Assembly (NCBI GenBank): GCA_937928545.1
Contig: CALGJQ010000007.1
Coordinates: forward strand, 186,001-250,000
DNA: 64,000 bases
Reading direction: 5' to 3'
Origin: an uncultured Verrucomicrobiales bacterium
GTDB taxonomy: Bacteria > Verrucomicrobiota > Verrucomicrobiia > Verrucomicrobiales > Akkermansiaceae
The notes under the pieces were generated by a model, which was given only the letters and a program-made list of their open reading frames with translations, did no database searches and had not been told where the DNA came from. Below, in pieces: positions 1-64,000 of this stretch (the stretch's first letter is position 1; every line of letters begins with the position of its first letter). Both the position numbers and the translations under genes were made by a program.

Positions 1-1277
1 ATGAGGTGCTTGTCATTGACGAAGAGAACATACTCGGGGACGGGGATCGCTTGGTAGCGGTCGTTGACGGCGGTGGTGCCGTAGAAGAGTTTGAGGCGCT
101 TTTTGTGGCGCTTGTGCTCGGGCGGCGGGGTCTTGGCGAAGGCGTTTTGAAGGAGGCGGTTGAGTGGTCCAGTGCCGATGACTTCTTGCGCGTTGTCGCG
201 GATGCGAGAGATCGTTTTAAAGACATGCTGAATCGCGACGCCCTTCATCGCGGAGACGCAGACGAAGGGGGCGTAGCTGAGGAAGAAGAGTTCTTTGCGG
301 AGATGTTCTTCGGCCGCTTCGAGGCGAGCTGCTTTTTGGCCCTCGGGGTGGAAGAGGTCGAACTTGTTGGCGATGATGAGACAGGGTTTTTTCTCATCCT
401 GAATCATGCGAGCAATCTTACGATCCTGCGCGGCGACTCCGGCGGCGAGGTCGACGACGAGGAGGCAAATATCGGCGCGGCGGATGGAGCGCTCGCTGCG
501 CATCGCGGAGAAGACTTCGATCGAGTCTTCCATGCTGGAGCGCTTTCGGAGACCAGCGGTGTCGATGATGTTGTGTCGCTCATCTCCCCAGACGTAGGGG
601 ATGTCGACGGCATCGCGAGTGGTTCCGGCGATCTCGGAGACCATGGTGCGTTCGTCTTTGAGGATGGCGTTGATGAGAGAGGATTTGCCGGCGTTGGGTT
701 TCCCTACGACCGCGATTTTGAGGCCGTCTTTGAGTTCGTCTTCGTCAATCTCGGCTTGTTCTTTGGCCTCGAGTTTTGAGAGCTCTTCATCGACGCGGTC
801 GAGGAGATCTTGGATGCCGCGTCCGTGTTCGGCAGAGGTTGGCATGCCGTTGCCGAAGCCGAGGCGGGAGAAGTCGGAGGCGGTGTTGTCGTGATCGGCA
901 CTGTCAGCCTTGTTCATGACGAGGATGACGTTGGGATTCGACTTGCGGAGGAGTTGGGCCACCTCCTCATCGATGGGATTGATGCCGGCGCGGGCATCCA
1001 CTACGAAGACGATGAGGTCCGCAGAATCCATCGCGATAAGGGCCTCGTAAGTGACTTGGTCCGAGAAGCCGTCCTTGTCAAAAGCGCAGATGCCTCCGGT
1101 ATCGATGAGCTCGCAAGGGTTCTCAGTGAGGGTGCAAGGAGCGGCGATGCGGTCGCGAGTCACGCCGGGTTGATCGAGGACGATGGCGATGCGTCGTCCG
1201 GCCAGACGATTAAAGAGAGCGGACTTCCCGACATTGGGACGACCGACGATAGCGACCTGAAATGGACTGGTAGGCAT
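1..1277 (-). CDS. der: ribosome biogenesis GTPase Der (EngA), 3' end beyond window
   Basis: Double-domain GTPase that acts in 50S ribosomal subunit assembly. Reading the minus strand from the ATG at 1277 gives the first P-loop GRPNVGKS at residues 12-19 and a second, GKPNAGKS, near residue 190. Each GTPase domain has its DxxG switch (DTGG, DTAG) and an NKxD specificity motif (NKAD, NKFD), and a KH-like C-terminal part follows. About 425 codons are present before the window edge, close to the family's usual 440-490, so only a short C-terminal tail is missing. The open frames on the plus strand here are antisense shadows. The identification is firm; completeness cannot be judged. Confidence 0.96.
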   Translation of the reverse strand, partial: MPTSPFQVAIVGRPNVGKSALFNRLAGRRIAIVLDQPGVTRDRIAAPCTLTENPCELIDTGGICAFDKDGFSDQVTYEALIAMDSADLIVFVVDARAGINPIDEEVAQLLRKSNPNVILVMNKADSADHDNTASDFSRLGFGNGMPTSAEHGRGIQDLLDRVDEELSKLEAKEQAEIDEDELKDGLKIAVVGKPNAGKSSLINAILKDERTMVSEIAGTTRDAVDIPYVWGDERHNIIDTAGLRKRSSMEDSIEVFSAMRSERSIRRADICLLVVDLAAGVAAQDRKIARMIQDEKKPCLIIANKFDLFHPEGQKAARLEAAEEHLRKELFFLSYAPFVCVSAMKGVAIQHVFKTISRIRDNAQEVIGTGPLNRLLQNAFAKTPPPEHKRHKKRLKLFYGTTAVNDRYQAIPVPEYVLFVNDKHL

Positions 1278-1323
1278 GACTTTGGAGAAGTTGCTTAGGT
1301 TGCCTTACCCAAAAGAGCAAGGT

Positions 1324-1863
1324 TTAGACGAGGATAGGAACCCCGTCGGGTTTTAGGGCATCGGCGGGAGGTCCCTCGAAGTTGTCGAAGATGAACTTGT
1401 CCCATTGGTCGCGGGTGGATTTGGAGAGGCGTTCTTGGACTTTTTGTTCGCAATTCGAGCAGACCATCATGGGGAAGGGATCGTAGACCATATTCTCTCC
1501 GAAACCCATGCAGGCGACGGAGTAGTCGATGACTTCGGAAAGAGGGGTGCGGCAAGTGGCGCAGTGGCGGGTCCAGTCAGTGTGGTTGCGGGAATCTCCA
1601 ATTTGTTCGCTGCGATTGATGAGGTTGGCGCTTCCTTCGAAGAATTCGCTGATGTTTTTGCGGGATTCTTCGGAGAAGCTTTCGGCCATGTTTTGGCGGC
1701 AGGGGAGGCACATCGCGTATTCGAAGACGCATTCGGGGCCTTTAAACACCTTGGTGACGGTGTATGGGGCGTCGATTTCTTGAAAAGACTGATCGCAAGT
1801 CAGGCAGGACTGGAAAGGCTCATCGTGTTCTAAAGAGTGAAAAAATGGAGGGATATCGCCCAT
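1324..1863 (-). CDS. hypothetical protein with paired cysteines
   Basis: A 179-residue soluble protein that I cannot assign to a named family. It has four Cys pairs (CLTCDQ near residue 20, CLPC near 53, CATC near 98 and CSNC near 135), suggesting two zinc ribbons or a rubredoxin-like metal fold. It has no signal peptide or membrane segment. The last ~45 residues are acidic-aromatic and end shortly upstream of der, which is transcribed in the same direction, so the two may be co-transcribed. The even spacing of the Cys pairs argues that the frame is real. Metal binding is inferred; the role is unknown. Confidence 0.7.
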   Translation of the reverse strand: MGDIPPFFHSLEHDEPFQSCLTCDQSFQEIDAPYTVTKVFKGPECVFEYAMCLPCRQNMAESFSEESRKNISEFFEGSANLINRSEQIGDSRNHTDWTRHCATCRTPLSEVIDYSVACMGFGENMVYDPFPMMVCSNCEQKVQERLSKSTRDQWDKFIFDNFEGPPADALKPDGVPILV

Positions 1864-2000
1864 AACGGAGGATGATCAGGGGAGAGGAAGGAATCCAAGG
1901 ATTTTTGGTTTGGAAGTAGGGTGGCGAGTTTAGGGTTGATTAAGCGGGGTGAATCGAAAGACTTCGCATCTAGCTTTCGTAATACAACTTAGTAAAATTT

Positions 2001-3635
2001 ATGGACGAAGTATCTAACTCACCCGAAGAGACTGAAAACGCAGAGGTTAAAAATGGAGGGGTCGCCTGGCCTAGCTTTGTGACACTGTTTGTCCTTACCG
2101 TGATCGGTGGGCTTGTTTTCTTGCCGTTCTATGCGGAGCAGAACCCGTTGAAGGAGATTTTAGATTCCGATGCATGGTGGGTTCCTAATGTGGGGGAATA
2201 CCATCCCTTGATCTTGCATCTCCCGATTGGAATCGTTGCTCTCACGGTATTCATGGAAGTTTGTGGTTGGTTGTCCTTTGGACGATACCGCCCGATGACA
2301 GGAGTGGGCCTGTTTTTGGCATTTTTGACGGGGGTCTTTGCCTGCGTTACGGGGATTTTTGACCTCAAAGTCGAGGGGATGGCGCATGAAAATTGGGATC
2401 ACGATATGTTTAAGCATATGTGGTTGGGCATTATATTTGTGGGGATTTTGGGCTTGGCTTTCTTAGCAAAGATCTGGGGTCGCCGGAATGGGGGCCGCGG
2501 ACCTATTTATGGAATTTTACTCTTTGGGGCAGCGGGTGTCTTAGGATATGGGGCTCATTTTGGAGGTCTGGAAACTCATAAGGTTGATCCGATTGGGAAT
2601 ACCCTAAAGGGCTTTGGAGTCATCAAGACTGACGAGGCCACGACTGAGGAGGAAGGGCCAACTATCAAGGTCCCTAAAGATCGTCTCGCCTTTGCGGAGG
2701 TCATTGTTCCAATCATGGAGACCAAGTGTCTCGATTGTCACTCCGAGGAGGCAGGGAAGAGTAAGGGAGGTCTGTATATGGACACTTATGAGAACCTCTT
2801 GATCGGTGGAGATAGTCAGGATGGTGACGAATTCCGCACGCTCGTGCCAGGTGATCCTAAGAAGAGCTACATGATCGAGGTGATGAATCTTCCGATGGAT
2901 GACGACATGCACATGCCGCCGTCCAAGAAGAAGCAGATGGAGGCTCATGAGATCGAACTACTGACGTGGTGGGTGGCGAACATTCCGGCGAGTGAGACGT
3001 TAGAAGATAAGACTCTCGCTGAGATGGATGCTCCGCAAAATATCCTTGATGCTGTCGCGAAAATGGTGAGCCCAGAAGAGCTCAAAGCGATGGAGGAAAA
3101 GTTAGAAGCTGAGAAAGAACGGGTGGAAGTTGAGCAGGCTAAAAAGCGGGAAGCTTTACAAAGCTCCTTAGACAACTTGAAGAAGGATGAGTCCCTTAAG
3201 ACTGCGATTGGCTACGCTTCTCAGGATTCGAGTGATTTGGAGTTTTCGGCAGTGAGTCTTCGGAAGAAGTTGGACGATGAGATTCTTGGTAAGTTATCTC
3301 CGGTTGCTGAGTCATTAACTTCGCTTCGTCTGGGGGCGACGTCGGTAACGGAGTCAGCAGTGATTGAACAGATCTCTAAGATGCCTAATCTCGTGAAGCT
3401 GGATTTAAGCCAGACCGAGATTGGTGACGGGGCGATGGATGCGGTTTCTAAACTCGCGAAGCTTGAATATCTCAATCTTTACGGGACCCAAGTGGGCGAT
3501 GCGGGACTTGCCAAGTTAAAGACATTGGGGAATTTGAAAAATCTCTATCTTTGGCAATCTCAAGCGACCCCAGCAGGTGCCGAAGAGTTAAAGAAGGAGC
3601 TTCCCGGAGTTGAGATTGTTTTTGGCGTGAATTAG
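2001..3635 (+). CDS. membrane cytochrome c / leucine-rich-repeat fusion protein
   Basis: A 544-residue multidomain protein. After a short acidic N-terminus and one membrane helix (~25-45) comes a DUF2231-like four-helix membrane domain (~68-200, motif HPLILHLPIG). A planctomycete-type cytochrome c (PSCyt1-like) segment follows, with one CxxCH heme site (CLDCH, ~residue 245) and the family's GGLYMDTYENLLIGG stretch. Then come a Lys/Glu-rich coiled coil (~355-400) and several leucine-rich repeats to the C-terminus. The gene stands alone. A haem-bearing envelope protein that may sense or relay electrons, with the LRR part as a binding surface, is an inference; the domains themselves are visible. 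Confidence 0.8.
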   Translation: MDEVSNSPEETENAEVKNGGVAWPSFVTLFVLTVIGGLVFLPFYAEQNPLKEILDSDAWWVPNVGEYHPLILHLPIGIVALTVFMEVCGWLSFGRYRPMTGVGLFLAFLTGVFACVTGIFDLKVEGMAHENWDHDMFKHMWLGIIFVGILGLAFLAKIWGRRNGGRGPIYGILLFGAAGVLGYGAHFGGLETHKVDPIGNTLKGFGVIKTDEATTEEEGPTIKVPKDRLAFAEVIVPIMETKCLDCHSEEAGKSKGGLYMDTYENLLIGGDSQDGDEFRTLVPGDPKKSYMIEVMNLPMDDDMHMPPSKKKQMEAHEIELLTWWVANIPASETLEDKTLAEMDAPQNILDAVAKMVSPEELKAMEEKLEAEKERVEVEQAKKREALQSSLDNLKKDESLKTAIGYASQDSSDLEFSAVSLRKKLDDEILGKLSPVAESLTSLRLGATSVTESAVIEQISKMPNLVKLDLSQTEIGDGAMDAVSKLAKLEYLNLYGTQVGDAGLAKLKTLGNLKNLYLWQSQATPAGAEELKKELPGVEIVFGVN

Positions 3636-3689
3636 ACGACCGACTCAGAAATTTCAGAACCTGTGGTCTTTTTTAGGTCGCAGGTTTTT

Positions 3690-4811
3690 TTATGGGAAGG
3701 CACGGTCCACAGTGCCTTTTGTGAGTTCGAGTGCGTAAAAGCGATTTCCGAACTGAGAAGGGTGAATGAGGGTTTGGAATTGGCTGATTTCTTTTGGATC
3801 AGGGTTTTTGAGGAGCCAATCTTTTGCGCAGTAGGTGAGATATCTGCTTTGATTCATGATTGGATGAACCTGTAATCCCAGCTCAGAGGAAGCGTTTTCA
3901 ACAGCGGTGAAGTTGACATCGGCGGTGAGGTCTTGTTCGCCGGGGAAATCGAGCGGATGGGCGTTGGAGCGTTGCTTTCGGTAGCACCTTAGGGTACCCG
4001 CTGTGCGGGCGGGATGGTAGAGTGATTCTTGATCGAGGCCGTAGTCGATCCAGAGGTGAAGGGCGCTTTGAAAGCAATGGGTGAGGGGAGCGAGGAATTC
4101 GGTGAAATCGGGTGAGCCCTCGGTGACATAGCCTTCGGGGTAATTTTGAGAGAGTCCGGGGTCTGCGCGGCGAGAGTCCCAAGTGAGGGCATCGTTTTCG
4201 TCAAGAGCGACGAGCGCTTCATGCCATTGATTTTGGGAAAAGAAGAAGAGGGGAACAGGGAGGGCATCGAGGACTTCGTTCGCGAGGAGAGCTCCGATTT
4301 TACAGCGAAGTTCATCGGGATGGCTAATGAGGGTGACTTTTTCTCCAAGTTTGGCTTCGAGCACGGAACGGCGGGAGGGAAGGGGCTCGCTGATGACGTA
4401 GGAGAGGGATTTGGCGAAGGAGGGGTCGATTTTTTCCACGGCGGAGAGAATATCGCCAGCGAGTGAGCCATCGTGCGCGCCAAGTTCAAGAATGGAGAAA
4501 GAACTGGGGCTGCCATTGGCCAACCAGAAACGGTGCAGTCGGAGTGCGAGGAGTTTTCCGAAAAGCGGGCCGACGGAGACGCTGGTGATGAAATCGCCTT
4601 CTTTGGAGACCGTTACGGATTTTGGACGGGCGTAGTATCCGAATTTTGGGTGGTAGAGGCACTGAGCCATGTAGTGAGAGAAGGAGATGGGTCCCTTTTC
4701 TTTAATTTCAGCGATAATCACGGGAGCCAAGTCGGGAGTTGCCTCTGAGACAATTCGAGGGTATGAGAACGCTTGTTGAAGACCGGTAGTATCAGCTGGT
4801 TTTTGAGACAT
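3690..4811 (-). CDS. SAM-dependent methyltransferase, MidA/NDUFAF7 family
   Basis: A protein of about 373 residues in the DUF185/MidA family, whose mitochondrial member NDUFAF7 methylates an arginine of complex I subunit NDUFS2. Seen here: the N-terminal GPISFSHYM and YHPKFGYYARP motifs, ILELGAHDGSLAGDIL as the SAM-binding loop, and LLANEVLDALPVPLF, all typical. I place the start at 4811 (MSQKP), because the longer frame to 4931 runs through the neighbouring gene and has no family resemblance. That start codon overlaps the start codon of the divergent PBP gene. The bacterial substrate is not established. Confidence 0.85.
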   Translation of the reverse strand: MSQKPADTTGLQQAFSYPRIVSEATPDLAPVIIAEIKEKGPISFSHYMAQCLYHPKFGYYARPKSVTVSKEGDFITSVSVGPLFGKLLALRLHRFWLANGSPSSFSILELGAHDGSLAGDILSAVEKIDPSFAKSLSYVISEPLPSRRSVLEAKLGEKVTLISHPDELRCKIGALLANEVLDALPVPLFFFSQNQWHEALVALDENDALTWDSRRADPGLSQNYPEGYVTEGSPDFTEFLAPLTHCFQSALHLWIDYGLDQESLYHPARTAGTLRCYRKQRSNAHPLDFPGEQDLTADVNFTAVENASSELGLQVHPIMNQSRYLTYCAKDWLLKNPDPKEISQFQTLIHPSQFGNRFYALELTKGTVDRAFP

Positions 4812-7320
4812 GATGTTTGGACGAGAAAACAAAAAGGTAAGGCCGTGGTTTTTTAAGCGGAGAGGATTTTGGATCTTTTGCGCGATCTGCCTCTTGGTGT
4901 TGGTGTTAGTCGCGGTGATTGGTAACGCCAAGCTGGATCCTTATCGAGACATTGCGAATAGTTTCGATCTTGAGCGAGTGGGCGAGAAGGAGGAAATGAG
5001 TTTTATTCACGACCGTTCAGGTCACGAACTGGGAACAATGTTTGTGGAGAATCGATTTTCGATTCCCTTGAAGGAAATTCCTCCGGTTTTTGTCAATGCG
5101 GTCCTAGCTCAGGAAGATCAGCGATTTTATGAGCATGATGGGGTCGATTGGAAAGGGGTGGCGCGTGCCGCTTATCTGAATGTAAAGAGTGGAAGCGTTA
5201 CCCAAGGTGCGGGAACCATCACGATGCAGTTGGCTCGAAAGTCCTTTGATTTGTTGGGCGAAGAAAGGCGAAATGATTGGTCCGGTTACGAGCGTAAAAT
5301 TGTCGAAGCATTCGCGGCGCTTCGCATCGAGGAGTACTTTTTAGAGCAAACGCGGATGGACTTTCCTGGTGATGAAGAGGGAGGGAAAAAGGCGGTTAAA
5401 GAGAGAATCCTTGAAATGTATTTGAACTTGGTTCCCTTTGGCTCGGGCTACTACGGGGTGAGGTCGGCAGCTTTAGGATACTTTGGAAAAGAGCCGGAGG
5501 ATCTTTCGATCCCGGAGTGTGCTTCGATCGTGGCTTGTTTGAAGAATCCGAGTCGAATTTCGCCTTTGCGGAATTTGGACGAGAACAAGACGAACCGAGA
5601 TCATGTTCTGAATCGCATGGCTTTGGAGCAAATGATTACCAATGAGGAGCGGGATAAGATGATTGCATCGCCCGTGGTGGTTAACCCCCAGCCGATTCGT
5701 CGAGGGAAATCCTATCTCTACGAATTGGTCGCTAAGCAAGCGCGCGATCTAGTGGGTGAGGAAGCTTTGTCACGAGGAGGATACACAATCCGGACGACAA
5801 TTAATGCGAGGGTTCAGCGTACGGCTGAAGATGCCTTGGCAAGGCATCTTGATGAGGTGGAAAAGACGCCTGGTTATTCACACGCAAAGCATGCGGATTA
5901 CGAGCGCTCGCAAGGACGTTTGAAGTATTTGCAGGGAGCTGCACTGATGATTGATCATGAGACGGGGGAAGTGATCGCTCACGTGGGTGGTCGTGATTAC
6001 GCACACTCTCAGTATGACTTTATTGTGAGCGGTCGGCGTCCATTGGGGACAGCATTTTTTCCGTTTGTTTATGCATCAGCTTTCGAGAGTGGGCGACATC
6101 CCGCATCTCTCTTGGTTGATGAGCAAATGGATGTGAGGAAGCTTCAAGTGGGAGGAGATTTGGAGGGAGTTTTAGGAGAATGGGGAATGGAGATTAAGAA
6201 TCCTAGTTATGAGGGCTTGATTACTTCTCGCCGAGCGCTGGGCGTTTCTAAAATCGCGGCAACAGTCGAGCTGGGGCAACAGGTTGGAATTAAGAACGTG
6301 GTGAAAATGGGCGAAAACTTTGGTTTTGATCTGCCACGTGACAAAGCTCTGAACCGGACCCTAGTGGGCTTTGATAAGGTGAGCATGAACGAGGTTGTTT
6401 CGGCTTATTCTGCCTTCCCCCGAGGAGGAAGCAGGATTGCGGCGAAGCGCTATATCCGTGAGATTCGTGATATTGAGGGAAATATTGTTTATCCCTTGAA
6501 GAGTGACCGATTGGACCCAGTGGTCCGTGAGGCATGCTCGGACGCAACGGCCTTCCAAGTTCATAGTGTTCTCAACGACGTGATGAGAGTGGGTAATTTG
6601 AAGGATGTTTCGAGGGACCTTACTCCGGGGCTTTTACTCGGAGGAGGGAAGTCGGGGACTCCTTATGGATTTTCTGATGCTTGGATGGCGGGCTATAATA
6701 GTCGGATCACTTGTGCGGTTTGGGTTGGGTTCTACGATGGTGGGCGCAAGGCGATTCATGAGTCTGCTTTTGCAAAAGATGTGGCCTTTCCTATTTGGCA
6801 GGAAATCATGAACGGATCTCAACCTTCCTTTGCGGGAAATGAACTTTTGCCTCCGGATTCGGTAGAGAAAGTTGCGGTGTGTCGGGTTTCTGGGATGAGA
6901 CCAACCCGGTATTGTAACGAATCCGTCGAAAATCCTGAGACGGGAGAAATCAGTTTCCGATCAACCAGCTATCCGGAATTTCTTCGAAAAGGGGAAGAGA
7001 TGGGAATTTGTTCGGTGCATGGTGGGGGAATCGATATCAATGCAATCGCCGAAAAAGGAGCGATCCAAAAAACGATCAATGCTGTTCCGATCAAAGCGAA
7101 GGCTCCATTGCTTTTGGGTTTCGATCCCTACCACAGTGAGACACCAACTCTTGGAATCAAAGATGATGATGCGAACTCATGGTTGCAGGCGAGTGTGATC
7201 ATTGTAGAGGATCAAGTGAGCGGTGAGCGCGAGGCTCTGCTCAAGCTTCCGAAACCTCCTCGATTTGAACTCCCGCGGCCAAGTCAGGCTAAGACGCAGT
7301 TGATTCCCGCAGATGAATAA
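4810..7320 (+). CDS. class A penicillin-binding protein with intact glycosyltransferase and degenerate transpeptidase domain
   Basis: An 836-residue PBP1A-like protein of peptidoglycan synthesis, anchored by one N-terminal membrane helix (~17-38). The GT51 glycosyltransferase domain is intact: EDQRFYEHDGVDW with catalytic Glu102, GAGTITMQLARK, and the KERILEMYLN helix. The transpeptidase domain keeps its fold and a KSGT motif (614-617). Its SxxK box, however, reads T414-A-F-F417 and its SxN box reads S480-K-I482, so the acylated serine, its lysine and the asparagine are all absent. It should polymerise glycan but not cross-link or be acylated by beta-lactams; this is inferred. It leads a five-gene operon with overlapping genes. 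ATG occurs at both 4810 and 4813; neither has a clear ribosome binding site. Confidence 0.9.
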   Translation: MMFGRENKKVRPWFFKRRGFWIFCAICLLVLVLVAVIGNAKLDPYRDIANSFDLERVGEKEEMSFIHDRSGHELGTMFVENRFSIPLKEIPPVFVNAVLAQEDQRFYEHDGVDWKGVARAAYLNVKSGSVTQGAGTITMQLARKSFDLLGEERRNDWSGYERKIVEAFAALRIEEYFLEQTRMDFPGDEEGGKKAVKERILEMYLNLVPFGSGYYGVRSAALGYFGKEPEDLSIPECASIVACLKNPSRISPLRNLDENKTNRDHVLNRMALEQMITNEERDKMIASPVVVNPQPIRRGKSYLYELVAKQARDLVGEEALSRGGYTIRTTINARVQRTAEDALARHLDEVEKTPGYSHAKHADYERSQGRLKYLQGAALMIDHETGEVIAHVGGRDYAHSQYDFIVSGRRPLGTAFFPFVYASAFESGRHPASLLVDEQMDVRKLQVGGDLEGVLGEWGMEIKNPSYEGLITSRRALGVSKIAATVELGQQVGIKNVVKMGENFGFDLPRDKALNRTLVGFDKVSMNEVVSAYSAFPRGGSRIAAKRYIREIRDIEGNIVYPLKSDRLDPVVREACSDATAFQVHSVLNDVMRVGNLKDVSRDLTPGLLLGGGKSGTPYGFSDAWMAGYNSRITCAVWVGFYDGGRKAIHESAFAKDVAFPIWQEIMNGSQPSFAGNELLPPDSVEKVAVCRVSGMRPTRYCNESVENPETGEISFRSTSYPEFLRKGEEMGICSVHGGGIDINAIAEKGAIQKTINAVPIKAKAPLLLGFDPYHSETPTLGIKDDDANSWLQASVIIVEDQVSGEREALLKLPKPPRFELPRPSQAKTQLIPADE

Positions 7321-8551
7321 ATCTTCCAATGTGAATCGGTGGGTTCCGTTTCAATGTCCTCTGTGTTTCGGTTTGTTCCGACTTCGGAGGTCGCAAGTTG
7401 GATCAGCAGGGCATTGCCCGACCTGTAAGTCTTTGATTCGAGTGACTGACAAGCCTAGTGAGGAACGAACGACACCTCCGGTAGCTGAGGTTGAGTCCAA
7501 TGAGTCTCTCTTAAAAAAAATTGAAGTTGCACAGCCAATGACGGTTGAGGAGCGAGTTCAGCAAGAAGAAGCGCGTCAAAATCGAAAGCGTCATTATGCA
7601 GGAGGGGGAGCGGATGATATCGATTGGGAAGATGGACAGGAAAGGGTTCGTCGTTCGGGGCCGTCTTGGTTTCTGATCGGGAGTGGCGCGATGGCTCTCT
7701 TGCTCATTCTAGCTGGTGGTCTTTTCTATGTGAAGAACCTGACTCCTGGTGAAAGTTCAAAAAAGACAGTGGTAGGAGGAGACGCTGAGGCAAAAAAGAA
7801 ATTGGATGAAATCTTAGATATCGATCGTGACGACAGCTATCTCAATGAGGAAGGGATCGATACAACGATCTTAGAGGTTGATGAATACTCTAATTTTGAT
7901 CTGATGAAAGCAGAGACGACCGCTCGAAATTTCTTAAATTCTTCGACCGTGACTGAGCGTTCAAGGTTTATTCGGGAACCGGAGAGAGTTCGAGCCTTGA
8001 TGCTAAAGTTCTATGAAGGCGAAGATATTGAGCCTGAAGGGTTTGGAAATCTCGATAAAACGAGAGTGGGGTATCAAGGGAATCTGCTTACGGCTACCGC
8101 TCAAACGGCTGATTTTTTAGACTACCCAATTGCAATTGAGCGCATTGGGGACGGAGAGAAGGCGGTGTATCAGGTGGATTGGGAAAGCTGGGTTGGGTAT
8201 TCCGATTTTTCTCCAGAACAAATGAGATTAGAAAAACCAACTGATCCCTTCGAGATGAGGGTGATTGTTTCACACGGTTCCTATTACAACTACGGTTTTT
8301 CTGATGATGAAGAGTGGGCATGCTATCGTTTGTCAGTATCGGATACTGCATACTCTTTTCTTGGCTATGCTAAGAGGAATTCTAAGGCTGACCAACGGCT
8401 GATGAATGTTTTAAAGAATCAAAATTCAGACCATTATTTGCTTAAGGTTAGATACCCGAAGAAGGCCCGATCAAAGGATCAACTGGAAATTGTGGAAGCA
8501 ATCTCGAGGGGGTGGGTTAAGAGCATTGATTTAGAGAAAAGCTATGAGTGA
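7313..8551 (+). CDS. zinc-ribbon membrane protein of unknown function
   Basis: A 412-residue protein. An N-terminal zinc-ribbon-like knuckle (CPLC near residue 15 and CPTC near 36) is followed by a charged linker and a single membrane helix at about 120-142. A soluble domain of ~260 residues follows, presumably outside the inner membrane. That domain has no motif I can name. Its start overlaps the last codons of the PBP gene, and its end overlaps the next gene, so it is translationally coupled to both. Cysteine ribbon, helix and envelope domain together suggest an inner-membrane scaffold or sensor working with the cell-wall enzyme; this is inferred from context only. Confidence 0.75.
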   Translation: MNKSSNVNRWVPFQCPLCFGLFRLRRSQVGSAGHCPTCKSLIRVTDKPSEERTTPPVAEVESNESLLKKIEVAQPMTVEERVQQEEARQNRKRHYAGGGADDIDWEDGQERVRRSGPSWFLIGSGAMALLLILAGGLFYVKNLTPGESSKKTVVGGDAEAKKKLDEILDIDRDDSYLNEEGIDTTILEVDEYSNFDLMKAETTARNFLNSSTVTERSRFIREPERVRALMLKFYEGEDIEPEGFGNLDKTRVGYQGNLLTATAQTADFLDYPIAIERIGDGEKAVYQVDWESWVGYSDFSPEQMRLEKPTDPFEMRVIVSHGSYYNYGFSDDEEWACYRLSVSDTAYSFLGYAKRNSKADQRLMNVLKNQNSDHYLLKVRYPKKARSKDQLEIVEAISRGWVKSIDLEKSYE

Positions 8552-9938
8552 AAGTTCGGTTTTATTAAGTCCCGAAGAGAAGGCCCTAAAGCTGAATCTG
8601 GATGGCTCCATTTATGGTACTTTTGCTGAAATTGGAGCAGGACAGGAAGTGGCGAATTGGTTTTTTAGAGCCTCTGCCTCTGCGGGGACGGTTGCGAAAT
8701 CGATTTCTGCGTATGACATGACCATCAGTGATGAGTTGTATGGGAAAACAAAGCGATACGTCTCTCAGGAGCGGGTCGTGGATATGGTGAATTACGAGTA
8801 TGAACTCCTCGAAGAGAGACTGAGGGAGAGTCGAGGTGATGAATCCCGCTTCTTTGCCCTCGCAAATACAGTGCGAGCGCGGGGATACAATGATACGGCG
8901 GAGTGTCATGGATGGCTTGCCATTCGCTATCAATCACAGCCGGGTCGGCCATCGGGGACCATTCTTTTACACGTGCGGCTTTTGGATGATGAGAACGTGG
9001 ATCAAATGGAAGCTTTGGGCATTTTAGGGCTCAATCTAGTCGATGCCGCTTATCATCATGCCCGTGATCTGGAGGGCTTCATCGGATCTCTGACTGAGTT
9101 TCTTTCGCCAGGACGGGTCGAAATCGACATGTTGAAGTTTCTGGGTGAGCCATTCGCAATGGTGGATAATCGAATTTGTGCCTTGGAGTTAGTGAGGCAG
9201 GGAATGACACCTGCGACGGTTTTTATGCCTGATGGTGAGGTGGTTCAAGCGGCAGAGGCTTTTTACAAGACTCCTCTCCTGGTGCTACGAGGGAGCTTTC
9301 TTCCAGTTACGAATTTGCATCTCGATATGATGAGGCAAGCGGGGAAAATTTTCCCTCCACCGGGAAGCTCCGATGAGTCCCGCCCTTGTCGCGAGGTCTG
9401 CGAAGTTTCGCTTAGTAATTTACTTCGAGATGGAAAGGTTGATTTACTTTCATTTCTTGATCGGGCGGATGCTCTTCAAGCCCTTGGGAAAGTTGTGATG
9501 GTGTCGAATTGTCCAGAGTTTCATCGGGTTGCTCGAACTTTAAGACGATATACTCGAGAGCCGGTTGGGATGGTTCTTTCGATTGGTCTACTCAACGAAC
9601 TTTTTAAGAAGAAGTGGTCGAAGGATCTGCAAGGGGGGATTCTGGAGTCTTTCGGTCGTCTCTTTAAGAACGAACTTTCTCTTTTGGTTTATCCGTGGAA
9701 AAACCGGTCGGGCGGTGAATTGGTGACGGCGGATAACTTTCGGGCGCCGGATGATCTAGTGCATCTCTACCAGCACTTTATTGAGAATGGGATGATCACA
9801 GATATAGGCTGTGGAGACGAAGACTTACTTAAAAAAACGGGGCGCGAAATTCTAGCCCTAGCAGAGAGCGGAAATGATTGGGAAGAGTGGGTGCCTGAAG
9901 AGGCGCGTGCTTTGGTTCGGAGTCACTGCGAGTCATGA
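8544..9938 (+). CDS. conserved protein of unknown function, possible nucleotide-related family
   Basis: A 464-residue soluble protein without signal peptide or membrane helix. The N-terminal half has the conserved stretches YGTFAEIGAGQEVANWFF, AYDMTISDELYG and RYVSQERVVDMVNYEYELL. From memory these belong to a widespread family in planctomycetes, verrucomicrobia and cyanobacteria, often labelled nicotinate-nucleotide adenylyltransferase with little support. I see no HxGH adenylyltransferase motif here, so I do not adopt that name. It overlaps both flanking genes of the PBP operon by 4-8 bases. The family resemblance is fairly clear; the activity is unknown. Confidence 0.75.
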   Translation: MSESSVLLSPEEKALKLNLDGSIYGTFAEIGAGQEVANWFFRASASAGTVAKSISAYDMTISDELYGKTKRYVSQERVVDMVNYEYELLEERLRESRGDESRFFALANTVRARGYNDTAECHGWLAIRYQSQPGRPSGTILLHVRLLDDENVDQMEALGILGLNLVDAAYHHARDLEGFIGSLTEFLSPGRVEIDMLKFLGEPFAMVDNRICALELVRQGMTPATVFMPDGEVVQAAEAFYKTPLLVLRGSFLPVTNLHLDMMRQAGKIFPPPGSSDESRPCREVCEVSLSNLLRDGKVDLLSFLDRADALQALGKVVMVSNCPEFHRVARTLRRYTREPVGMVLSIGLLNELFKKKWSKDLQGGILESFGRLFKNELSLLVYPWKNRSGGELVTADNFRAPDDLVHLYQHFIENGMITDIGCGDEDLLKKTGREILALAESGNDWEEWVPEEARALVRSHCES

Positions 9939-10312
9939 TTATTTTTTTTGTTAGAGCTCTGATCTTACCTGCTGCTCTATTGGGTTTACTGAGTTGTGTG
10001 GAAACGACTGGGGTGGATTATGAAAAGGCGATTTTGAAAACTGAGGGTTTTCTGGAAGCTCAGCCAAAAGATCATCTTTTTAGTCTAAAGCAGAAAAAAA
10101 CGAATGAGAGTGCGACTTTCCAATTTATTGAAGGGCCTTTTAATAAGGCCGCTCTTTTGTTCCCGCTTCGGATCACTGCGAAAATAAGTTCAGTGAACAA
10201 GGACCAAGATTCAACGCTGAGCGTGAAGGCCTACAAAGAGGGGCTTCTTTTTAAACGAAATAGAGGTAAAACCGCCGAGAAATGGCGGGACCTTATTCTC
10301 AAATCTCTTTAG
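9935..10312 (+). CDS. small putative lipoprotein
   Basis: A 125-residue protein with a hydrophobic leader and a lipobox-like LLSC, the Cys near residue 21, predicting an acylated, envelope-anchored protein. The mature part is Lys-rich with no recognised domain. Its ATG overlaps the stop of the preceding gene (ATGA), and the antiporter gene begins 12 bases after its stop, so it belongs to the same operon as the degenerate PBP. Function unknown. Confidence 0.65.
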   Translation: MIIFFVRALILPAALLGLLSCVETTGVDYEKAILKTEGFLEAQPKDHLFSLKQKKTNESATFQFIEGPFNKAALLFPLRITAKISSVNKDQDSTLSVKAYKEGLLFKRNRGKTAEKWRDLILKSL

Positions 10313-10324
10313 CTTTTTGAAACG

Positions 10325-11596
10325 ATGAACCTTCTTGATACCGCTGCAATCCTCCTGACTCTAGCTGCCGTTTTTGGCTATATTAATCTTCGAGTCTTCA
10401 AGCTGCCGACCAGTATCGGTATTTTGTTGATTGGGTTGGGCCTGAGTGTCCTTCTTCTTCTGTTTGGGGGAGATGATCTGCGAGAGAGTGCGGACGCGTT
10501 CGTTTCTCAAATCGATTTCAATAGAGCGGTCATGAACGTGATGCTGAGTTTCCTACTTTTCGCAGGTGCTTTGCATGTTAATCTTGGTGACTTAAGAGAT
10601 CAAAAGTGGGTGGTGGCAATTCTGGCAAGTGTCGGCTTAGTTGTTTCGACTTTCTTAGTGGGGACGGCTTCTTACTTCGTTTTCTCTTGGGCAGGGCTGG
10701 GGGTTCCGTATCTGTGGTGTCTTGTTTTTGGTGCTCTCATTTCACCAACTGACCCTGTAGCCGTTCTGGGAATTTTAAAGAAAGTCGGGGTCCCGAAATC
10801 GCTCGAAACCAAGATCACGGGAGAGTCACTTTTTAATGACGGTGTTGGGGTGGTGGTCTATCTGGTTTTGGTGGGTCTAGCGATGGAACAAGCGGAAGCG
10901 AGTGTGGCATCAGTAAGTCAGCTTTTCTTGATCGAGGTTGGCGGGGGCTTGATTCTAGGGGCCGTGGTTGGCTTTCTCGCTTACTGGATGCTGAAAACGA
11001 TTGATAACTATCAGGTTGAAATTTTGATTACCTTAGCTCTCGTGACTGGTGGTTATCAGTTGGCCACTTCTTGGCACCTCAGTGGTCCCTTGGCAATGGT
11101 GGTTGCGGGACTTATGATCGGAAACCAAGGGCGATTGATGGCAATGAGTGATACAACTCGCGAGCATCTCGACCTTTTTTGGGAACTTATTGATGAGGTT
11201 TTAAACGCTCTCCTTTTCCTTCTCATTGGTCTTGAGATCTTTGTTTTGGAATGGAGCATGCCAGCTTTGATTGCGGGTCTTGTGCTCATCGGCGTTGTCT
11301 TAGCCTCGCGTATGGTAGCGGTGAGTCTGCCTGTGGTTGTTCTCAAACGGACTCAGACGTTTTCTCCAGGAGTGATCCGTATTTTGACTTGGGGTGGCTT
11401 ACGAGGGGGGATCTCGGTAGCTCTGGCTTTGGCACTGCCTAAAGACGGGACTTTGAGCGAAGGGGCTCGCCAAGCGATCTTGATGTCGACCTATATCATC
11501 GTGATTTTCTCGATTGCCGTTCAGGGGCTTTCTCTCAAGCCTGTGATTTCCCGTTTGATGGGACCTCAAGAGAATCAGGCTAATTCAAATCACTAG
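10325..11596 (+). CDS. Na+/H+ antiporter, CPA1 (NhaP-type) family
   Basis: A 423-residue polytopic membrane protein with about 12 helices. CPA1 signatures are present: LISPTDPVAVLGILKKVG (PTDP at residues 141-144) and GESLFNDGVGVVVY with the ion-binding Asn171-Asp172 pair, plus the late LRGGISVALALALP motif. These support exchange of Na+ or K+ for protons across the inner membrane. It is the last gene of the PBP-led operon. Its stop codon lies inside a CTAG shared with the stop codon of the convergent gene on the other strand, so there is no room for a terminator between them. Ion preference cannot be told. Confidence 0.88.
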   Translation: MNLLDTAAILLTLAAVFGYINLRVFKLPTSIGILLIGLGLSVLLLLFGGDDLRESADAFVSQIDFNRAVMNVMLSFLLFAGALHVNLGDLRDQKWVVAILASVGLVVSTFLVGTASYFVFSWAGLGVPYLWCLVFGALISPTDPVAVLGILKKVGVPKSLETKITGESLFNDGVGVVVYLVLVGLAMEQAEASVASVSQLFLIEVGGGLILGAVVGFLAYWMLKTIDNYQVEILITLALVTGGYQLATSWHLSGPLAMVVAGLMIGNQGRLMAMSDTTREHLDLFWELIDEVLNALLFLLIGLEIFVLEWSMPALIAGLVLIGVVLASRMVAVSLPVVVLKRTQTFSPGVIRILTWGGLRGGISVALALALPKDGTLSEGARQAILMSTYIIVIFSIAVQGLSLKPVISRLMGPQENQANSNH

Positions 11597-12087
11597 GATT
11601 TCTTTTTCCGGCGAACTTTTCTAGTGCGCTTATTTTGGTTGGATGGCTTTGATCCCGAGAGAGGGTTTGTGACTGGCTTTAGGAGGTCAAAAGGCTGTCC
11701 ACAATACATGCAGCGAAAGGTCTGGTTTACAATCGTCCACAAGAGATTTGAAATTCCGTAATTCACGAAAGGGAGTTTTGTCGCTTTCTCATGTTTATGA
11801 GCGCGGCTATTGAAATATGGGGTTCCGTGGCAAAGGGGACAGCTGGCGTTTTTACGGATAAAGAGAGTAACAACCCAGACAAACAGAGTGAAAAAGATAG
11901 CAACAACGGCTACGATTGCCGACTTTTGGGTTTGAAGAATGCCGAAAGCGACAATTGAAGTTACTAAGAAGACCACCGAGAGGAGAAAGAATGCGCCAGC
12001 GACAGCCGCCTTCTTGAACGGTCTCGGGAAGGGCACTGATCTTGATCTTCTTTGAATCGACAGCTTTTTGTTTGGAGGAGGAGCCAT
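11593..12087 (-). CDS. hypothetical membrane protein with two Cys pairs
   Basis: A 164-residue protein with a basic N-terminus, two adjacent membrane helices (~28-50 and 57-77), a CPLC pair near residue 86, a CMYC pair near 130, and a strongly basic tail. The two CxxC pairs probably form one zinc ribbon facing the cytoplasm. No family is recognised. It ends convergently with the antiporter gene, their stop codons overlapping on opposite strands. Confidence 0.65.
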   Translation of the reverse strand: MAPPPNKKLSIQRRSRSVPFPRPFKKAAVAGAFFLLSVVFLVTSIVAFGILQTQKSAIVAVVAIFFTLFVWVVTLFIRKNASCPLCHGTPYFNSRAHKHEKATKLPFVNYGISNLLWTIVNQTFRCMYCGQPFDLLKPVTNPLSGSKPSNQNKRTRKVRRKKKS

Positions 12088-12164
12088 AGTGGGAGTGTTC
12101 GGACTTAAGAGAGGGGAATTCTCAAGAGCAAACAGCAGGGGGTTTGAAGTTAATTTTATTACTT

Positions 12165-14576
12165 TTATTCCTCTTCGATCAGTTTGATCGTAGGCTTGAA
12201 GTTGGGAAAGGAATTCTCAAGGCGTGTTCTGAAATCTCCCGCGAGGTTGACATCGTCCATTTTTTCGGCCGCGAGCGATGCTCCAAAAAGAGCACGAGGT
12301 TGGAGGACTGGATCATCTGGAACCATCGTGATTGTGGTTTGGAAGGAGGAGAGGGAGTCTTCCCAGCGGCCTTGGTGGAGAGCGACTTCTCCGCTGATGA
12401 GATGGAGTCCTGCGACGTGAGAGCCGGGAGCATCTAAACTGAGTCCCTTTTTTGCAGATTCTAAAGAGTCTTGGAATTGTTCGAGGCCAAGTTGTGCCTC
12501 CGCGAGGTCTAGGTGGGCATCGGCATGCCATCTTGGAGTTTGTTCAAGTTTCAGGAGAAGTTGGCCGGTTTTTTGTGCACCTTCGAAGCGTCCAGTCCGA
12601 TTCTGAGCTTTTGCTAAGATCCGCCAAACTCCGATGTCGGTTCGTTTAGGATGCTCGGTGTTAGTGGCGCGTTCGAGATAATCTGCGGCTGCTTCGACTT
12701 GTCCGTCGTGATACATCTGGACTCCTAGCCAAGAGAGCATGTGAGGTGGAACCGATTTTTCGGGAGCCATTTTAAAGACTTCTTGAAGGGCTGTGTGAAG
12801 CGATGCTTTGTCACGCTGTTTGAAAGCGGTGAGAATGAGAAGGTCTCCGACATGTTGGGTGTAGAACTCGGGAACGAGGTCGCGAGCTTTGCGAAGGTAA
12901 GGGGGGGCTTCGTCATAGTTGTCCTTTTTGTAGAAACCCCATCCGATCCAGTAGTTTGCATTTGCAATCGTGTCACGCGGGAGGTTGGGGAAGTCAGCAA
13001 GGATTCGGCGGTAGTGCTCAATCATGCTATCGTATTTTTTCTCTTCACGGAGGACACGAGCGGTTCCTTGAAGGGCGAATGAAGCCATGACGGGTTTGGT
13101 ATCCATCGACATGACCGCGCTAAAGTCACGAAGGGCGGCATTGAAGTCTCCTAAGGCAAAGTGCGCTTCGCCTCTTTTGTTCAGGGCTTCCGCTTTACGA
13201 GGGTCATCGGGATACTCGGCTAAGAAGGTGCCGAAGGAGCGGGTCGCTCCATCATACTGCCCAATGTCGCTCAGACTCCAACCATGTTTGAGGAGGAGTT
13301 CGGGACGGTAAGCGGGATCCAGTTTGTCGATGGTGACTCGGTTGAAAGCAATGGCCGATTTTTCGGGGAGCTTGAGATTGTAGAGGGCTTCCCCTTGATA
13401 GAACCGGGCAGCATGAAGAAGGCGATGGCCGGGGAATTTTTTCTGATAAAGTTCGAAGAAGATTTCGATGCGTTCGGGGAGGCCAGGGTGCTTTAGGTGG
13501 TAGTCACACTGGAGGCATTTGAAAGAGGTTTGGAAAGCGATATCGGTGTCAGGGAGGGCTCGGTCAACTCGGCGATAGGCGCTCCGTGCACGTTGGAAAT
13601 TATCGAGCATAATGTAGGCGTTCCCTGCTCTTAAGCTACGGCGGCCTTCAACCTTTGCTTCAACTGGAAAGTCGCCCATTTCATAAAGCTCAACGACCAT
13701 TTTCCAGTCTTCCTTAATGGAGTAGAGGCCCATGAGTGAAGTTTGCGCTTTTCCTTTGTTGGAGGAGAGGTGCTTTTTTTGTTCGGGACTGAGGGAGGGG
13801 TGATCAACCGGCATTTCAAGAATTGATCTGAGGTGCTTTTCAGCAACGTCATCGCGTCCAAGTTCCGCGGCGGAGAGGCCGGTGTAGAAGAGAGCTTGGG
13901 AGCGGTAGTCGCTAGGAGTTCCCTCGGACAAAAGTGGGGAGAGCGTCTGGATGGTGGTTTCGAAATTGTCAGCCTCAAAATATTGATAACCGAGCATGAA
14001 ACGGGCCCAGTCTCGGTAGGGATGACTCTCGGAGTCGATGATGGTCCGTAAGGCGACAGCAACATCTTCGTCGCGATTCAATTTCATCAAGCACTGGACT
14101 TGTTTGGTCAGTGCGTTGTGGCGCAGGTTCGCTTGCGCTAAATTGTTAGCAGCGAGGCCGAAATAACGAGCAGCCTCATCCCAGTCTTCTTCGACGTAAG
14201 CAAGATAGGCTAGTTGACGGGCGGCACTTCCTACAAAAGGCCCCTTTTTATGTCTCTTGATTAAGGTGAGGTAAGTGTTTTTGGACTCTTCAATTTTACC
14301 AAGAGTTTGGCGAGCGTATCCCAGGTGGAAGCGCGCAGCGGGAGCGTTTTTCGATCGAGAGTAGCTGTTCAGATACTTCTTATAGAGCATGATGACATAG
14401 TTCATGTAGCGCCCTTTTTCGTATCGGTCGGTTTGCGCGATGCCGCTAGCGTAGTAGCGTTCAGCTTCTTTGAATGCTCGTTGCTCGGCGGTCTCTTCGG
14501 CCTGAAGGGGAGACGTGATTAAGAAGCCAAAAATAAGAACGCTTGTGAGGCGCTGCAGGATTGAATGTCGGAACAT
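12165..14576 (-). CDS. exported TPR-repeat protein
   Basis: An 803-residue protein with an N-terminal signal peptide (hydrophobic ~10-24, then LQAEE). Tetratricopeptide-type helical repeats fill nearly the whole length, with recurring patterns such as ARFHLGYARQTLGKIEES, ALFYTGLSAAELGRDDVAEKHL and ANYWIGWGFYKKDNYDEA. The early part resembles the outer-membrane-lipoprotein/YbgF-like TPR pattern. It lacks a lipobox Cys and is probably periplasmic or outer-membrane associated, serving as a protein-binding scaffold. No catalytic domain is visible. It is transcribed divergently from the Dabb gene. Confidence 0.8.
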   Translation of the reverse strand: MFRHSILQRLTSVLIFGFLITSPLQAEETAEQRAFKEAERYYASGIAQTDRYEKGRYMNYVIMLYKKYLNSYSRSKNAPAARFHLGYARQTLGKIEESKNTYLTLIKRHKKGPFVGSAARQLAYLAYVEEDWDEAARYFGLAANNLAQANLRHNALTKQVQCLMKLNRDEDVAVALRTIIDSESHPYRDWARFMLGYQYFEADNFETTIQTLSPLLSEGTPSDYRSQALFYTGLSAAELGRDDVAEKHLRSILEMPVDHPSLSPEQKKHLSSNKGKAQTSLMGLYSIKEDWKMVVELYEMGDFPVEAKVEGRRSLRAGNAYIMLDNFQRARSAYRRVDRALPDTDIAFQTSFKCLQCDYHLKHPGLPERIEIFFELYQKKFPGHRLLHAARFYQGEALYNLKLPEKSAIAFNRVTIDKLDPAYRPELLLKHGWSLSDIGQYDGATRSFGTFLAEYPDDPRKAEALNKRGEAHFALGDFNAALRDFSAVMSMDTKPVMASFALQGTARVLREEKKYDSMIEHYRRILADFPNLPRDTIANANYWIGWGFYKKDNYDEAPPYLRKARDLVPEFYTQHVGDLLILTAFKQRDKASLHTALQEVFKMAPEKSVPPHMLSWLGVQMYHDGQVEAAADYLERATNTEHPKRTDIGVWRILAKAQNRTGRFEGAQKTGQLLLKLEQTPRWHADAHLDLAEAQLGLEQFQDSLESAKKGLSLDAPGSHVAGLHLISGEVALHQGRWEDSLSSFQTTITMVPDDPVLQPRALFGASLAAEKMDDVNLAGDFRTRLENSFPNFKPTIKLIEEE

Positions 14577-14707
14577 GAAAAGAGGGGGCTTGCTGTGAAG
14601 AAATAGGGATCAGCGAGAGAAGTCTGACACGGAGGGATTAAAAGATCAACCTTGAGGATTTTTTGTGTTTTCTTGCGCCTTGTAGAGTCTCCAAGTATCG
14701 AAGGGCT

Positions 14708-15010
14708 ATGGAACATCACGTTTACTTTTGGTTGAAGGCAGAGCGAAATAATGAAAGCGATCGCGCCGTTTTTGAAAAGGGGATTGAAGGACTTTGTCAG
14801 TCTCCGAATATTGAATCGTCACATTGGGGGATTCCTGCTGCGACGGCGGAGCGTCCAGTGACAGATCATTCATTTGGATACGCCATTTCTCTGAAATTTG
14901 CCTCCATGGAGAGTCACGATCGTTACCAAGAAGGGGATGAAATTCACGATGCTTTTATCAACGATTTCAAAGACTGGTGGGAAAAGGTCTTGGTGATGGA
15001 TGTTGCATAA
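14708..15010 (+). CDS. Dabb (stress-responsive A/B barrel) family protein
   Basis: A 100-residue protein starting at MEHHVYFWLK. The pattern H-V-x-F-W-L-K, a central His/Asp region (VTDHSFGYAISLKFAS) and the closing HDAFINDFKDWWEKVLVMDV match small dimeric alpha/beta-barrel Dabb proteins, a fold shared with some monooxygenases and cyclases of unknown physiological role. A frame extending upstream to 14663 is unlikely, since the extra residues do not resemble the family. A hairpin follows directly after the stop. Confidence 0.78.
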   Translation: MEHHVYFWLKAERNNESDRAVFEKGIEGLCQSPNIESSHWGIPAATAERPVTDHSFGYAISLKFASMESHDRYQEGDEIHDAFINDFKDWWEKVLVMDVA

Positions 15011-15023
15011 GCCCCAAAAATAA

Positions 15024-15056
15024 ATAAGGGCAGAGGAATTGGACCTCTACCCTTAT
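15024..15056 (+). terminator. hairpin, probable transcription terminator of the Dabb gene
   Basis: Arms ATAAGGG-C-AGAGG and CCTCT-A-CCCTTAT pair with one mismatch around a short loop, 13 bases after the stop codon. No long T-run follows, so it is a weak or factor-assisted terminator. Confidence 0.55.
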
Positions 15057-15192
15057 CTGGATTATCTGCGTGATAGAGACGTATAAAACTGTCCCTATCT
15101 CTACTAAAATAGTTGTTGGATAAGTCGGTGCAAGTGGAAAGTTGGCTGGATCATGAATAATTTTTGTGAAAGCCCCGTATTAAAGGACATAG

Positions 15193-15828
15193 ATGAATCT
15201 ACTGATGCGCACTTTTTGCTCTCTGGCTCTCATTCTGACCAGTTCTTTCGTAATGGCGGCCCCCTCGGTGAGGGTGGACGAAATGGGGAAGTCGATGGGT
15301 GGGTGGAAGGATAAAGGGGGGAAGGCCGCGAAATTTGAAGTATCTGGATCGACCTACCGGTGTTGGAAGCCGGAAGTGAGCCCTACGCCAACAGGTGGGA
15401 TCTTTGTTTCAATTCGTATTGATCATTTACGTGGAATCTTTGCCTCAGACGATCACGCGAGCCTCGATGTGACCTTTGATAAAGATGGCAACATCGTTTC
15501 GGCCCGCAGTTCGATTGCTCTCCAAGGGAAAAAAGTCACGAGTGACCTTATTGAAGGAACTGGGAAATTAGGGGCTAGTTTGGTAGGTTTAGAGCTAGCA
15601 GCGAAGGTTGGGACAGAGATGGTCTCCAGTCTTTCGGCGAAAATTCTCCGAGAGAATATTAAGGAACCTGGTCGTGTCTCGTACCCTGCGGTGATGCAGC
15701 ATCAGTATAATTTGCTTTGCCTTGCGGTGACGATGCCTGGTGCGGATATTGAAAAAAAGGATGACGATAATACGGAAAAAGAAGAGCGCAAAAGTGTGCC
15801 ATTGAAAATAGCTCCCCTCAAAAAGTAA
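15193..15828 (+). CDS. secreted protein of unknown function
   Basis: A 211-residue protein with a clear signal peptide (CSLALILTSSFVMAAPS, cleavage near residue 23). The mature part is beta-rich and lacks any domain I recognise; its last ~20 residues are very charged (DDDNTEKEERKS). It lies alone just upstream of the respiratory operon, separated from it by the tandem palindromes, so it is probably a separate transcription unit. Confidence 0.6.
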   Translation: MNLLMRTFCSLALILTSSFVMAAPSVRVDEMGKSMGGWKDKGGKAAKFEVSGSTYRCWKPEVSPTPTGGIFVSIRIDHLRGIFASDDHASLDVTFDKDGNIVSARSSIALQGKKVTSDLIEGTGKLGASLVGLELAAKVGTEMVSSLSAKILRENIKEPGRVSYPAVMQHQYNLLCLAVTMPGADIEKKDDDNTEKEERKSVPLKIAPLKK

Positions 15829-15916
15829 AAAGAAGGGCTGCGACCTCGAAAATTCACTCACAATTTCCCCTGTCCACAGAGACGTGGAATGCTTATGTGA
15901 TCAGCGTTGTTTACGC

Positions 15917-15934
15917 TTGTGAAACTTTTCACAA
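15917..15934. promoter_or_regulatory. CRP/FNR-family-like operator, copy 1
   Basis: An 18-base palindrome of the form TTGTGAAANNTTTCACAA, here with CT in the centre. It contains TGTGA-N6-TCACA, the classical recognition pattern of E. coli CRP. It lies 46 bases before the actA start codon, in tandem with a second copy. Which regulator binds, and whether it activates or represses, cannot be read from the site. Confidence 0.7.
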
Positions 15935-15941
15935 ATTGCGC

Positions 15942-15959
15942 TTGTGAAATTTTTCACAA
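15942..15959. promoter_or_regulatory. CRP/FNR-family-like operator, copy 2
   Basis: Second copy of the TTGTGAAANNTTTCACAA palindrome, with TT in the centre and an extra flanking C/G pair extending it to 20 bases. Its centre is 25 bases from the centre of copy 1 and it ends 21 bases before the actA ATG. So close to the start, it suits a repressor or a site overlapping the core promoter; this is inferred. Confidence 0.7.
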
Positions 15960-15980
15960 GCTCCTAAAACTCCTCCAGCG

Positions 15981-16742
15981 ATGGCAAACTTTTTTCCCCG
16001 TTGGACAAACTTATTGCCGCTAAAAGTAGCGGTTTGTCTAGGTGCACTTGGTGCTGGCGTAGTTGCTGGCATCACTTACTACGGAACACCTAAGGCGCAG
16101 CGAGTGGGTTACCAACCAACTCAGCCCATTCATTTCGATCATAGTATCCATGTGGGTCAGAATGGAATGGATTGTCGTTACTGCCATAGCTTTGTTGAGC
16201 ACTCTGGGCACGCCAACGTCCCAACCGCCAATACCTGTTGGAATTGTCACGAGCACGTGAAGAAGGGATCTCCGAAGTTGGCAGGACTTCGCTCAGCGAT
16301 GGCGGTCGATGACAATCACGTTCCTCTTGAGGATGGGGCCGGAAATTTTCTTGAAGGCGAGCCTATCGAGTGGGTTCGCGTCCATAAGGCTCCCGATTAC
16401 GTCTACTTCAACCACTCCGCTCACTTAAATCGGGGTATTTCTTGTATCAGCTGTCACGGGGACGTTCAGAACATGGAAAAAGTTTACCACGCCGAGAGCC
16501 ACTCCATGGGATGGTGTCTCGACTGTCACCGCGCCCCTGAGAAGCACCTCCGCCCCTTGGAGGAAGTTTACAATTTGGACTACGATCCAACCGAGTATTT
16601 GAAAGAGAATACGGTCATCGATACCGAAGGCCTCATTGTTGGCAAAGGCGAGCAGATCAAGGAGCCTGAGCAGTTTGGCAAATTCCTTCGCGCCCATTGG
16701 GGTGTTCAACCCAAAGAGTCCTGTGCGACTTGTCACCGTTAA
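15981..16742 (+). CDS. actA: Alternative Complex III subunit A, pentaheme cytochrome c
   Basis: A 253-residue membrane-anchored cytochrome: one N-terminal helix (~13-33), then five CxxCH haem sites (CRYCH, CWNCH, CISCH, CLDCH and CATCH at the very C-terminus). Five haems and this size match ActA, which passes electrons from the ActB iron-sulfur chain to mono-haem cytochromes or directly to the oxidase. It opens the 17-kb respiratory operon, and actB begins 15 bases after its stop. Haems and membrane anchor place the soluble part in the periplasm. Confidence 0.94.
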   Translation: MANFFPRWTNLLPLKVAVCLGALGAGVVAGITYYGTPKAQRVGYQPTQPIHFDHSIHVGQNGMDCRYCHSFVEHSGHANVPTANTCWNCHEHVKKGSPKLAGLRSAMAVDDNHVPLEDGAGNFLEGEPIEWVRVHKAPDYVYFNHSAHLNRGISCISCHGDVQNMEKVYHAESHSMGWCLDCHRAPEKHLRPLEEVYNLDYDPTEYLKENTVIDTEGLIVGKGEQIKEPEQFGKFLRAHWGVQPKESCATCHR

Positions 16743-16757
16743 TTTTACCTGTCTGAG

Positions 16758-19700
16758 ATGAGCAAACGCGTCTGGAATCCACCTGTCACTCCAACTGGAG
16801 AAGAAACCACCACTGCTTGGCGTAGTGTGGGAGAAAAAGAAGGCTCCACCAGCTTTCGCAATGTTCTCGAGCGCGAGTTCCCGCAAGGGGACACGCTGAC
16901 TGAAGAAGAACAAGGCGTCTCTCGCCGTAATTTCACCAAGCTCATGGGAGCTTCGACCGCTCTTGCTGGACTCGGCTTGGCTTCGTGCCGTCGCCCCGAA
17001 AGCTACATCGTCCCTTATAAGAAGGCTCCTGAGTGGATCATTCCAGGTAAGCCTCTTTTCTATGCGAGCACGCGTCCTGTCGCAGGTGGTGCTGTGCCTC
17101 TTGTGGTCACGACTTATGAAGGTCGCCCCACGAAGTTGGAGCCAAATCCTGATCATCCTGATTCCGCCGGAACTTGTGCGCAGACTCAGGCTTCGGTTCT
17201 CGATCTCTATTCTCCTGCCCGTTCTCAAAAAATTCTCAAAGATGGCAAGGTTGCGACTCAGAGTGAATTAAAAGAAGCGCTAGCCGCTCTTGATCTCTCC
17301 AAAACCGCTCTTGTGTTCGGCGAAGACGATTCGCCCACTCGCAATCGCTTGGCGAAAGGTCTCGCGGGCAAAGGCGCGACTTTGATTTCTTACGAAGCCG
17401 TTTCCGGTGAGCCTCTTCAAAAGGGCGTCTCGCAGGTTGTCGATTTCTCTAAAGCCACCCGTATCCTTTCCTTTGATTGCGATTTCCTCTCGACTGACCC
17501 CGTTGGTAATAGCCGCGAGTATTCGAAGAAGCGTCAAGGCGGCAATGCCGAGTATGACCAGAAGGATGATGTCGATGCGGACAAAATGAACCGCCTTTAT
17601 CAGGTCGAGACGCAATTTAGCCTGACAGGCGGGCTTGCTGATCACCGTTTGCGCGTCGCTCCAAGCCGGGTTGCGCTTGTCGCCGCAGCCATCGCTCAGG
17701 CCTTCGGAATTGGTAAGGTCGAGGTCTCAGCTGAGGATAAAGAAGCATTTTTCCCTGGTGCTGATGACGCCGCTAAAACTTTCAATGAGTGGATTGAGGC
17801 CTGCAAGGCAGATCTCCAAGAAGCCGGCGCCAATGCTCTCGTTCTCGCTGGCTCTCGCCAGACGAAAGAGGTCAAGCAGTTCGCCGCCGCCATCAATGCC
17901 AAGCTAGGTTCCAAGGCCGTCAAGGCCGTGAAAACTGATCTTGCTCAATACGGATCGCTCGCTGATCTCACTGTCAAGCTCGAAAGCGCTGCGGTTAAGA
18001 ATGTCATCTTGATGACGCCATCGAACCCGGTTTTCGATGCCGATGGTTTCGCAGCTGCGCTTGATAAAGCCGAAGTTTCCATTCACTGGGGACTCCGTAA
18101 CGATGCCAGTTCATGGGCTTGCAATTGGCACGTGCCCGCCGCTCATTATCTCGAAAGCTGGGGTGATACCCGCAGCGAGACTGGTGTTCTTTCTCTCATT
18201 CAGCCTCTCATTCTTCCGCTTTACGGTGGCATTACTGAAATCGATTTTCTCCACGTCCTCGGCGGTGGTAACTTTGCCAAAGGGGAGTTCTTCCCCGCGA
18301 TGGGCGAGGTCAAAACGACCTTCGCCGAAATCACCGGCAAGTCTGACGATGAGTCATGGCGTGTCGCTCTGATGGAAGGCTTTGTTGCCGAGACCTCATA
18401 CGCCGCCGGTCAGCTCACTGCTGGTGCGCCAAGCTTTACGGCAAGTGCAGCGCCGAGCACCGACAATCTCGAAGTCGTTTTCGCCACCGACGCCTCCATT
18501 CTCGATGGCCGCTTCATCGACAACGCTTGGCTTCAGGAATCTCCTGATCCCATCACAAAGTTGACTTGGGATAACGCCGCACAAATTTCTCCGCAGACCG
18601 CCAAGGATCTTGGGATTTACGAGCGCGTCGTTTCGCTTGAGCCAAATACTCCTCTGATGAAGATCGGTGGAAAGGTGAAAGTTTCCAAACGCTACGAGAC
18701 CGGAGAAGGTGAGGGGAATCATTCTCCCATGATCCTTCTTAAGGTCAATGGACGTGAGCTTAAAGTTCCAGTCCTCATTGCCTATGGTCACGCCGATAAT
18801 GCCATCACGCTGCCAGTCGGTTACGGTCAGGCGGCCGATGATGATCGTCCCGGTTCCGTGGCCTTCGATAAGAAGGCCCCTACAGTTGGACACGTTGGCA
18901 AAAACACCGGTTTCAATGCCTACCATCTCCGCACTTTGGAGACTCCGTATTTCGCAACTGGCGCAACGGTTGAGACGACCAAAGAAGATTATCCCGTCGC
19001 GCTCACGCAAGAGCATAACTCAATGTATGGTCGTGCAATTGCTCGCGAGATTTCGACTGGCACCTTGGAAGGAAAGGGGAGTTTCGCGGAGCAGAAGAAG
19101 AAGGTCAAAAAGCAGGGCATGGATTCCCACGCCCCTCCCAACATTTCTCTTTATAAGCCGGAGGGCAGTGACACTTGGTCGAAAGGCCCAGAGGACAAAG
19201 AGGGCAAGAAGCTCGCTGCTAAGACTCACCTCGCTGACGAAATCCACCAGTGGGGCATGGCGATCGACCTCAACACCTGCACCGGTTGTAATGCTTGCCT
19301 CGTAGCCTGTCAGGCTGAGAACAACATTCCCGTAGTCGGAAAAGACCAGGTCGCAATGGGTCGTGAGATGCACTGGATCCGGATGGATCGCTACTTTGCT
19401 TCGCAGGAGTATAAATATAAGGACGGGCACAAGGCCAAAGACGAGTCCGGCAACAAGATCGAGAACCCAGCTTGGGTCACGCAAAACCCTGAGTCCATTC
19501 CTCAGCCTGTCGCTTGCGTTCAGTGCGAAATGGCTCCATGCGAAACCGTTTGCCCAGTCAACGCGACCGTTCATACCGAGGAAGGCCTCAACTCAATGGC
19601 CTACAACCGCTGTATCGGAACTCGTTACTGCGCCAACAACTGCCCCTACAAAGCACGTCGTTTCAACTTCTTCGACTACAACAAGCGCAACCCGCTCATT

Positions 19701-20234
19701 AAAGGAAACCTCTACAAAGGACCTTTCGGCGAGAAAGCGGTGGGCGAAGCACCTTCACTCCAGCGCAACCCGAACGTCACGGTTCGCATGCGTGGAGTCA
19801 TGGAAAAATGCACCTACTGCGTGCAGCGTCTTGAGTCCGCGAAGATCAAGCAGAAGCAGCAAGTTAAGGTCAACACCTACGCTTCAGGGAAGAAGTCTTA
19901 CGAAGTCAAGGTTGACCGCATCGCTGACCTCCGCGTTAAGAAAGATAGCGTGAAAACAGCCTGTCAGGATGCCTGCCCAACGAGCGCGATTTCCTTCGGT
20001 AACCTCCTCGAGAATGACTCGAAGGTGGTTCGTGCGAAAGGCAATGTCCTCGATTCCGTCAAAATCATCAAAGGAGATGACTACGAAGAAGTGCCGGGCA
20101 GCCCGCGCAACTACGATCTCCTTCAGTATATCAATACCCGTCCGCGCACGAGCTACCTCGCTCGTGTGAAGAATCCGAATCCTGACATGCCTGATTCCAA
20201 GTATCTCGGACAGGCCACCATCAACATTCACTAA
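16758..20234 (+). CDS. actB: Alternative Complex III subunit B, molybdopterin-oxidoreductase-like iron-sulfur protein
   Basis: An 1158-residue protein fusing a molybdopterin-oxidoreductase-like region (~60-750) to a ferredoxin-type region (~820-1100). The latter has four Cys clusters beginning CTGCNACLVAC, CVQCEMAPC, CIGTRYCANNC and CTYCVQRL, fitting the three [4Fe-4S] and one [3Fe-4S] centres known for ActB. A twin-arginine-like leader (SRRNFTKLMG near residue 56) precedes a hydrophobic stretch ending LASC, so export by Tat with lipid anchoring is possible. In ACIII the ActB molybdopterin-like domain is known to lack the cofactor. It moves quinol electrons to ActA. Confidence 0.95.
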   Translation: MSKRVWNPPVTPTGEETTTAWRSVGEKEGSTSFRNVLEREFPQGDTLTEEEQGVSRRNFTKLMGASTALAGLGLASCRRPESYIVPYKKAPEWIIPGKPLFYASTRPVAGGAVPLVVTTYEGRPTKLEPNPDHPDSAGTCAQTQASVLDLYSPARSQKILKDGKVATQSELKEALAALDLSKTALVFGEDDSPTRNRLAKGLAGKGATLISYEAVSGEPLQKGVSQVVDFSKATRILSFDCDFLSTDPVGNSREYSKKRQGGNAEYDQKDDVDADKMNRLYQVETQFSLTGGLADHRLRVAPSRVALVAAAIAQAFGIGKVEVSAEDKEAFFPGADDAAKTFNEWIEACKADLQEAGANALVLAGSRQTKEVKQFAAAINAKLGSKAVKAVKTDLAQYGSLADLTVKLESAAVKNVILMTPSNPVFDADGFAAALDKAEVSIHWGLRNDASSWACNWHVPAAHYLESWGDTRSETGVLSLIQPLILPLYGGITEIDFLHVLGGGNFAKGEFFPAMGEVKTTFAEITGKSDDESWRVALMEGFVAETSYAAGQLTAGAPSFTASAAPSTDNLEVVFATDASILDGRFIDNAWLQESPDPITKLTWDNAAQISPQTAKDLGIYERVVSLEPNTPLMKIGGKVKVSKRYETGEGEGNHSPMILLKVNGRELKVPVLIAYGHADNAITLPVGYGQAADDDRPGSVAFDKKAPTVGHVGKNTGFNAYHLRTLETPYFATGATVETTKEDYPVALTQEHNSMYGRAIAREISTGTLEGKGSFAEQKKKVKKQGMDSHAPPNISLYKPEGSDTWSKGPEDKEGKKLAAKTHLADEIHQWGMAIDLNTCTGCNACLVACQAENNIPVVGKDQVAMGREMHWIRMDRYFASQEYKYKDGHKAKDESGNKIENPAWVTQNPESIPQPVACVQCEMAPCETVCPVNATVHTEEGLNSMAYNRCIGTRYCANNCPYKARRFNFFDYNKRNPLIKGNLYKGPFGEKAVGEAPSLQRNPNVTVRMRGVMEKCTYCVQRLESAKIKQKQQVKVNTYASGKKSYEVKVDRIADLRVKKDSVKTACQDACPTSAISFGNLLENDSKVVRAKGNVLDSVKIIKGDDYEEVPGSPRNYDLLQYINTRPRTSYLARVKNPNPDMPDSKYLGQATINIH

Positions 20235-20255
20235 ACCTTTCCTGCGACTGAACCC

Positions 20256-21788
20256 ATGTCCGAAGCGACCACACAGTCTGAGAACACCTCTTCAAAGGTG
20301 AAAATTCCCGTGCTTCAGCGCGAGGAGTTGATTCTCAACAACCGTTCCTACCACTGGATCACCGAGCGTATTTGCGGGGTGGTTGAAGGGCGTCAGCCTT
20401 TCCTCTGGTGGATTCTTTTCATTCCCTCCGCGATCATCGCCCTCGTGGGTGTGGTCGGTGGTTTGACTTACCTCGTTTCGACCGGCGTCGGAGTTTGGGG
20501 AAACACCAACCGCGTCATGTGGGGGTGGCCCATCGTGAACTTCGTTTTCTGGATTGGTATTGGCCACGCTGGAACGCTGATTTCTGCGATTCTCTTTCTC
20601 ACCCGTCAGAACTGGCGGACCTCGATTAACCGAGCGGCCGAAGCGATGACGATTTTCGCCGTGATGTGCGCGGGTATCTTCCCAGCCTTCCACGTCGGAC
20701 GTGTTTGGATGGCGTGGTTCCTCGCTCCGATCCCTAACTCGAACGCGATTTGGCAGAACTTCAAGTCGCCACTCCTTTGGGACGTTTTCGCGGTTTCGAC
20801 TTACTTCACTGTTTCTCTCATCTTCTGGTTCCTCGGCATGGTTCCTGACCTCGCGACGATCCGTGATCGCTGCAAGCCTGGCATCCGGAAGTTCATGTAT
20901 GGCATTTTCTCCCTCGGCTGGCGCGGTGGTAACCGTCAGTGGAGCCACTATGAGATGGCTTACCTCCTTCTCGCCGCGCTCTCAACTCCGCTCGTGCTCT
21001 CCGTGCACTCGGTCGTTTCCTTTGACTTCGCCACCTCGGTGGTTCCCGGATGGCACACCACTATCTTCCCGCCATACTTCGTGGCCGGCGCCATTTTCGG
21101 TGGTTTCGCCATGGTTCTCACCATCATGATTCCCGCGCGGGCCCTCTACGGTCTGCACGATATGATCACGATGAAGCACATCGATAACATGGCCAAGATC
21201 ATCCTCCTGACCGGAACGATCGTGGGATATGCTTACTTGATGGAGCTCTTTATCGCATTCTACTCTGGTGCGAGATACGAGGGCGCGGCCTTCCTCCTTC
21301 GGATCGATGGACCCTACTGGTGGGCCTACTACTGCATGATGGGTTGCAACGTCCTCTCTCCGCAGGTCTTCTGGTTTAAGAAGTGCCGCGAAAACCTCTG
21401 GGTCGTGATGGCGATCGCGATGTGTGTGAACATCGGAATGTGGTTCGAGCGCTTCGTAATCATTGTCACCACCTTGGCCCGGATGTGGCTCCCAGGTGAT
21501 TGGAAAACTTACAGCCCGAGTGGGGTTGATGTTTTGACCTTCGTCGGAACGATCGGAATGTTCCTCGCCCTCTTCCTCCTCTTCCTCCGCTTCCTTCCCT
21601 GCATCAACATTGCTGAGGTGAAGTGGACCCTCAAGGAGAGCGACGCTCACGATGAGGACAAGAAAGCCCATCCTGATGACGGCATCGAGTTGATCGAGGC
21701 CTACCAATACGAAATTCACGAAAATCCTGAAGGAGCGGCGAAGGAAGCTGGTCTTGAGGAAGCAACCCCAACGACGGAAAAGGCATGA
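20256..21788 (+). CDS. actC: Alternative Complex III subunit C, NrfD/PsrC-type quinol-binding membrane subunit
   Basis: A 510-residue polytopic protein of the NrfD/PsrC family with about ten membrane helices. Characteristic stretches are [21 protein letters not shown] and the His-containing [14 protein letters not shown]. ActC oxidises menaquinol or ubiquinol and provides a proton pathway in ACIII. The C-terminal ~50 residues are soluble and acidic. Its last codons overlap the start of actD by 4 bases, indicating translational coupling. Confidence 0.95.
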
Positions 21789-22342
21789 GCACGAAAGTCC
21801 GCAGAGTTTACGGCTACTTAGCCGAGTTTAAAAATGCTTCGCAGCTCTACAAGGCTGCTGAGAAGGTCCGCGATGCTGGATTCAAGAAGTGGGATTGTTA
21901 CTCACCTTATCCCATCCACGGTCTTGATGATGCCATGGGGATCAAGCGCTCCATTCTTCCTTACTTCGTCTTCATTGGCGGATTGACCGGTTTTTTGACC
22001 GCGATCACTCTGGCTTACACCACGCAGGTGGGGCTCTACCCGACCGTCGTGCAAGGCAAGCCTGCCAACATCTTCACCACCGCGGCTTTCTTCCCGGTGA
22101 TGTTTGAGCTTACGATTCTCTTCTCCGGCTTCACCGTTCTTTTTGGTCTGCTGGCGCTGATGGGACTGCCTCGTTGGAACCACCCGATTTTTGCGAGTAA
22201 GCAATTTTCCCGCGTGACGGACGATAAGTTCTTCATCGCGATCGAGGCTCGCGACGCCAAGTTTTCGGCCGAAGCCACCAAATCACTCCTCGATGAAATC
22301 GGCGGAGACAACATCGAACTTGTGGAGGACGACTCTGAGTAA
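21785..22342 (+). CDS. actD: Alternative Complex III subunit D (DUF3341)
   Basis: A 185-residue protein with the DUF3341 layout: a soluble N-terminal ferredoxin-like part ([19 protein letters not shown], then [19 protein letters not shown]) followed by two membrane helices (~58-80 and ~100-125) and a short soluble tail. In ACIII, ActD is a peripheral/membrane subunit bridging other membrane subunits. It overlaps actC by 4 bases and is followed by actE after only 3. Confidence 0.93.
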
Positions 22343-22345
22343 ACC

Positions 22346-22972
22346 ATGAAATATTTTTTCCTCACACTCATTGCCCTTGCCATCCTTGTGGTGGGTCTCT
22401 TCGGTTTCCGTGGCGATAAGTTCTCGTCCGCTCCCATCGAGGTTTTCCCCGACATGGATCATCAGGATAAGGTGAAAGCGCAAACCGCGAGCACCTTCTT
22501 TGCGGATGGAATGGGTTCCCGTCGTCCCGTTCTCGGCACTGTTCCTAAAAATGCTGATAGCGGCGTCATGCCTCTCGAATTCGGAGTAGGCCGCGCTGGA
22601 TACTACTTTGACGGCAAGCTCGATGGCTCTTTCGGAAACGGAATGCCTAAAGAACTAGCTCTCAAGGAAGAGTCAGATTCCATCGGCCTCCTTGCTCGCG
22701 GCAAAGACATGTTCAATGTCCACTGCGCGATTTGCCATGGTGAATCTGGCGATGGCAAGGGTGTCGTAGCCGCCTACTTCGCCAAGGCTGACCCGATCAT
22801 CACAGTTCCTTCTCTTTTAACAGCTCTCCCCGCAACCCATCCTGATGGCCTCGTCTATGACGTGATCACAAACGGTAAGGGCAGCATGGGAGCTTATAAG
22901 CACAACATTCCCGTGCGCGACCGCTGGGCCATCGTGGCTTACCTTCGCGCTCTTCAGGCTTCTGCCAAATAA
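22346..22972 (+). CDS. actE: Alternative Complex III subunit E, mono-haem cytochrome c
   Basis: A 208-residue cytochrome with an N-terminal hydrophobic anchor (~3-20), a single CAICH haem-binding site near residue 129 and a plausible axial Met in GKGSMGAY near residue 178. These match ActE, the mono-haem carrier of ACIII. The region between anchor and haem (PDMDHQDK, VPKNADSGVMP) is typical of the family. Second cytochrome subunit of the operon. Confidence 0.93.
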   Translation: MKYFFLTLIALAILVVGLFGFRGDKFSSAPIEVFPDMDHQDKVKAQTASTFFADGMGSRRPVLGTVPKNADSGVMPLEFGVGRAGYYFDGKLDGSFGNGMPKELALKEESDSIGLLARGKDMFNVHCAICHGESGDGKGVVAAYFAKADPIITVPSLLTALPATHPDGLVYDVITNGKGSMGAYKHNIPVRDRWAIVAYLRALQASAK

Positions 22973-22999
22973 ATCCTCTTTCATCTGACTCATCACGAC

Positions 23000-24361
23000 A
23001 TGGCACATCAAGTGACATCAAAAGACATCCCGACCAAGGGAGAGCATCTGGAGAAAAGCAAAGTTGCGAAACTCCAGTTTCTTGCCGGCATCATTGGTGG
23101 GGGTGGTCTCATTCTCAGCATCATCTACCTCTGGTTTTTCGGCGGTGTTGAAAATCCCGAAACTCCAGAGCATGAGTCTTCAAAGGCACACGGTTCTTAC
23201 GCATTTTCTTGGCTCTTCGCCGTTTTCTTCGTTTTGACCATCGCGCTCGGCGGTTGCTTCTGGACCTTCCTTCATAACCTTTCCAACTCAGGGTGGGGGA
23301 CTTCAGTTCGCCGGATGATGGAAAATCTCGGCTTCGTCTTTCCTTTCCTCTTCATCTTCTGCATTCCCTTCCTTTTCCCACAGGTGCAACAGTATCTTTG
23401 GGAGTGGATGACTTCTTACAACGCAGCAGTGGATGCGCACCCTGAGATGAGTGACAAGGAAGCCTTGTTCCACAGCAGCAATACTCACGACCACCTTCTC
23501 GCCGCAAAGGTCTTTTACCTCCATCCCGGATTCTGGCTTGCTCGATTCTTTACTTACTTCATCGGCCTTGGATTCTTCATCTGGCTCGTTCGTAAGTTCT
23601 CAATCGCACAGGACACCGATAACAATCCTGGCACCAAGAACCTCTTCGCCGCCCGTAAGCACTCGTCCTGGAGCATGATCGTCTTCGGTGTCACTCTGAC
23701 TTTCCTCGCTCTCGACCTCGTGATGGCTCTCGATTTCTCATGGTTCTCCACCATGTTCGGAGTTTATATCTTCGCAGGATCGGCCCTCAACTCGATGGCC
23801 GTCCTCATCCTCACCGGGATTTTCCTCCAGCGTGCGGGTTACCTGAAGAATGTTGTCACGCAAGAGCACTACCACATCATGGGTAAGCTCTGCTTCGCCT
23901 TCACCGTTTTCTGGGCCTACGTTTCTTTCTCTCAATTCTTCCTCATCTGGTATGCCAATATCACGGAGGAGACTCGTTACTTCCTCCTTCGGAACACCGA
24001 GAACTGGAACCTTGTCAGTCTCTCTCTCGTCTTCATGCACTTCGCGCTTCCATTCCTCGCGCTCCTTCGTTCGGACGTGAAGAAGAATCAGAAGTTCATG
24101 ATCGGACTCTGCTGCTACATTCTCTTCATGCACGCGGTCGATGTCTACCACATGATCATTCCTGAGCGTGGACCTTCGGTAGGCCTTGTCGTCGACCATG
24201 CCCCAAAACTCTGGCTCGGTGGATCATGGGTGGGCGATATCATTGCTCTCGTCATCGCCGTTTCTGGTTTCCTCTTCTTCTATCTCCGCAACCTCACCTC
24301 GGCTGCACTTTATCCTCACCGCGATCCTCGAATCCTCGAGTCCGCTAACCTTCATAACTAA
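23000..24361 (+). CDS. actF: Alternative Complex III subunit F, NrfD-like membrane subunit
   Basis: A 453-residue polytopic membrane protein of about ten helices, with the ActF-type pattern: a TM near 30-48, the FLHNLSNSGWGTSVRRMMENLG loop, LSQ-like FSQFFLIWYANITEETRYF and the late HAVDVYHMIIPE. ActF is the second, quinol-poor NrfD-like subunit of ACIII and is thought to carry a proton path. It completes the canonical actABCDEF set. Confidence 0.92.
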   Translation: MAHQVTSKDIPTKGEHLEKSKVAKLQFLAGIIGGGGLILSIIYLWFFGGVENPETPEHESSKAHGSYAFSWLFAVFFVLTIALGGCFWTFLHNLSNSGWGTSVRRMMENLGFVFPFLFIFCIPFLFPQVQQYLWEWMTSYNAAVDAHPEMSDKEALFHSSNTHDHLLAAKVFYLHPGFWLARFFTYFIGLGFFIWLVRKFSIAQDTDNNPGTKNLFAARKHSSWSMIVFGVTLTFLALDLVMALDFSWFSTMFGVYIFAGSALNSMAVLILTGIFLQRAGYLKNVVTQEHYHIMGKLCFAFTVFWAYVSFSQFFLIWYANITEETRYFLLRNTENWNLVSLSLVFMHFALPFLALLRSDVKKNQKFMIGLCCYILFMHAVDVYHMIIPERGPSVGLVVDHAPKLWLGGSWVGDIIALVIAVSGFLFFYLRNLTSAALYPHRDPRILESANLHN

Positions 24362-24366
24362 ACGTC

Positions 24367-24687
24367 ATGGATCACACTCGCGACAATCCGCTTAAGCGAT
24401 TCACCGCCTTCTGGGTGGCTCTTCTTCTCGTGACTGCCTTCGGCATCGCCTGCATCATTCTTCGTCCCATGACTCATGCGAAGGTTGATTCCGCGATGGA
24501 AGCTGCCGCCGATGATCGCCGGGCCGTTCGTGCCGAGGTCGATAACGCCCAGCGCAAAAATTTAAACCAAAGCGCTCTCGACGAGGCTTTCAAGGCAAAG
24601 GCTGTTTCGCTTCTTAAATCCGAACCCAAACCTGGTAAGGTTGCGGTGCCCAAGCCCGCAGCAGAACCTGAACCCGCTTCCGAGTAA
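24367..24687 (+). CDS. small single-helix membrane protein in the respiratory operon
   Basis: A 106-residue protein with a short cytoplasmic start, one membrane helix (~13-33) and an Ala/Lys/Glu-rich tail that probably forms a helix, ending in a Pro-rich stretch. No Cys, no haem site, no family recognised. It begins 5 bases after actF, so it is translated with the complex. Its position at the joint between the ACIII genes and the oxidase-like module suggests an accessory or bridging subunit; this is inferred. Confidence 0.65.
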   Translation: MDHTRDNPLKRFTAFWVALLLVTAFGIACIILRPMTHAKVDSAMEAAADDRRAVRAEVDNAQRKNLNQSALDEAFKAKAVSLLKSEPKPGKVAVPKPAAEPEPASE

Positions 24688-24720
24688 GCTTCAACGAGGC
24701 TTTTTTAACTGACTTTTCTC

Positions 24721-26208
24721 ATGGCTGAGACCACTTCCAATGCTGAATCCAACGACGTCGCTTTGCGTGCTTCGATTGATCGCTCGCTTCGTCACCCGGT
24801 GATGTTTTTCTTCACGAGTGGAGCCGTTTGGCTTGCTCTCGCAATCGTCCTCGGACTGGTTGCCTCTGCGAAGAAGCACTCTCCGGAATTCCTGAGCTGC
24901 TTTTCTTGGCTTGATGCCGGAAAAGTCGATGGCGCTCACATGAGTGCGCTCATTTACGGCTGGGGAGCCCAAGCGGCCTTCGGAATCATCATCTGGCTCA
25001 TGGCCCGCCTTTCTCGGAAGGAGTGCACCAATGCTGGCACTATCTTGACGGTCGGACATCTTTGGAACCTCTTCGTCTTCATCGGCCTCATTTGCATCTT
25101 GAGCGGAAATGGCTCGGGAATCGCCTACATGGAATTTCCCGGATTCATCTGGCCACTTTTGATCGTCTGCTACTTGGCGATCACGATCTGGTCACTCGTT
25201 CAGTTCCAAGTTCGTGATGCCGGACACGTTTATGTCAGCCAATGGTATCTCCTCGCGGGTCTCCTTTGGTTCCCATGGATTGCCGTGACCGCTTTCCTCT
25301 TCGTTTTTGTCTTCGATGGACACCCCGTGATGGCCACCGCGATCGCGTCATGGTTTAAAGGATCACTTTTCCTCCTCTTCTTCCTCCCGACTGCCCTCGC
25401 AAGTGCTTACTACCTCGCGCCGAAAGTCACCGGTCGTCCGGTTTACAGCTACAATCTCGCCCTCTTTGGCTTCTGGGCTCTGGCCTTCCTCGGACCTTGG
25501 GCCGGTATGCAGAAGCTCGTCGGCGCTCCCATCCCACAATTCCTTCCTTACATGGGCGCAGCTGCGATGGTCTTGATCTTAATCCCCGCGATCTCGGTGG
25601 GCTTAAACATCCTCAAGACGGTTCACGGTCACGGTGACATTGTTGCCGAGAGTCCTTCGCTTCGTTTCACCAGCAGTGGAATTGTCCTCTTCGTGGCATA
25701 CGGCGTTCTTTCCTTCGTTCTGCACACCGTGCCGGCGATGAAGATGACTCAGTTCAGCTACTCAGGCTACGGTCTCGATATTCTTGGCTTTTACGGAGTC
25801 TTCTCGCTTTGTGCTTTCGGTGCGATTTACTTCATCGTTCCCCGAATCACGCGCCGGGAGTGGCTTTCACGTCGCTTCATTTCTTGGCACTACTTCCTCT
25901 CGCTCTACGGAGTGGCATCCATCGTGATTTGCGCCGTCGTTGGTGGGGTGACTCAGGGACAGGGGATCGAAGACGTCGCACAACCCTTCGCTACGATGGC
26001 CGAGCGCGCCAGTCAGTATGGTTGGGGAGTGACGATCGCTTGGGCCTTCCTCCTCTTTGCGAACCTCTTCTTCTGCCTTCACCTCCTTCTCATGTGGGCT
26101 CGCCTCGGACGTCGTTCTTCGCACCCAACTTTGTTGAAAGGGCATCACACTGAAAATCCACACGGCCCAGAAGGGGAAATCGACAACATCGGATCCGCTT
26201 CTGCTTAA
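24721..26208 (+). CDS. CcoN-like haem-copper-oxidase homologue lacking active-site ligands
   Basis: A 495-residue, ~12-helix protein aligning with cbb3 oxidase subunit I (CcoN): GRPVYSYNLALFGFWAL, YYLAPK and FGAIYFIVPR are recognisable. The histidine for one low-spin haem face survives (H73 in GAHMSALIYGWG). By alignment the rest are gone. The GHN copper ligand falls on K213-G-S, the HH pair on Q264-K265 of WAGMQKL, and the HVH haem ligands on D353-I in GLDILG. It therefore cannot form a haem-b3/CuB centre. It may scaffold the c-type cytochromes that follow. The alignment is by eye; the absence of an internal HH is certain. Confidence 0.8.
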   Translation: MAETTSNAESNDVALRASIDRSLRHPVMFFFTSGAVWLALAIVLGLVASAKKHSPEFLSCFSWLDAGKVDGAHMSALIYGWGAQAAFGIIIWLMARLSRKECTNAGTILTVGHLWNLFVFIGLICILSGNGSGIAYMEFPGFIWPLLIVCYLAITIWSLVQFQVRDAGHVYVSQWYLLAGLLWFPWIAVTAFLFVFVFDGHPVMATAIASWFKGSLFLLFFLPTALASAYYLAPKVTGRPVYSYNLALFGFWALAFLGPWAGMQKLVGAPIPQFLPYMGAAAMVLILIPAISVGLNILKTVHGHGDIVAESPSLRFTSSGIVLFVAYGVLSFVLHTVPAMKMTQFSYSGYGLDILGFYGVFSLCAFGAIYFIVPRITRREWLSRRFISWHYFLSLYGVASIVICAVVGGVTQGQGIEDVAQPFATMAERASQYGWGVTIAWAFLLFANLFFCLHLLLMWARLGRRSSHPTLLKGHHTENPHGPEGEIDNIGSASA

Positions 26209-26228
26209 TTGCCACACTTTTTTGAATC

Positions 26229-26963
26229 ATGACTTTTAAAGCATTTATCTTCGGCTTACTCGCCAGCTTCGGCTTCCCATGGCTCGTGGCGGTAGTGATT
26301 CCGTTTTCTAAGATGCGCGCTCTTGAGCCCGTGAAATATGAGGAGGGTGATGCTGCGACAGGCGTTTTCATTCCCAAGCGCGATGGACGTGTTACCGAAG
26401 GTTCTAAAGTCTACGGACAAGAGGGCTGCTACCAATGCCACACTCAGTTGATTCGCCCGACCTATGCGGGTAACGATGTCTTCCGCGGTGAATGGGCTGG
26501 TCTTCGTAAAACGCTCGATAACCCTGACACGCGTCGCGAGACTTTGGCGATGGATTACCAGGATGAGAAAGTGGCTCACATTGGTCAAAGCCGAGTTGGT
26601 CCTGACTTGTCGAACCTTGGACGTCGTCTCGAGCAGAGTTTGAAGGGCACTGGGGTTTCCCCTGAAGATTGGGTTCTTCAGCACCTTTACAATCCACGTG
26701 GAGTGAAAAACTACCGTATCGGCACGCAGGATCTTCCCGAGCGCTCGACTTGTCCGTCTAAAGCAGGTCTTTTCAAGATCGTTGATTCTTACGGTGCTGG
26801 TGGGGGACTTCTCCCCGTAGAGATCGAAGATGGAAAAGGCGTTCAAGCAAGCGACCGTGCTCGTCAGTTGGCCAGCTATTTGACTTCACTCAAGAAAGAC
26901 ACTCTCGGACAACCCTTGCCCGAATCTCTCAACACTAATCCTCAGGCTCCTGTAGAAGAATAA
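26229..26963 (+). CDS. CcoO-like mono-haem cytochrome c
   Basis: A 244-residue protein with one N-terminal membrane helix and the CcoO signature GCYQCHTQLIRP (C67, C70, H71), followed by SRVGPDLSNLGRR and HLYNPR. In cbb3 oxidases CcoO passes electrons into CcoN. The usual axial-methionine motif SxMP reads S-T-C175-P here, so the sixth haem ligand may be cysteine or may come from elsewhere. The gene follows the CcoN-like gene by 20 bases and precedes another cytochrome by 4. Confidence 0.85.
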   Translation: MTFKAFIFGLLASFGFPWLVAVVIPFSKMRALEPVKYEEGDAATGVFIPKRDGRVTEGSKVYGQEGCYQCHTQLIRPTYAGNDVFRGEWAGLRKTLDNPDTRRETLAMDYQDEKVAHIGQSRVGPDLSNLGRRLEQSLKGTGVSPEDWVLQHLYNPRGVKNYRIGTQDLPERSTCPSKAGLFKIVDSYGAGGGLLPVEIEDGKGVQASDRARQLASYLTSLKKDTLGQPLPESLNTNPQAPVEE

Positions 26964-26967
26964 GTTC

Positions 26968-27738
26968 ATGTCTGCTTCTCAATCCAACCGCGATATGCGA
27001 CCCGATCTCGATGAGACCATCAATGTCTCAGAGGCTCATGGCGCAATCAAAGATGCCCCTCCAGCTGTCGGACGCGAAAAGTCGCTCCGTGAAAATGGCA
27101 TGGAGTCCGTTTCCCTTTTGCTCATTTTGGTCTCCGGAATCGTCGTCCTCGTTGCTGGTTCAGTGATGGGGCAGGGTGGTTCCTTTTTCGGATACGGGGA
27201 AACCGTGAAAGACGGCTATATGCGTGGAAAGTCACCCGTTAAGGAGGAGGTTCCTTTGCCTCCGATTAGCGTGCTCGCTCTCCTTCAAAAGGAAGGCCAG
27301 AAGCAGTATGCCGCTTGTGCCTCTTGTCACCAGACCAGTGGAATGGGTGGGGGTGAATTTCCTCCACTTGCCGGCTCAGAATGGGTGACTGGGAATACCG
27401 AAAAACTCGCCATGATCATCCACAACGGAGTGGGCGGTCCCATTGAAGTTGCTGGAAACCCTTACAATGGAAATATGGCGGCAATTGGAGCCAACTTTGG
27501 TCCTAAAGAACTCGCTTCTGTGATGACTTACATTCGGACCTCTTGGGGGAACAATGCGAGCCTCGTAACACCGCAAATGGCCGAGGAAGCTCTTAAAATC
27601 TCTAAGGCTCGCGGAGGTGCTCCAACGACCGCAGAAGAATTGAAGAAAAATCACGACAAAATGCTTCCCGGTGACACTTTGGATCCGGACACCCTTCTAG
27701 ATCCAGAAACTTGGGAGCCAATCCCAGCTGCCGAATAA
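26968..27738 (+). CDS. membrane-anchored mono-haem cytochrome c (CcoP-like position)
   Basis: A 256-residue cytochrome. After ~45 polar residues comes a single membrane helix (~46-68), then a cytochrome c domain with CASCH near residue 115 and a likely axial Met in NGNMAAIG near 171, and a charged tail. It sits where ccoP would be but has one haem rather than the two of typical CcoP. It probably carries electrons from ACIII toward CuA of the aa3 oxidase. Confidence 0.85.
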   Translation: MSASQSNRDMRPDLDETINVSEAHGAIKDAPPAVGREKSLRENGMESVSLLLILVSGIVVLVAGSVMGQGGSFFGYGETVKDGYMRGKSPVKEEVPLPPISVLALLQKEGQKQYAACASCHQTSGMGGGEFPPLAGSEWVTGNTEKLAMIIHNGVGGPIEVAGNPYNGNMAAIGANFGPKELASVMTYIRTSWGNNASLVTPQMAEEALKISKARGGAPTTAEELKKNHDKMLPGDTLDPDTLLDPETWEPIPAAE

Positions 27739-27765
27739 CCTTTTAACCGACCATCGAACAAAACC

Positions 27766-29655
27766 ATGAGTGCGGACTCCCACGATCATCACGACGATCA
27801 CCATCACGAGCTTCCTTTCTGGAAGAAGTATCTCTTTTCAACCGATCATAAGACGATTGGAATTCAGTATGGCCTCGCTGCGGGTGCCTTCCTGCTTTTC
27901 GGTTTCTTCCTGATGATCGTGATGCGCTGGAGCATTGCCTATCCTCATGAGCCGCTTCCTGGTTATCTGAGCTGGATCTTCACTGATGGCTGGAAAGGCC
28001 GTTGGTTAGATGACGGAAAAGTCACTGGTGATACCTACAACATGTTCGGTGCGATGCACGGGACGATCATGGTTTTCCTCGGAGTGGTTCCTCTTGGCTT
28101 TGCGGCCTTTGGTAACTACGTCACTCCACTCCAGATTGGTGCTCCCGATATGGCTTTCCCGAAGCTCAACATGGCGAGTTTCTGGGTTTATCTCGCAGGT
28201 GGAATCGTGATGTGCATGAGTTTCTTCATGGAATCTGGTGCTGCCAAATCTGGTTGGACCAACTACTCGCCGCTGGCGGGCTACGCGGATCGACAAATTG
28301 TGAATCAGCTGCTGGCGGGACAAACGCAGTGGCTGATCGGTCTGGTCTTGCTCATTACCTCGTCACTTCTTGGCTCGGTGAATTTCATTACGACCATCAT
28401 TCAGCTCCGTGCAAAGGGGCTGACTTGGATGCGCCTCCCATTCTTTGTCTGGGCGATGCTCGTCACGGGTTTCCTTCTTCTCCTTGCTTTCCCACCGCTT
28501 GAAGCCGCTGGCATCATGCAGCTCATGGACCGCATGGTTGGATCGAGTTTCTTCATGCCAACTGGACTTTACTCAGCGGCCGATGATGTGGCCCTTGATA
28601 TTTCCGGTTCCGGAAGCCCGCTTCTCTTCCAGCACCTCTTCTGGTTCCTTGGTCACCCTGAGGTTTATGTTCTTCTTCTTCCCGCGATTGCCTGTGTTGC
28701 CGAGATTATTCCTTGTAACACCCGTAAGCCACTTTGGGGATACAAGCCGATGGTTTGGGGAGTTATCGTTCTCGGTTTCCTTTCCTTCATCGTTTGGGCT
28801 CACCACATGTATCTCACCGGAATGGGGCCAGTCATTTCGACCTTCTTCCAAACCACCACCGTGCTGATTTCGGTGCCCTCGGTGATTTTGCTCACCTCCT
28901 TGATCATTTCGCTCTGGGGTGGTTCGATCCGCTTCACGATGCCCATGATCTGGGCTGCGGCCTTCCTGCCAATGTTCGGAATTGGTGGTCTCACTGGTCT
29001 CCCTCTCGCCTTCAACCTTGCCGACCTTCACCTTCACGATACCTACTACGTGATCGGTCACTTCCACTATGTGGTGGCGCCCGGAATCCTCTTTGGCCTC
29101 TTCGCTGGAGTCTATCATTGGTATCCTAAGATGACGGGTCGATTCATGGACAACTTCCTCGGTCACTTGCACTTCTGGCCCTCCTTGGTCTGCATGAACC
29201 TTCTCTTCTTCCCGATGCTCACGCAGGGAATGGCAGGTTTCCACCGTCGTTGGTATAACGGAGGTGAGGGATACATTGAGAAAGCCTCTGATGGGGTGAA
29301 CGTCTTCGGTCAGACCGTCGCGGACAATATTTCGCTCAACGAAGTTATGACTGGAGCCGCGATCGCTCTCGCAGTCTTCCAGATTCCTTTCCTCCTCAAC
29401 ATGTTCATCAGTTACTTCTGGGGTAAGAAAGTCACGAGTGATAACCCTTGGAATGCCACCACGCTTGAGTGGGCCACTCCAACGCCTCCGGGACACGGAA
29501 ACTTCACCTTCGATATCGCCGTTTATCGCGGACCTTACGAATATAGCCGTCCTGACCATGACAAGGACTACTTCCCACAGTGGGAAGAGCCCAAACGTTC
29601 TAATCCAGTCGAGGAGCCCTCGGAGAAACCCGAAAAGGAATCCACCGAAGCCTAG
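27766..29655 (+). CDS. coxA: cytochrome c oxidase subunit I, aa3 type
   Basis: A 629-residue subunit with 12 or more membrane helices. All active-site motifs are present: LGHPEVY (CuB His, the A1-family Glu, and the Tyr that cross-links to it), WAHHMY (two CuB His) and VIGHFHYVV (haem a3 and haem a ligands). The N-terminus is His/Asp-rich. This is the catalytic subunit that reduces oxygen and pumps protons, and the only one in this operon with a complete binuclear centre. It is followed by coxC after 32 bases. Confidence 0.97.
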   Translation: MSADSHDHHDDHHHELPFWKKYLFSTDHKTIGIQYGLAAGAFLLFGFFLMIVMRWSIAYPHEPLPGYLSWIFTDGWKGRWLDDGKVTGDTYNMFGAMHGTIMVFLGVVPLGFAAFGNYVTPLQIGAPDMAFPKLNMASFWVYLAGGIVMCMSFFMESGAAKSGWTNYSPLAGYADRQIVNQLLAGQTQWLIGLVLLITSSLLGSVNFITTIIQLRAKGLTWMRLPFFVWAMLVTGFLLLLAFPPLEAAGIMQLMDRMVGSSFFMPTGLYSAADDVALDISGSGSPLLFQHLFWFLGHPEVYVLLLPAIACVAEIIPCNTRKPLWGYKPMVWGVIVLGFLSFIVWAHHMYLTGMGPVISTFFQTTTVLISVPSVILLTSLIISLWGGSIRFTMPMIWAAAFLPMFGIGGLTGLPLAFNLADLHLHDTYYVIGHFHYVVAPGILFGLFAGVYHWYPKMTGRFMDNFLGHLHFWPSLVCMNLLFFPMLTQGMAGFHRRWYNGGEGYIEKASDGVNVFGQTVADNISLNEVMTGAAIALAVFQIPFLLNMFISYFWGKKVTSDNPWNATTLEWATPTPPGHGNFTFDIAVYRGPYEYSRPDHDKDYFPQWEEPKRSNPVEEPSEKPEKESTEA

Positions 29656-29687
29656 AGCCCATATTTATTGCTTACATTTCTTGATCC

Positions 29688-31448
29688 ATGGAAATTCCAT
29701 TTATCGTCAACGCCCGTAAAGATACCGGACTCTTCAACTCGAAGGTCGGCATCTGGCTCTTTCTTGCCTCGGAGGTGACTCTCTTCGGAGGTCTCTTCTC
29801 GGGATATCTTTTCCTTCGCCTCTATGCCGATTACCCATGGCCGGAGCGTGCCCTTCCAGTTCTACCCGGATTGATTAACACCTTTATCCTCATCGGTTCG
29901 TCCGTAACAGTGGTTTTCGCTTGGGCAGCCTTGAAGATGCGGGAGTGGAAGAAGTTCCAAATCTACATGTGGATCACCCTGATCTGCGCGCTTCTCTTTT
30001 TGGGTCTCAAGGCAGTCGAGTATAACGCCAAGTTCCACCACCAAGGGGTTCGTTTATCGAGTGAAGGATCGGTTCAGGACTTCGGATATCTTGAAGGACA
30101 CGTTCACTACGGAAAGTTGGACGAGAACGGAAAGCTCATTGAGGTTTCTAAGCAAGAGAAGAAGGACAACCCCGAGGGAGTTTTCTCAGCTAACAAAATC
30201 ATCTTCAAGGCGAGCGAGCTGACCTTCGCGCTCAAGCGCCCTGCGCATGAGGCTTATGTGAAAGAAATTCTCAAGCAGGCAGGGGACGATCATAAGATTA
30301 CGCTCGTAGGAGATTATCGAGTTCCTGATGAAGATGAGCTTCATGCTGCTGGTAAGAACCGGGCTCAACTTGAGGCGAGTGAGGCTGCTCTTGTGGTTGC
30401 CGATGGGGCAGATCTTTCCATTGATGATCTCGATGATCTTGAAGACGCCTTCCTCGACGCGCGTGCTCACGATAAGAATATCCGGACCGAGTTCCTTCGC
30501 GCTTCATGGTCCTGGATCCGTGATGAGAAGGGGATCGATGAAATTTCGAACCTCGTGATCACGACCGATCTTTGGAAAGAGCGGATGGCTGAGGATAATG
30601 CCAAGATTAAAGATCTCATGATTAGTGCTCCCGGCACGGTCAAATACAAGATCGATCCACCACTCACCTTGGTTTGGGAGCCCGATGATATTCCCAAGCT
30701 CGCCGATACTGAGATTAAGCTCCGCGATGATACCGTCATCAAAGGAGAGCTTCAGCCAAGCCCAATGCTTTTGGGAGTTGATGCCATCGACTTCCGTCAC
30801 ACCGCGATGCGTGCCGAAACTGAGGGGATCGAGCCGATGGACGCGATCAAACAGAGCTGGATTCTGACTCATGAAAACAGCAAGGGTGAGAACGACCTTA
30901 AGAAGGCTTGGGACTGTCATCAGGCCTGGCTCGCACAATTGACAAAAGATCTCGACGAAAAGAATGAAGAGAAAGGTCTCGAGGGTGAAGATCGCTTGGT
31001 TCCCACTGATAACGATAAATACCGAGTGAACTGGGATCAGATGGTCGCCTATAAGAAGCTCGATTTCGACGTAGAAGCGGTCGCTGCGGCTGCTGCGGAT
31101 GGAAGTCTTAAGCGCAGTGGTCTTTTTGATCTCAGTGGTTTCGCAGGAGCGAATCACAATAATTACGAATTCCCACACGTTGAGATTCCTCGTGAGAATG
31201 TTGGTTTTACTTCAACCTTCACTCCGAAGTGGAACACTTACTATGCGATCTACTTCACGATCACAGGTCTTCACGGACTTCACGTGATCGGAGGAGCCAT
31301 CGTTCTTGGATACTACCTCTTTTTCGGACGTAAGATGTATGACTCGAACCCAGAGTGGCTCGCTAACCGGGTCGAAGTTGGAGGCCTCTTCTGGCACTTC
31401 GTTGACCTTGTTTGGATCTTCCTCTTCCCGATCCTCTACTTGATGTAA
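29688..31448 (+). CDS. coxC: cytochrome c oxidase subunit III with ~380-residue insertion
   Basis: A 586-residue protein, more than twice the usual ~200-270. Residues 1-120 are ordinary CoxC (NSKVGIWLFLASEVTLFGGLFSGY and three further helices ending in the LKAVEY motif). Residues ~504-586 are its normal end (ITGLHGLHVIGG, FWHFVDLVWIFLFPILYL). Between them (bases ~30048-31196) lies a soluble, charged, helix-rich insertion with no Cys pair, haem site or family I recognise. The frame is unbroken and codon use matches the flanks, so it is not an assembly error. The loop should face one side of the membrane. Confidence 0.88.
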   Translation: MEIPFIVNARKDTGLFNSKVGIWLFLASEVTLFGGLFSGYLFLRLYADYPWPERALPVLPGLINTFILIGSSVTVVFAWAALKMREWKKFQIYMWITLICALLFLGLKAVEYNAKFHHQGVRLSSEGSVQDFGYLEGHVHYGKLDENGKLIEVSKQEKKDNPEGVFSANKIIFKASELTFALKRPAHEAYVKEILKQAGDDHKITLVGDYRVPDEDELHAAGKNRAQLEASEAALVVADGADLSIDDLDDLEDAFLDARAHDKNIRTEFLRASWSWIRDEKGIDEISNLVITTDLWKERMAEDNAKIKDLMISAPGTVKYKIDPPLTLVWEPDDIPKLADTEIKLRDDTVIKGELQPSPMLLGVDAIDFRHTAMRAETEGIEPMDAIKQSWILTHENSKGENDLKKAWDCHQAWLAQLTKDLDEKNEEKGLEGEDRLVPTDNDKYRVNWDQMVAYKKLDFDVEAVAAAAADGSLKRSGLFDLSGFAGANHNNYEFPHVEIPRENVGFTSTFTPKWNTYYAIYFTITGLHGLHVIGGAIVLGYYLFFGRKMYDSNPEWLANRVEVGGLFWHFVDLVWIFLFPILYLM

Positions 31449-31486
31449 TCTCACCCCTCTACTTTTTCTAAACTCACTTTATTGCT

Positions 31487-31876
31487 ATGGCTGACTCAGT
31501 TGAAGAAATCAAAAAAGCGAAAAAGCTTTATCTCATCATTTTCGGTGCCCTCCTTGTGGGGACCGCTCTCACGGTTGCTGTTGCGACCTTTCCCGCGCTT
31601 GATGTCGGTGGGCATGGTTTTGACGGTAAGGATGCGGTCTTGGGACTCATCATCGCGAGCGTGAAGGCCTCTCTCGTGATGCTCATCTTCATGCACTTGA
31701 ATCATGAGAAGCCTCTCATTTATTTCTTCTATGGACTGGGAATTGTGATGGCATTTTTCTGTATGTGGCTGATTGGTTGGTCAAAGAGCGACCCCATTCA
31801 GTATGGAAACTCGGAAAAGGCAGATGGCTTCTATAATCCAGAGAAGCCTACCACCAACGTTCACGGCCACGATTAA
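31487..31876 (+). CDS. coxD: cytochrome c oxidase subunit IV, prokaryotic type
   Basis: A 129-residue protein with three membrane helices (~14-35, ~50-70, ~77-98). The pattern LIFMHLNHEKPLIYFFYGLG in the middle is typical of the small CoxD/COX4_pro subunit, a structural part of bacterial aa3 oxidases. The soluble C-terminus is short and His-containing. It lies between coxC and two tiny membrane-protein genes. Confidence 0.88.
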   Translation: MADSVEEIKKAKKLYLIIFGALLVGTALTVAVATFPALDVGGHGFDGKDAVLGLIIASVKASLVMLIFMHLNHEKPLIYFFYGLGIVMAFFCMWLIGWSKSDPIQYGNSEKADGFYNPEKPTTNVHGHD

Positions 31877-31888
31877 CCTTCTTTTCTT

Positions 31889-32092
31889 ATGTCGATCAAA
31901 GGATTCCATCTCATCTTCATCACGATTGCCGCGCTCTTTTGTGCCGGTCTCGGAATCTGGGCTCTCTTCATTAACGAAAAGGATACCAGTAATGCGATGA
32001 CCGCTTTTGGTGTCATCACCTTGCTTGCATCAATTATTCTCATCGTCTACGGCTTTCACTTCCGCCGCAAATCCAAAGACATCATTGTCTAA
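31889..32092 (+). CDS. 67-residue two-helix membrane protein
   Basis: A tiny protein with two membrane helices (~5-27 and ~36-56) and a basic C-terminus (RRKSKD). It starts 12 bases after coxD and is in the same strand and codon style as its neighbours, so it is probably translated. No family recognised; likely an accessory oxidase subunit by position. Confidence 0.65.
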   Translation: MSIKGFHLIFITIAALFCAGLGIWALFINEKDTSNAMTAFGVITLLASIILIVYGFHFRRKSKDIIV

Positions 32093-32112
32093 ACCCTACC
32101 TCCTGACTCGCT

Positions 32113-32346
32113 ATGCTTATCGATTCCTCAATTCTCGCCTGTTCGACTTGTGCCAATGCCTTCAAGCATGCTGGGCAAGATGCCGCTGGATGGTCCATTG
32201 CAGTCATGCTCATGATGATCGTGCCGCTCGCGCTGGGTGTCTTCTGGTGCATGATCAGAATCGCGAAGCGTGAGAGCGCAGGACTGGACCCCAAATACTG
32301 CGACGACTACGTGGCTCCGACCGTAGCTCCTGCCTCTAACCAATAA
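32113..32346 (+). CDS. 77-residue single-helix membrane protein with Cys motif
   Basis: A small protein with ACSTCANAF at residues 9-17 before one membrane helix (~27-47), another Cys within or just after the helix and one at 63. The N-terminal CxxC could bind metal or serve in copper delivery to the CuA site made by the next gene; this is a guess from position. Spaced 20 bases from its upstream neighbour and 18 from coxB. Confidence 0.62.
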   Translation: MLIDSSILACSTCANAFKHAGQDAAGWSIAVMLMMIVPLALGVFWCMIRIAKRESAGLDPKYCDDYVAPTVAPASNQ

Positions 32347-32364
32347 TCTTTCTTATTCCTTCCC

Positions 32365-33174
32365 ATGTTTACCGCACTCAACTGGTCAAAATGGCTCGGC
32401 ATTCCCGAGAACTACGCCGATCACGGGGGCAATGTTGATCACCTGATCGACATCGTCCACTGGTTCATGTTTGCCCTTTTTGTGGGCTGGACTCTTTTCT
32501 TTCTCTTTTGTCTTTGGAAGTTTCGCGCTTCTAACAATCCCAAAGCGAGCTACCACGGTGTGACCAACCACGTTTCCAGTCACATGGAGATCGGGGTGGT
32601 GATCATTGAGGCCGTTCTTCTTCTTGGTTTTGCCTTTCCGCTTTGGTGGGAGCGCACGGATCAATGGGAGGAAGTTCAAAAGACTGACCCCGTTCGGGTT
32701 CGGGTGATCGCTTATCAATTTGGTTTCAAATACCACTATCCAGGAGAAGACGGGAAGTTCGCTCGGATTGACCGCACCTTGGTCGCAACTACCGGTGACC
32801 CTTGCATCGACCCAGATGATCCCAATGGATACGACGACTTCGTCACGACGGTTTTGAAAATCCCAGTTGATCGTAATGCCATTCTTCAGGTGACCTCGAC
32901 GGACGTGATTCACAACTATTCGATCATCCCGATGCGCATCCAGCAGGATGCGATCCCTGGTCGTGATATTCCAATGTGGTTCAAGCCGATTCAGAAGCTT
33001 GAGACGAGCGTGGTCTGTGGCCAGCTTTGCGGTGAGAACCACGCCAACATGGCAGGGCTCATGGAAGTGGTCAGTCAAAATGCCTATAAGGGCTGGGCTG
33101 CGGAGCAGAGTAAAGCCGCCCTTGAAAAGACCCTTGATGCTCAAAAGGCAGCCAAGGCTCTCGCTAAAAAGTAA
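32365..33174 (+). CDS. coxB: cytochrome c oxidase subunit II with CuA site
   Basis: A 269-residue subunit: two membrane helices (~30-52 and ~75-95) and a cupredoxin domain. The CuA ligands are complete: His183, Cys218-GQL-Cys222, His226 and Met229 (CGQLCGENHANM). The aromatic patch that usually reads QWxW is QFGF here (residues 118-121). There is no fused cytochrome c domain, so this is aa3 rather than caa3. Unusually, coxB is last in the operon. A perfect terminator follows. Confidence 0.95.
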   Translation: MFTALNWSKWLGIPENYADHGGNVDHLIDIVHWFMFALFVGWTLFFLFCLWKFRASNNPKASYHGVTNHVSSHMEIGVVIIEAVLLLGFAFPLWWERTDQWEEVQKTDPVRVRVIAYQFGFKYHYPGEDGKFARIDRTLVATTGDPCIDPDDPNGYDDFVTTVLKIPVDRNAILQVTSTDVIHNYSIIPMRIQQDAIPGRDIPMWFKPIQKLETSVVCGQLCGENHANMAGLMEVVSQNAYKGWAAEQSKAALEKTLDAQKAAKALAKK

Positions 33175-33193
33175 TTTCATTTCAGGTTTTTTT

Positions 33194-33224
33194 AACGACC
33201 GGAGGAAACTCCGGTCGTTTTTTT
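33194..33224 (+). terminator. intrinsic terminator of the respiratory operon
   Basis: A perfect 11-base stem, AACGACCGGAG / CTCCGGTCGTT, closed by a GAAA tetraloop and followed by seven T, 19 bases after coxB. It marks the end of the act-cox transcription unit. Confidence 0.92.
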
Positions 33225-33230
33225 GAAGGG

Positions 33231-33302
33231 AGGGGTGGCGTCTCGCCGCCCTTCGGATCGAAAAGCGATCGTCGGTGGCGGGACGCGCGCCGCTCCGTGT
33301 TG
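33231..33302. repeat. GC-rich run of short palindromes
   Basis: Just after the operon terminator, a GC-rich stretch has at least three short hairpins in a row, the first pairing GGGTGGCG with CGCCGCCC. It resembles a REP-like intergenic element but only one clear copy is seen here. A GC-rich stretch near 60800 is similar in feel, not in exact sequence. Confidence 0.35.
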
Positions 33303-33362
33303 GGGAAGATCTTTTGGGATTGCTCGCTTTTCCCATCGAGCTTGGAGTGCTAGTTTTTCGTT

Positions 33363-34361
33363 ATGAAAGCTTCTCTTCTTATTCTTGGGAGTTGCGGGAT
33401 CGTGCTGTCATCCTGCGCCGATCTTATGAAAGTTCGGACGATTAAGCCGAAGGCTGCAAAGAAAGAGAAATTCACCGATTCTGAGGGGGGCGGCGGGATT
33501 GGAGGTAATGCTTTCGCCAAAATTAATCAGCCGAACGAAGATTCAGCGCTCGGTAACACCGCTCCAGAGGATGCGGGTTATTTTTCAGGAAAAGTGGGTG
33601 AAGGAGTGGTGGCCGGAGGGATGCTTCTGCCCGCAGACGATAAGATTGTCTGGTCGACCGGGAACGTGAATGCCGACATTCCTTTTGATAAAGCCTTTAA
33701 AAATCGGCCGAAGAAAAAGTCATCTTGGTTATCGAGTTACCAAGAGGCGCGGCGTGAATCGATGCGGGAGGGGAAGCCAATTCTCATGTGGTTTACGCGC
33801 ACCGGCTCTCCCTCAAGCCCGAAATGTGTGACGCTCAGTCGAGAGCTCTTTGCCACTCATGAATTTGGCGATTGGGCGAAGGAAAATGTCATTCGTTTAA
33901 AGGTCGATGCTTCGGGTGGAGTCGATAACAAGGCTCGCTTCGAAGGGGCCGAAGTGGATCGACGGAAGTATGCCGAGAAACTTAAGAAGCAATATCATGT
34001 TTTGGGATATCCGACTCTTGTGATGCTTCAACCAGACGGGAGTGTTTATTCCAGTGAGCGCGGTTACTCTCGCGGCGGGCGCTCTGAGCTTTGGGGGAAG
34101 TTGAAGAATGCGGTGCTGACCATCGAACATGACCGCGAGGTTTATGAGCGGAAGATGGCTAAGAAGGGATACCGTGAGTGGACGGGATCGAACAAAGGGG
34201 TCGTTTTTGCAAAGCTGAGCCGCTTTGATGAGAAAAGCGGAACGATTTGGCTGACCGAGCCGGATGGCAATGTCGTTAAGACCAGCACCAAGTCTATTTC
34301 GAAAGATGATCGTGGGTGGATCCTAGCCGAAAAAGACCGGCGCGCTCGTGCTCGTCAATGA
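33363..34361 (+). CDS. lipoprotein with thioredoxin-like fold and SHD1-type domain
   Basis: A 332-residue protein with a signal peptide ending in a lipobox-like LSSC. A Gly/Asp-rich linker is followed by a thioredoxin-like region (~120-260: GKPILMWFTRTGSPSSPKC and YHVLGYPTLVMLQPDG with its cis-Pro). Where CxxC is expected only one Cys remains, so it cannot do ordinary disulfide exchange. The last ~55 residues (YREWTGSNKGVVFAKL through SISKDDRGWI) resemble the SHD1 domain common in planctomycete/verrucomicrobial envelope proteins. Directly downstream of the oxidase operon, it could aid cytochrome or CuA assembly; this is inferred. Confidence 0.78.
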   Translation: MKASLLILGSCGIVLSSCADLMKVRTIKPKAAKKEKFTDSEGGGGIGGNAFAKINQPNEDSALGNTAPEDAGYFSGKVGEGVVAGGMLLPADDKIVWSTGNVNADIPFDKAFKNRPKKKSSWLSSYQEARRESMREGKPILMWFTRTGSPSSPKCVTLSRELFATHEFGDWAKENVIRLKVDASGGVDNKARFEGAEVDRRKYAEKLKKQYHVLGYPTLVMLQPDGSVYSSERGYSRGGRSELWGKLKNAVLTIEHDREVYERKMAKKGYREWTGSNKGVVFAKLSRFDEKSGTIWLTEPDGNVVKTSTKSISKDDRGWILAEKDRRARARQ

Positions 34362-34365
34362 GCCC

Positions 34366-37281
34366 TTACTGTGATTTGACGCGGAAGAACATGCGGGATG
34401 CGGTCCCATCGTAGATCATGTTGCGGATGAGAAAGTCTGCTCCCAGGGGAGAAGCTTCATCGACGATCTGCAGTTCATCAGTGAACCAATTAATGAGATC
34501 TGGGCTACGCTCAGGTGTCAGCGTGAAGTTGGGATCACTCACACGGACTGTGGTAGAAATCGTTCCGGTGGAGGGATCGAGAGTGGTTTGAGGGAAGACG
34601 GTGAGATCGACAGGATCTCCGCCAAAGAGGTATTCGTCGAGGTTCGAGAATCCATCATTATCTTCATCCGCATTTGGGTCGGCACCGGGGAGGCCGATGC
34701 TGGCGAGATAGGCTTGAAGGGGAGAAAGGACGAAGGCTGAGAAGTCTTGAGCCCGATCGGTGGCACTCCCGATTGGAGCGAAGAGGTTCGGTGAACCGAA
34801 GGTGGAGCTGGATGATCCATCGTCGTAACCGAGGGTCGAAGCGGAAGAAGTGTCGCAGGAGGAAACGGAGAGCAAGGGGTCGTTTTCGAGTTCGAAGATT
34901 TCCTCACTCCCAACTCCATCGAGCGGAGCGATCCCTTCCCCGGCGGGTCCGAAAATGTTGTTGCCGGAAGCATCTTTGATGAGAAAGGCGGTGTTACTGG
35001 AGCCGATGGCGAGTTCGCTGAGTCCGGTTCCGGTGACTGTTCCAGCAGTTCCGACATGAATGTTTGTCCACGCGAGGCCGGTGCTGGTAAGCTCGTCAAC
35101 TCGATTTATCTCGGTGTTGAGACCACCTCCAGCTGTGTTTTGATCGATGAAGGTAAGCAAAGTTCCGTGAGCGACAGCGGACCAAGTGGCGGAGTCCGAA
35201 AGAGTGATCGTGCTACTTGGAACGAAGACTCCGGAGTTGGCAATCTGGCCGACTTCGATGGACCAGTTAGTCAGGTCAGTAAAGCCAGCGGTGCCATCGC
35301 CGACGAGGACGAGTTCGAACCAGTTGCCGCCATTTCCGGCAACTCGGGCGAAGTGGCTGTCTGCCGAAGCTGGGCCACCATCTTCGTCGGCAGTGAGGGT
35401 TCCTCCATTGAGGAAGCGGTCAGAGGCGACGGCATTGTATTCATTCAGAATGAGGGCGGGAGTAGGATTGAGGACTTCAAGTTCGTAGACGAGGTATCCA
35501 ATGGCTCCATTGTTGTCGGCGCTTAGCGAGACTTCATACTTCCCGGTGTCGGCAGAGGTGAGTGGGCGATTGTTACTGATGACGATGACAGCACCCTGAA
35601 TTACGAGATCAAGAAAGTCGGGGGCTTCGATGACGGTGAAAGGGCTTCCATCATAATCGACGATTGAGAGGTATTCTCCGCGGATCGCTTTTGTTGGGTT
35701 CACCGAGCTAAAGCTTGGAGGGGTGGTGGTATCGAAAAAGGCGGCAAAGCTTTGCGTCATGGTGTTGTCGCTCCAGGTGTTGGGAGCACCAAAGGTAGAA
35801 CTTCCACCGTCATCATAGTTCAGATTAAGCGGGTTTATGTTCGTTGTGGGATTAGTTTCGAGTCGAAAAGTCTCGCTGCCGCCTACCGAGATGATGGTGT
35901 CGCCAATGCCGTTGTCATCGCTGTCCTGAAGTGCGACGGATTCGCCAGAAGGTCCGTAAACGATTTCATCAAGACTATTGATCCAAGTGAAGACGGTGTT
36001 GCTGCTGTTAATGGCTGGAGAGCTAGGGTGCGTGCTATTACTTTGATCGATGAGGGTGGAGTCGTGCATCCAAATATTGGTCCAAGTGTAACCTGAGGAG
36101 TTTAGGAGAGAGTTGATGTTGAAACCAGTTGGGGTGAGTTGGTTGCTTTCGGTAAAAGTGAGGATGGTGCCTGCTGGGATGACGCTGAGGGCGACATGGT
36201 CAGAGAGTTTGAGAGTCCGCGATGTGTCGTCACTGGTGATTTCGAGGGTCCAGTTGCGGAGATCCATTGTTTGAGTGACCACGAATTCGACCCAAGCTCC
36301 GCCGTTACCAGCGATGCGGCCGAAGAAGGGATCGGCAGCGCCATCGACATCATCTGCAGCGCCACCATCGAGAAATTCATCGGAGGCAACCGCATTGTAT
36401 TCGTTGAGAATGATCGTGCTATTGGATGGAAGGACGTCGATGCGGTAAGTTTGGCTACTGGACATGTTGTTGTTGTCGGTCGCGGTAATTTCAAATTCGT
36501 GAGCGCCAATTGCTGAGCTTGGGGGAGTGCCACCGAGGCTGGCAAGGCCCCCTCCGAGATCGGTCACACTGAGCCAAGCGGGTGTTCCTGCAGCAGTGAT
36601 GGTGATGGTGTCGCCGGGGTTGGGGTCGATGGCCGTGATTCGAAAAACGGAAACGGCAAGGTTTGAATTCTCCAGTCCGGCAGTGCTGAATGCTCCGGTA
36701 AACAATGGAGGGAGAGGGGATGGGAGCTCGGCGGCAATGCCAGGTGAGCCGACATCTTCGGATGGATCGTCACTCTCGTAAGCATCGAAGAGTCCATCGC
36801 TGCTAATGGCGCCGGGGATGGCGGCGCCATTGACAAAACGAGCAAAGCTGAAGCCCTCAGTCGCGGCCCCATAGGCCAAGGTATCGACGAGGCCTCCGCC
36901 ATTGTTGTAGAGGTTGACGGCATCGCCATTGCTGCCGAAGCCGGGGTAGGCGGTCAGTTCACTTTCCGTAATAATGCGAAGGGTGGCGGGGAGGTTCCAA
37001 AGAGCTCGAAAAGCGGTGGAGGAAGCATCACGGAGGACGATCAGGGACTCGCCAGCGGTGAGGGAATACGAAGGGAATGGTCCTGAGGTTCCTGCCTGAG
37101 CGCTGTCGTCATCAAAGCTATAGTTTGCGATGTTGACGGCGGCGGTTCCCGTGTTGGTGATTTCAAACCAATCTCCTCCAGCATCGGGATCCGAGTGGTT
37201 GGAATTTGGCATGACTTCGGTAATGCGAAGTTGCGCACTGAGGGGGAGAATGAGGCTGGTGAGAAGGAGGGAAAATTTCAT
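34366..37281 (-). CDS. large secreted lamin-tail-domain protein
   Basis: A 971-residue exported protein starting at MKFSLLLTSLILPLSAQ (37281); an upstream extension to 37335 is not signal-like. Order of parts: lamin-tail domain (~18-150: RITEVMPNSN, DWFEITNTGT), an Ig/cadherin-like domain (~185-290), then two related ~200-residue repeats each starting ILNEYNAVASD and ending near STFGxPN. A C-terminal region with a calcium-binding-like DPNADEDNDGFSNLDEY stretch and an FFRVKSQ end closes it, a common end in verrucomicrobial extracellular proteins. Probably surface-attached or secreted. The ligand is unknown. It converges on the upstream lipoprotein gene. Confidence 0.82.
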   Translation of the reverse strand: MKFSLLLTSLILPLSAQLRITEVMPNSNHSDPDAGGDWFEITNTGTAAVNIANYSFDDDSAQAGTSGPFPSYSLTAGESLIVLRDASSTAFRALWNLPATLRIITESELTAYPGFGSNGDAVNLYNNGGGLVDTLAYGAATEGFSFARFVNGAAIPGAISSDGLFDAYESDDPSEDVGSPGIAAELPSPLPPLFTGAFSTAGLENSNLAVSVFRITAIDPNPGDTITITAAGTPAWLSVTDLGGGLASLGGTPPSSAIGAHEFEITATDNNNMSSSQTYRIDVLPSNSTIILNEYNAVASDEFLDGGAADDVDGAADPFFGRIAGNGGAWVEFVVTQTMDLRNWTLEITSDDTSRTLKLSDHVALSVIPAGTILTFTESNQLTPTGFNINSLLNSSGYTWTNIWMHDSTLIDQSNSTHPSSPAINSSNTVFTWINSLDEIVYGPSGESVALQDSDDNGIGDTIISVGGSETFRLETNPTTNINPLNLNYDDGGSSTFGAPNTWSDNTMTQSFAAFFDTTTPPSFSSVNPTKAIRGEYLSIVDYDGSPFTVIEAPDFLDLVIQGAVIVISNNRPLTSADTGKYEVSLSADNNGAIGYLVYELEVLNPTPALILNEYNAVASDRFLNGGTLTADEDGGPASADSHFARVAGNGGNWFELVLVGDGTAGFTDLTNWSIEVGQIANSGVFVPSSTITLSDSATWSAVAHGTLLTFIDQNTAGGGLNTEINRVDELTSTGLAWTNIHVGTAGTVTGTGLSELAIGSSNTAFLIKDASGNNIFGPAGEGIAPLDGVGSEEIFELENDPLLSVSSCDTSSASTLGYDDGSSSSTFGSPNLFAPIGSATDRAQDFSAFVLSPLQAYLASIGLPGADPNADEDNDGFSNLDEYLFGGDPVDLTVFPQTTLDPSTGTISTTVRVSDPNFTLTPERSPDLINWFTDELQIVDEASPLGADFLIRNMIYDGTASRMFFRVKSQ

Positions 37282-37398
37282 TGGGCTGATGGGAGGAAGA
37301 TAGAACTTGTTCGTGGGAGGGGAAGTTGAAAACAAAGTAAGAGTGAAGACGCGGTGGTTTGAGATTGAGAGTTTTTGATCTGTGAGAGAGTTTAAGGC

Positions 37399-37569
37399 AT
37401 GACACTCGCCTTAGCATCTCTTGGGACTGGTCTTAATGTCGGCCTGATTTTCACTGCTTTCAAGTTACCTTTACCCGCTCCGCCGGTGATCGAAGGGATT
37501 TTGGGGATATTTGGGATCGGGGCGGGAAGTAAAAACGGGCCTCTCATGACCGAGTTTTTCAACAAGTAG
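37399..37569 (+). CDS. XapX-type (DUF1427) small membrane protein
   Basis: A 56-residue frame with one or two short membrane helices and the XapX core: LGTGLNVGLIFTAFKLPLPAPP, then a GILGIFGIGAG stretch. XapX-domain proteins are tiny membrane proteins found next to nucleoside genes in some bacteria (the domain is named after the xanthosine locus), function unknown. It ends 3 bases before thymidine phosphorylase, on the same strand, so the two form an operon. Confidence 0.72.
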   Translation: MTLALASLGTGLNVGLIFTAFKLPLPAPPVIEGILGIFGIGAGSKNGPLMTEFFNK

Positions 37570-37572
37570 TCG

Positions 37573-38889
37573 ATGATGATACCGCAAGAAATTATCCGAA
37601 AGAAGAGGGACGGTCAGGTGCTGTCTCGTGACGAAATTGCCTTTTTCTCGAAGGGAATCGGTGATGAATCGATCTCAGAGGGGCAAATCGCGGCTTTTGC
37701 GATGGCGGTCTTTTTTCAAGGAATGACCTTAGATGAGCGGGTGGCCTTGACGGAAGGAATGCGTGATTCAGGCGAGATTTTGGCGTGGCCAGAATTGGAG
37801 GGGCCGGTGATCGATAAGCATTCAACCGGCGGCGTGGGGGATAATGTCTCCTTGATGTTGGGACCATTAGTGGCGGCTTGTGGGGGATTTGTGCCGATGA
37901 TTTCAGGCCGAGGGCTCGGGCATACGGGTGGGACTTTGGACAAGCTGGATAGCATTCCGGGGTATCAAACAATCCCTTCCAATGCGACCTTCCGGAAGGT
38001 TGTGAAGGACTGTGGGGTGGCCATTATCGGGCAGACGGCTTCTTTGGCTCCTGCGGATAAACGATTTTATGCGACGCGAGATATTACTGCCACGGTGGAG
38101 TCGCTAGATCTGATTACGGCCTCGATTCTTTCGAAGAAATTGGCGGCGGGATTGGAGGCTTTGGTGATGGATGTGAAAACCGGAAGTGGGGCTTTCATGA
38201 AGGATTATGCTGATGCCAAGGCTCTTGCGGAGAGTATCGTGGGTGTCGCAAATGGGGCTGGGGTGAAGACGAGCGCTTTGGTGACGGATATGAATGAGTC
38301 TTTGGCCGGAGCTGCAGGAAATTCCTTGGAGGTTCTCGATGCCGTGCGCTTTTTGAAAGGTGAGGGGAGTCGTTCGCGATTGGAGACCGTGGTGATGGGG
38401 CTCTCGGCTGAACTTCTTGTCTTGGGTGGTTTGGCGAAAGATCGTGAGCAGGCCCGCCGAGATTTGAAGAAGGCTTTGGACTCGGGGAAAGCGGCGCAGA
38501 TTTTTGGCCAAATGGTGGAGGGCTTAGGTGGACCCGGAGATTTTATGGAAGCACCTGAAAAGTATCTTCCAGTGGCAGAGGTGGTGATTGACGTCAAAAG
38601 CGTTGGGACAGGTTGGGTGGAACGTATCGATACGCGTGAACTCGGGATGGCGGTGGTGGAGCTGGGTGGCGGGAGAATGCGAGCCGAGGATGGAATTGAT
38701 TATTCGGTAGGCTTGGAAGAAATCGTAGAGCTGGGAAACAAGTTGGAGGAAGGAGACCCACTGTGCCGCATCCACGCGCGCTCTCAGGATGAAGCAGACC
38801 GGGCGAGTGAGAGGATTGTGAAAGCAGTGACATTGAGTGATGCGCAAGCGAGTGGTCAGCCGGTTGTTTACGAAGTGATCGAGGGATAA
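37573..38889 (+). CDS. deoA: thymidine phosphorylase
   Basis: A 438-residue enzyme of the nucleoside phosphorylase II/anthranilate PRT family; splits thymidine with phosphate into thymine and deoxyribose-1-phosphate. The phosphate-binding signature K82-HSTGGVGD is exact, and [15 protein letters not shown] and [12 protein letters not shown] follow. N-terminal helical domain, central alpha/beta domain and a C-terminal PYNP domain (~340-430) are all present. Pyrimidine-nucleoside phosphorylase (pdp) is an alternative, as the two cannot be told apart by motif. Start at either of two adjacent ATG codons. Confidence 0.93.
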
Positions 38890-38920
38890 AAAAAGACCGC
38901 AGGCGAACCTGCGGTCTTTT
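38888..38920. terminator. bidirectional terminator between deoA and the first amt
   Basis: Thirteen-base perfect arms AAAAGACCGCAGG / CCTGCGGTCTTTT around a CGAA loop. A-rich and T-rich flanks serve both the plus-strand deoA and the minus-strand amt converging on it. Confidence 0.92.
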
Positions 38921-38937
38921 GAATGGCCAAGGAGAAT

Positions 38938-40350
38938 TTACTCGGTGTAAGCTGGAGCACCGTGCTCGGCAATGTCGAGGCCTTCGTGCTCTTCTTCAGC
39001 ACTGACGCGGACTCCGCAGATTGCTTTTCCTGCAAGGAACAAGATTAGTGAGAAGATGAACGCGAATCCGTAGACGCTTACGACTCCGATGAGCTGTGAG
39101 ACAAGGCTGAAGGTTCCTGCTGGCTCGGTCGTGAAGAATACGAGGGAGATTGTTCCCCAGATTCCGCATGTTCCGTGGACCGAAATGGCACCGACAGGGT
39201 CGTCCATCTTGATCTTGTCGAAGAAGAGGATGGAGAAGACTACGATCACACCTCCAACAGCACCCATAATGACAGCACCCCATGGTCCAACAACGTCAGC
39301 ACCAGCGGTGATCGAAACAAGACCTGCGAGGAGGCCGTTGAGAGCCATTGAGAGGTCAGGCTTTTTCAAGACGACCATCGAGGTGATGATCGAAGAAACT
39401 CCACCGGCAGCTGCAGCAAGTGCAGTGGTGGTGAAGACGAGACCGAGAGGTCCGGGAGCGGCTGAAAGGACTGATCCACCGTTGAATCCAAACCATCCGA
39501 AGAAGAGAAGGAAAACACCGACAGCGGCGAGAGGCATGCTGTGTCCGAGGATCGGCTTAACTCCGTTAGAGGTGTATTTTCCAGCACGTGGTCCGAGGAC
39601 GATGACGGCTGCGAGAGCAGCTGCTCCTCCAAATCCGTGAACGACTGTTGATCCAGCGAAGTCTTTAAAGGCAATTCCGTCATCTCCGCCGAGGCTTGAG
39701 AGGAATCCGCCACCCCAGTGCCAAGAACCGGCAACGGTGTAACCTACAGCTACGAGAATAGTTGAGTAGATCATGAAGAAGCCTAGTTTGATCCGTTCAG
39801 CAACGGCACCTGAAACGATGGTCGCTGCGGTTGCGGCGAACATGGCCTGGAAGATGAAGTCTCCGTAACCAGTCATGGCAAGAGCTGTGCCTCCGTATCC
39901 GAAGGTGTCACCGCCGTCAGCGTTCAAGTCGCCAATCCAGCCGTTGATTCCGAGGAATCCTTCAATTTGCCAGCTGTCTACTGGATAGTGAGTGTTGAAG
40001 CCCATGAAAGCGTAGGTCAGGAGGCCGACGCTGATAATCCAAACATTCTTGAAGAGAATGTTAACGGTGTTCTTCTTTTGAGTAAGTCCTGCCTCTAATG
40101 AAGCAAAACCAAGGTGCATGATGAAGACCATGGCGGCGGCGATTACCGTCCAGAGCATGGAGGTGGTGAAAAAGTCAAAGGCGTAGGCGGTGTCACCTTG
40201 TCCTGCGACCAAGTCATCGTAACCTGCTTTGGTCTCGGCAGCAGCTGCGATTGCGGCTTCATCGACTTCTTCCTGTCCGAATGCTTGGGTCACCATCGCA
40301 AAGGGTGCCGTTATCCAGAGGAAGGCTTTGTTGTATTGTGGGATCATCAT
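38938..40350 (-). CDS. amt: ammonium transporter (Amt family), first copy
   Basis: A 470-residue, 11-helix Amt. The pore histidines are in STVVHGFGGAAAL and AISVHGTCGIWG, and the FIMHLGFASLEAG motif lines the outer vestibule. The N-terminus has an extra acidic, alanine-rich stretch (EEVDEAAIAAAAETKAG) after a signal-like helix. It is divergent from the second, different amt. A consensus sigma-54 promoter lies about 34 bases upstream, which supports the start at 40350. It imports ammonium under nitrogen limitation and is probably controlled by the GlnK encoded at 49624-49971. Confidence 0.95.
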   Translation of the reverse strand: MMIPQYNKAFLWITAPFAMVTQAFGQEEVDEAAIAAAAETKAGYDDLVAGQGDTAYAFDFFTTSMLWTVIAAAMVFIMHLGFASLEAGLTQKKNTVNILFKNVWIISVGLLTYAFMGFNTHYPVDSWQIEGFLGINGWIGDLNADGGDTFGYGGTALAMTGYGDFIFQAMFAATAATIVSGAVAERIKLGFFMIYSTILVAVGYTVAGSWHWGGGFLSSLGGDDGIAFKDFAGSTVVHGFGGAAALAAVIVLGPRAGKYTSNGVKPILGHSMPLAAVGVFLLFFGWFGFNGGSVLSAAPGPLGLVFTTTALAAAAGGVSSIITSMVVLKKPDLSMALNGLLAGLVSITAGADVVGPWGAVIMGAVGGVIVVFSILFFDKIKMDDPVGAISVHGTCGIWGTISLVFFTTEPAGTFSLVSQLIGVVSVYGFAFIFSLILFLAGKAICGVRVSAEEEHEGLDIAEHGAPAYTE

Positions 40351-40383
40351 ATATCTCTGTTTTTGTGAATACCCGCAACGCTG

Positions 40384-40399
40384 AGCAACAGCTGTGCCA
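40384..40399 (-). promoter_or_regulatory. sigma-54 (-24/-12) promoter of the first amt
   Basis: On the minus strand the sequence is TGGCACAGCTGTTGCT, matching the sigma-54 consensus TGGCAC-N5-TTGCW at every specified base. Transcription would begin about 12 bases further, near 40373, leaving a ~22-base leader before the ATG. Confidence 0.88.
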
Positions 40400-40423
40400 T
40401 GGTTGAATGAATGGGATTCATGT

Positions 40424-40440
40424 TTGGCATGAAAGATGCT
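40424..40440 (+). promoter_or_regulatory. sigma-54 (-24/-12) promoter of the second amt
   Basis: TTGGCATGAAAGATGCT keeps GG and GC exactly ten bases apart, as RpoN requires, with one base off in each box. Transcription would begin near 40451, which argues for the amt start at 40489 rather than at the earlier in-frame ATG at 40411. Confidence 0.78.
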
Positions 40441-40488
40441 TCCGTGAAGGTGAGCGGTCGATTTGAACCGCGCATACGCAAACTAGTT

Positions 40489-41808
40489 ATGAAGAAATAT
40501 TGTCACACCATGAAATCGTTTGGAGCGTTCCTAGCGATGTTGTTCCTCTCCAGCGGGGTTCTTTTCGCTGCTGAAGAAGCTCCTCCGATCGATTCAGGCA
40601 ACACAGCCTGGATGATTACGGCGACCGTTTTGGTCCTAATGATGACTCTCCCAGGCTTGGCCCTGTTTTATGGAGGTCTGGTGAGAGCAAAGAATGTGCT
40701 CTCGGTACTCATGCATTGTTATGCCATCGCGGGCTTAGCCTCGGTGATGTGGGTGGCCGTTCTCTATACAATGTCGTTTGATCACCAAGAAGGAGGCAAG
40801 TGGCTGGGAGGATTTGGTAAGACTTTCTTGGAAGGGGTCGGATTAAATAGCCGCAGTGGTGATATTCCGGAAACCGTCTTCGTAATGTTCCAGATGACCT
40901 TTGCGATCATTACGCCAGGTCTCATTGTGGGAGCTTTCGTAGAGCGCATGAAGTTTGTGGCCGTGATGGTCTTTACGGCTCTGTGGTTAGTCTTGGTTTA
41001 CGCTCCTGCCGTTTACTGGGTATGGGGTGGCGGAATTATGTTCCAGTGGGGTGCTATTGATTTGGCCGGAGGAATCGTCGTTCATGCCACCGCCGGTGTC
41101 TCGGCCTTAGTCTTGGCGAAGATGATTGGACCTCGTAAAGGGTTCCCCAATCAACTTCAGCCTCCTCATAGTCCCGGTTTGGTAATGATTGGTGCCGCTC
41201 TCCTTTGGGTCGGTTGGTTTGGATTTAATGCGGGATCACAGCTTGGAGCAAGTGAAGCCGCCGGAATGACAATGTTGGTCACTCATATTTCAGCTGCCAC
41301 CGCAGCCTTGGTCTGGTGCATTGTTGAGCGCTTGAAGACTGGCAAGACAGGGGTTGTCGGGATCGCGACTGGAATGGTCGCTGGATTGGCGACGATTACC
41401 CCAGCATCCGGCAACGTCGGGCCGATGGGAGCTTTTGTGATTGGTATTTCAGCTGGTGTGATCTGCTACTTCGCCTGCGGATTTGTTCGTCACAAGCTGA
41501 AGATCGATGATTCTCTTGATGTTTTCGCTGTTCACGGTGTCGGAGGAATCCTTGGAACCATTATGGTCGCTTTCCTCGGAGTTGAGGGAGTTCTTGGTGG
41601 GCTGGGAATCAACGAAGAGACTGCGATGGCTCAGCTAGTCGTTCAGTTGAAGTCACTCGGTATCACGATCGTTTGGTCGGCAGTTGCTACCGTGATCATT
41701 GTTTTGATCATTAAGAAGACGGTTGGTCTGCGTGTGACTGAGGAGGTTGAGTTCGAAGGGCTCGACTCTGCTGAACATGGTGAGACTGCTTATAATTTCG
41801 ATTCCTGA
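40489..41808 (+). CDS. amt: ammonium transporter (Amt family), second copy
   Basis: A 439-residue Amt distinct from the first copy and closer in feel to E. coli AmtB. It has a cleavable signal peptide (FLAMLFLSSGVLFAAEE), pore histidines in GGIVVHATAGVSAL and VFAVHGVGGILG, and the C-terminal VTEEVEFEGLDSAEHGE stretch that contacts GlnK. The in-frame upstream ATG at 40411 is rejected because the sigma-54 site and likely start of transcription fall inside it. It pairs head-to-head with the other amt. Confidence 0.94.
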   Translation: MKKYCHTMKSFGAFLAMLFLSSGVLFAAEEAPPIDSGNTAWMITATVLVLMMTLPGLALFYGGLVRAKNVLSVLMHCYAIAGLASVMWVAVLYTMSFDHQEGGKWLGGFGKTFLEGVGLNSRSGDIPETVFVMFQMTFAIITPGLIVGAFVERMKFVAVMVFTALWLVLVYAPAVYWVWGGGIMFQWGAIDLAGGIVVHATAGVSALVLAKMIGPRKGFPNQLQPPHSPGLVMIGAALLWVGWFGFNAGSQLGASEAAGMTMLVTHISAATAALVWCIVERLKTGKTGVVGIATGMVAGLATITPASGNVGPMGAFVIGISAGVICYFACGFVRHKLKIDDSLDVFAVHGVGGILGTIMVAFLGVEGVLGGLGINEETAMAQLVVQLKSLGITIVWSAVATVIIVLIIKKTVGLRVTEEVEFEGLDSAEHGETAYNFDS

Positions 41809-41840
41809 ATAGTTTCCAAGCAGGTAATATTTAGTCTTCA

Positions 41841-41873
41841 CGGGTCCGGCAGTTTGTGTCGGACTCGTTTTTT
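41841..41873 (+). terminator. intrinsic terminator of the second amt
   Basis: An eight-pair stem CGGGTCCG / CGGACTCG (one wobble) with an 11-base loop, followed by six T, 33 bases after the stop codon. Confidence 0.85.
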
Positions 41874-41910
41874 ACGCAGGAGTCAAATTTGTAAAAAACA
41901 TGAATCAAAT

Positions 41911-41956
41911 TCACTCATTTCTTAGGAGGGCTCTGCCGCTTTAGAAATATGAGTGA
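41911..41956. promoter_or_regulatory. long inverted repeat upstream of the porin gene, possible activator site
   Basis: TCACTCATTTCT and AGAAAT-ATGAGTGA are inverted, with a two-base bulge and a ~20-base centre. It lies ~90-135 bases upstream of the sigma-54 promoter, the usual distance for an enhancer-binding protein such as NtrC. The sequence does not match the NtrC consensus, so the link is speculative. Confidence 0.35.
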
Positions 41957-42043
41957 CAGAGACTGAGTGAGTTAGGCCTTCTCGATACACCTTTCTTGAA
42001 CAATTAGAGTTTTTGAAATTAAACAAAACTAAGTCTTGCCTTC

Positions 42044-42059
42044 TGGCATGGCAATTGCT
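42044..42059 (+). promoter_or_regulatory. sigma-54 (-24/-12) promoter of the TorF-like porin
   Basis: TGGCATGGCAATTGCT matches the sigma-54 consensus except one base of the -24 box, with correct spacing. Predicted transcription start is near 42070, only about five bases before the ATG at 42075, so the mRNA would be nearly leaderless if this is the start used. Confidence 0.82.
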
Positions 42060-42074
42060 TAGGATCCCTGCGTC

Positions 42075-42773
42075 ATGAAAAAGACATCCACTATTCTTGC
42101 AATCGGTTCCGGCCTCTTCCTCAGCAATGCACAAGCTGAGATTGAGTCGGAGTTTCACGTTGGTTATAACAGCAAATACATTTTCCGAGGCGTTGATCTC
42201 GGTGATGACGCCTATGAGTATGGTCTCGACTTCGCAGGTTCCTGCGAGTGTGGTCTCGACTGGTCTGCTGGCATCTGGGGCATCTCACCTGACGTAGCTG
42301 GTGACGAACTCGACATCTACGCAGCAGTTTCCAAAACTTTTGGTGACGTTACTCTCGCAGCTGGTTTCACTGCTTACACTTACCCAAATGGCGGTGCCGA
42401 TGATGCCGAGATTTTCCTCGGAGTTTCCGGATCCGTTTCCGGCCTTGACGCTGGTGTGACCGTTTACTTCGGAACTGATGGTATCCTTCAGGATCAGATC
42501 CTTATCGAAGGAAGCCTTGGCTACTCTCACGAGATCAGCGAAACTGTTTCAGCTTCACTCGGCCTCACTTATGGCTATGTCGCAGATAACGGCGACGGTG
42601 GTTACGCTACCAGCGATGGTGCAGCTTACTTCACCGCAAGCCTTGGTCTCGACGTTGCTCTCAGCGACGAGATTACTCTCTCTCCTTACGTTTCTTATGT
42701 CGACGGAAAGAGCAGAGTTAATGGTGTTGACGGAGAAACCTTCGGCGGTGCAATGCTTTCCTTCTCTTTCTAA
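42075..42773 (+). CDS. TorF-family putative porin
   Basis: A 232-residue outer-membrane protein of the TorF/Gcw_chp type: a signal peptide (ILAIGSGLFLSNAQAEI), then HVGYNSKYIFRGVDLGDDAYEYGLDF, typical of the family start, amphipathic beta strands with Gly/Asp turns, and a terminal aromatic (LSFSF), the mark of a beta barrel. Two Cys lie in a short loop (SCECGLDW). The sigma-54 promoter and the adjacent amt suggest that it lets a nitrogen compound through the outer membrane; the substrate is not known. A strong terminator follows. Confidence 0.88.
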   Translation: MKKTSTILAIGSGLFLSNAQAEIESEFHVGYNSKYIFRGVDLGDDAYEYGLDFAGSCECGLDWSAGIWGISPDVAGDELDIYAAVSKTFGDVTLAAGFTAYTYPNGGADDAEIFLGVSGSVSGLDAGVTVYFGTDGILQDQILIEGSLGYSHEISETVSASLGLTYGYVADNGDGGYATSDGAAYFTASLGLDVALSDEITLSPYVSYVDGKSRVNGVDGETFGGAMLSFSF

Positions 42774-42803
42774 GAGGCGGTAAAACAGTTTTTATTAATT
42801 CTT

Positions 42804-42837
42804 GGAGCGAGGTCGTTAAAGGCCTCGCTCCTTTTTT
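42804..42837 (+). terminator. intrinsic terminator of the porin gene
   Basis: Nine-base perfect arms GGAGCGAGG / CCTCGCTCC with a 10-base loop, followed by six T. Confidence 0.9.
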
Positions 42838-43067
42838 ATGCCGTTTATCCACGGTAAGAAAAAGAGCTGAAAACAAAAGGGGGGATGAACCTTCCTTCCA
42901 GTCTAGAACAAACAGCAGATGGGGTTAAGGGTGCTTTTATAAAGTGCGGGATTTTAGGACTCAAACACCGGAGAGGGCGAGGGGATTGAGAAAAGTGGGA
43001 GTTCGGCTTAGATCGAGGAATCGCTCTTTCGTTCACCGACTTTTCAAATCAATGAGAAAGAGAGCCC
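42838..43067. other. intergenic stretch without recognised gene
   Basis: Part of a 360-base space between the porin and the minus-strand secreted protein. Short frames here show no signal or family likeness; I see nothing in it beyond the two terminators flanking it. Confidence 0.5.
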
Positions 43068-43106
43068 CAAAAAAATCTCCAAGCGAGACAGAGTCGCTTG
43101 GAGATT
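43068..43106 (-). terminator. intrinsic terminator for the minus-strand secreted-protein gene
   Basis: Thirteen-base perfect arms AATCTCCAAGCGA / TCGCTTGGAGATT with a seven-base loop. Read on the minus strand, a seven-base T-run follows. Confidence 0.9.
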
Positions 43107-43133
43107 CTAAGTAGGAAGTTCTCGAGTCCTTTT

Positions 43134-44861
43134 TTATTCAATCAAGCGAACACGATAGAAGTAAAGTGGGCTGGTTGCCGCTGCGCCAAGGTCGGTGTAA
43201 GTTTGCACAGCCGCGGTGGCCATTTGGTCATCAATTTCCACCCATCCACCAGGATCTCCGTTTGGAAGGAGAGTGGTGCTGCGTTCGATTGAGTATTCAG
43301 ATCCGATCGTAGCGGTGTAATTGAAGCTGACGTTGTTATTCGTTTTATCAACGAGGAGGTTCGTGATGGCGAGGTCAACCGTGGGCTGAACGATTGGGAC
43401 ATCGACCTTAAAGCTAATGTCGTCGATATACATGATTTCAGTTCCCGCTGAGTTAGAGCCGACGTCTTGGAAGCTCCACAATGCGCTCATATGGGTCACT
43501 GGAAGGTTGTCGAGATCAAACTCAGGAATGACATTGCGATGGGTAAATCTTACCCAGGTATCTGTTGGAATACTCCCCACTAACTTAGCTCCGTCGGTAT
43601 GGTTCGTGGGTCCGTTTTTCCCATTCCAGCGAACGATGAGTCTGACGGTGTCATCTTCAGCTGGTCCGCCGGTGGAAGGGCGATAGTACCATCCGCTGTA
43701 AAAGTATTCCTTACCGATCATTTCAGGAGTGATGTCGAAAGTTCCCTGTTCTGCTGAGACTGAGGCGATTGCACTCTGTCGTGCTTCTCCCCATTGCTGT
43801 TCGGCTTGCATGGTGTAGATCCCCGCGCCATCGCCACTGCGAGAAACATCCTCGGTGTAGGTGAATCTGGCATCTTCACGCCATCCCTCAATATTGCCAG
43901 TTTCGAAATCACCATTTACGATGAACTCTAGGCCGACGAAAGGCTCAATCGAATTGGCCGTGATGAAGGTCGTAGCCATCGGAGTAGTCGGGTCATTTGT
44001 GGTAAAAGCGATTGATGCTGAAAGAGGACCAAGTTCCGCTCCGGGATCAAGGGTCACCTCTAATTCTGTGCTCTCTCCCGGAAGAAGGTCGAGAGGGAGA
44101 GTGAGATTTGAAAAGGTGAAGAGGGAGGCATTTGTCCCGGAAGAATCAGCCGCGGTAATAGTAAGGGTCTCTGACGCACCACTATTGGTAAGCGTGAGCT
44201 TCTTTGAATGAGGCCCCCCGTTTTGGTCAACGTCACCAAAGCCAAGATCGGTAGAGATTGGGAAATTTGGGTCATCTTCCGAAATGGATACTTCGAAGTT
44301 GTAGTCATCGATATATGCGGAGACTCCGGCAATAGCATCATCGTTACGATCGTTGAATGAGATAATCGGAAAGGCTTGGGTCACTGAATTACCATCACCA
44401 TCAAGGGCTGGGATCGTTCCGGTGAGAGTTACAGGAGTCCAAGTATCGAGAGGGAAGGTATTGATTTCTGGGTAGGTAGAATTGGCACTGGATTGGAGTC
44501 CATTCCAGCGAACGATGAGGCCCATGCGGTCATCAGCAGCGAAGGTGGTTCCAGTGGGGATGTAGACCATCATGGAGATGGTGAAAGTAGAGGTACCAGG
44601 TTCAGCGGCAGCTGGAAGGGTGACCAGTTTAGGAATGGCTTGGAGAGCGCCCCACTGCGAGGCTGTTTCGCTTGAATCTCCTTGGCAGACCATTCCCGCT
44701 CCAGCGGGATTCGGAACGATGGAGATATCGAGGCCGTTGTTGCCGGTATTGAGGGCGGTACCTCCTGTTTCGAAGTCCTCACTCAAGATGCTGACGTTGG
44801 TCTGACCGAGTAGCGAGACGGCCGAGAGGAGGAAAGTTGCTATTGTTGGGGTATGTTTCAT
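43134..44861 (-). CDS. secreted beta-sandwich protein with HYDIN/choice-of-anchor-like domain
   Basis: A 575-residue exported protein: a signal peptide (IATFLLSAVSLLGQ), a carbohydrate-binding-like beta-sandwich (~25-190), a central HYDIN/choice-of-anchor-D-like domain (~200-300: GFGDVDQNGGPHSKKLTLTN, FTTNDPTTP), then a second CBM-like sandwich (~310-480: FIVNGDFETGNIEGWRED). A short C-terminal part ends FYRVRLIE, as in many verrucomicrobial surface proteins. The two sandwiches share a pattern (ILSEDFETG...YIDDYNF and FIVNGDFETG...YIDDISF), so they are probably an internal duplication. Probably binds polysaccharide; no catalytic domain. Confidence 0.78.
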   Translation of the reverse strand: MKHTPTIATFLLSAVSLLGQTNVSILSEDFETGGTALNTGNNGLDISIVPNPAGAGMVCQGDSSETASQWGALQAIPKLVTLPAAAEPGTSTFTISMMVYIPTGTTFAADDRMGLIVRWNGLQSSANSTYPEINTFPLDTWTPVTLTGTIPALDGDGNSVTQAFPIISFNDRNDDAIAGVSAYIDDYNFEVSISEDDPNFPISTDLGFGDVDQNGGPHSKKLTLTNSGASETLTITAADSSGTNASLFTFSNLTLPLDLLPGESTELEVTLDPGAELGPLSASIAFTTNDPTTPMATTFITANSIEPFVGLEFIVNGDFETGNIEGWREDARFTYTEDVSRSGDGAGIYTMQAEQQWGEARQSAIASVSAEQGTFDITPEMIGKEYFYSGWYYRPSTGGPAEDDTVRLIVRWNGKNGPTNHTDGAKLVGSIPTDTWVRFTHRNVIPEFDLDNLPVTHMSALWSFQDVGSNSAGTEIMYIDDISFKVDVPIVQPTVDLAITNLLVDKTNNNVSFNYTATIGSEYSIERSTTLLPNGDPGGWVEIDDQMATAAVQTYTDLGAAATSPLYFYRVRLIE

Positions 44862-44918
44862 AACGTGTGTAAAATTTAGACTCTCAGAAGCGGTCGGGTT
44901 CTGTCAATTCGCAAGTTT

Positions 44919-47900
44919 TCAATTTTGAAGGAAAAGCTCCAAAGATTGTCTGTTATTCCCCGAGATGAGATCTAAATCTCCATCGGAATCCAGATCAGCA
45001 GACTTTAGCTGCCTTAAGTTCGTCCGCTTTGTGAGACCACTCTGTTTCGGCCAGAGTTCTTTGAATTTTCCATCTCCAGATGAGATGAGGATGACTCCCA
45101 GCCCTGCATTCATGCGACCAGTTTCACGTTGGGCGTCGTAAAAGTTCTGTCCAAGGGCGAGATCGATTTTTCCATCTGCGTTGAAGTCGCCTGATGCAAT
45201 TGACATCACGGGCGCGAGTTGAGAGAGGGTGGGAAGTGCTTCACTGGTGAAACGGCCTGAGCCATCGTTTCGGAAAAGAGTGGAGGCCAAGGTATTAGCT
45301 TCGAACCGGAGGGCTTTCTTGAGAGCTTCAGGCGTATAGAGCTCGCTCAGGGATTTGCTGGCAAAGGTGGTGTAAGTGGGGGCATTTTTTCTCAAATGAG
45401 GCATGGCGCTGGTTGAGCAACTCCGTCCTCGGACTGGGAGGAGTTTGCCTTCTTTATGTTTTGCTTCGACGAGTTGAAGTTGGCCTTGGTTACCGAAGTC
45501 GGAGGCGAAGAGGGTTGCGGGATGATCGGAATCGACGTCATATTTGGTGTTGAGACCAAAGTTTCCGGCAACGAGATCGAGATCACCGTCTTGGTCGGCA
45601 TCAATCGCGGCAATACAGGTCCACCAGCCGGTGAGATCTGAGAAGCCAGCGGCCAAAGTGGTCTCGATGAAGCCTTCTTTGGTGTTTTGGAAAATCTTCA
45701 CGGGGCCCCATTCGGTCGTGAGGGCAAGGTCGGGTCGTTTGTCCCCATTGAGATCGGCCCAGACGGCTCCTGTGACCATCCCAGCTTGGTCCATCGGCGA
45801 TTCAACTTCGGTGAAACGACCTTTCTCATTTCTAAGAAGGCTAGAGCCGGGCGTGGTGGGGTAGCGTCCGGGGACATGTCGACTACCGATGAAGAGGTCG
45901 AGGTCGCCATCGCCGTCGTAATCACAAGGAACGACGCAGCTGCCGCTATTTCTGAGATCAGGCAAAGATCCATCTGGGGCGGTGGTGAGGCTTCCTTTGC
46001 CATCATTGAGATAGAGTCGATCTCGGTAGTGAGGATCTTGGTCGGGCATGTGGGCCCCGCCTGAAACCACGTAGAGATCGAGATCGCCATCTTGGTCAGC
46101 GTCGAAGAAGGAAGAGGCCACATCTTCAAAACGGGCATCGTGCAAGGGGAGTGAGGAGGCGGCGGGGGAGAACTTCCCCCCAGCTTGTCCGTGGAAGAGT
46201 TGCGCGCCAAAACCGGCCGCGGCTCCTACGAAGATGTCAGGAAAGCTGTCTCCATTCAAATCGCCCAGCGAGAGAGCGGGACCAAACCGAGAGAGTCGGT
46301 TGGGGAGCAGGGGTTGCGTGAGGAAGTCGTTGTAGGCGTTTTCCTCGTGCTTGAAACTGAGCCCACGAGTGTCGGGGGCGGTTCTTGTGAAGAGCGTCTT
46401 TTCTGGCGGGTGAGGTGCGGGTGCGGGTGAGGAGGCTTTGGAATTTTCTGTGATTCGATAATGTTTTCCGGAATCGAGGGATGAAAAGCTTTGTGTCTTC
46501 CCCGTCGGCCATTGCACTTTGAGCGATTTGATTTTGGCGGAATCGCCGACACCAAAGTGAAGGACGGGTTCACAAGCGCTCATGTATCCCCGCGAGCTGG
46601 TGAGAATCCGCGAAAGGATTTGTCCGTTCGCGAGCTCGATACTCACCCGAGATCCCAGGCCAAACGAATTGCTTTCTTGGCCTTGAAGACTGACGAGGAT
46701 TCCTTTTGCGCTGCCATTATTTCGAAAGATCCCAAGAGGGTCGTTCATGTTGTTTACGATGAGGTCTAGGTCGCCATCGCGATCCAAATCGACCATGACC
46801 GCTCCATGACTGACACTTAAATCATCGAGCCCCCATTCCTTGGAGGTATTGTCGAAGTTCAGATCCCCGCGATTTTTGAAAGCGAGGTTCCGTTCTTTAA
46901 AGCGAGGACTTTGGAGGAAAATTTCTTTAAGCTCTTCGGCAGTTCCGCCTGCTTTTTTGGCGACTCCGATTTTTAGGTTCAGGTCGGAATCTTGCACGTT
47001 TCGTTCGATTCCATTTGTGAAGAAGGCATCTTCGAAACCATCGTTGTCGAGGTCGCCAAAGATTCCAGCCCAGGTCCAATCGGTGCTGTCGAGGCCGGCG
47101 AAAAATGCAACGTCGATGAAAGCCCCGGTTCCGGTATTCACCTGCATGACATTGCGCATGTATTGCCGAGGTTCTAGGTGATCCAGAAACCAAGCGGTGT
47201 CGGTCATCGCTCCCATCATGGTCTTTTGCTTGAAGTGTGTGGTGCCCGACATATCGGTGCTGAGGTAATCAAACCAGCCATCGTTATTAATGTCAGCGAA
47301 GTCGCTACCCATCGAATACCAAGAGGTGTAGGGGAGGGCTTGTCCGCTGATTTCGGCAAAAGTTCCGTCTTTCTGATTTAGATAGAGGCGGTCAGGGGTG
47401 TGGAAGTCGTTGGAAATGTAGAGATCGGGATAATGATCATTGTTAGAGTCCCACCACACTGCGGTGAGTCCGTGATCACGTGCGGTTTTAATCCCGGCTT
47501 TTTGGGTCACGTCACGGAAGCGAAAAGGCTGGGTGCCAGTTCGGCCTTCGTTCCTGAAAAGAGTGTCTTGGGTTCCTAGTTCTCGCGGGATGCCGTCGAT
47601 GACTTCAAAGTCTCCTTGGTAACGTGGATGAGCTTGCCAATTACCCGCAGCATCTTTCACCATTTGGATTTTGCTTCCAAATCGCTCGGTGAGGCCTAAG
47701 AGACGCGTGTTACTCTGGTAGAAATCGAGGTCACCATCGAGATCGTAGTCAGAGAAGGCGACCATAGTAGGGGCGCGGAGCGAGGAATTACCGCTGCCCA
47801 AGGTGCTGCCTTTGAATGTTCCTTTTCCTTGATTGAGATAGACTTCGTCGTAGGCCCCTTTGTTGCACACGTAGAGATCGAGATCGCCATCATTGTCGAG

Positions 47901-48320
47901 ATCGACAAAGGCCGCTCCGCTTCCCCAGACCTTGATGTCTCTGATGCCGGAAGACTCGGTAAGGTCTTCAAAGACCCACGGGGCGGTCTGGCGGTAAAGT
48001 CGATTAGGGCCATCTTGGGAGACGAGAAAGAGATCGGGGAGGCCGTTGCTATCAATGTCACCGATTGTGAGTCCGGCTCCGCTGAGGAGGTAGTTTTTGA
48101 TGTTTTCCCGCTTTAGGAGGTTCTGAAAATTGATTCCGAGGGAGGGGCCGTCGAGTTTTTCAAAGAGGGGGCCATTTTTTGAGAGCCTCGGCTGGAGAGG
48201 GAGAGCTTCGAGCTGAGGGGAAACTTGAGCCCAGTTGAGAGATGGTGATTCTTCCGCGAGGCAATCTGTAAGGATGAGAAACCCGGTGAAAGCGATTGAA
48301 AGGCGATAATAGAGTCTCAT
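44919..48320 (-). CDS. secreted VCBS/FG-GAP repeat protein with ASPIC/UnbV domain
   Basis: An 1133-residue exported protein of the CRTAC1 type. After a signal peptide come repeated FG-GAP blades with calcium-binding DxDxDG loops (DLDNDGDLDLYVCNKG, DLDRDGDLDLIVNN, DYDGDGDLDLFIG, DADQDGDLDLVAGN). An ASPIC/UnbV segment (~545-610) carries GLGSRVSIELANGQ and the VQWPTGKTQSFSSLDSG end. A second propeller set fills the C-terminal half. Predicted to form two beta-propellers at the cell surface, binding partners unknown. Such genes are abundant in planctomycetes and verrucomicrobia. Confidence 0.88.
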   Translation of the reverse strand: MRLYYRLSIAFTGFLILTDCLAEESPSLNWAQVSPQLEALPLQPRLSKNGPLFEKLDGPSLGINFQNLLKRENIKNYLLSGAGLTIGDIDSNGLPDLFLVSQDGPNRLYRQTAPWVFEDLTESSGIRDIKVWGSGAAFVDLDNDGDLDLYVCNKGAYDEVYLNQGKGTFKGSTLGSGNSSLRAPTMVAFSDYDLDGDLDFYQSNTRLLGLTERFGSKIQMVKDAAGNWQAHPRYQGDFEVIDGIPRELGTQDTLFRNEGRTGTQPFRFRDVTQKAGIKTARDHGLTAVWWDSNNDHYPDLYISNDFHTPDRLYLNQKDGTFAEISGQALPYTSWYSMGSDFADINNDGWFDYLSTDMSGTTHFKQKTMMGAMTDTAWFLDHLEPRQYMRNVMQVNTGTGAFIDVAFFAGLDSTDWTWAGIFGDLDNDGFEDAFFTNGIERNVQDSDLNLKIGVAKKAGGTAEELKEIFLQSPRFKERNLAFKNRGDLNFDNTSKEWGLDDLSVSHGAVMVDLDRDGDLDLIVNNMNDPLGIFRNNGSAKGILVSLQGQESNSFGLGSRVSIELANGQILSRILTSSRGYMSACEPVLHFGVGDSAKIKSLKVQWPTGKTQSFSSLDSGKHYRITENSKASSPAPAPHPPEKTLFTRTAPDTRGLSFKHEENAYNDFLTQPLLPNRLSRFGPALSLGDLNGDSFPDIFVGAAAGFGAQLFHGQAGGKFSPAASSLPLHDARFEDVASSFFDADQDGDLDLYVVSGGAHMPDQDPHYRDRLYLNDGKGSLTTAPDGSLPDLRNSGSCVVPCDYDGDGDLDLFIGSRHVPGRYPTTPGSSLLRNEKGRFTEVESPMDQAGMVTGAVWADLNGDKRPDLALTTEWGPVKIFQNTKEGFIETTLAAGFSDLTGWWTCIAAIDADQDGDLDLVAGNFGLNTKYDVDSDHPATLFASDFGNQGQLQLVEAKHKEGKLLPVRGRSCSTSAMPHLRKNAPTYTTFASKSLSELYTPEALKKALRFEANTLASTLFRNDGSGRFTSEALPTLSQLAPVMSIASGDFNADGKIDLALGQNFYDAQRETGRMNAGLGVILISSGDGKFKELWPKQSGLTKRTNLRQLKSADLDSDGDLDLISGNNRQSLELFLQN

Positions 48321-48583
48321 GGAAAGAGGGTCTATTCTTCTAAAATATGAGGATCCCTTTGCAAAGGACCTTCATTCGATTTTTAGGGCAAAAAAACCGT
48401 TACGCTAAGTCTCTCTTTACCAGTGTGTGGGAGATTCAGGGGGATAAAATTCAAGATTTTCTCATTTTTCAGGAATTTTTCTGAATAGAACTGCGTCAGA
48501 CGGTTAGAGAATGAAGTTTACATTGTGACTACGTTGAATGCACAATAGAGACCAATTCTCATTACAACCGCAACCTACACACT

Positions 48584-49474
48584 ATGAATACTGCTCCCCC
48601 ACGTCCAAGTCATGCCGGTTCGCGCTATGAAACCGATAATAGCTTACGGATCTATATGCGCGAAATCAGCGACACGCCTTTGCTGACTCCGAAAGAAGAA
48701 ATGATCCTCGCTAAGAAGATTCAAAAAGGAGACCAAGCCGCCAGAACGAAGATGATTAGGGCCAATCTTCGTCTTGTGGTGAAAATCGCTCAGGACTACT
48801 CGAATTACGGACTTCCACTCTCAGATCTCATTTCTGAAGGAAATATCGGCCTCATGAAGGCGGTTGAGCGCTTTGACCCCACAAAAGGAGGAAAGCTTTC
48901 AACTTATGGTTCTTGGTGGATTAAGCAGTCGATCAAGCGAGCTCTCGCGAATCAGAGCAAAACAATCCGTCTCCCGGTTCACATGGTGGACAAAATTGCG
49001 AAATTGCGTCGAATTTCAGGAATGTTGGCTGAATCATATGGTCGCGAGCCTACGAATGAGGAAATAGCTGATGAAACTGGGATTCCGGTGCGAAAGATCG
49101 CCTTGCTTAAAAGGGCCGCTCATCGGCCAACCTCTCTCGATGCTCCGATTGGGGATGAAGATAGCTCGAATTTCTCTGAAGTGATCGGAGATGAGCATGC
49201 GATCAATCCATTTGAGGCCCTTTCTGATAAAAATATGACCAATCAGTTGGATGATCTCTTTGAAGTTCTCGATGAGAGAGAGGCAAAAATCATCGAAGAT
49301 CGCTTTGGTTTGGACGGTAAAACACCCATGACTTTGGAGGAAGTTGGGGTTGAATTTGGAGTGACTCGCGAAAGAATTCGTCAATTACAGAACATTGCGC
49401 TTGATAAGATGCGTAAAAGTTTGCGAAAAAGGGAGAAGCCAACGGAGGCTTTTCTATCTAGGAAGGCTTCTTGA
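48584..49474 (+). CDS. sigma-70 family RNA polymerase sigma factor (RpoD/SigA-like, no region 1.1)
   Basis: A 296-residue sigma factor with region 1.2 (NSLRIYMREISDTPLLTPKEE), region 2 (ANLRLVVKIAQDYSNYGLPLSDLISEGNIGLMKAVERFDPTKGGKLSTYGSWWIKQSIKRALA, here described across ~75-145), region 3 and region 4 (~225-285) with the VTRERIRQLQNIALDKMR helix-turn-helix. Region 1.1 is absent and the protein is short, as in group 2 or RpoS-like factors as well as primary factors of some verrucomicrobia. Whether it is the housekeeping factor cannot be told. A 263-base upstream gap precedes it. Confidence 0.9.
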   Translation: MNTAPPRPSHAGSRYETDNSLRIYMREISDTPLLTPKEEMILAKKIQKGDQAARTKMIRANLRLVVKIAQDYSNYGLPLSDLISEGNIGLMKAVERFDPTKGGKLSTYGSWWIKQSIKRALANQSKTIRLPVHMVDKIAKLRRISGMLAESYGREPTNEEIADETGIPVRKIALLKRAAHRPTSLDAPIGDEDSSNFSEVIGDEHAINPFEALSDKNMTNQLDDLFEVLDEREAKIIEDRFGLDGKTPMTLEEVGVEFGVTRERIRQLQNIALDKMRKSLRKREKPTEAFLSRKAS

Positions 49475-49516
49475 GGTTAGATAACACAATCCATTGCGAT
49501 TGGGATCGTAGGTGTG

Positions 49517-49549
49517 AAGAGCGGTAGGGGTGACCTTACCGCTCTTTTT
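49517..49549 (+). terminator. intrinsic terminator of the sigma-factor gene
   Basis: Ten-base perfect arms AAGAGCGGTA / TACCGCTCTT followed by T-rich sequence, 42 bases after the stop codon. Confidence 0.88.
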
Positions 49550-49565
49550 CTGTCTCCAGATGGCA

Positions 49566-49600
49566 CAAAAAAACCAAGCATCAGGGATGCTCGGTCTTTT
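49566..49600 (-). terminator. terminator of glnK
   Basis: Arms ACCAAGCATC / GATGCTCGGT (one mismatch) with a three-base loop. The run of A upstream becomes a T-run on the minus strand, just after the glnK stop; the T-rich right side could also serve the plus strand. Confidence 0.8.
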
Positions 49601-49623
49601 AAAGAAATGGATGAGAGCGGCAA

Positions 49624-50025
<402 letters not shown>

Positions 50026-50054
50026 CTAGCAGAAAGGAAAATTTGTCCCTTGGA

Positions 50055-50711
50055 TCAATGCTCCGTGATCATTTTTTGGGCTGGTCGACGTTTGATGTCT
50101 GGGACTAGACAGTCTTTTTCGGGGAAGCCTACCACAAGCAAGAGAAAGGGTTTCTCTGATTTGGGTCTTTCGAGGATTTCGGTGAGGAAATTCATGGGGC
50201 TAGGAGTATGAGTCAGGGTGCCGAGTCCGGCTTGGTGGAGCGCAGAGATCAAAAATCCGGTAGCAAGGCCGACTGATTCCTTGGGATAGTAAGTGCGGGA
50301 TTTCTCTCCATTGTCGAGAGTGACCTCTGATTTCTGGAAAATGGCAATGAGAGCAGGGGCTTTTTCCAAAAAGGGCTTTTGAGCATCTGTCCCGATCGGA
50401 GCGAGAGCCTGGAGCCAAGAATCAGGGGCGCGGGATTCGTAAAATTCAGTCTCTTCTTCTTCAGCCGCGAGGCGAATGGCTCGTTTTATAGAAGCGGAGC
50501 GAACTAGGCAGAAATGCCAAGGCTGGAGATTCGCGCCATTAGGAGCAGTGACTGCAGCCTCTAAGCAAGCTTCAAGAACGCCTTCGGGAAGAGGTCGATC
50601 AGAAAAATCACGAACGCTCCGACGTAAAGCGAGTTGGTCGCGGACATGCAGAGCGCAGGAAAGCATGTCGCTCTCAGTTTTTTCCTGAAAGTTAAGCGGT
50701 ATTTTGGCCAT
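50055..50711 (-). CDS. nitroreductase family flavoprotein
   Basis: A 218-residue FMN-dependent oxidoreductase of the nitroreductase fold. RRSVRDFSDRPLPEGVLEACLEAA and GANLQPWHFCLV bind FMN; GLATGFLISALHQAGLGTLTHTPSPM and VVGFPEKD are the later family motifs. Substrate unknown; such enzymes reduce quinones, flavins or nitro groups with NAD(P)H. It stands alone. Start at MAKIPLNFQEK, with no clear ribosome binding site. Confidence 0.88.
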   Translation of the reverse strand: MAKIPLNFQEKTESDMLSCALHVRDQLALRRSVRDFSDRPLPEGVLEACLEAAVTAPNGANLQPWHFCLVRSASIKRAIRLAAEEEETEFYESRAPDSWLQALAPIGTDAQKPFLEKAPALIAIFQKSEVTLDNGEKSRTYYPKESVGLATGFLISALHQAGLGTLTHTPSPMNFLTEILERPKSEKPFLLLVVGFPEKDCLVPDIKRRPAQKMITEH

Positions 50712-50860
50712 GCCAAGAAATGGCTGAGAAACTCTAGAAGCAGCAGCAAGAGCTAAGAAGGGCAGCAGCAGCGAGAGCGACGAGTGTGATCATGGAACGA
50801 ATCATTACTCGATTTTTGTAAGAAATTCAGAGGGGGGAAGCGAGCGACTTTTTGAGAATC

Positions 50861-51538
50861 TTAGTTTTCTAGATCCACATAGTGGCGACGAGACAAGATG
50901 AGATGACGTTTCATCGCGGCGGCCGCTTCATCGGACTTTCCGTCAGAGATTGCTTCGAAAATCTCTTGGTGAGTGGTGATCACGCTTTGATACCATTCGC
51001 TATCACCTCGGTTGACATTCGCGTATTCGATCGAGCGTTTTTCAAGGGCGCTGAGAACGGTGGCGAAGAGGTTGTGTTTAGATCCAGCGGCGATGGCGAG
51101 GTGGAAGGCGATGTCTGCTTCACTGAAGCGCTTGCGATCTCCCCGAACGCTCTCCATTTTGTCGATGGCTCGCTTCATGATCTCGATGATTTTCTCTCCA
51201 GCATGAATGGCCGCGAGGCGAGCGCACTCTGTTTCGAGAATGATTCGAAAATCCATGAGCTCGAGGTAGGAATCTTCGCCAGTGAGCACCGAGTAGGTTT
51301 CGACCGCACCCGCGAGAGTTTCAAGGCTGGGATCTGCGATGTAAGAGCCGGAGCCTTTGAGGGTGCGGAGGAGTCCGCGACCACGCAGTTGTTGGATGGC
51401 TTCGCGAATGACGGTGCGGCTGGCGTCGAAGCGGGTGCAGAGTTTTTCTTCAGAAGGAAGGCGCTCACCGGGGGTGAGTTTGCCATCCATGATTTCCTGT
51501 TCGAGAGCCTTAATGATTGTGGAGCTACGTTGAGCCAT
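50861..51538 (-). CDS. GntR/FadR-family transcription regulator (FCD domain)
   Basis: A 225-residue regulator: an N-terminal winged helix (~5-70: PGERLPSEEKLCTRFDASRTVIREAIQQLRGRGLL, spanning two halves) and a C-terminal FCD all-helical domain with likely metal-binding Asp/His residues (DIAFHLAIAAGSKH, TTHQEIFEAISDG, HLILSRRHY). FCD members commonly respond to sugar acids. It begins 8 bases after the SMP-30 gene, in the same operon, and so probably controls that lactonase and perhaps the sugar-acid genes downstream. Confidence 0.88.
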   Translation of the reverse strand: MAQRSSTIIKALEQEIMDGKLTPGERLPSEEKLCTRFDASRTVIREAIQQLRGRGLLRTLKGSGSYIADPSLETLAGAVETYSVLTGEDSYLELMDFRIILETECARLAAIHAGEKIIEIMKRAIDKMESVRGDRKRFSEADIAFHLAIAAGSKHNLFATVLSALEKRSIEYANVNRGDSEWYQSVITTHQEIFEAISDGKSDEAAAAMKRHLILSRRHYVDLEN

Positions 51539-51546
51539 AGTGAATT

Positions 51547-52545
51547 TTAGAAGTTGCTGCCTTTTGTGAGGGTCTGAATACGCATGATATAGTAATCTGC
51601 AGTCAGATAAAGCGTCGTTCCGTCACCACCCCAAGCGCAGTTGGCAGTGCGGTGTCCGGTGAGGATTCGTCCAAGGAGCTTGCCGTCAGGGCTGATGATC
51701 AAGACTCCTCCTGGACCGGTGCACCAGACGTTTCCATTCTGATCAGTTTTTAATCCGTCCGGGAGACCGGCAGAGGACTTAGCGAGTTCAGTGGCATTGA
51801 AAAAGAGATTCCCTTTCCCGACCTGGCCGGCTTCATCGACAGGATAGGACATGATCCAAGCTTCCGTTTTGTGAGATTGAGCGACGAAGAGAGTTTTTCC
51901 ATCGTGAGAAAGAGTCACGCCATTCGGACGTTTGAGATCGGGCACGACCATGGAAACCTGACCATCTAAAGCGATGCGGTAGACGCCAAAGGCATCGATC
52001 TCACGGCGAGGATCGTTTTCTTTTTTGGGAAGTCCGTAAGGTGGGTCAGTGAAGAAAATGATTCCGCTGGAATGAACGCAAAGATCATTAGGGGAATTGA
52101 ATCGTTTCCCTTCAAATTTGTCAGCGAGGGTGATCTTACCGCCTCCATCTTTGGTGATTTTGGAGACGCGACGGTCGCCGTGTTCACAGAGTAGAAGGCG
52201 GCCTTCGTGATCGAAAGTGAGCCCGTTTGAGCCGGGTTCGCCACCGTATTCGCTCGGTCCAGTGTGACCGGAAGGTTTTAAAAAGACCGAGACCCCATTT
52301 TTGAGGCTCCACTGATAGACGGTGTTCTCAGGGACGTCAGAAAAGAGTAGGCGGTCATTTTTTTTGTCCCACACAGGGCCCTCTGACCAGGTGAAGCCTG
52401 AAGCGATGACCTCAATTTTGCTTTCTGGAGCAATGAGTTGGTCGAGAGCCGGATCGAGACGCTCGATTGAGCCCGCAGTCGGGAAAGGCTCTTGCTGTCC
52501 GCTTAGGATCGAAGTCGTTAAGGCAATGATCAGGACGTTTTTCAT
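51547..52545 (-). CDS. exported SMP-30/gluconolactonase-family protein
   Basis: A 332-residue six-bladed beta-propeller with a short signal peptide (LIIALTTSILSGQQ). The metal-site motifs are FTWSEGPVW (Glu), NSPNDLCVHSSG (Asn) and PDGLKTDQNGNVWCTGPGGV (Asp), as in calcium-dependent lactonases that open aldonolactones. A periplasmic sugar-lactone hydrolase is the likely role; the sugar is unknown. First gene of a two-gene unit with the GntR regulator. Confidence 0.87.
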   Translation of the reverse strand: MKNVLIIALTTSILSGQQEPFPTAGSIERLDPALDQLIAPESKIEVIASGFTWSEGPVWDKKNDRLLFSDVPENTVYQWSLKNGVSVFLKPSGHTGPSEYGGEPGSNGLTFDHEGRLLLCEHGDRRVSKITKDGGGKITLADKFEGKRFNSPNDLCVHSSGIIFFTDPPYGLPKKENDPRREIDAFGVYRIALDGQVSMVVPDLKRPNGVTLSHDGKTLFVAQSHKTEAWIMSYPVDEAGQVGKGNLFFNATELAKSSAGLPDGLKTDQNGNVWCTGPGGVLIISPDGKLLGRILTGHRTANCAWGGDGTTLYLTADYYIMRIQTLTKGSNF

Positions 52546-52652
52546 TCTTCCTGTCTAGCGATAGGAATTCGATTTGTCGAAAGATCTCTTATTTCATCTT
52601 TTTAATCCGGTCCTAGGTCGACTTTCCGATCGTCTTCTGTTCCTCTCGGTCC

Positions 52653-53558
52653 GTGTCTACTTCGTCTACCGAACCTCTCTATGTCTGCGGGCCCCTTGCC
52701 TCCGGGAAATCTGCTCTCGCCATCTCCCTATGCCTCGAGCTGGACGGGGAAGTGGTCAATGCAGACCCATTCCAAGCTTATCGCGGATTGGAGATCCTGA
52801 GTGGCTCGCCGCATGAGGAAACAATGGCCAAAGCGGCTCATCATCTCTACGGAGTTTTGGAACCGCAGGAAGAGTGCAGCCCTCTTGATTTCTACAAGTT
52901 GGTCACGCCCGTGATCACCGAGATCCAGTCTCGTGGGAAACGCCCCATCGTCGTCGGTGGCAGCGGGGTGTATCTCAAGACCCTCACGCACGGACCATCG
53001 TCCATCCCAGAGCGCGACGATGCCCTCCGCGCGAAGTTCGAAGAGCGGACGAATGAAGACATCTTCGCCGAGCTCAAGGAACTCGATCCCGAAGGCGCCG
53101 CCGTCACGGATCCCAAGAACCGCCGCTACCTCATCCGCGCGCTCGAGATCTGCCTCCTTTCCGGAAAGAAAATGTCCGAGCTTAAAGCCGAGCAGTTCAA
53201 AAAGTTCGACGAAATCACCGCCACTCTCACTGGCCTCTATCTCCTCTGGGATAACGACAACAGCAAGCAGCGCATCAGCTCACGCACCATGCAGATCCTC
53301 GAGAAGGGGGGAGTCGGAGAAGTGCAAGCCCTCCGCAAAACCGCTTCCGCCACCGCTCGCAAAATCATTGGGTTCTCCGAAATTGAAGACCACATCGACG
53401 GCAAGCTCACCCTCAAGGAATGCCACAAAGGCGTCCACACCAGCACCCGCCGCTCCGCAAAACGCCAACGCGCCTGGATGAAAAAAGAGTCCTGGGTCGA
53501 AGACATCATGTGCCCCTTCGCCTTCGATGAGAAGGTCGGGTCTTTCCGGGAAGAGTAG
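52653..53558 (+). CDS. miaA: tRNA dimethylallyltransferase MiaA
   Basis: A 301-residue enzyme adding a dimethylallyl group to A37 of tRNAs reading U-starting codons. P-loop VCGPLASGKSALAI (residues 11-24) has Leu where Thr is usual. VNADPFQAYRGLEILSG (usual DSxQVYRxMDIGT), IVVGGSGVYLKTLTHG and the RYLIRALEI, ARKIIGFSEI motifs complete it. Slightly short but all motifs are in place. Start ATG is at 52653, shortly after the divergent SMP-30 gene. Confidence 0.9.
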   Translation: MSTSSTEPLYVCGPLASGKSALAISLCLELDGEVVNADPFQAYRGLEILSGSPHEETMAKAAHHLYGVLEPQEECSPLDFYKLVTPVITEIQSRGKRPIVVGGSGVYLKTLTHGPSSIPERDDALRAKFEERTNEDIFAELKELDPEGAAVTDPKNRRYLIRALEICLLSGKKMSELKAEQFKKFDEITATLTGLYLLWDNDNSKQRISSRTMQILEKGGVGEVQALRKTASATARKIIGFSEIEDHIDGKLTLKECHKGVHTSTRRSAKRQRAWMKKESWVEDIMCPFAFDEKVGSFREE

Positions 53559-53620
53559 AATTTCAGCTTCCCTGAGAGGGAGGGCAAATAGAAATCGATT
53601 GAGCTCTATCTGAGTTGGCC

Positions 53621-54511
53621 TCAGGGAATCTCTGTCCACTGGTCTGAAGGTGTCCAGTGGTGCTTGTTAACTTGCTGTGTGAGGACTGGCTGGAGGAAGT
53701 TCGAGATTTCGGTGATGACATCGGCCAATTCAATCGCTGGCAGCTTTCCTTTGCGAATAAAGGCGGACCACTGAAGAAGCTTTTGCTCATCGGAGCTGAA
53801 TTCAGAGGTGAAGGCAGTGGGAGTCTCCTCTGGTATTTTAGTCGCGCGTCGGACAAAGGTATTGGTGATGGCCTCCGTGAGAATCTTTCCGTTGAAGTCC
53901 AGGTGAGATTGAAGCCAGTGAAGATCGTAGAAGTCTTTCATACGACTGTTGTTGAGACCCAGTGACACGGCAGCTTCTAGTTTTTCGGCGACGACCGTTT
54001 CGGGAGGATAGGTGAGGAGTCGGGCACTGGGGAAATGGAGAAGTTCATGCCATTCTTTTTCCACTGCTCCGGGTGTGATGGTATCGCCGAATCCTATATC
54101 GATTTGGATGCTTATACGAGCCCCCGCAAGGTGAACGGTCAAGGTGGCCCGGACGCCACCGTATGAGATATCGTCACGGATTGGAGCAACTTCGACAGCG
54201 CCCCACTCCAGACCGTCTGGAGGATCAACCGAGATTTGTGTCAGCTCGGTAAAGATCTTTTGAATAGCTTCCTCAGTGGCTTCTCCATATCCGAGGAGGT
54301 CGAGATCGCGAGTGGGCCGATGTTCCTTTGTCCCCCAGATTCGGAAGAGCTGGGCACCTTTCAGGATAAAGCGTTCCCGATACTTGCTCTGGGCGAGGCG
54401 ATAGAGGAAGCGTCCGGTGGCGTAGCGTTCCATCAGGGCGCTCAGCGATACGCTCTCGGCCCGTGAGAGGTTCAAGAGTTTTGCACGAACGGAAGCGGCG
54501 ACGTTCTTCAT
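53621..54511 (-). CDS. abiEii: AbiEii/AbiGii-family nucleotidyltransferase toxin (type IV TA)
   Basis: A 296-residue toxin of the DUF1814 family. Visible motifs are FILKGAQLFRIWG and RPTRDLDLLGYG (nucleotidyltransferase core with the DxD pair), then the later VVAEKLEAAV and MKDFYDLHWL family motifs. Known AbiEii toxins transfer nucleotides and block growth. Start is placed at MKNVAASVRAKL, whose ATG overlaps the antitoxin stop (ATGA); the longer open frame to 54667 lies inside the antitoxin gene. An intact gene. Confidence 0.92.
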   Translation of the reverse strand: MKNVAASVRAKLLNLSRAESVSLSALMERYATGRFLYRLAQSKYRERFILKGAQLFRIWGTKEHRPTRDLDLLGYGEATEEAIQKIFTELTQISVDPPDGLEWGAVEVAPIRDDISYGGVRATLTVHLAGARISIQIDIGFGDTITPGAVEKEWHELLHFPSARLLTYPPETVVAEKLEAAVSLGLNNSRMKDFYDLHWLQSHLDFNGKILTEAITNTFVRRATKIPEETPTAFTSEFSSDEQKLLQWSAFIRKGKLPAIELADVITEISNFLQPVLTQQVNKHHWTPSDQWTEIP

Positions 54512-55113
54512 ATCATCGCCTCCAGATACGGTTTCATCACTTTGCCGACTCGCAGGAGTTTCCCCATCTCGCTCATCTCTCCAATCGTCGCTTGCCGTCC
54601 TCTCAGCGTCTCTCTGAGTGCTTCGACACAGACGTCGATCCCGAGCTTGTTTCGGTGTTTGAAGCAATCGGCCACCGTTCGGGCGGGCGTCGTGATCGCG
54701 ACTTCAGTTCCTCCGAGCTGGTGCCGCTTCACACCCTCTGTTTGGAGTTCTTGCACTCGTGTTCTGATGACCCGGATTGGGGGCCAGTCAATTTTCGGGA
54801 CTCGAGTTTGTGCAGGAAGCTGAATCCAGACCTGATAAGGCTGCTGAGTGCCGATGTTGTGATATCTTAGAGCACTGATCAGCACAATCACGGCGCGGGA
54901 AGCACTTTTGCTGACCTGAATCAGGTCATGATTTTCGCTCACGGGGCAATCAGCGTGCTGATAGATCCCACGTCGCTCGCGCACCAGGATCCCTTGTTCG
55001 ACCAGTCGAGTGATACTCTGGTCAGAAATGCCGGCACCCAGAAGCTGTGCCGTCGTCAGCACTTCGTGGGCGGAGGCGAGGGAACTCAGTTTGTGTTGGA
55101 TACGAGACGGCAT
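54508..55113 (-). CDS. abiEi: AbiEi antitoxin/autorepressor
   Basis: A 201-residue antitoxin with an N-terminal winged-helix segment (~10-60: VLTTAQLLGAGISDQSITRLVEQGILVRERRGIY) and a C-terminal AbiEi domain (~85-200: ITTPARTVADCFKHRNKLG is the family motif). AbiEi silences the operon by binding inverted repeats upstream; an inverted repeat is seen at 55130-55155. Start is placed at MPSRIQHKL; the open frame to 55242 would include the operator. Bicistronic with the toxin, overlapping by 4 bases. Confidence 0.92.
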   Translation of the reverse strand: MPSRIQHKLSSLASAHEVLTTAQLLGAGISDQSITRLVEQGILVRERRGIYQHADCPVSENHDLIQVSKSASRAVIVLISALRYHNIGTQQPYQVWIQLPAQTRVPKIDWPPIRVIRTRVQELQTEGVKRHQLGGTEVAITTPARTVADCFKHRNKLGIDVCVEALRETLRGRQATIGEMSEMGKLLRVGKVMKPYLEAMI

Positions 55114-55129
55114 GAGTGTGTCGGTAAAC

Positions 55130-55155
55130 GTTACACATTGTGACTTAAGTGTAAC
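55130..55155 (-). promoter_or_regulatory. inverted repeat, probable AbiEi operator
   Basis: GTTACAC and GTGTAAC are perfectly inverted, 12 bases apart, 17-42 bases upstream of the antitoxin start codon. This fits the known behaviour of AbiEi, which binds inverted repeats over its own promoter. Confidence 0.75.
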
Positions 55156-55301
55156 ATTTAGCAACAATAAAACCTGACGAGTTGGGTGAGGTTCATGAGG
55201 ACGAGCGAAAGAGATTGGGTGACGTGTAAAGAAAACACCCATTTTTTAACATGTGAGAGTGCATGCCCTAAGAAAAAGAGGGTTCTTTGACATGTCGATT
55301 G

Positions 55302-56046
55302 CTAGTTGTCCTCGAAGTAGTCGGAGTCGAGGCGTTTGAGGGTATCGACTTCGTCTTCGCTGAGGTAGTTCTTCGGGATCAGGATATCCTGCTTGCGGAC
55401 ATTTTCCTTTCCAGGTGAGGAGACCGAAGTGTGGGTCTGTGGCATTGGCCCGTTCAGTGACCAGCTCGGCGGCTGTTTTCTCAGTCACCGCGTAGAGCAG
55501 TTGATTCTGGACGGACGCAAAGAAGAGGTGAGTTGCTTTGTCTGTCTTGTCGTAGTCAGTGCTGAGGGAGAAGAGGTCTCGCACTTTTTGATAAAAGCGC
55601 TTCTCTGAGGCGCGGATGTCGCGGATGCGAGCGAGCATCTCGTCGAAGTGGTCCGGTCGTCCGCCGGGGTTCTTGAGACGCTCGTCATCCATGACGAAGC
55701 CTTTGATGAGATACTCTTTGAGAACGGTGGAAGCCCAGCGGCGGAACTGAACTCCACGTGGTGAGCGGATGCGGTAGCCGATGGCGAGAATAGCTTCGAG
55801 ATTGTAGAGTTTGATCGAGCGCTGCACTTCCCGGGAACCTTCACTTTGAACCGTCAAGGATTCCTTGACAGTTGCCAAGGGGTCCAGCTCTTCGTCTTCA
55901 AAGAAGTTTTTGAGGTGGAGAGAGATGTTTTGCTTCGTAGCATTAAAGAGCTCTGCGATTTCAAGCTGCGTTAGCCAGACCGTCTCATTTTCCGCGCGGA
56001 GCTGAATTTGGCTTTCGCCGTCTTCGGTGGTGTAGAGGATGAGCAT
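55302..56046 (-). pseudogene. rhuM-family gene, frameshifted and truncated
   Basis: RhuM-like protein (helix-turn-helix N-terminus LTQLEIAELFNATKQNISLHLKN; core SIKLYNLEAILAIGYRIRSPRGVQFRRWA). Intact to W212-K-G; then the frame is wrong, while a frame starting with V at 55400 continues the family sequence as VRKQDILIPKNYLSEDE and on to DYFEDN before a TAG at 55302-55304. A two-base deletion after WKG is the simplest explanation. The usual C-terminal ~60 residues are also missing. The original open frame runs on to 55246 with nonsense sequence. Likely non-functional. Confidence 0.85.
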
Positions 56047-56119
56047 GAGACCTTGGGTGAGGGGATTTAAAAGTGTTCTTTTGAACTCTTTTCGTCAAGT
56101 GGTGAATCTCACCTTGCGA

Positions 56120-56200
56120 TCAAGCATCGGCCCCCACGGTGACCTGGCAGTTCATGAGCATGGGGAGGAGCCAGTCGCGGAGGGCGGTGAAGATTGGGTG
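56120..56200 (-). pseudogene. C-terminal remnant of a type I restriction specificity subunit (HsdS)
   Basis: Only 26 codons remain, reading HPIFTALRDWLLPMLMNC and QVTVGADA before a TGA at 56120-56122. LRDWLLPMLMNGQVTV is the standard end of many HsdS proteins. A stop (TAG) precedes it, and no upstream part of hsdS is in frame. Found by reading the space between the two broken genes; too short for ordinary ORF calling. Confidence 0.75.
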
Positions 56201-56203
56201 CTA

Positions 56204-56791
56204 TTATTGCAGCGGTTGGATAAAGTTGGCCCAGAAATACTCGGCTCCTCCCTGCATGGATAGAGGTCCTTTTGGGGTGTTCCCCATGGCGCTCATGATG
56301 CTCACGCCTGAGTTTTTTGTCGGGGAGTTTGGCTTCGTATTGGGAAATGAGAGTGGGGAGAGGGAGCGGTTGAGTGAGTATTGGACGACTTCGTCATCTT
56401 TTGAGGAGCAGAGGAGAATGCCGATGGCGGGGTTTTCGTGGTCCTTTTTGGCATCTCGGTCGAGGGCTTCGAGGTAGAAGTTGAGCTTCCCGAGGTGCTC
56501 GGGCTCGAAGCGGCCGACTTTGATCTCGATGGCGACGAGGCAGTTCAGCTCGCGATGGAAGAAGAGGTGGTCGAGGGCGAAGTCTTGATTGCCGACTTGG
56601 ATAGGATGCTCTGAACCGATGAAGCAAAAATCTCGGCCCAGTTCGGTGAGGAACTTACGGAGGTTTTCGATGAGGCCCTGGTGGAGATCGGATTCGAAAT
56701 GTTGATCTTTTAGGCCTAGAAATTCGAGAGTGTAGCTATCTTTAAAGGCGGCGGTGGCCTTGGAATGCAATTGTGTCAGCACTGGTGACAC
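56204..56791 (-). pseudogene. DUF1016 (YhcG-type PD-(D/E)XK) nuclease, N-terminally deleted and frameshifted
   Basis: Residues ~18-146 match the DUF1016 C-terminal nuclease domain (YTLEFLGLKDQHFESDLHQ, LDHLFFHRELNCLVAIEIKVG with its D-ExK core, RFEPEHLGKLNFYLEALDRD, ENPAIGILLCSSKDDEVVQY). The N-terminal DUF1016_N half is absent. After SLSPL the family sequence continues in another frame as ISQYEAKLPDKKLRR, so a frameshift has removed the true end. Lies next to the hsdS remnant and broken rhuM. Confidence 0.82.
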
Positions 56792-56808
56792 AATTGGGTG
56801 ATTTGTGA

Positions 56809-57045
56809 CTACTCAGCGAAGAGTTCGGTGGCGATTTTTTGGGCGAGGGCTTGGCCTTCTATGGTGAGGGAGATGGATTTGGCTTTGCCGACGGGGTTGT
56901 GGATGAGGCCTTTTTCGTGGAGGCGGTCGCTGATGTCCCAGTCGAGGGATTTCCAGGCTCGTGTGTCGCCGGTTTTTTCGGTCCATGAGTTTAGGAAGAG
57001 GAGGGCGAGGGCGGCTTGGTCGATTTTCTCTTGGTCGTATTTCAT
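56809..57045 (-). CDS. DUF6429-family small protein
   Basis: A 78-residue soluble protein with the DUF6429 pattern MKYDQEKIDQAALALLFLN, then RAWKSLDWDISDRLHEKGLIHNP and a KAKSISLTIEG end. The family is common next to mobile and defence genes, function unknown. It stands between the broken restriction-type locus and the sugar-acid genes, on the same strand. Confidence 0.75.
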   Translation of the reverse strand: MKYDQEKIDQAALALLFLNSWTEKTGDTRAWKSLDWDISDRLHEKGLIHNPVGKAKSISLTIEGQALAQKIATELFAE

Positions 57046-57173
57046 GAGTTGTGTGGTGGGTGTTTTTTATTGGTGGCAAAAAATGGTGTTTTTTGGGGTG
57101 TTTTGGCCACTTATAAATTTGTAGGGCTTTGAGCTTGGTTGAGGGTAAGCGGGCTGGAAGCGCCGCTCTCCAT

Positions 57174-57206
57174 AAAAAAAGGCAGCGACCCTTGCGGGGC
57201 GCTGCT
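57174..57206 (-). terminator. terminator of the UxaE-like gene
   Basis: GCAGCG-A-CCC and GGG-G-CGCTGC pair with one mismatch and a four-base loop. Seven A on the left become a T-run on the minus strand, ~25-55 bases after the stop codon of the UxaE-like gene. Confidence 0.82.
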
Positions 57207-57230
57207 TTGGAAGGTTGAGTAGTTTTTTGC

Positions 57231-58481
57231 CTAGGCAAACAATGGCTTCATGTGGCGGTCGAGGAGATTGCCGGTGACGCACTTTGAGATGACGGCGTCG
57301 TTCGCTTTGAGGGCGTCTAGGTAGCGGTCACCCATTTGGGCGGCGATCTTGAAGCCGACGTGGAGGAGCTGGCGGACGTTGGCGTTGTAGCCGGAGTTGC
57401 TCTGGTCGTGAGTTAAGGCACTGACGTATTGCTCGCTGGTCCAGCCATTGACTTCCTCGGCGCTGGGGAGCTGGGAGTGGTCGATGTCGATGACGGTGGC
57501 GTAGGGCTCGCAGAGGGCTTCTTTTTTCTCGAGGGCCTTGGCGTAGATTTCCTTGGCAAGGTCGAGGGCGTCTCCACCGGCGGTGGCGAGGCCAATGACT
57601 TCTTCGAGCCAGTTGGTGCCAGCGGTCTTGATGTGGAGGCCGGCGCCGGTGCGGGCGATCGCTTTTTTGATGGGCTCGTAGATCGAGAATTTATCGGATC
57701 CACTATGTACGGAAAGTTTCAGAGTTTCGGGGAGGCCGTAGGCTTTGATGGCGTGGGCGAGGACGGCGAGGTCGTCGTTGAACTCTTGCTCGAATTGGGC
57801 GACGTCGCCGACGTAATCGACTCCTTTGTTGAAGCGACCGGTGAATTTGGGCGCGATGGTCTGGATGGGGATGCCTTGGTCTGAGATGGCGGCGAGGATG
57901 ATGAGCATCTCGGCGGGGACTTGGGGGTCGTCGGTTTCGTCCATGGAGACTTCGGTGACGAAGTCATCGGTGCCACCTTTTGCGGCGACGATGTGGTCGT
58001 AGATTGCTTTGGCCTTTTGGGTGGCTTTGAGGAATTGGTTGGCGGTTTTCTCGACGAGTTCTTTTGAGATCTCGAGTGGAGCTTCGATGCCTTCGACTTT
58101 TACCGAGCCGATGAGCTCGGGGTGATTTGCGATGAATGCTTCGACGTCGGCAGGAGCGGCGGCTTCGCCAATGTCGTCTGCGACGTCGAGGGTGAAGAAG
58201 TTACAGGGAGCGACGAAGCGGTCGACGGTGGAGAGATTGATGTGGTCTGCATCGAGGAGGTATTCTCCGGTCCAGCCGAGGTCGGCGACGGCTTTGTCGG
58301 CGGCGTCGCGGGTGGTTTGTGGTTCGGAGCCGATGATTTCGTGCTCGCGGTTGGACTTGTTCCAGGTGGGACAGATGTCGACGCCGAGTTCTTTGGCGGC
58401 GATGAAGGCTTGGAGCTGGGCGTGTGCGCCGTGGGCGAAGCGATCGCCGACACCGAAAGTGAATTTTGGACAGGTTTTCAT
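57231..58481 (-). CDS. tagaturonate epimerase (UxaE)-family protein
   Basis: A 416-residue protein of the UxaE family, known from Thermotoga to interconvert tagaturonate and fructuronate in galacturonate breakdown. Seen: KFTFGVGDRFAHGAHAQLQA at the start, LDADHINLSTVDRFVAPCNFFTLDV, the SVHSGSDKFSIYEPIKKAI region and a C-terminal HVGFKIAAQMGDRYLDAL. Full length. The last gene of the sugar cluster, with a terminator after it. Related family members of this clade may act on other ketouronates. Confidence 0.84.
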   Translation of the reverse strand: MKTCPKFTFGVGDRFAHGAHAQLQAFIAAKELGVDICPTWNKSNREHEIIGSEPQTTRDAADKAVADLGWTGEYLLDADHINLSTVDRFVAPCNFFTLDVADDIGEAAAPADVEAFIANHPELIGSVKVEGIEAPLEISKELVEKTANQFLKATQKAKAIYDHIVAAKGGTDDFVTEVSMDETDDPQVPAEMLIILAAISDQGIPIQTIAPKFTGRFNKGVDYVGDVAQFEQEFNDDLAVLAHAIKAYGLPETLKLSVHSGSDKFSIYEPIKKAIARTGAGLHIKTAGTNWLEEVIGLATAGGDALDLAKEIYAKALEKKEALCEPYATVIDIDHSQLPSAEEVNGWTSEQYVSALTHDQSNSGYNANVRQLLHVGFKIAAQMGDRYLDALKANDAVISKCVTGNLLDRHMKPLFA

Positions 58482-58564
58482 GATGTTTGTTGAAGTTAGG
58501 TTGTGCTTTTTTTGAACCGTTAAGGCGCAATGAAGGAAATTTTTTTAAGGCAAGGTTGGGGAGA

Positions 58565-59605
58565 CTAATCGTTGACGTTAATGACGGCCTTGATGGCACC
58601 GAGTTTGGGGTCGGTGAATTTGTCGAACTCAGTGGGGACTTCGCTGATGTCGAGTCGGTGGGTGATCCAGAGCTTGGTGTTGATGTCTCCGGCTTCGATG
58701 ATTTTGATGATCTCGCCGAAGTCGGCGGGGAGGGCGTTGCGTGAGGCGAGGAGGGTTTGCTCGCGGCGGTGGAAGACGGGGGCGTGGGGGAAGTTGAGTT
58801 TTTCGGTGGTGATGCCGACGTAGACGATGCGGGAGGTGTAGCCGCCGAAGTCGAAGCAGGTGGACATTGATTTGACGGAGCCGGTGGCATCGATGACGAC
58901 GTCGGCTAGGTTTCCGTCGGTCATTTCTTCGAGCTTGGCGAGGTGGGAGCCGTCCATGTCGAATTGGATGCCATTTTTGATGCCGAGGTTTTCGGCGCAG
59001 AAGTCGAGACGTGACTGGACCATGTCCATGACGATGACGTTGACGTCGGGCATGAGCTTGAGGAACTCGAGGCAGGAAAGACCGATGGGTCCGGCGCCGA
59101 TGACGAGGACGGTTTCGCCAGGTTGCGGGTTACCGCGTTGGACGGCGTGGTATCCGATGGCGAGGGTTTCGACGAGGGCGAGCTCGTCGTAGGAGAGTTT
59201 ATTTCCGGGGTGGAGCTTGCGAGCGGGAACGGTCCAGTTTGCTTTGCGGAGTCCGCCGGGGCCGTGGACGCCGATGACTTGGACGCCGGGGCAGCAGTTG
59301 GTGGCGCCTTTTTGCGAGGTGGGGGAGTCGGGGGTGTTGACGTAGGGTTCGAGGGAGCATTTGTCACCGGGTTTGACGTTGGTGACGCCTTCGCCGACGG
59401 CGATGACTTCGAGGCCGAGTTCGTGTCCGGGGGTGCGGGGGTAGGCGAAGAAGGGGAACTTGCCGAGGTAGCAGGAAAGATCGGTGCCGCAGATGCCCAT
59501 GCGGTGGGTTTTGACGAGGGCTTCGCCGGGGGCGGGAGCGGGGGCGTCGTCGAGGTCAATGGCGGTGATCTTTTTGACGTCGGTGAATTCGATGGCGTAG
59601 GACAT
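58565..59605 (-). CDS. zinc-dependent alcohol/polyol dehydrogenase-like protein
   Basis: A 346-residue medium-chain dehydrogenase: catalytic zinc site GICGTD with PGHELGLEV, Rossmann glycines VLVIGAGPIGLSCLEFLK, and an NAD-preferring VMD end to the second strand. The four-Cys lobe for the structural zinc has decayed: where family members have four cysteines, this has PDSPTSQKGATNCCPG with two. A catalytic zinc enzyme with a metal-free lobe is plausible. Its start is 57 bases from the aldo/keto reductase stop, same strand. Confidence 0.85.
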   Translation of the reverse strand: MSYAIEFTDVKKITAIDLDDAPAPAPGEALVKTHRMGICGTDLSCYLGKFPFFAYPRTPGHELGLEVIAVGEGVTNVKPGDKCSLEPYVNTPDSPTSQKGATNCCPGVQVIGVHGPGGLRKANWTVPARKLHPGNKLSYDELALVETLAIGYHAVQRGNPQPGETVLVIGAGPIGLSCLEFLKLMPDVNVIVMDMVQSRLDFCAENLGIKNGIQFDMDGSHLAKLEEMTDGNLADVVIDATGSVKSMSTCFDFGGYTSRIVYVGITTEKLNFPHAPVFHRREQTLLASRNALPADFGEIIKIIEAGDINTKLWITHRLDISEVPTEFDKFTDPKLGAIKAVINVND

Positions 59606-59662
59606 TTGGAATGAACGATTTTAAAATTGAGAAATGAACGATTGGCTTGGTTGAGAGCCGGA

Positions 59663-60601
<939 letters not shown>

Positions 60602-61049
60602 AGTGAGAGAAAAGTGACTAGTCCGTAGGTTTTCCGGTCGGCTGTGCTTAAAAGTTGTCTGACTAATTTCTCAAGGGAAGAAAAAAAGTAATGTTCGAAC
60701 TCAGCGCTTTAGATCGGGGGAGGAATGGAGAAGCATTTCACCTGCGATTATGACGATTCGCCTTACAAAGATTGGGATAAGAACCTCCCAATCTCTTGGG
60801 AGGAGCGGAAAAGCGCCGTGGCATTGCCGGGCAGTCTCGGACGGAGGGGGCTTCGCCGAAGGAGGGTCGGAGTGTTGAGCTTGTCGATAATGATATTAAA
60901 GATAAGGTCTGGTGGTCCAAGAAGTGCGTCGGAATTGGCGGAGGGGTCCATATTAATGACGCCTTGCCCATTAATCCCGCTCCGCTAATCGGTGGTCAGA
61001 ATTGGTATGATAACGTTTGCTCGGTGGAAAAAGTATAGTGACTAAAGCA
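60602..61049. other. 448-base intergenic stretch with palindromes, no gene recognised
   Basis: Contains the hairpin CCTCCCAA-TCTC-TTGGGAGG at 60784-60803 and GC-rich tracts with short palindromes to ~60880. Three overlapping short frames exist on both strands (about 60725-61038) but none has a recognisable family, and their compositions differ from each other. Probably the promoter side of the aldo/keto reductase on the minus strand, with a possible dispersed repeat. Confidence 0.5.
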
Positions 61050-61553
61050 ATGACACCCGAAGCAGCGGTGGCCCAATTGGCGGCCTCGCTTTTGGCGCAT
61101 GAGATCGATGTCTCGATCTTAGCGTCCCTACAGCATCCTGAGACGGCGGCGATTTTAAAACAGATTGAGCCCTCGGCGGCGGACTTGCTGGAGCGTGATT
61201 GGGCGCCCAGTGATTTCGAGGACGCGGCGGTGGAGTTTTGCAGACTCTTTATTCTGAGTCCGGCGGCTCCAGCACGGGCGGCGGCGTATGAGGCGAACGA
61301 AACGCAACAAGTGGCGGGCCGAATCCAGTTCATGCTTGATTCAGGATTCTTGGAGTTGCCTGAGACGTATCAAACGCTTGCGCCGGATCACGTCGCGCTT
61401 TTGTTGCTCGTATACAGCTCGCTGAGCGATGAGGATGCGATTCAATTCAAGGCCGATAACTTAGCTTGGCTGCCGAAATTTTCAGAACGTCTGGAGAGGG
61501 AAAGTGGACATGCTTTTTATCTCCTCGCATCGAAGATTTTACAGGTCGTTTAG
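61050..61553 (+). CDS. TorD/DmsD-like molecular chaperone
   Basis: A 167-residue, all-helical protein. The pattern ADLLERDWAPSDFEDAAVEFCRLF, YQTLAPDHVALLLLVY and the ending FKADNLAWLPKFSERLERESGHAFYLLASKIL matches the TorD/DmsD/NarJ fold that proofreads Tat-exported molybdoenzymes. No molybdoenzyme gene is nearby, so its client is elsewhere (for ActB, with its twin-arginine leader, this is only a guess). The start is uncertain: GTG at 61038 is in frame and has GGA ten bases before it. Its stop overlaps the stop of the convergent RES gene by four bases. Confidence 0.72.
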   Translation: MTPEAAVAQLAASLLAHEIDVSILASLQHPETAAILKQIEPSAADLLERDWAPSDFEDAAVEFCRLFILSPAAPARAAAYEANETQQVAGRIQFMLDSGFLELPETYQTLAPDHVALLLLVYSSLSDEDAIQFKADNLAWLPKFSERLERESGHAFYLLASKILQVV

Positions 61554-62014
61554 GCGAGTCGGGGATCGAGCTGAAAGGGGATGGGCTTACCGATTTTAAG
61601 TTTCCCAATGCTGGGGTGCTCGGGATTGATGAGGTAGTTGGTCTCGCTTTGTGTCACGGCGCTTGGGACAGCGAGGATGAGGGAGCGCTTTGAGCGGAGC
61701 CACTCGCCTCCGTAGATCTGAGTGCTCGCCATGATTTCGGGGCTGTCCCAGCCTTTGGGGAGGTCCTTGGGCTTTGGGGTTTCGATTAATTTAGAATCGA
61801 AGGTGACGGGCAGATAGCTGAAGAGACGAGTCAGGGTCGTGTAGTCTTCGGTGTGGACGAAGAGCTCAAGGGTGGCGAGGGAGAGGCTGCTCGCGAGATA
61901 GACCATGCGCCCTCCGATGGGGTTCCAGCGGCCACCAGTGAGGCGTGCGCCTTCGCCGGAAAAGGCATCGTGCGCATACTTGGTTTTGGTGATGCGGTAG
62001 GCGGTGATCTTCAT
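61550..62014 (-). CDS. RES-domain toxin (NAD+ phosphorylase family)
   Basis: A 154-residue RES protein: GGRWNPIGGRMVYLASSLSLATLELFVH gives the R-x-[WN] and Y-x-S/E core of the family (Arg, Tyr and Glu are all visible). RES toxins degrade NAD+ and are silenced by a DUF2384 partner. The Xre/ParS-type antitoxin is directly upstream and overlaps by 4 bases (ATGA). Both genes are intact. Confidence 0.9.
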   Translation of the reverse strand: MKITAYRITKTKYAHDAFSGEGARLTGGRWNPIGGRMVYLASSLSLATLELFVHTEDYTTLTRLFSYLPVTFDSKLIETPKPKDLPKGWDSPEIMASTQIYGGEWLRSKRSLILAVPSAVTQSETNYLINPEHPSIGKLKIGKPIPFQLDPRLA

Positions 62015-62571
62015 GAAAAGACCCCGTGCTCAATCCGACCGAGAAGGTTGACGACCTCCGCTGCGCCGGGCTCAGTGTCGCAAAATTCTAAGGGGCTGGC
62101 TCCGCCGAGGGCGCGCTTGCCTTTGCTGAACCAGGTGCGCGCTTCGGTGAGGTCCTCGAAGACTTCGAGAGATTTTTGGAAAGCGGCGGCAACGCGGAGG
62201 ATCGCTCCGGTTTCTTCGGGTTTGAAAATCTCCCGACGGGCGAGGGTGCGGGTCGGAATGCCGACGACGCTGGCGAGGAAATCTCCTGAAAATCCGGTGA
62301 TGGCCTTGAGCTGCTCGAAGGCGGCCTTTGGGAGGCCTTCATGGATCGCACTGCGCACGGCCTCGACAGATGAGGTATCCGGAGCGCAGTAGCGACGGGT
62401 CAGATTACTGAGGACGAGAGGGTAGTGGAAGCCGTGCCCACTGAGAGGATTGATGAGCCAAGTCTGCTTTTTCTTGAGAAGCTTAGGGCCATCCTTTGGA
62501 ACGAATTCGGTCAGGAGGAAATCTCTTTTCTCAAGACTCTCCGTGTTTGAGGTTACCGTTAGTGTTGCCAT
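62011..62571 (-). CDS. Xre/MbcA/ParS-type antitoxin (DUF2384) of the RES module
   Basis: A 186-residue antitoxin. An N-terminal helix-turn-helix region (~80-115: KAAFEQLKAITGFSGDFLASVVGIPTRTLARRE) precedes the DUF2384 toxin-binding domain (~120-186: ILRVAAAFQKSLEVFEDLTEARTWFSKGKRALGG), whose ARxWL-like and GxxP-like motifs are present. Start is placed at MATLTVTS; the frame to 62607 runs through the inverted repeat. The extended N-terminal part is longer than in many RES antitoxins. Confidence 0.88.
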   Translation of the reverse strand: MATLTVTSNTESLEKRDFLLTEFVPKDGPKLLKKKQTWLINPLSGHGFHYPLVLSNLTRRYCAPDTSSVEAVRSAIHEGLPKAAFEQLKAITGFSGDFLASVVGIPTRTLARREIFKPEETGAILRVAAAFQKSLEVFEDLTEARTWFSKGKRALGGASPLEFCDTEPGAAEVVNLLGRIEHGVFS

Positions 62572-62600
62572 CTGGCGTAATGTGACACGCCAAATGGCAA
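62565..62600 (-). promoter_or_regulatory. 36-base inverted repeat over the antitoxin start codon, probable autoregulatory operator
   Basis: TTGCCATCTGGCGT and ACGCCAAATGGCAA are inverted with one mismatch and an eight-base gap. The antitoxin ATG (62569-62571) lies inside the left arm. Xre/ParS antitoxins repress their own operons at such repeats, so an operator is likely; an mRNA hairpin hiding the start is the alternative. Confidence 0.78.
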
Positions 62601-62613
62601 AAGGCAAGTTTTT

Positions 62614-63426
62614 TTAGGCGAGGGCTTCCTTGATTGCCTTGATCTCTTGGGCCGCGCAGGCGTCGGCATCAGGCTTCGGGAAGACTTCGGCAGAGAGGTA
62701 ACCGGTGTAGCCGACTTGTTTTAGTGCCGCTACGATCGGGGCGGGGTCGGTGTGGCCCATGCCCATCGCGGAGCGATTCGAGTCGGCGTAATGAACGTGG
62801 CCAGTGTGCTTTCCGGCATCGATGATTGCTTGGGCGACGTCAGTCTCTTCGATGTTCATGTGGAATAGGTCGGCGAGGAGAACGATGTTATCTAGGCTGT
62901 TTTCTTCGATGTATTTGGCGCCTTCCGCGAGGTGGTTGATGAGGTTGGTCTCGTAGCGATTGAGAGGTTCGTAAATAAAGGGAACGTCGTACTTCGCGGC
63001 GGCAGCGCCGGCGGCTTTGAGGGCCTCGGCGAGCCAGGTGAGAGCCTGATCGCGGGAGACGTCGCCGCCCCACTTGCCTTGCATCGATCCGAGGATGGCG
63101 GGCGCGCCGAGTTGGCCACCGAATTCGATCATTTTGATGATGAAATCGATAGCCTTTTCGCGAACGGAGGCATCGGGGTCAGTGAGAGAGAGTCCGTGTT
63201 TGACCATGCCAGCGCCGGTGCCGACGGCGGCAATGCCGAGGTCGTGTTCGGTGGCGAGGGCTTTTACTTCATCGATGGTGATAAAGTCGGGTCCGGGGAA
63301 GAAGAGTTCGACGGAGTCGTAGCCGTGTTTTTTTGCTGCGGCGAAGCCTTCGGCGAGAGGTTGTTGAAAGACGAAGGGGCCAGCGGCGGCTTCGGGGACT
63401 TGAGAGAGAGTGATGGCGGATTTCAT
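62614..63426 (-). CDS. sugar-phosphate isomerase/epimerase (xylose-isomerase-like TIM barrel)
   Basis: A 270-residue TIM-barrel protein starting MKSAITLSQVPEAAAGPFVF; the longer frame to 63627 has a low-complexity Ser/Thr/Pro run and is discarded. Metal-site regions are recognisable: FIYEPLNRYET, NIVLLADLFHMNIEE, GHVHYADSNR and GYLSAEVFPKPD, giving Glu, Asp, His and Glu. Such enzymes interconvert ketoses, tagatose/psicose-type sugars or inositol intermediates. Substrate unknown. It is 58 bases from the RbsD/FucU gene. Confidence 0.85.
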   Translation of the reverse strand: MKSAITLSQVPEAAAGPFVFQQPLAEGFAAAKKHGYDSVELFFPGPDFITIDEVKALATEHDLGIAAVGTGAGMVKHGLSLTDPDASVREKAIDFIIKMIEFGGQLGAPAILGSMQGKWGGDVSRDQALTWLAEALKAAGAAAAKYDVPFIYEPLNRYETNLINHLAEGAKYIEENSLDNIVLLADLFHMNIEETDVAQAIIDAGKHTGHVHYADSNRSAMGMGHTDPAPIVAALKQVGYTGYLSAEVFPKPDADACAAQEIKAIKEALA

Positions 63427-63484
63427 GAAAGTTGGATGGTTTGGTTGAGGGGGACTCGGACTAAAGTCCAAGCTCCGTATGGGC

Positions 63485-63895
63485 TTAGACAGATTCGAGG
63501 ATGAGGTTGCCGTAGGCGGTGGGGTCTCCGGTGCGGATGAGGCCGATGGCGTTTGGAACGAGCTTTTTGAAATCGTTGTGGGGGAGTCGTGTGACTTCGA
63601 CTTCGGGATAGAGGCCTTTGAAGCCATCGAACTTTGTGTCGTAGAGGGAGACGACGTCGGCGGGGTTTGTGGTGAGGAATTCCTCAGCTTGCCAGATTTG
63701 GCCGACTTTAAAGTTGTCTTTTAAGACCTCGAGGAGATCGGTGATGAGAGGGATGCCTTTGGTGAGTGAAAGGTCGATGACTTCGATCTCGTTCCAATAG
63801 GGGAAGGCCCAATCGGCGATGACGAGGGTGTTGGTATGGCGGACTCGGGAGAGGAGATCGTTGACGGCGGGATTCAGAATTCCTTCTTGGATCAT
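63485..63895 (-). CDS. RbsD/FucU-family sugar mutarotase
   Basis: A 136-residue mutarotase: N-terminal helix ILNPAVNDLLSRVRHTNTLVIADWAFPYW (RbsD/FucU catalytic Asp and His region), then ITDLLEVLKDNFKVGQIWQAEEF and the closing RTGDPTAYGNLILESV, which holds the conserved Tyr-Asn at the active site. It speeds anomer exchange of a free sugar such as fucose or ribose. Upstream sequence is cut by the window edge, so the first gene of this operon may lie beyond. Confidence 0.88.
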   Translation of the reverse strand: MIQEGILNPAVNDLLSRVRHTNTLVIADWAFPYWNEIEVIDLSLTKGIPLITDLLEVLKDNFKVGQIWQAEEFLTTNPADVVSLYDTKFDGFKGLYPEVEVTRLPHNDFKKLVPNAIGLIRTGDPTAYGNLILESV

Positions 63896-64000
63896 GGCTG
63901 AGGAGAATTTGTCAGACTGATTTAAAATGACCAGAACGAATCAACTGAGGTCAGGATAGGAACCGAGAATTTTGACGAGAGAGCAGTGAGTTTCGAGAGT

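Follow-up and report, generated by a model that had tools for sequence, protein, structure and literature searches.

A CcoN homologue lacking the oxygen-reduction centre in an Alternative Complex III operon of Verrucomicrobiales, with a possible role as a non-catalytic core

The window, namely the whole 64,000-nucleotide stretch of an uncultured Verrucomicrobiales bacterium that was analysed here, carries genes for Alternative Complex III (ACIII), for relatives of the cbb3 oxidase subunits CcoN, CcoO and CcoP (marked below with a prime), and for an aa3 oxidase. These are arranged in the order ActA, ActB, ActC, ActD, ActE, ActF, small protein, CcoN′, CcoO′, CcoP′, CoxA, CoxC, CoxD and CoxB (Table 1). 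In addition to the family match over its cut-off, ActB (16758..20234) has QrcC- and DsrO-like matches under theirs. In six of the seven loci with gene lists, a comparable small ORF separates ActF from CcoN′; none is listed in L160. The gaps from ActF through CoxD measure 5, 33, 20, 4, 27, 32 and 38 nt, CoxB follows CoxD after 488 nt, and a weaker hairpin is found directly upstream of CcoN′ (24686-24702). The gene spacing, together with the hairpin after CoxB, is compatible with a single transcript.

Table 1. Genes and features of the act-cco-cox region in the window.
Feature	Position	Strand	Basis or remark
ActA, multihaem cytochrome c of ACIII	15981..16742	+	Cytochrome_C7
ActB, fused MoCo-like and Fe-S protein	16758..20234	+	TIGR04519 over cut-off
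ActC, NrfD family	20256..21788	+	
ActD	21785..22342	+	PF11821, E 5e-60
ActE, cytochrome c	22346..22972	+	
ActF, second membrane subunit	23000..24361	+	named by position; no Pfam/NCBIfam match
Small protein before CcoN′	24367..24687	+	one membrane helix by eye; no Pfam match
CcoN′	24721..26208	+	C-family haem-copper subunit I homologue without b3/CuB centre
CcoO′, CcoO/FixO-like mono-haem cytochrome c	26229..26963	+	FixO, E 4e-8; one CxxCH
CcoP′, CcoP-like cytochrome c	26968..27738	+	one CxxCH; TIGR00782 below cut-off
CoxA, A-family oxidase subunit I	27766..29655	+	PF00115, 431 bits
CoxC with long insert	29688..31448	+	
CoxD	31487..31876	+	TIGR02229, 38.1 bits (cut-off 37.25)
CoxB	32365..33174	+	TIGR02866, 113 bits, below cut-off of 147.7
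Terminator-like strong hairpin after CoxB	33194..33219	+	consensus match only

Other features of the region were recorded in passing. CoxC (29688-31448) comprises 586 aa, of which the NCBIfam subunit III models cover only about residues 19-127 and 509-586; since these models match both ends only, about 370 residues are inserted. CoxC proteins measure 459-631 aa in the Verrucomicrobiales loci listed and 217-290 aa in L133, L164, L166 and L167. Downstream of the cox genes, a DsbH-like protein is encoded at 33363-34361 (55 bits, below the family cut-off), with a relative likewise present in L005, and two divergent genes, identified by eye as ammonium-transporter-like, with products of 470 and 465 aa, occupy 38938-41808.

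The ORF at 24721-26208 encodes 495 aa without internal stops and is an intact homologue of CcoN, subunit I of cbb3 oxidase, that lacks the oxygen-reduction centre. Its product matches Pfam COX1 (E 7e-35), scores 105 bits against the NCBIfam ccoN model TIGR00780, far below the curated cut-off of 583, and aligns over residues 30-448 with solved CcoN chains in phmmer (E 3e-23 to 8e-19). The predicted structure (pLDDT 86.4, pTM 0.88) superimposes on CcoN of 3mk7 with a TM score of 0.83 at 2.3 A; thus the haem-copper oxidase fold and the CcoN homology expected of a cbb3 subunit I are both present. Of the two neighbouring cytochromes, CcoO′ scores 36.7 bits against TIGR00781 (ccoO), below cut-off, and has the single CxxCH expected of a CcoO; CcoP′ has one CxxCH, whereas canonical CcoP has two.

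Ligand positions follow the P. stutzeri numbering, as obtained by counting residues in the 3mk7 chain, and were paired with window residues by alignment to true CcoNO; the redox tyrosine column was taken as the Tyr six residues before H257, equivalent in the window to the position six before Q264. Of the seven positions that serve as ligands or in redox chemistry, six carry another residue in CcoN′. The CuB ligands H207, H257 and H258 correspond to G214, Q264 and K265, the haem b3 ligand H347 to L352, and the redox Tyr251 to G258; in the low-spin haem b pair, H60 is kept as H73, the sole survivor, whereas H349 has become I354, with no His or Met at or beside this position in residues 351-357. 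E122 and E323 are also missing, being occupied by A and L, respectively. All 61 close relatives compared share H73, though its partner ligand is gone. The same pairing was obtained from the phmmer alignment to PDB chains, and an alignment artefact was ruled out as the source of the ligand loss by the agreement of phmmer, MAFFT and the fold. A single broken gene of one metagenome-assembled genome was likewise ruled out, for example by copies 91-95% identical, all of the ligand-counted ones being in the lost state. The original prediction, made from the window sequence, had described an intact CcoN-like protein with replaced ligand sets (K-G-S, Q-K and D-I) and H73 as the lone remaining ligand; Pfam, NCBIfam (below cut-off), PDB chains and fold concur on its identity, the stop-free frame on its intactness, and alignment to CcoNO and to CcoN structures on the ligand loss.

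Relatives were collected by a peptide-pattern contig scan from one sequence, which returned 191 related stretches, 80 of which were kept; all scan-returned loci belong by name to Verrucomicrobiota, apart from one titled only Bacterium. Strains of the cultured genera Roseibacillus, Haloferula and Rubritalea are among the carriers of the ligand-free form. A match at 1e-5 was obtained in 55 of 58 near genomes, with G010 and G039 showing weak matches of the CcoNO kind only, and 100 of 387 phylum genomes matched at 1e-30, 92 of them within the class Verrucomicrobiae. Of the eight matching genomes outside the class, each of the six examined carries intact ligands, in one case in a frame of CcoNO length (L206) and in five in CcoN-like proteins, and no act genes were found beside these out-of-class rows (gene context listed for L168-L170). 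The act-linked family is defined here by the gene order ActF, CcoN′, CcoO′, CcoP′, which is the order in the window; among 62 act-family loci, ActF and CcoO′ were each detected in 61 and CcoP′ in 59, with undetected partners in L122, L126, L136 and L144, of which L122 and L126 run into contig edges.

Co-occurrence was assessed in the 93 class genomes with ActC at 1e-60, with genus g3 set apart. CcoN′ accompanies ActC in 91 of them (90 at 1e-30, and G127 by profile), the two without a clear CcoN′ being G064 and G417, the latter with a weak partial match only; conversely, CcoN′ is present in the class genomes G361 and G420 with no ActC match at cut-off. No CcoN′ match was obtained in the 14 genomes of genus g3, which have a more distant ActC. 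Among the 28 out-of-class genomes with ActC, 10 have no CcoN′ match, and in 18 the only matching frames measure 715-783 aa, as a fused CcoNO does; in 17 of the 18 genomes these are found on contigs other than that of ActC or are separated from it by at least 84 kb, and in G232 one is located on the opposite strand, about 7 kb away from ActC. Because ACIII occurs outside the class and in g3 without a CcoN′ in the act operon, CcoN′ is not a general requirement of ACIII. As judged from these genomes, CcoN′ is not a lone decayed gene, and it is kept with ACIII across the class Verrucomicrobiae.

Two ligand states were distinguished among 181 distinct rows, counted after three further rows of 388-437 aa had been dropped. 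All seven positions are intact in 37 rows and the centre is lost in 144. The intact rows consist of 27 act-linked proteins, four true CcoNO from the same phylum (L127-L130), L206 and five CcoN-like proteins. These last (L168, L169, L170, L204 and L205) form a separate clade with Gln at the E323 position, and L168-L170 are 457-461 aa long. None of the 144 lost rows retains Tyr251; of the six histidines, none is left in 23 lost rows, one in 102, two in 17 and three in 2. At the H60 equivalent, 99 lost rows still have His and 45 have another residue. Both low-spin ligands, H60 and H349, are still present in the lost rows L131, L132 and L122, suggesting that the b3/CuB site may go before the low-spin site. 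E122 is found in 27/27 intact act-linked rows and in 19/144 lost rows. E323 is absent from all 27 intact act-linked rows, which makes even the intact form unusual within the C family. Partner cytochromes with one CxxCH accompany 140 of the 144 lost rows in the case of both CcoO′ and CcoP′, no partner ORF having been found for the other four of each, and 143 lost rows have open frames that reach 440 aa or more; the remaining one, L126, is a contig-end fragment.

State changes were counted on trees without direction and are read as losses because the outgroups are intact, which would make the ligand-complete form the older one. In a CcoN′ tree of 117 rows, the lost state needs two changes, and in a tree of 48 of the 181 rows with ligand columns blanked it needs three, as compared with eight in an ActB+ActC tree of 94 loci under a simpler model, all forced by well supported branches. 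One single loss was rejected by the AU test (p 6e-5) on the 48 rows with ligand columns blanked, the lost group having been named after the first tree was seen. The conflict between the trees may reflect attraction among fast-evolving lost rows or exchange of CcoN′ between operons; either way, the centre appears to have been lost more than once, two or three times by the CcoN′ trees versus eight by the Act tree. The clearest separate loss is that of L135, whose CcoN′ is, outside the ligand columns, 61% identical to the intact L134 and 42% to the nearest lost row, and whose Act genes nest within the same intact family as those of L134. The L135 protein groups with the intact family in the 48-row tree (support 92, not flagged as strongly supported) and beside other lost rows in the 117-row tree.

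The tempo of change after loss can be followed within families. In family f7, the lost L135 and the intact L134 share 93% identity in ActC, 80% in ActB and 60% in CcoN′, the last figure comparing with 84-94% for CcoN′ of the intact L171-L173, and in both f7 and f9 the loss accompanies a bigger identity drop in CcoN′ than in CcoO′, CcoP′ or the Act proteins. By the NG86 method, CcoN′ dN/dS is 0.029-0.075 in five window pairs (the sixth being saturated), values that are rough because all window pairs have dS above 1; it is 0.061-0.254 in six other lost pairs, and 0.016-0.082 in four intact pairs, with a fifth saturated. As dN/dS is well under 1 in the lost pairs, the lost copies are constrained by purifying selection, though partly less so than the intact ones.

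The remaining oxidases of these genomes bear on what the intact form does. In the small genomes G058 and G201 (99% and 98% complete), the intact CcoN′ is the sole COX1 match and no CydA match was obtained; since these genomes show no other haem-copper oxidase or CydA match, the ligand-intact act-linked form probably works as a true oxidase. In the source genome of the window (92% complete), COX1 matches were limited to CoxA and CcoN′, and CydA gave none. A further COX1 match was found in 52 of the 53 ligand-lost genomes searched, the exception being G047 (82% complete), where the contig edge lies upstream of CcoN′ and CoxA is absent from the 8 kb that follow CcoP′. Because 25 of 27 intact genomes also have a further COX1 match, redundancy alone does not cause the loss. 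In L133 and in G370 (L175), a ligand-intact CcoN′ is accompanied by an A-type CoxA nearby, and these loci possibly represent the stage before loss of the centre.

These observations suggest the following scheme. The ancestor of CcoN′ would have been the O2-reducing subunit I of a C-family (cbb3-like) oxidase, which became the fixed genetic partner of ACIII in the class Verrucomicrobiae. In several lineages with another oxidase, usually aa3, the b3/CuB centre and the redox tyrosine would then have been lost, mostly along with the low-spin haem b site, the fold and both cytochromes c being retained. In the window, CcoN′ would accordingly serve as a non-catalytic membrane core holding CcoO′ and CcoP′ against ACIII, and electrons leaving ACIII would reach the aa3 oxidase by way of CcoO′/CcoP′. 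From the linkage, the retained partners and the evidence for selection, we infer a physical complex, this electron route and the scaffold role. The core reading is favoured because both cytochromes and the fold are retained, the genes are linked, and CcoN′ accompanies ACIII almost throughout the class; a protein that lost its oxygen-binding parts yet was kept beside a respiratory complex probably supports that complex rather than acting as an enzyme. That an ACIII-linked C-family oxidase repeatedly lost catalysis and was kept as a structural and electron-relay core is, in our judgement, fairly probable, and that subunit I is by now a permanent non-catalytic part of ACIII, in an assembly of ACIII, a CcoN′OP core and often aa3 whose centre was lost two to eight times, we regard as evenly balanced. 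The invariance of H73 without a partner ligand is not explained by plain scaffolding.

The original prediction had read the gene as a pseudo-oxidase with a new role, perhaps a scaffold joining ACIII to the aa3 oxidase, and had asked whether ligand-retaining homologues would expose it as a lone decayed gene. The absence of an oxygen centre stands, and the same loss recurs in the 144 of 181 rows described above, which is more than chance; intact relatives do exist, but the window copy, given the co-occurrence with ActC, is not alone. Because these intact relatives occupy the same operon position, the ligand-free form is better read as a derived, repeatedly lost state of a probable oxidase. Scaffolding is the best-supported role, but the aa3 part of the proposal extends less far: an A-type CoxA occurs in at least 27 of the 62 act-family loci, a lower bound because loci end at varying distances, and no cox genes follow CcoP′ in the seven loci with gene lists. 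Many ligand-free act loci lack CoxA within the stretch examined, so that direct bridging to aa3 is not general; the gene arrangement suggests it only in loci where cox genes follow.

Other explanations were weighed against this core reading. The continued selection assumed in the original prediction agrees with dN/dS well below 1 in all pairs with a value, and the same ratios, together with the open frames in 143 of 144 lost rows, the many invariant columns and the 91 of 93 class genomes sharing CcoN′ and ActC, speak against a residual gene that decays slowly and is tolerated since aa3 does the work. Such decay could account for the faster fall in identity of CcoN′ relative to the Act genes after ligand loss, and for the lost pairs that reach a dN/dS of 0.25, and to it we give the smallest chance. 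An assembly or maturation factor for CcoO′, CcoP′ or aa3, acting outside the final complex, would fit the linkage and the retained cytochromes equally well; CcoN is, however, the core subunit on which solved cbb3 enzymes are arranged with CcoO and CcoP, and this role appears very improbable.

Two further alternatives would leave CcoN′ with an activity of its own. A redox function through a single b-type haem, or another cofactor, at H73 or new ligands would explain why H73 is invariant among close relatives and why its equivalent persists in most lost rows, with both low-spin ligands still in place in three of them; the lack of His or Met around the H349 position in the window, and the replacement of H60 in 45 lost rows, which leaves no common site, make such a function unlikely. 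If CcoN′ served as a pathway for ions or quinones, through a proton path or a quinol-binding site, and so added energy conservation to ACIII, this would be in keeping with the retained haem-copper oxidase fold and with the polar residues common to the lost and intact groups (Y230, Y231, Y244, N296 and H390). Against it, the equivalents of T215 and S240, presumably K-channel residues, are invariant in the 27 intact rows but occur in 30 and 36 of the lost rows, and together in just five of the 144, which weakens the proton path put forward originally and renders this alternative quite unlikely.

PMC8498564, citing Refojo 2010, and PMC6688271 describe an ACIII-linked C-type oxidase in Opitutaceae and verrucomicrobial methanotrophs, and the latter ties the ACIII-linked cbb3 to high O2 affinity. 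PMC10205796 repeats the three oxidase types, and PMC13274419 lists three genes after ActABCDEF as a caa3. pmoA-family genes were found in G098, G110, G207 and G314, the ACIII-linked subunits of which (L203, L202, L167 and L166) lack the centre; by sequence and score, the other COX1 matches of G207 and G314 are two A-family, one B-type and one NorB-like. These pmoA-bearing genomes, which are perhaps not those of the published strains, call the published "cbb3 oxidase" assignments into question. No earlier report of the ligand loss was found in the literature searched, which covered few subscription papers.

If CcoN′ is indeed a non-catalytic part of ACIII, several published cbb3 oxidases of the class would not be oxidases. 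Annotation is affected as well: where respiratory models take the ACIII-linked gene for a high-affinity cbb3 oxidase, its ligands should be checked. The haem-copper subunit I is the textbook catalytic core, here repeatedly found without its centre and yet under selection, and the ligand-complete sisters in the same operon position offer a natural experiment on the non-catalytic function of the fold. The question bears also on how ACIII passes electrons to oxidases.

In the supercomplex of Flavobacterium johnsoniae (Sun 2018, cited in PMC8498564), ACIII and aa3 reportedly work as a unit that dispenses with a separate soluble cytochrome c. In the window, the link between ACIII and an oxidase is one of gene linkage. 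The F. johnsoniae supercomplex is not known to contain a part corresponding to CcoN′, CcoO′ or CcoP′. With CcoN of the solved cbb3 enzymes (3mk7, 8smr and 6xkw), the window protein has in common its fold, its homology and the adjacent CcoO-like and CcoP-like genes; unlike them, it lacks the b3/CuB ligands, the redox tyrosine, the low-spin pair, E122 and E323, its CcoP-like partner has a single haem motif, and its gene lies within an act operon. The system of Opitutaceae and the verrucomicrobial methanotrophs shares with the window the linkage of ACIII to a C-family subunit I, but that subunit is treated in PMC8498564 and PMC6688271 as part of a working cbb3 oxidase, whereas CcoN′ of the window is devoid of the centre.
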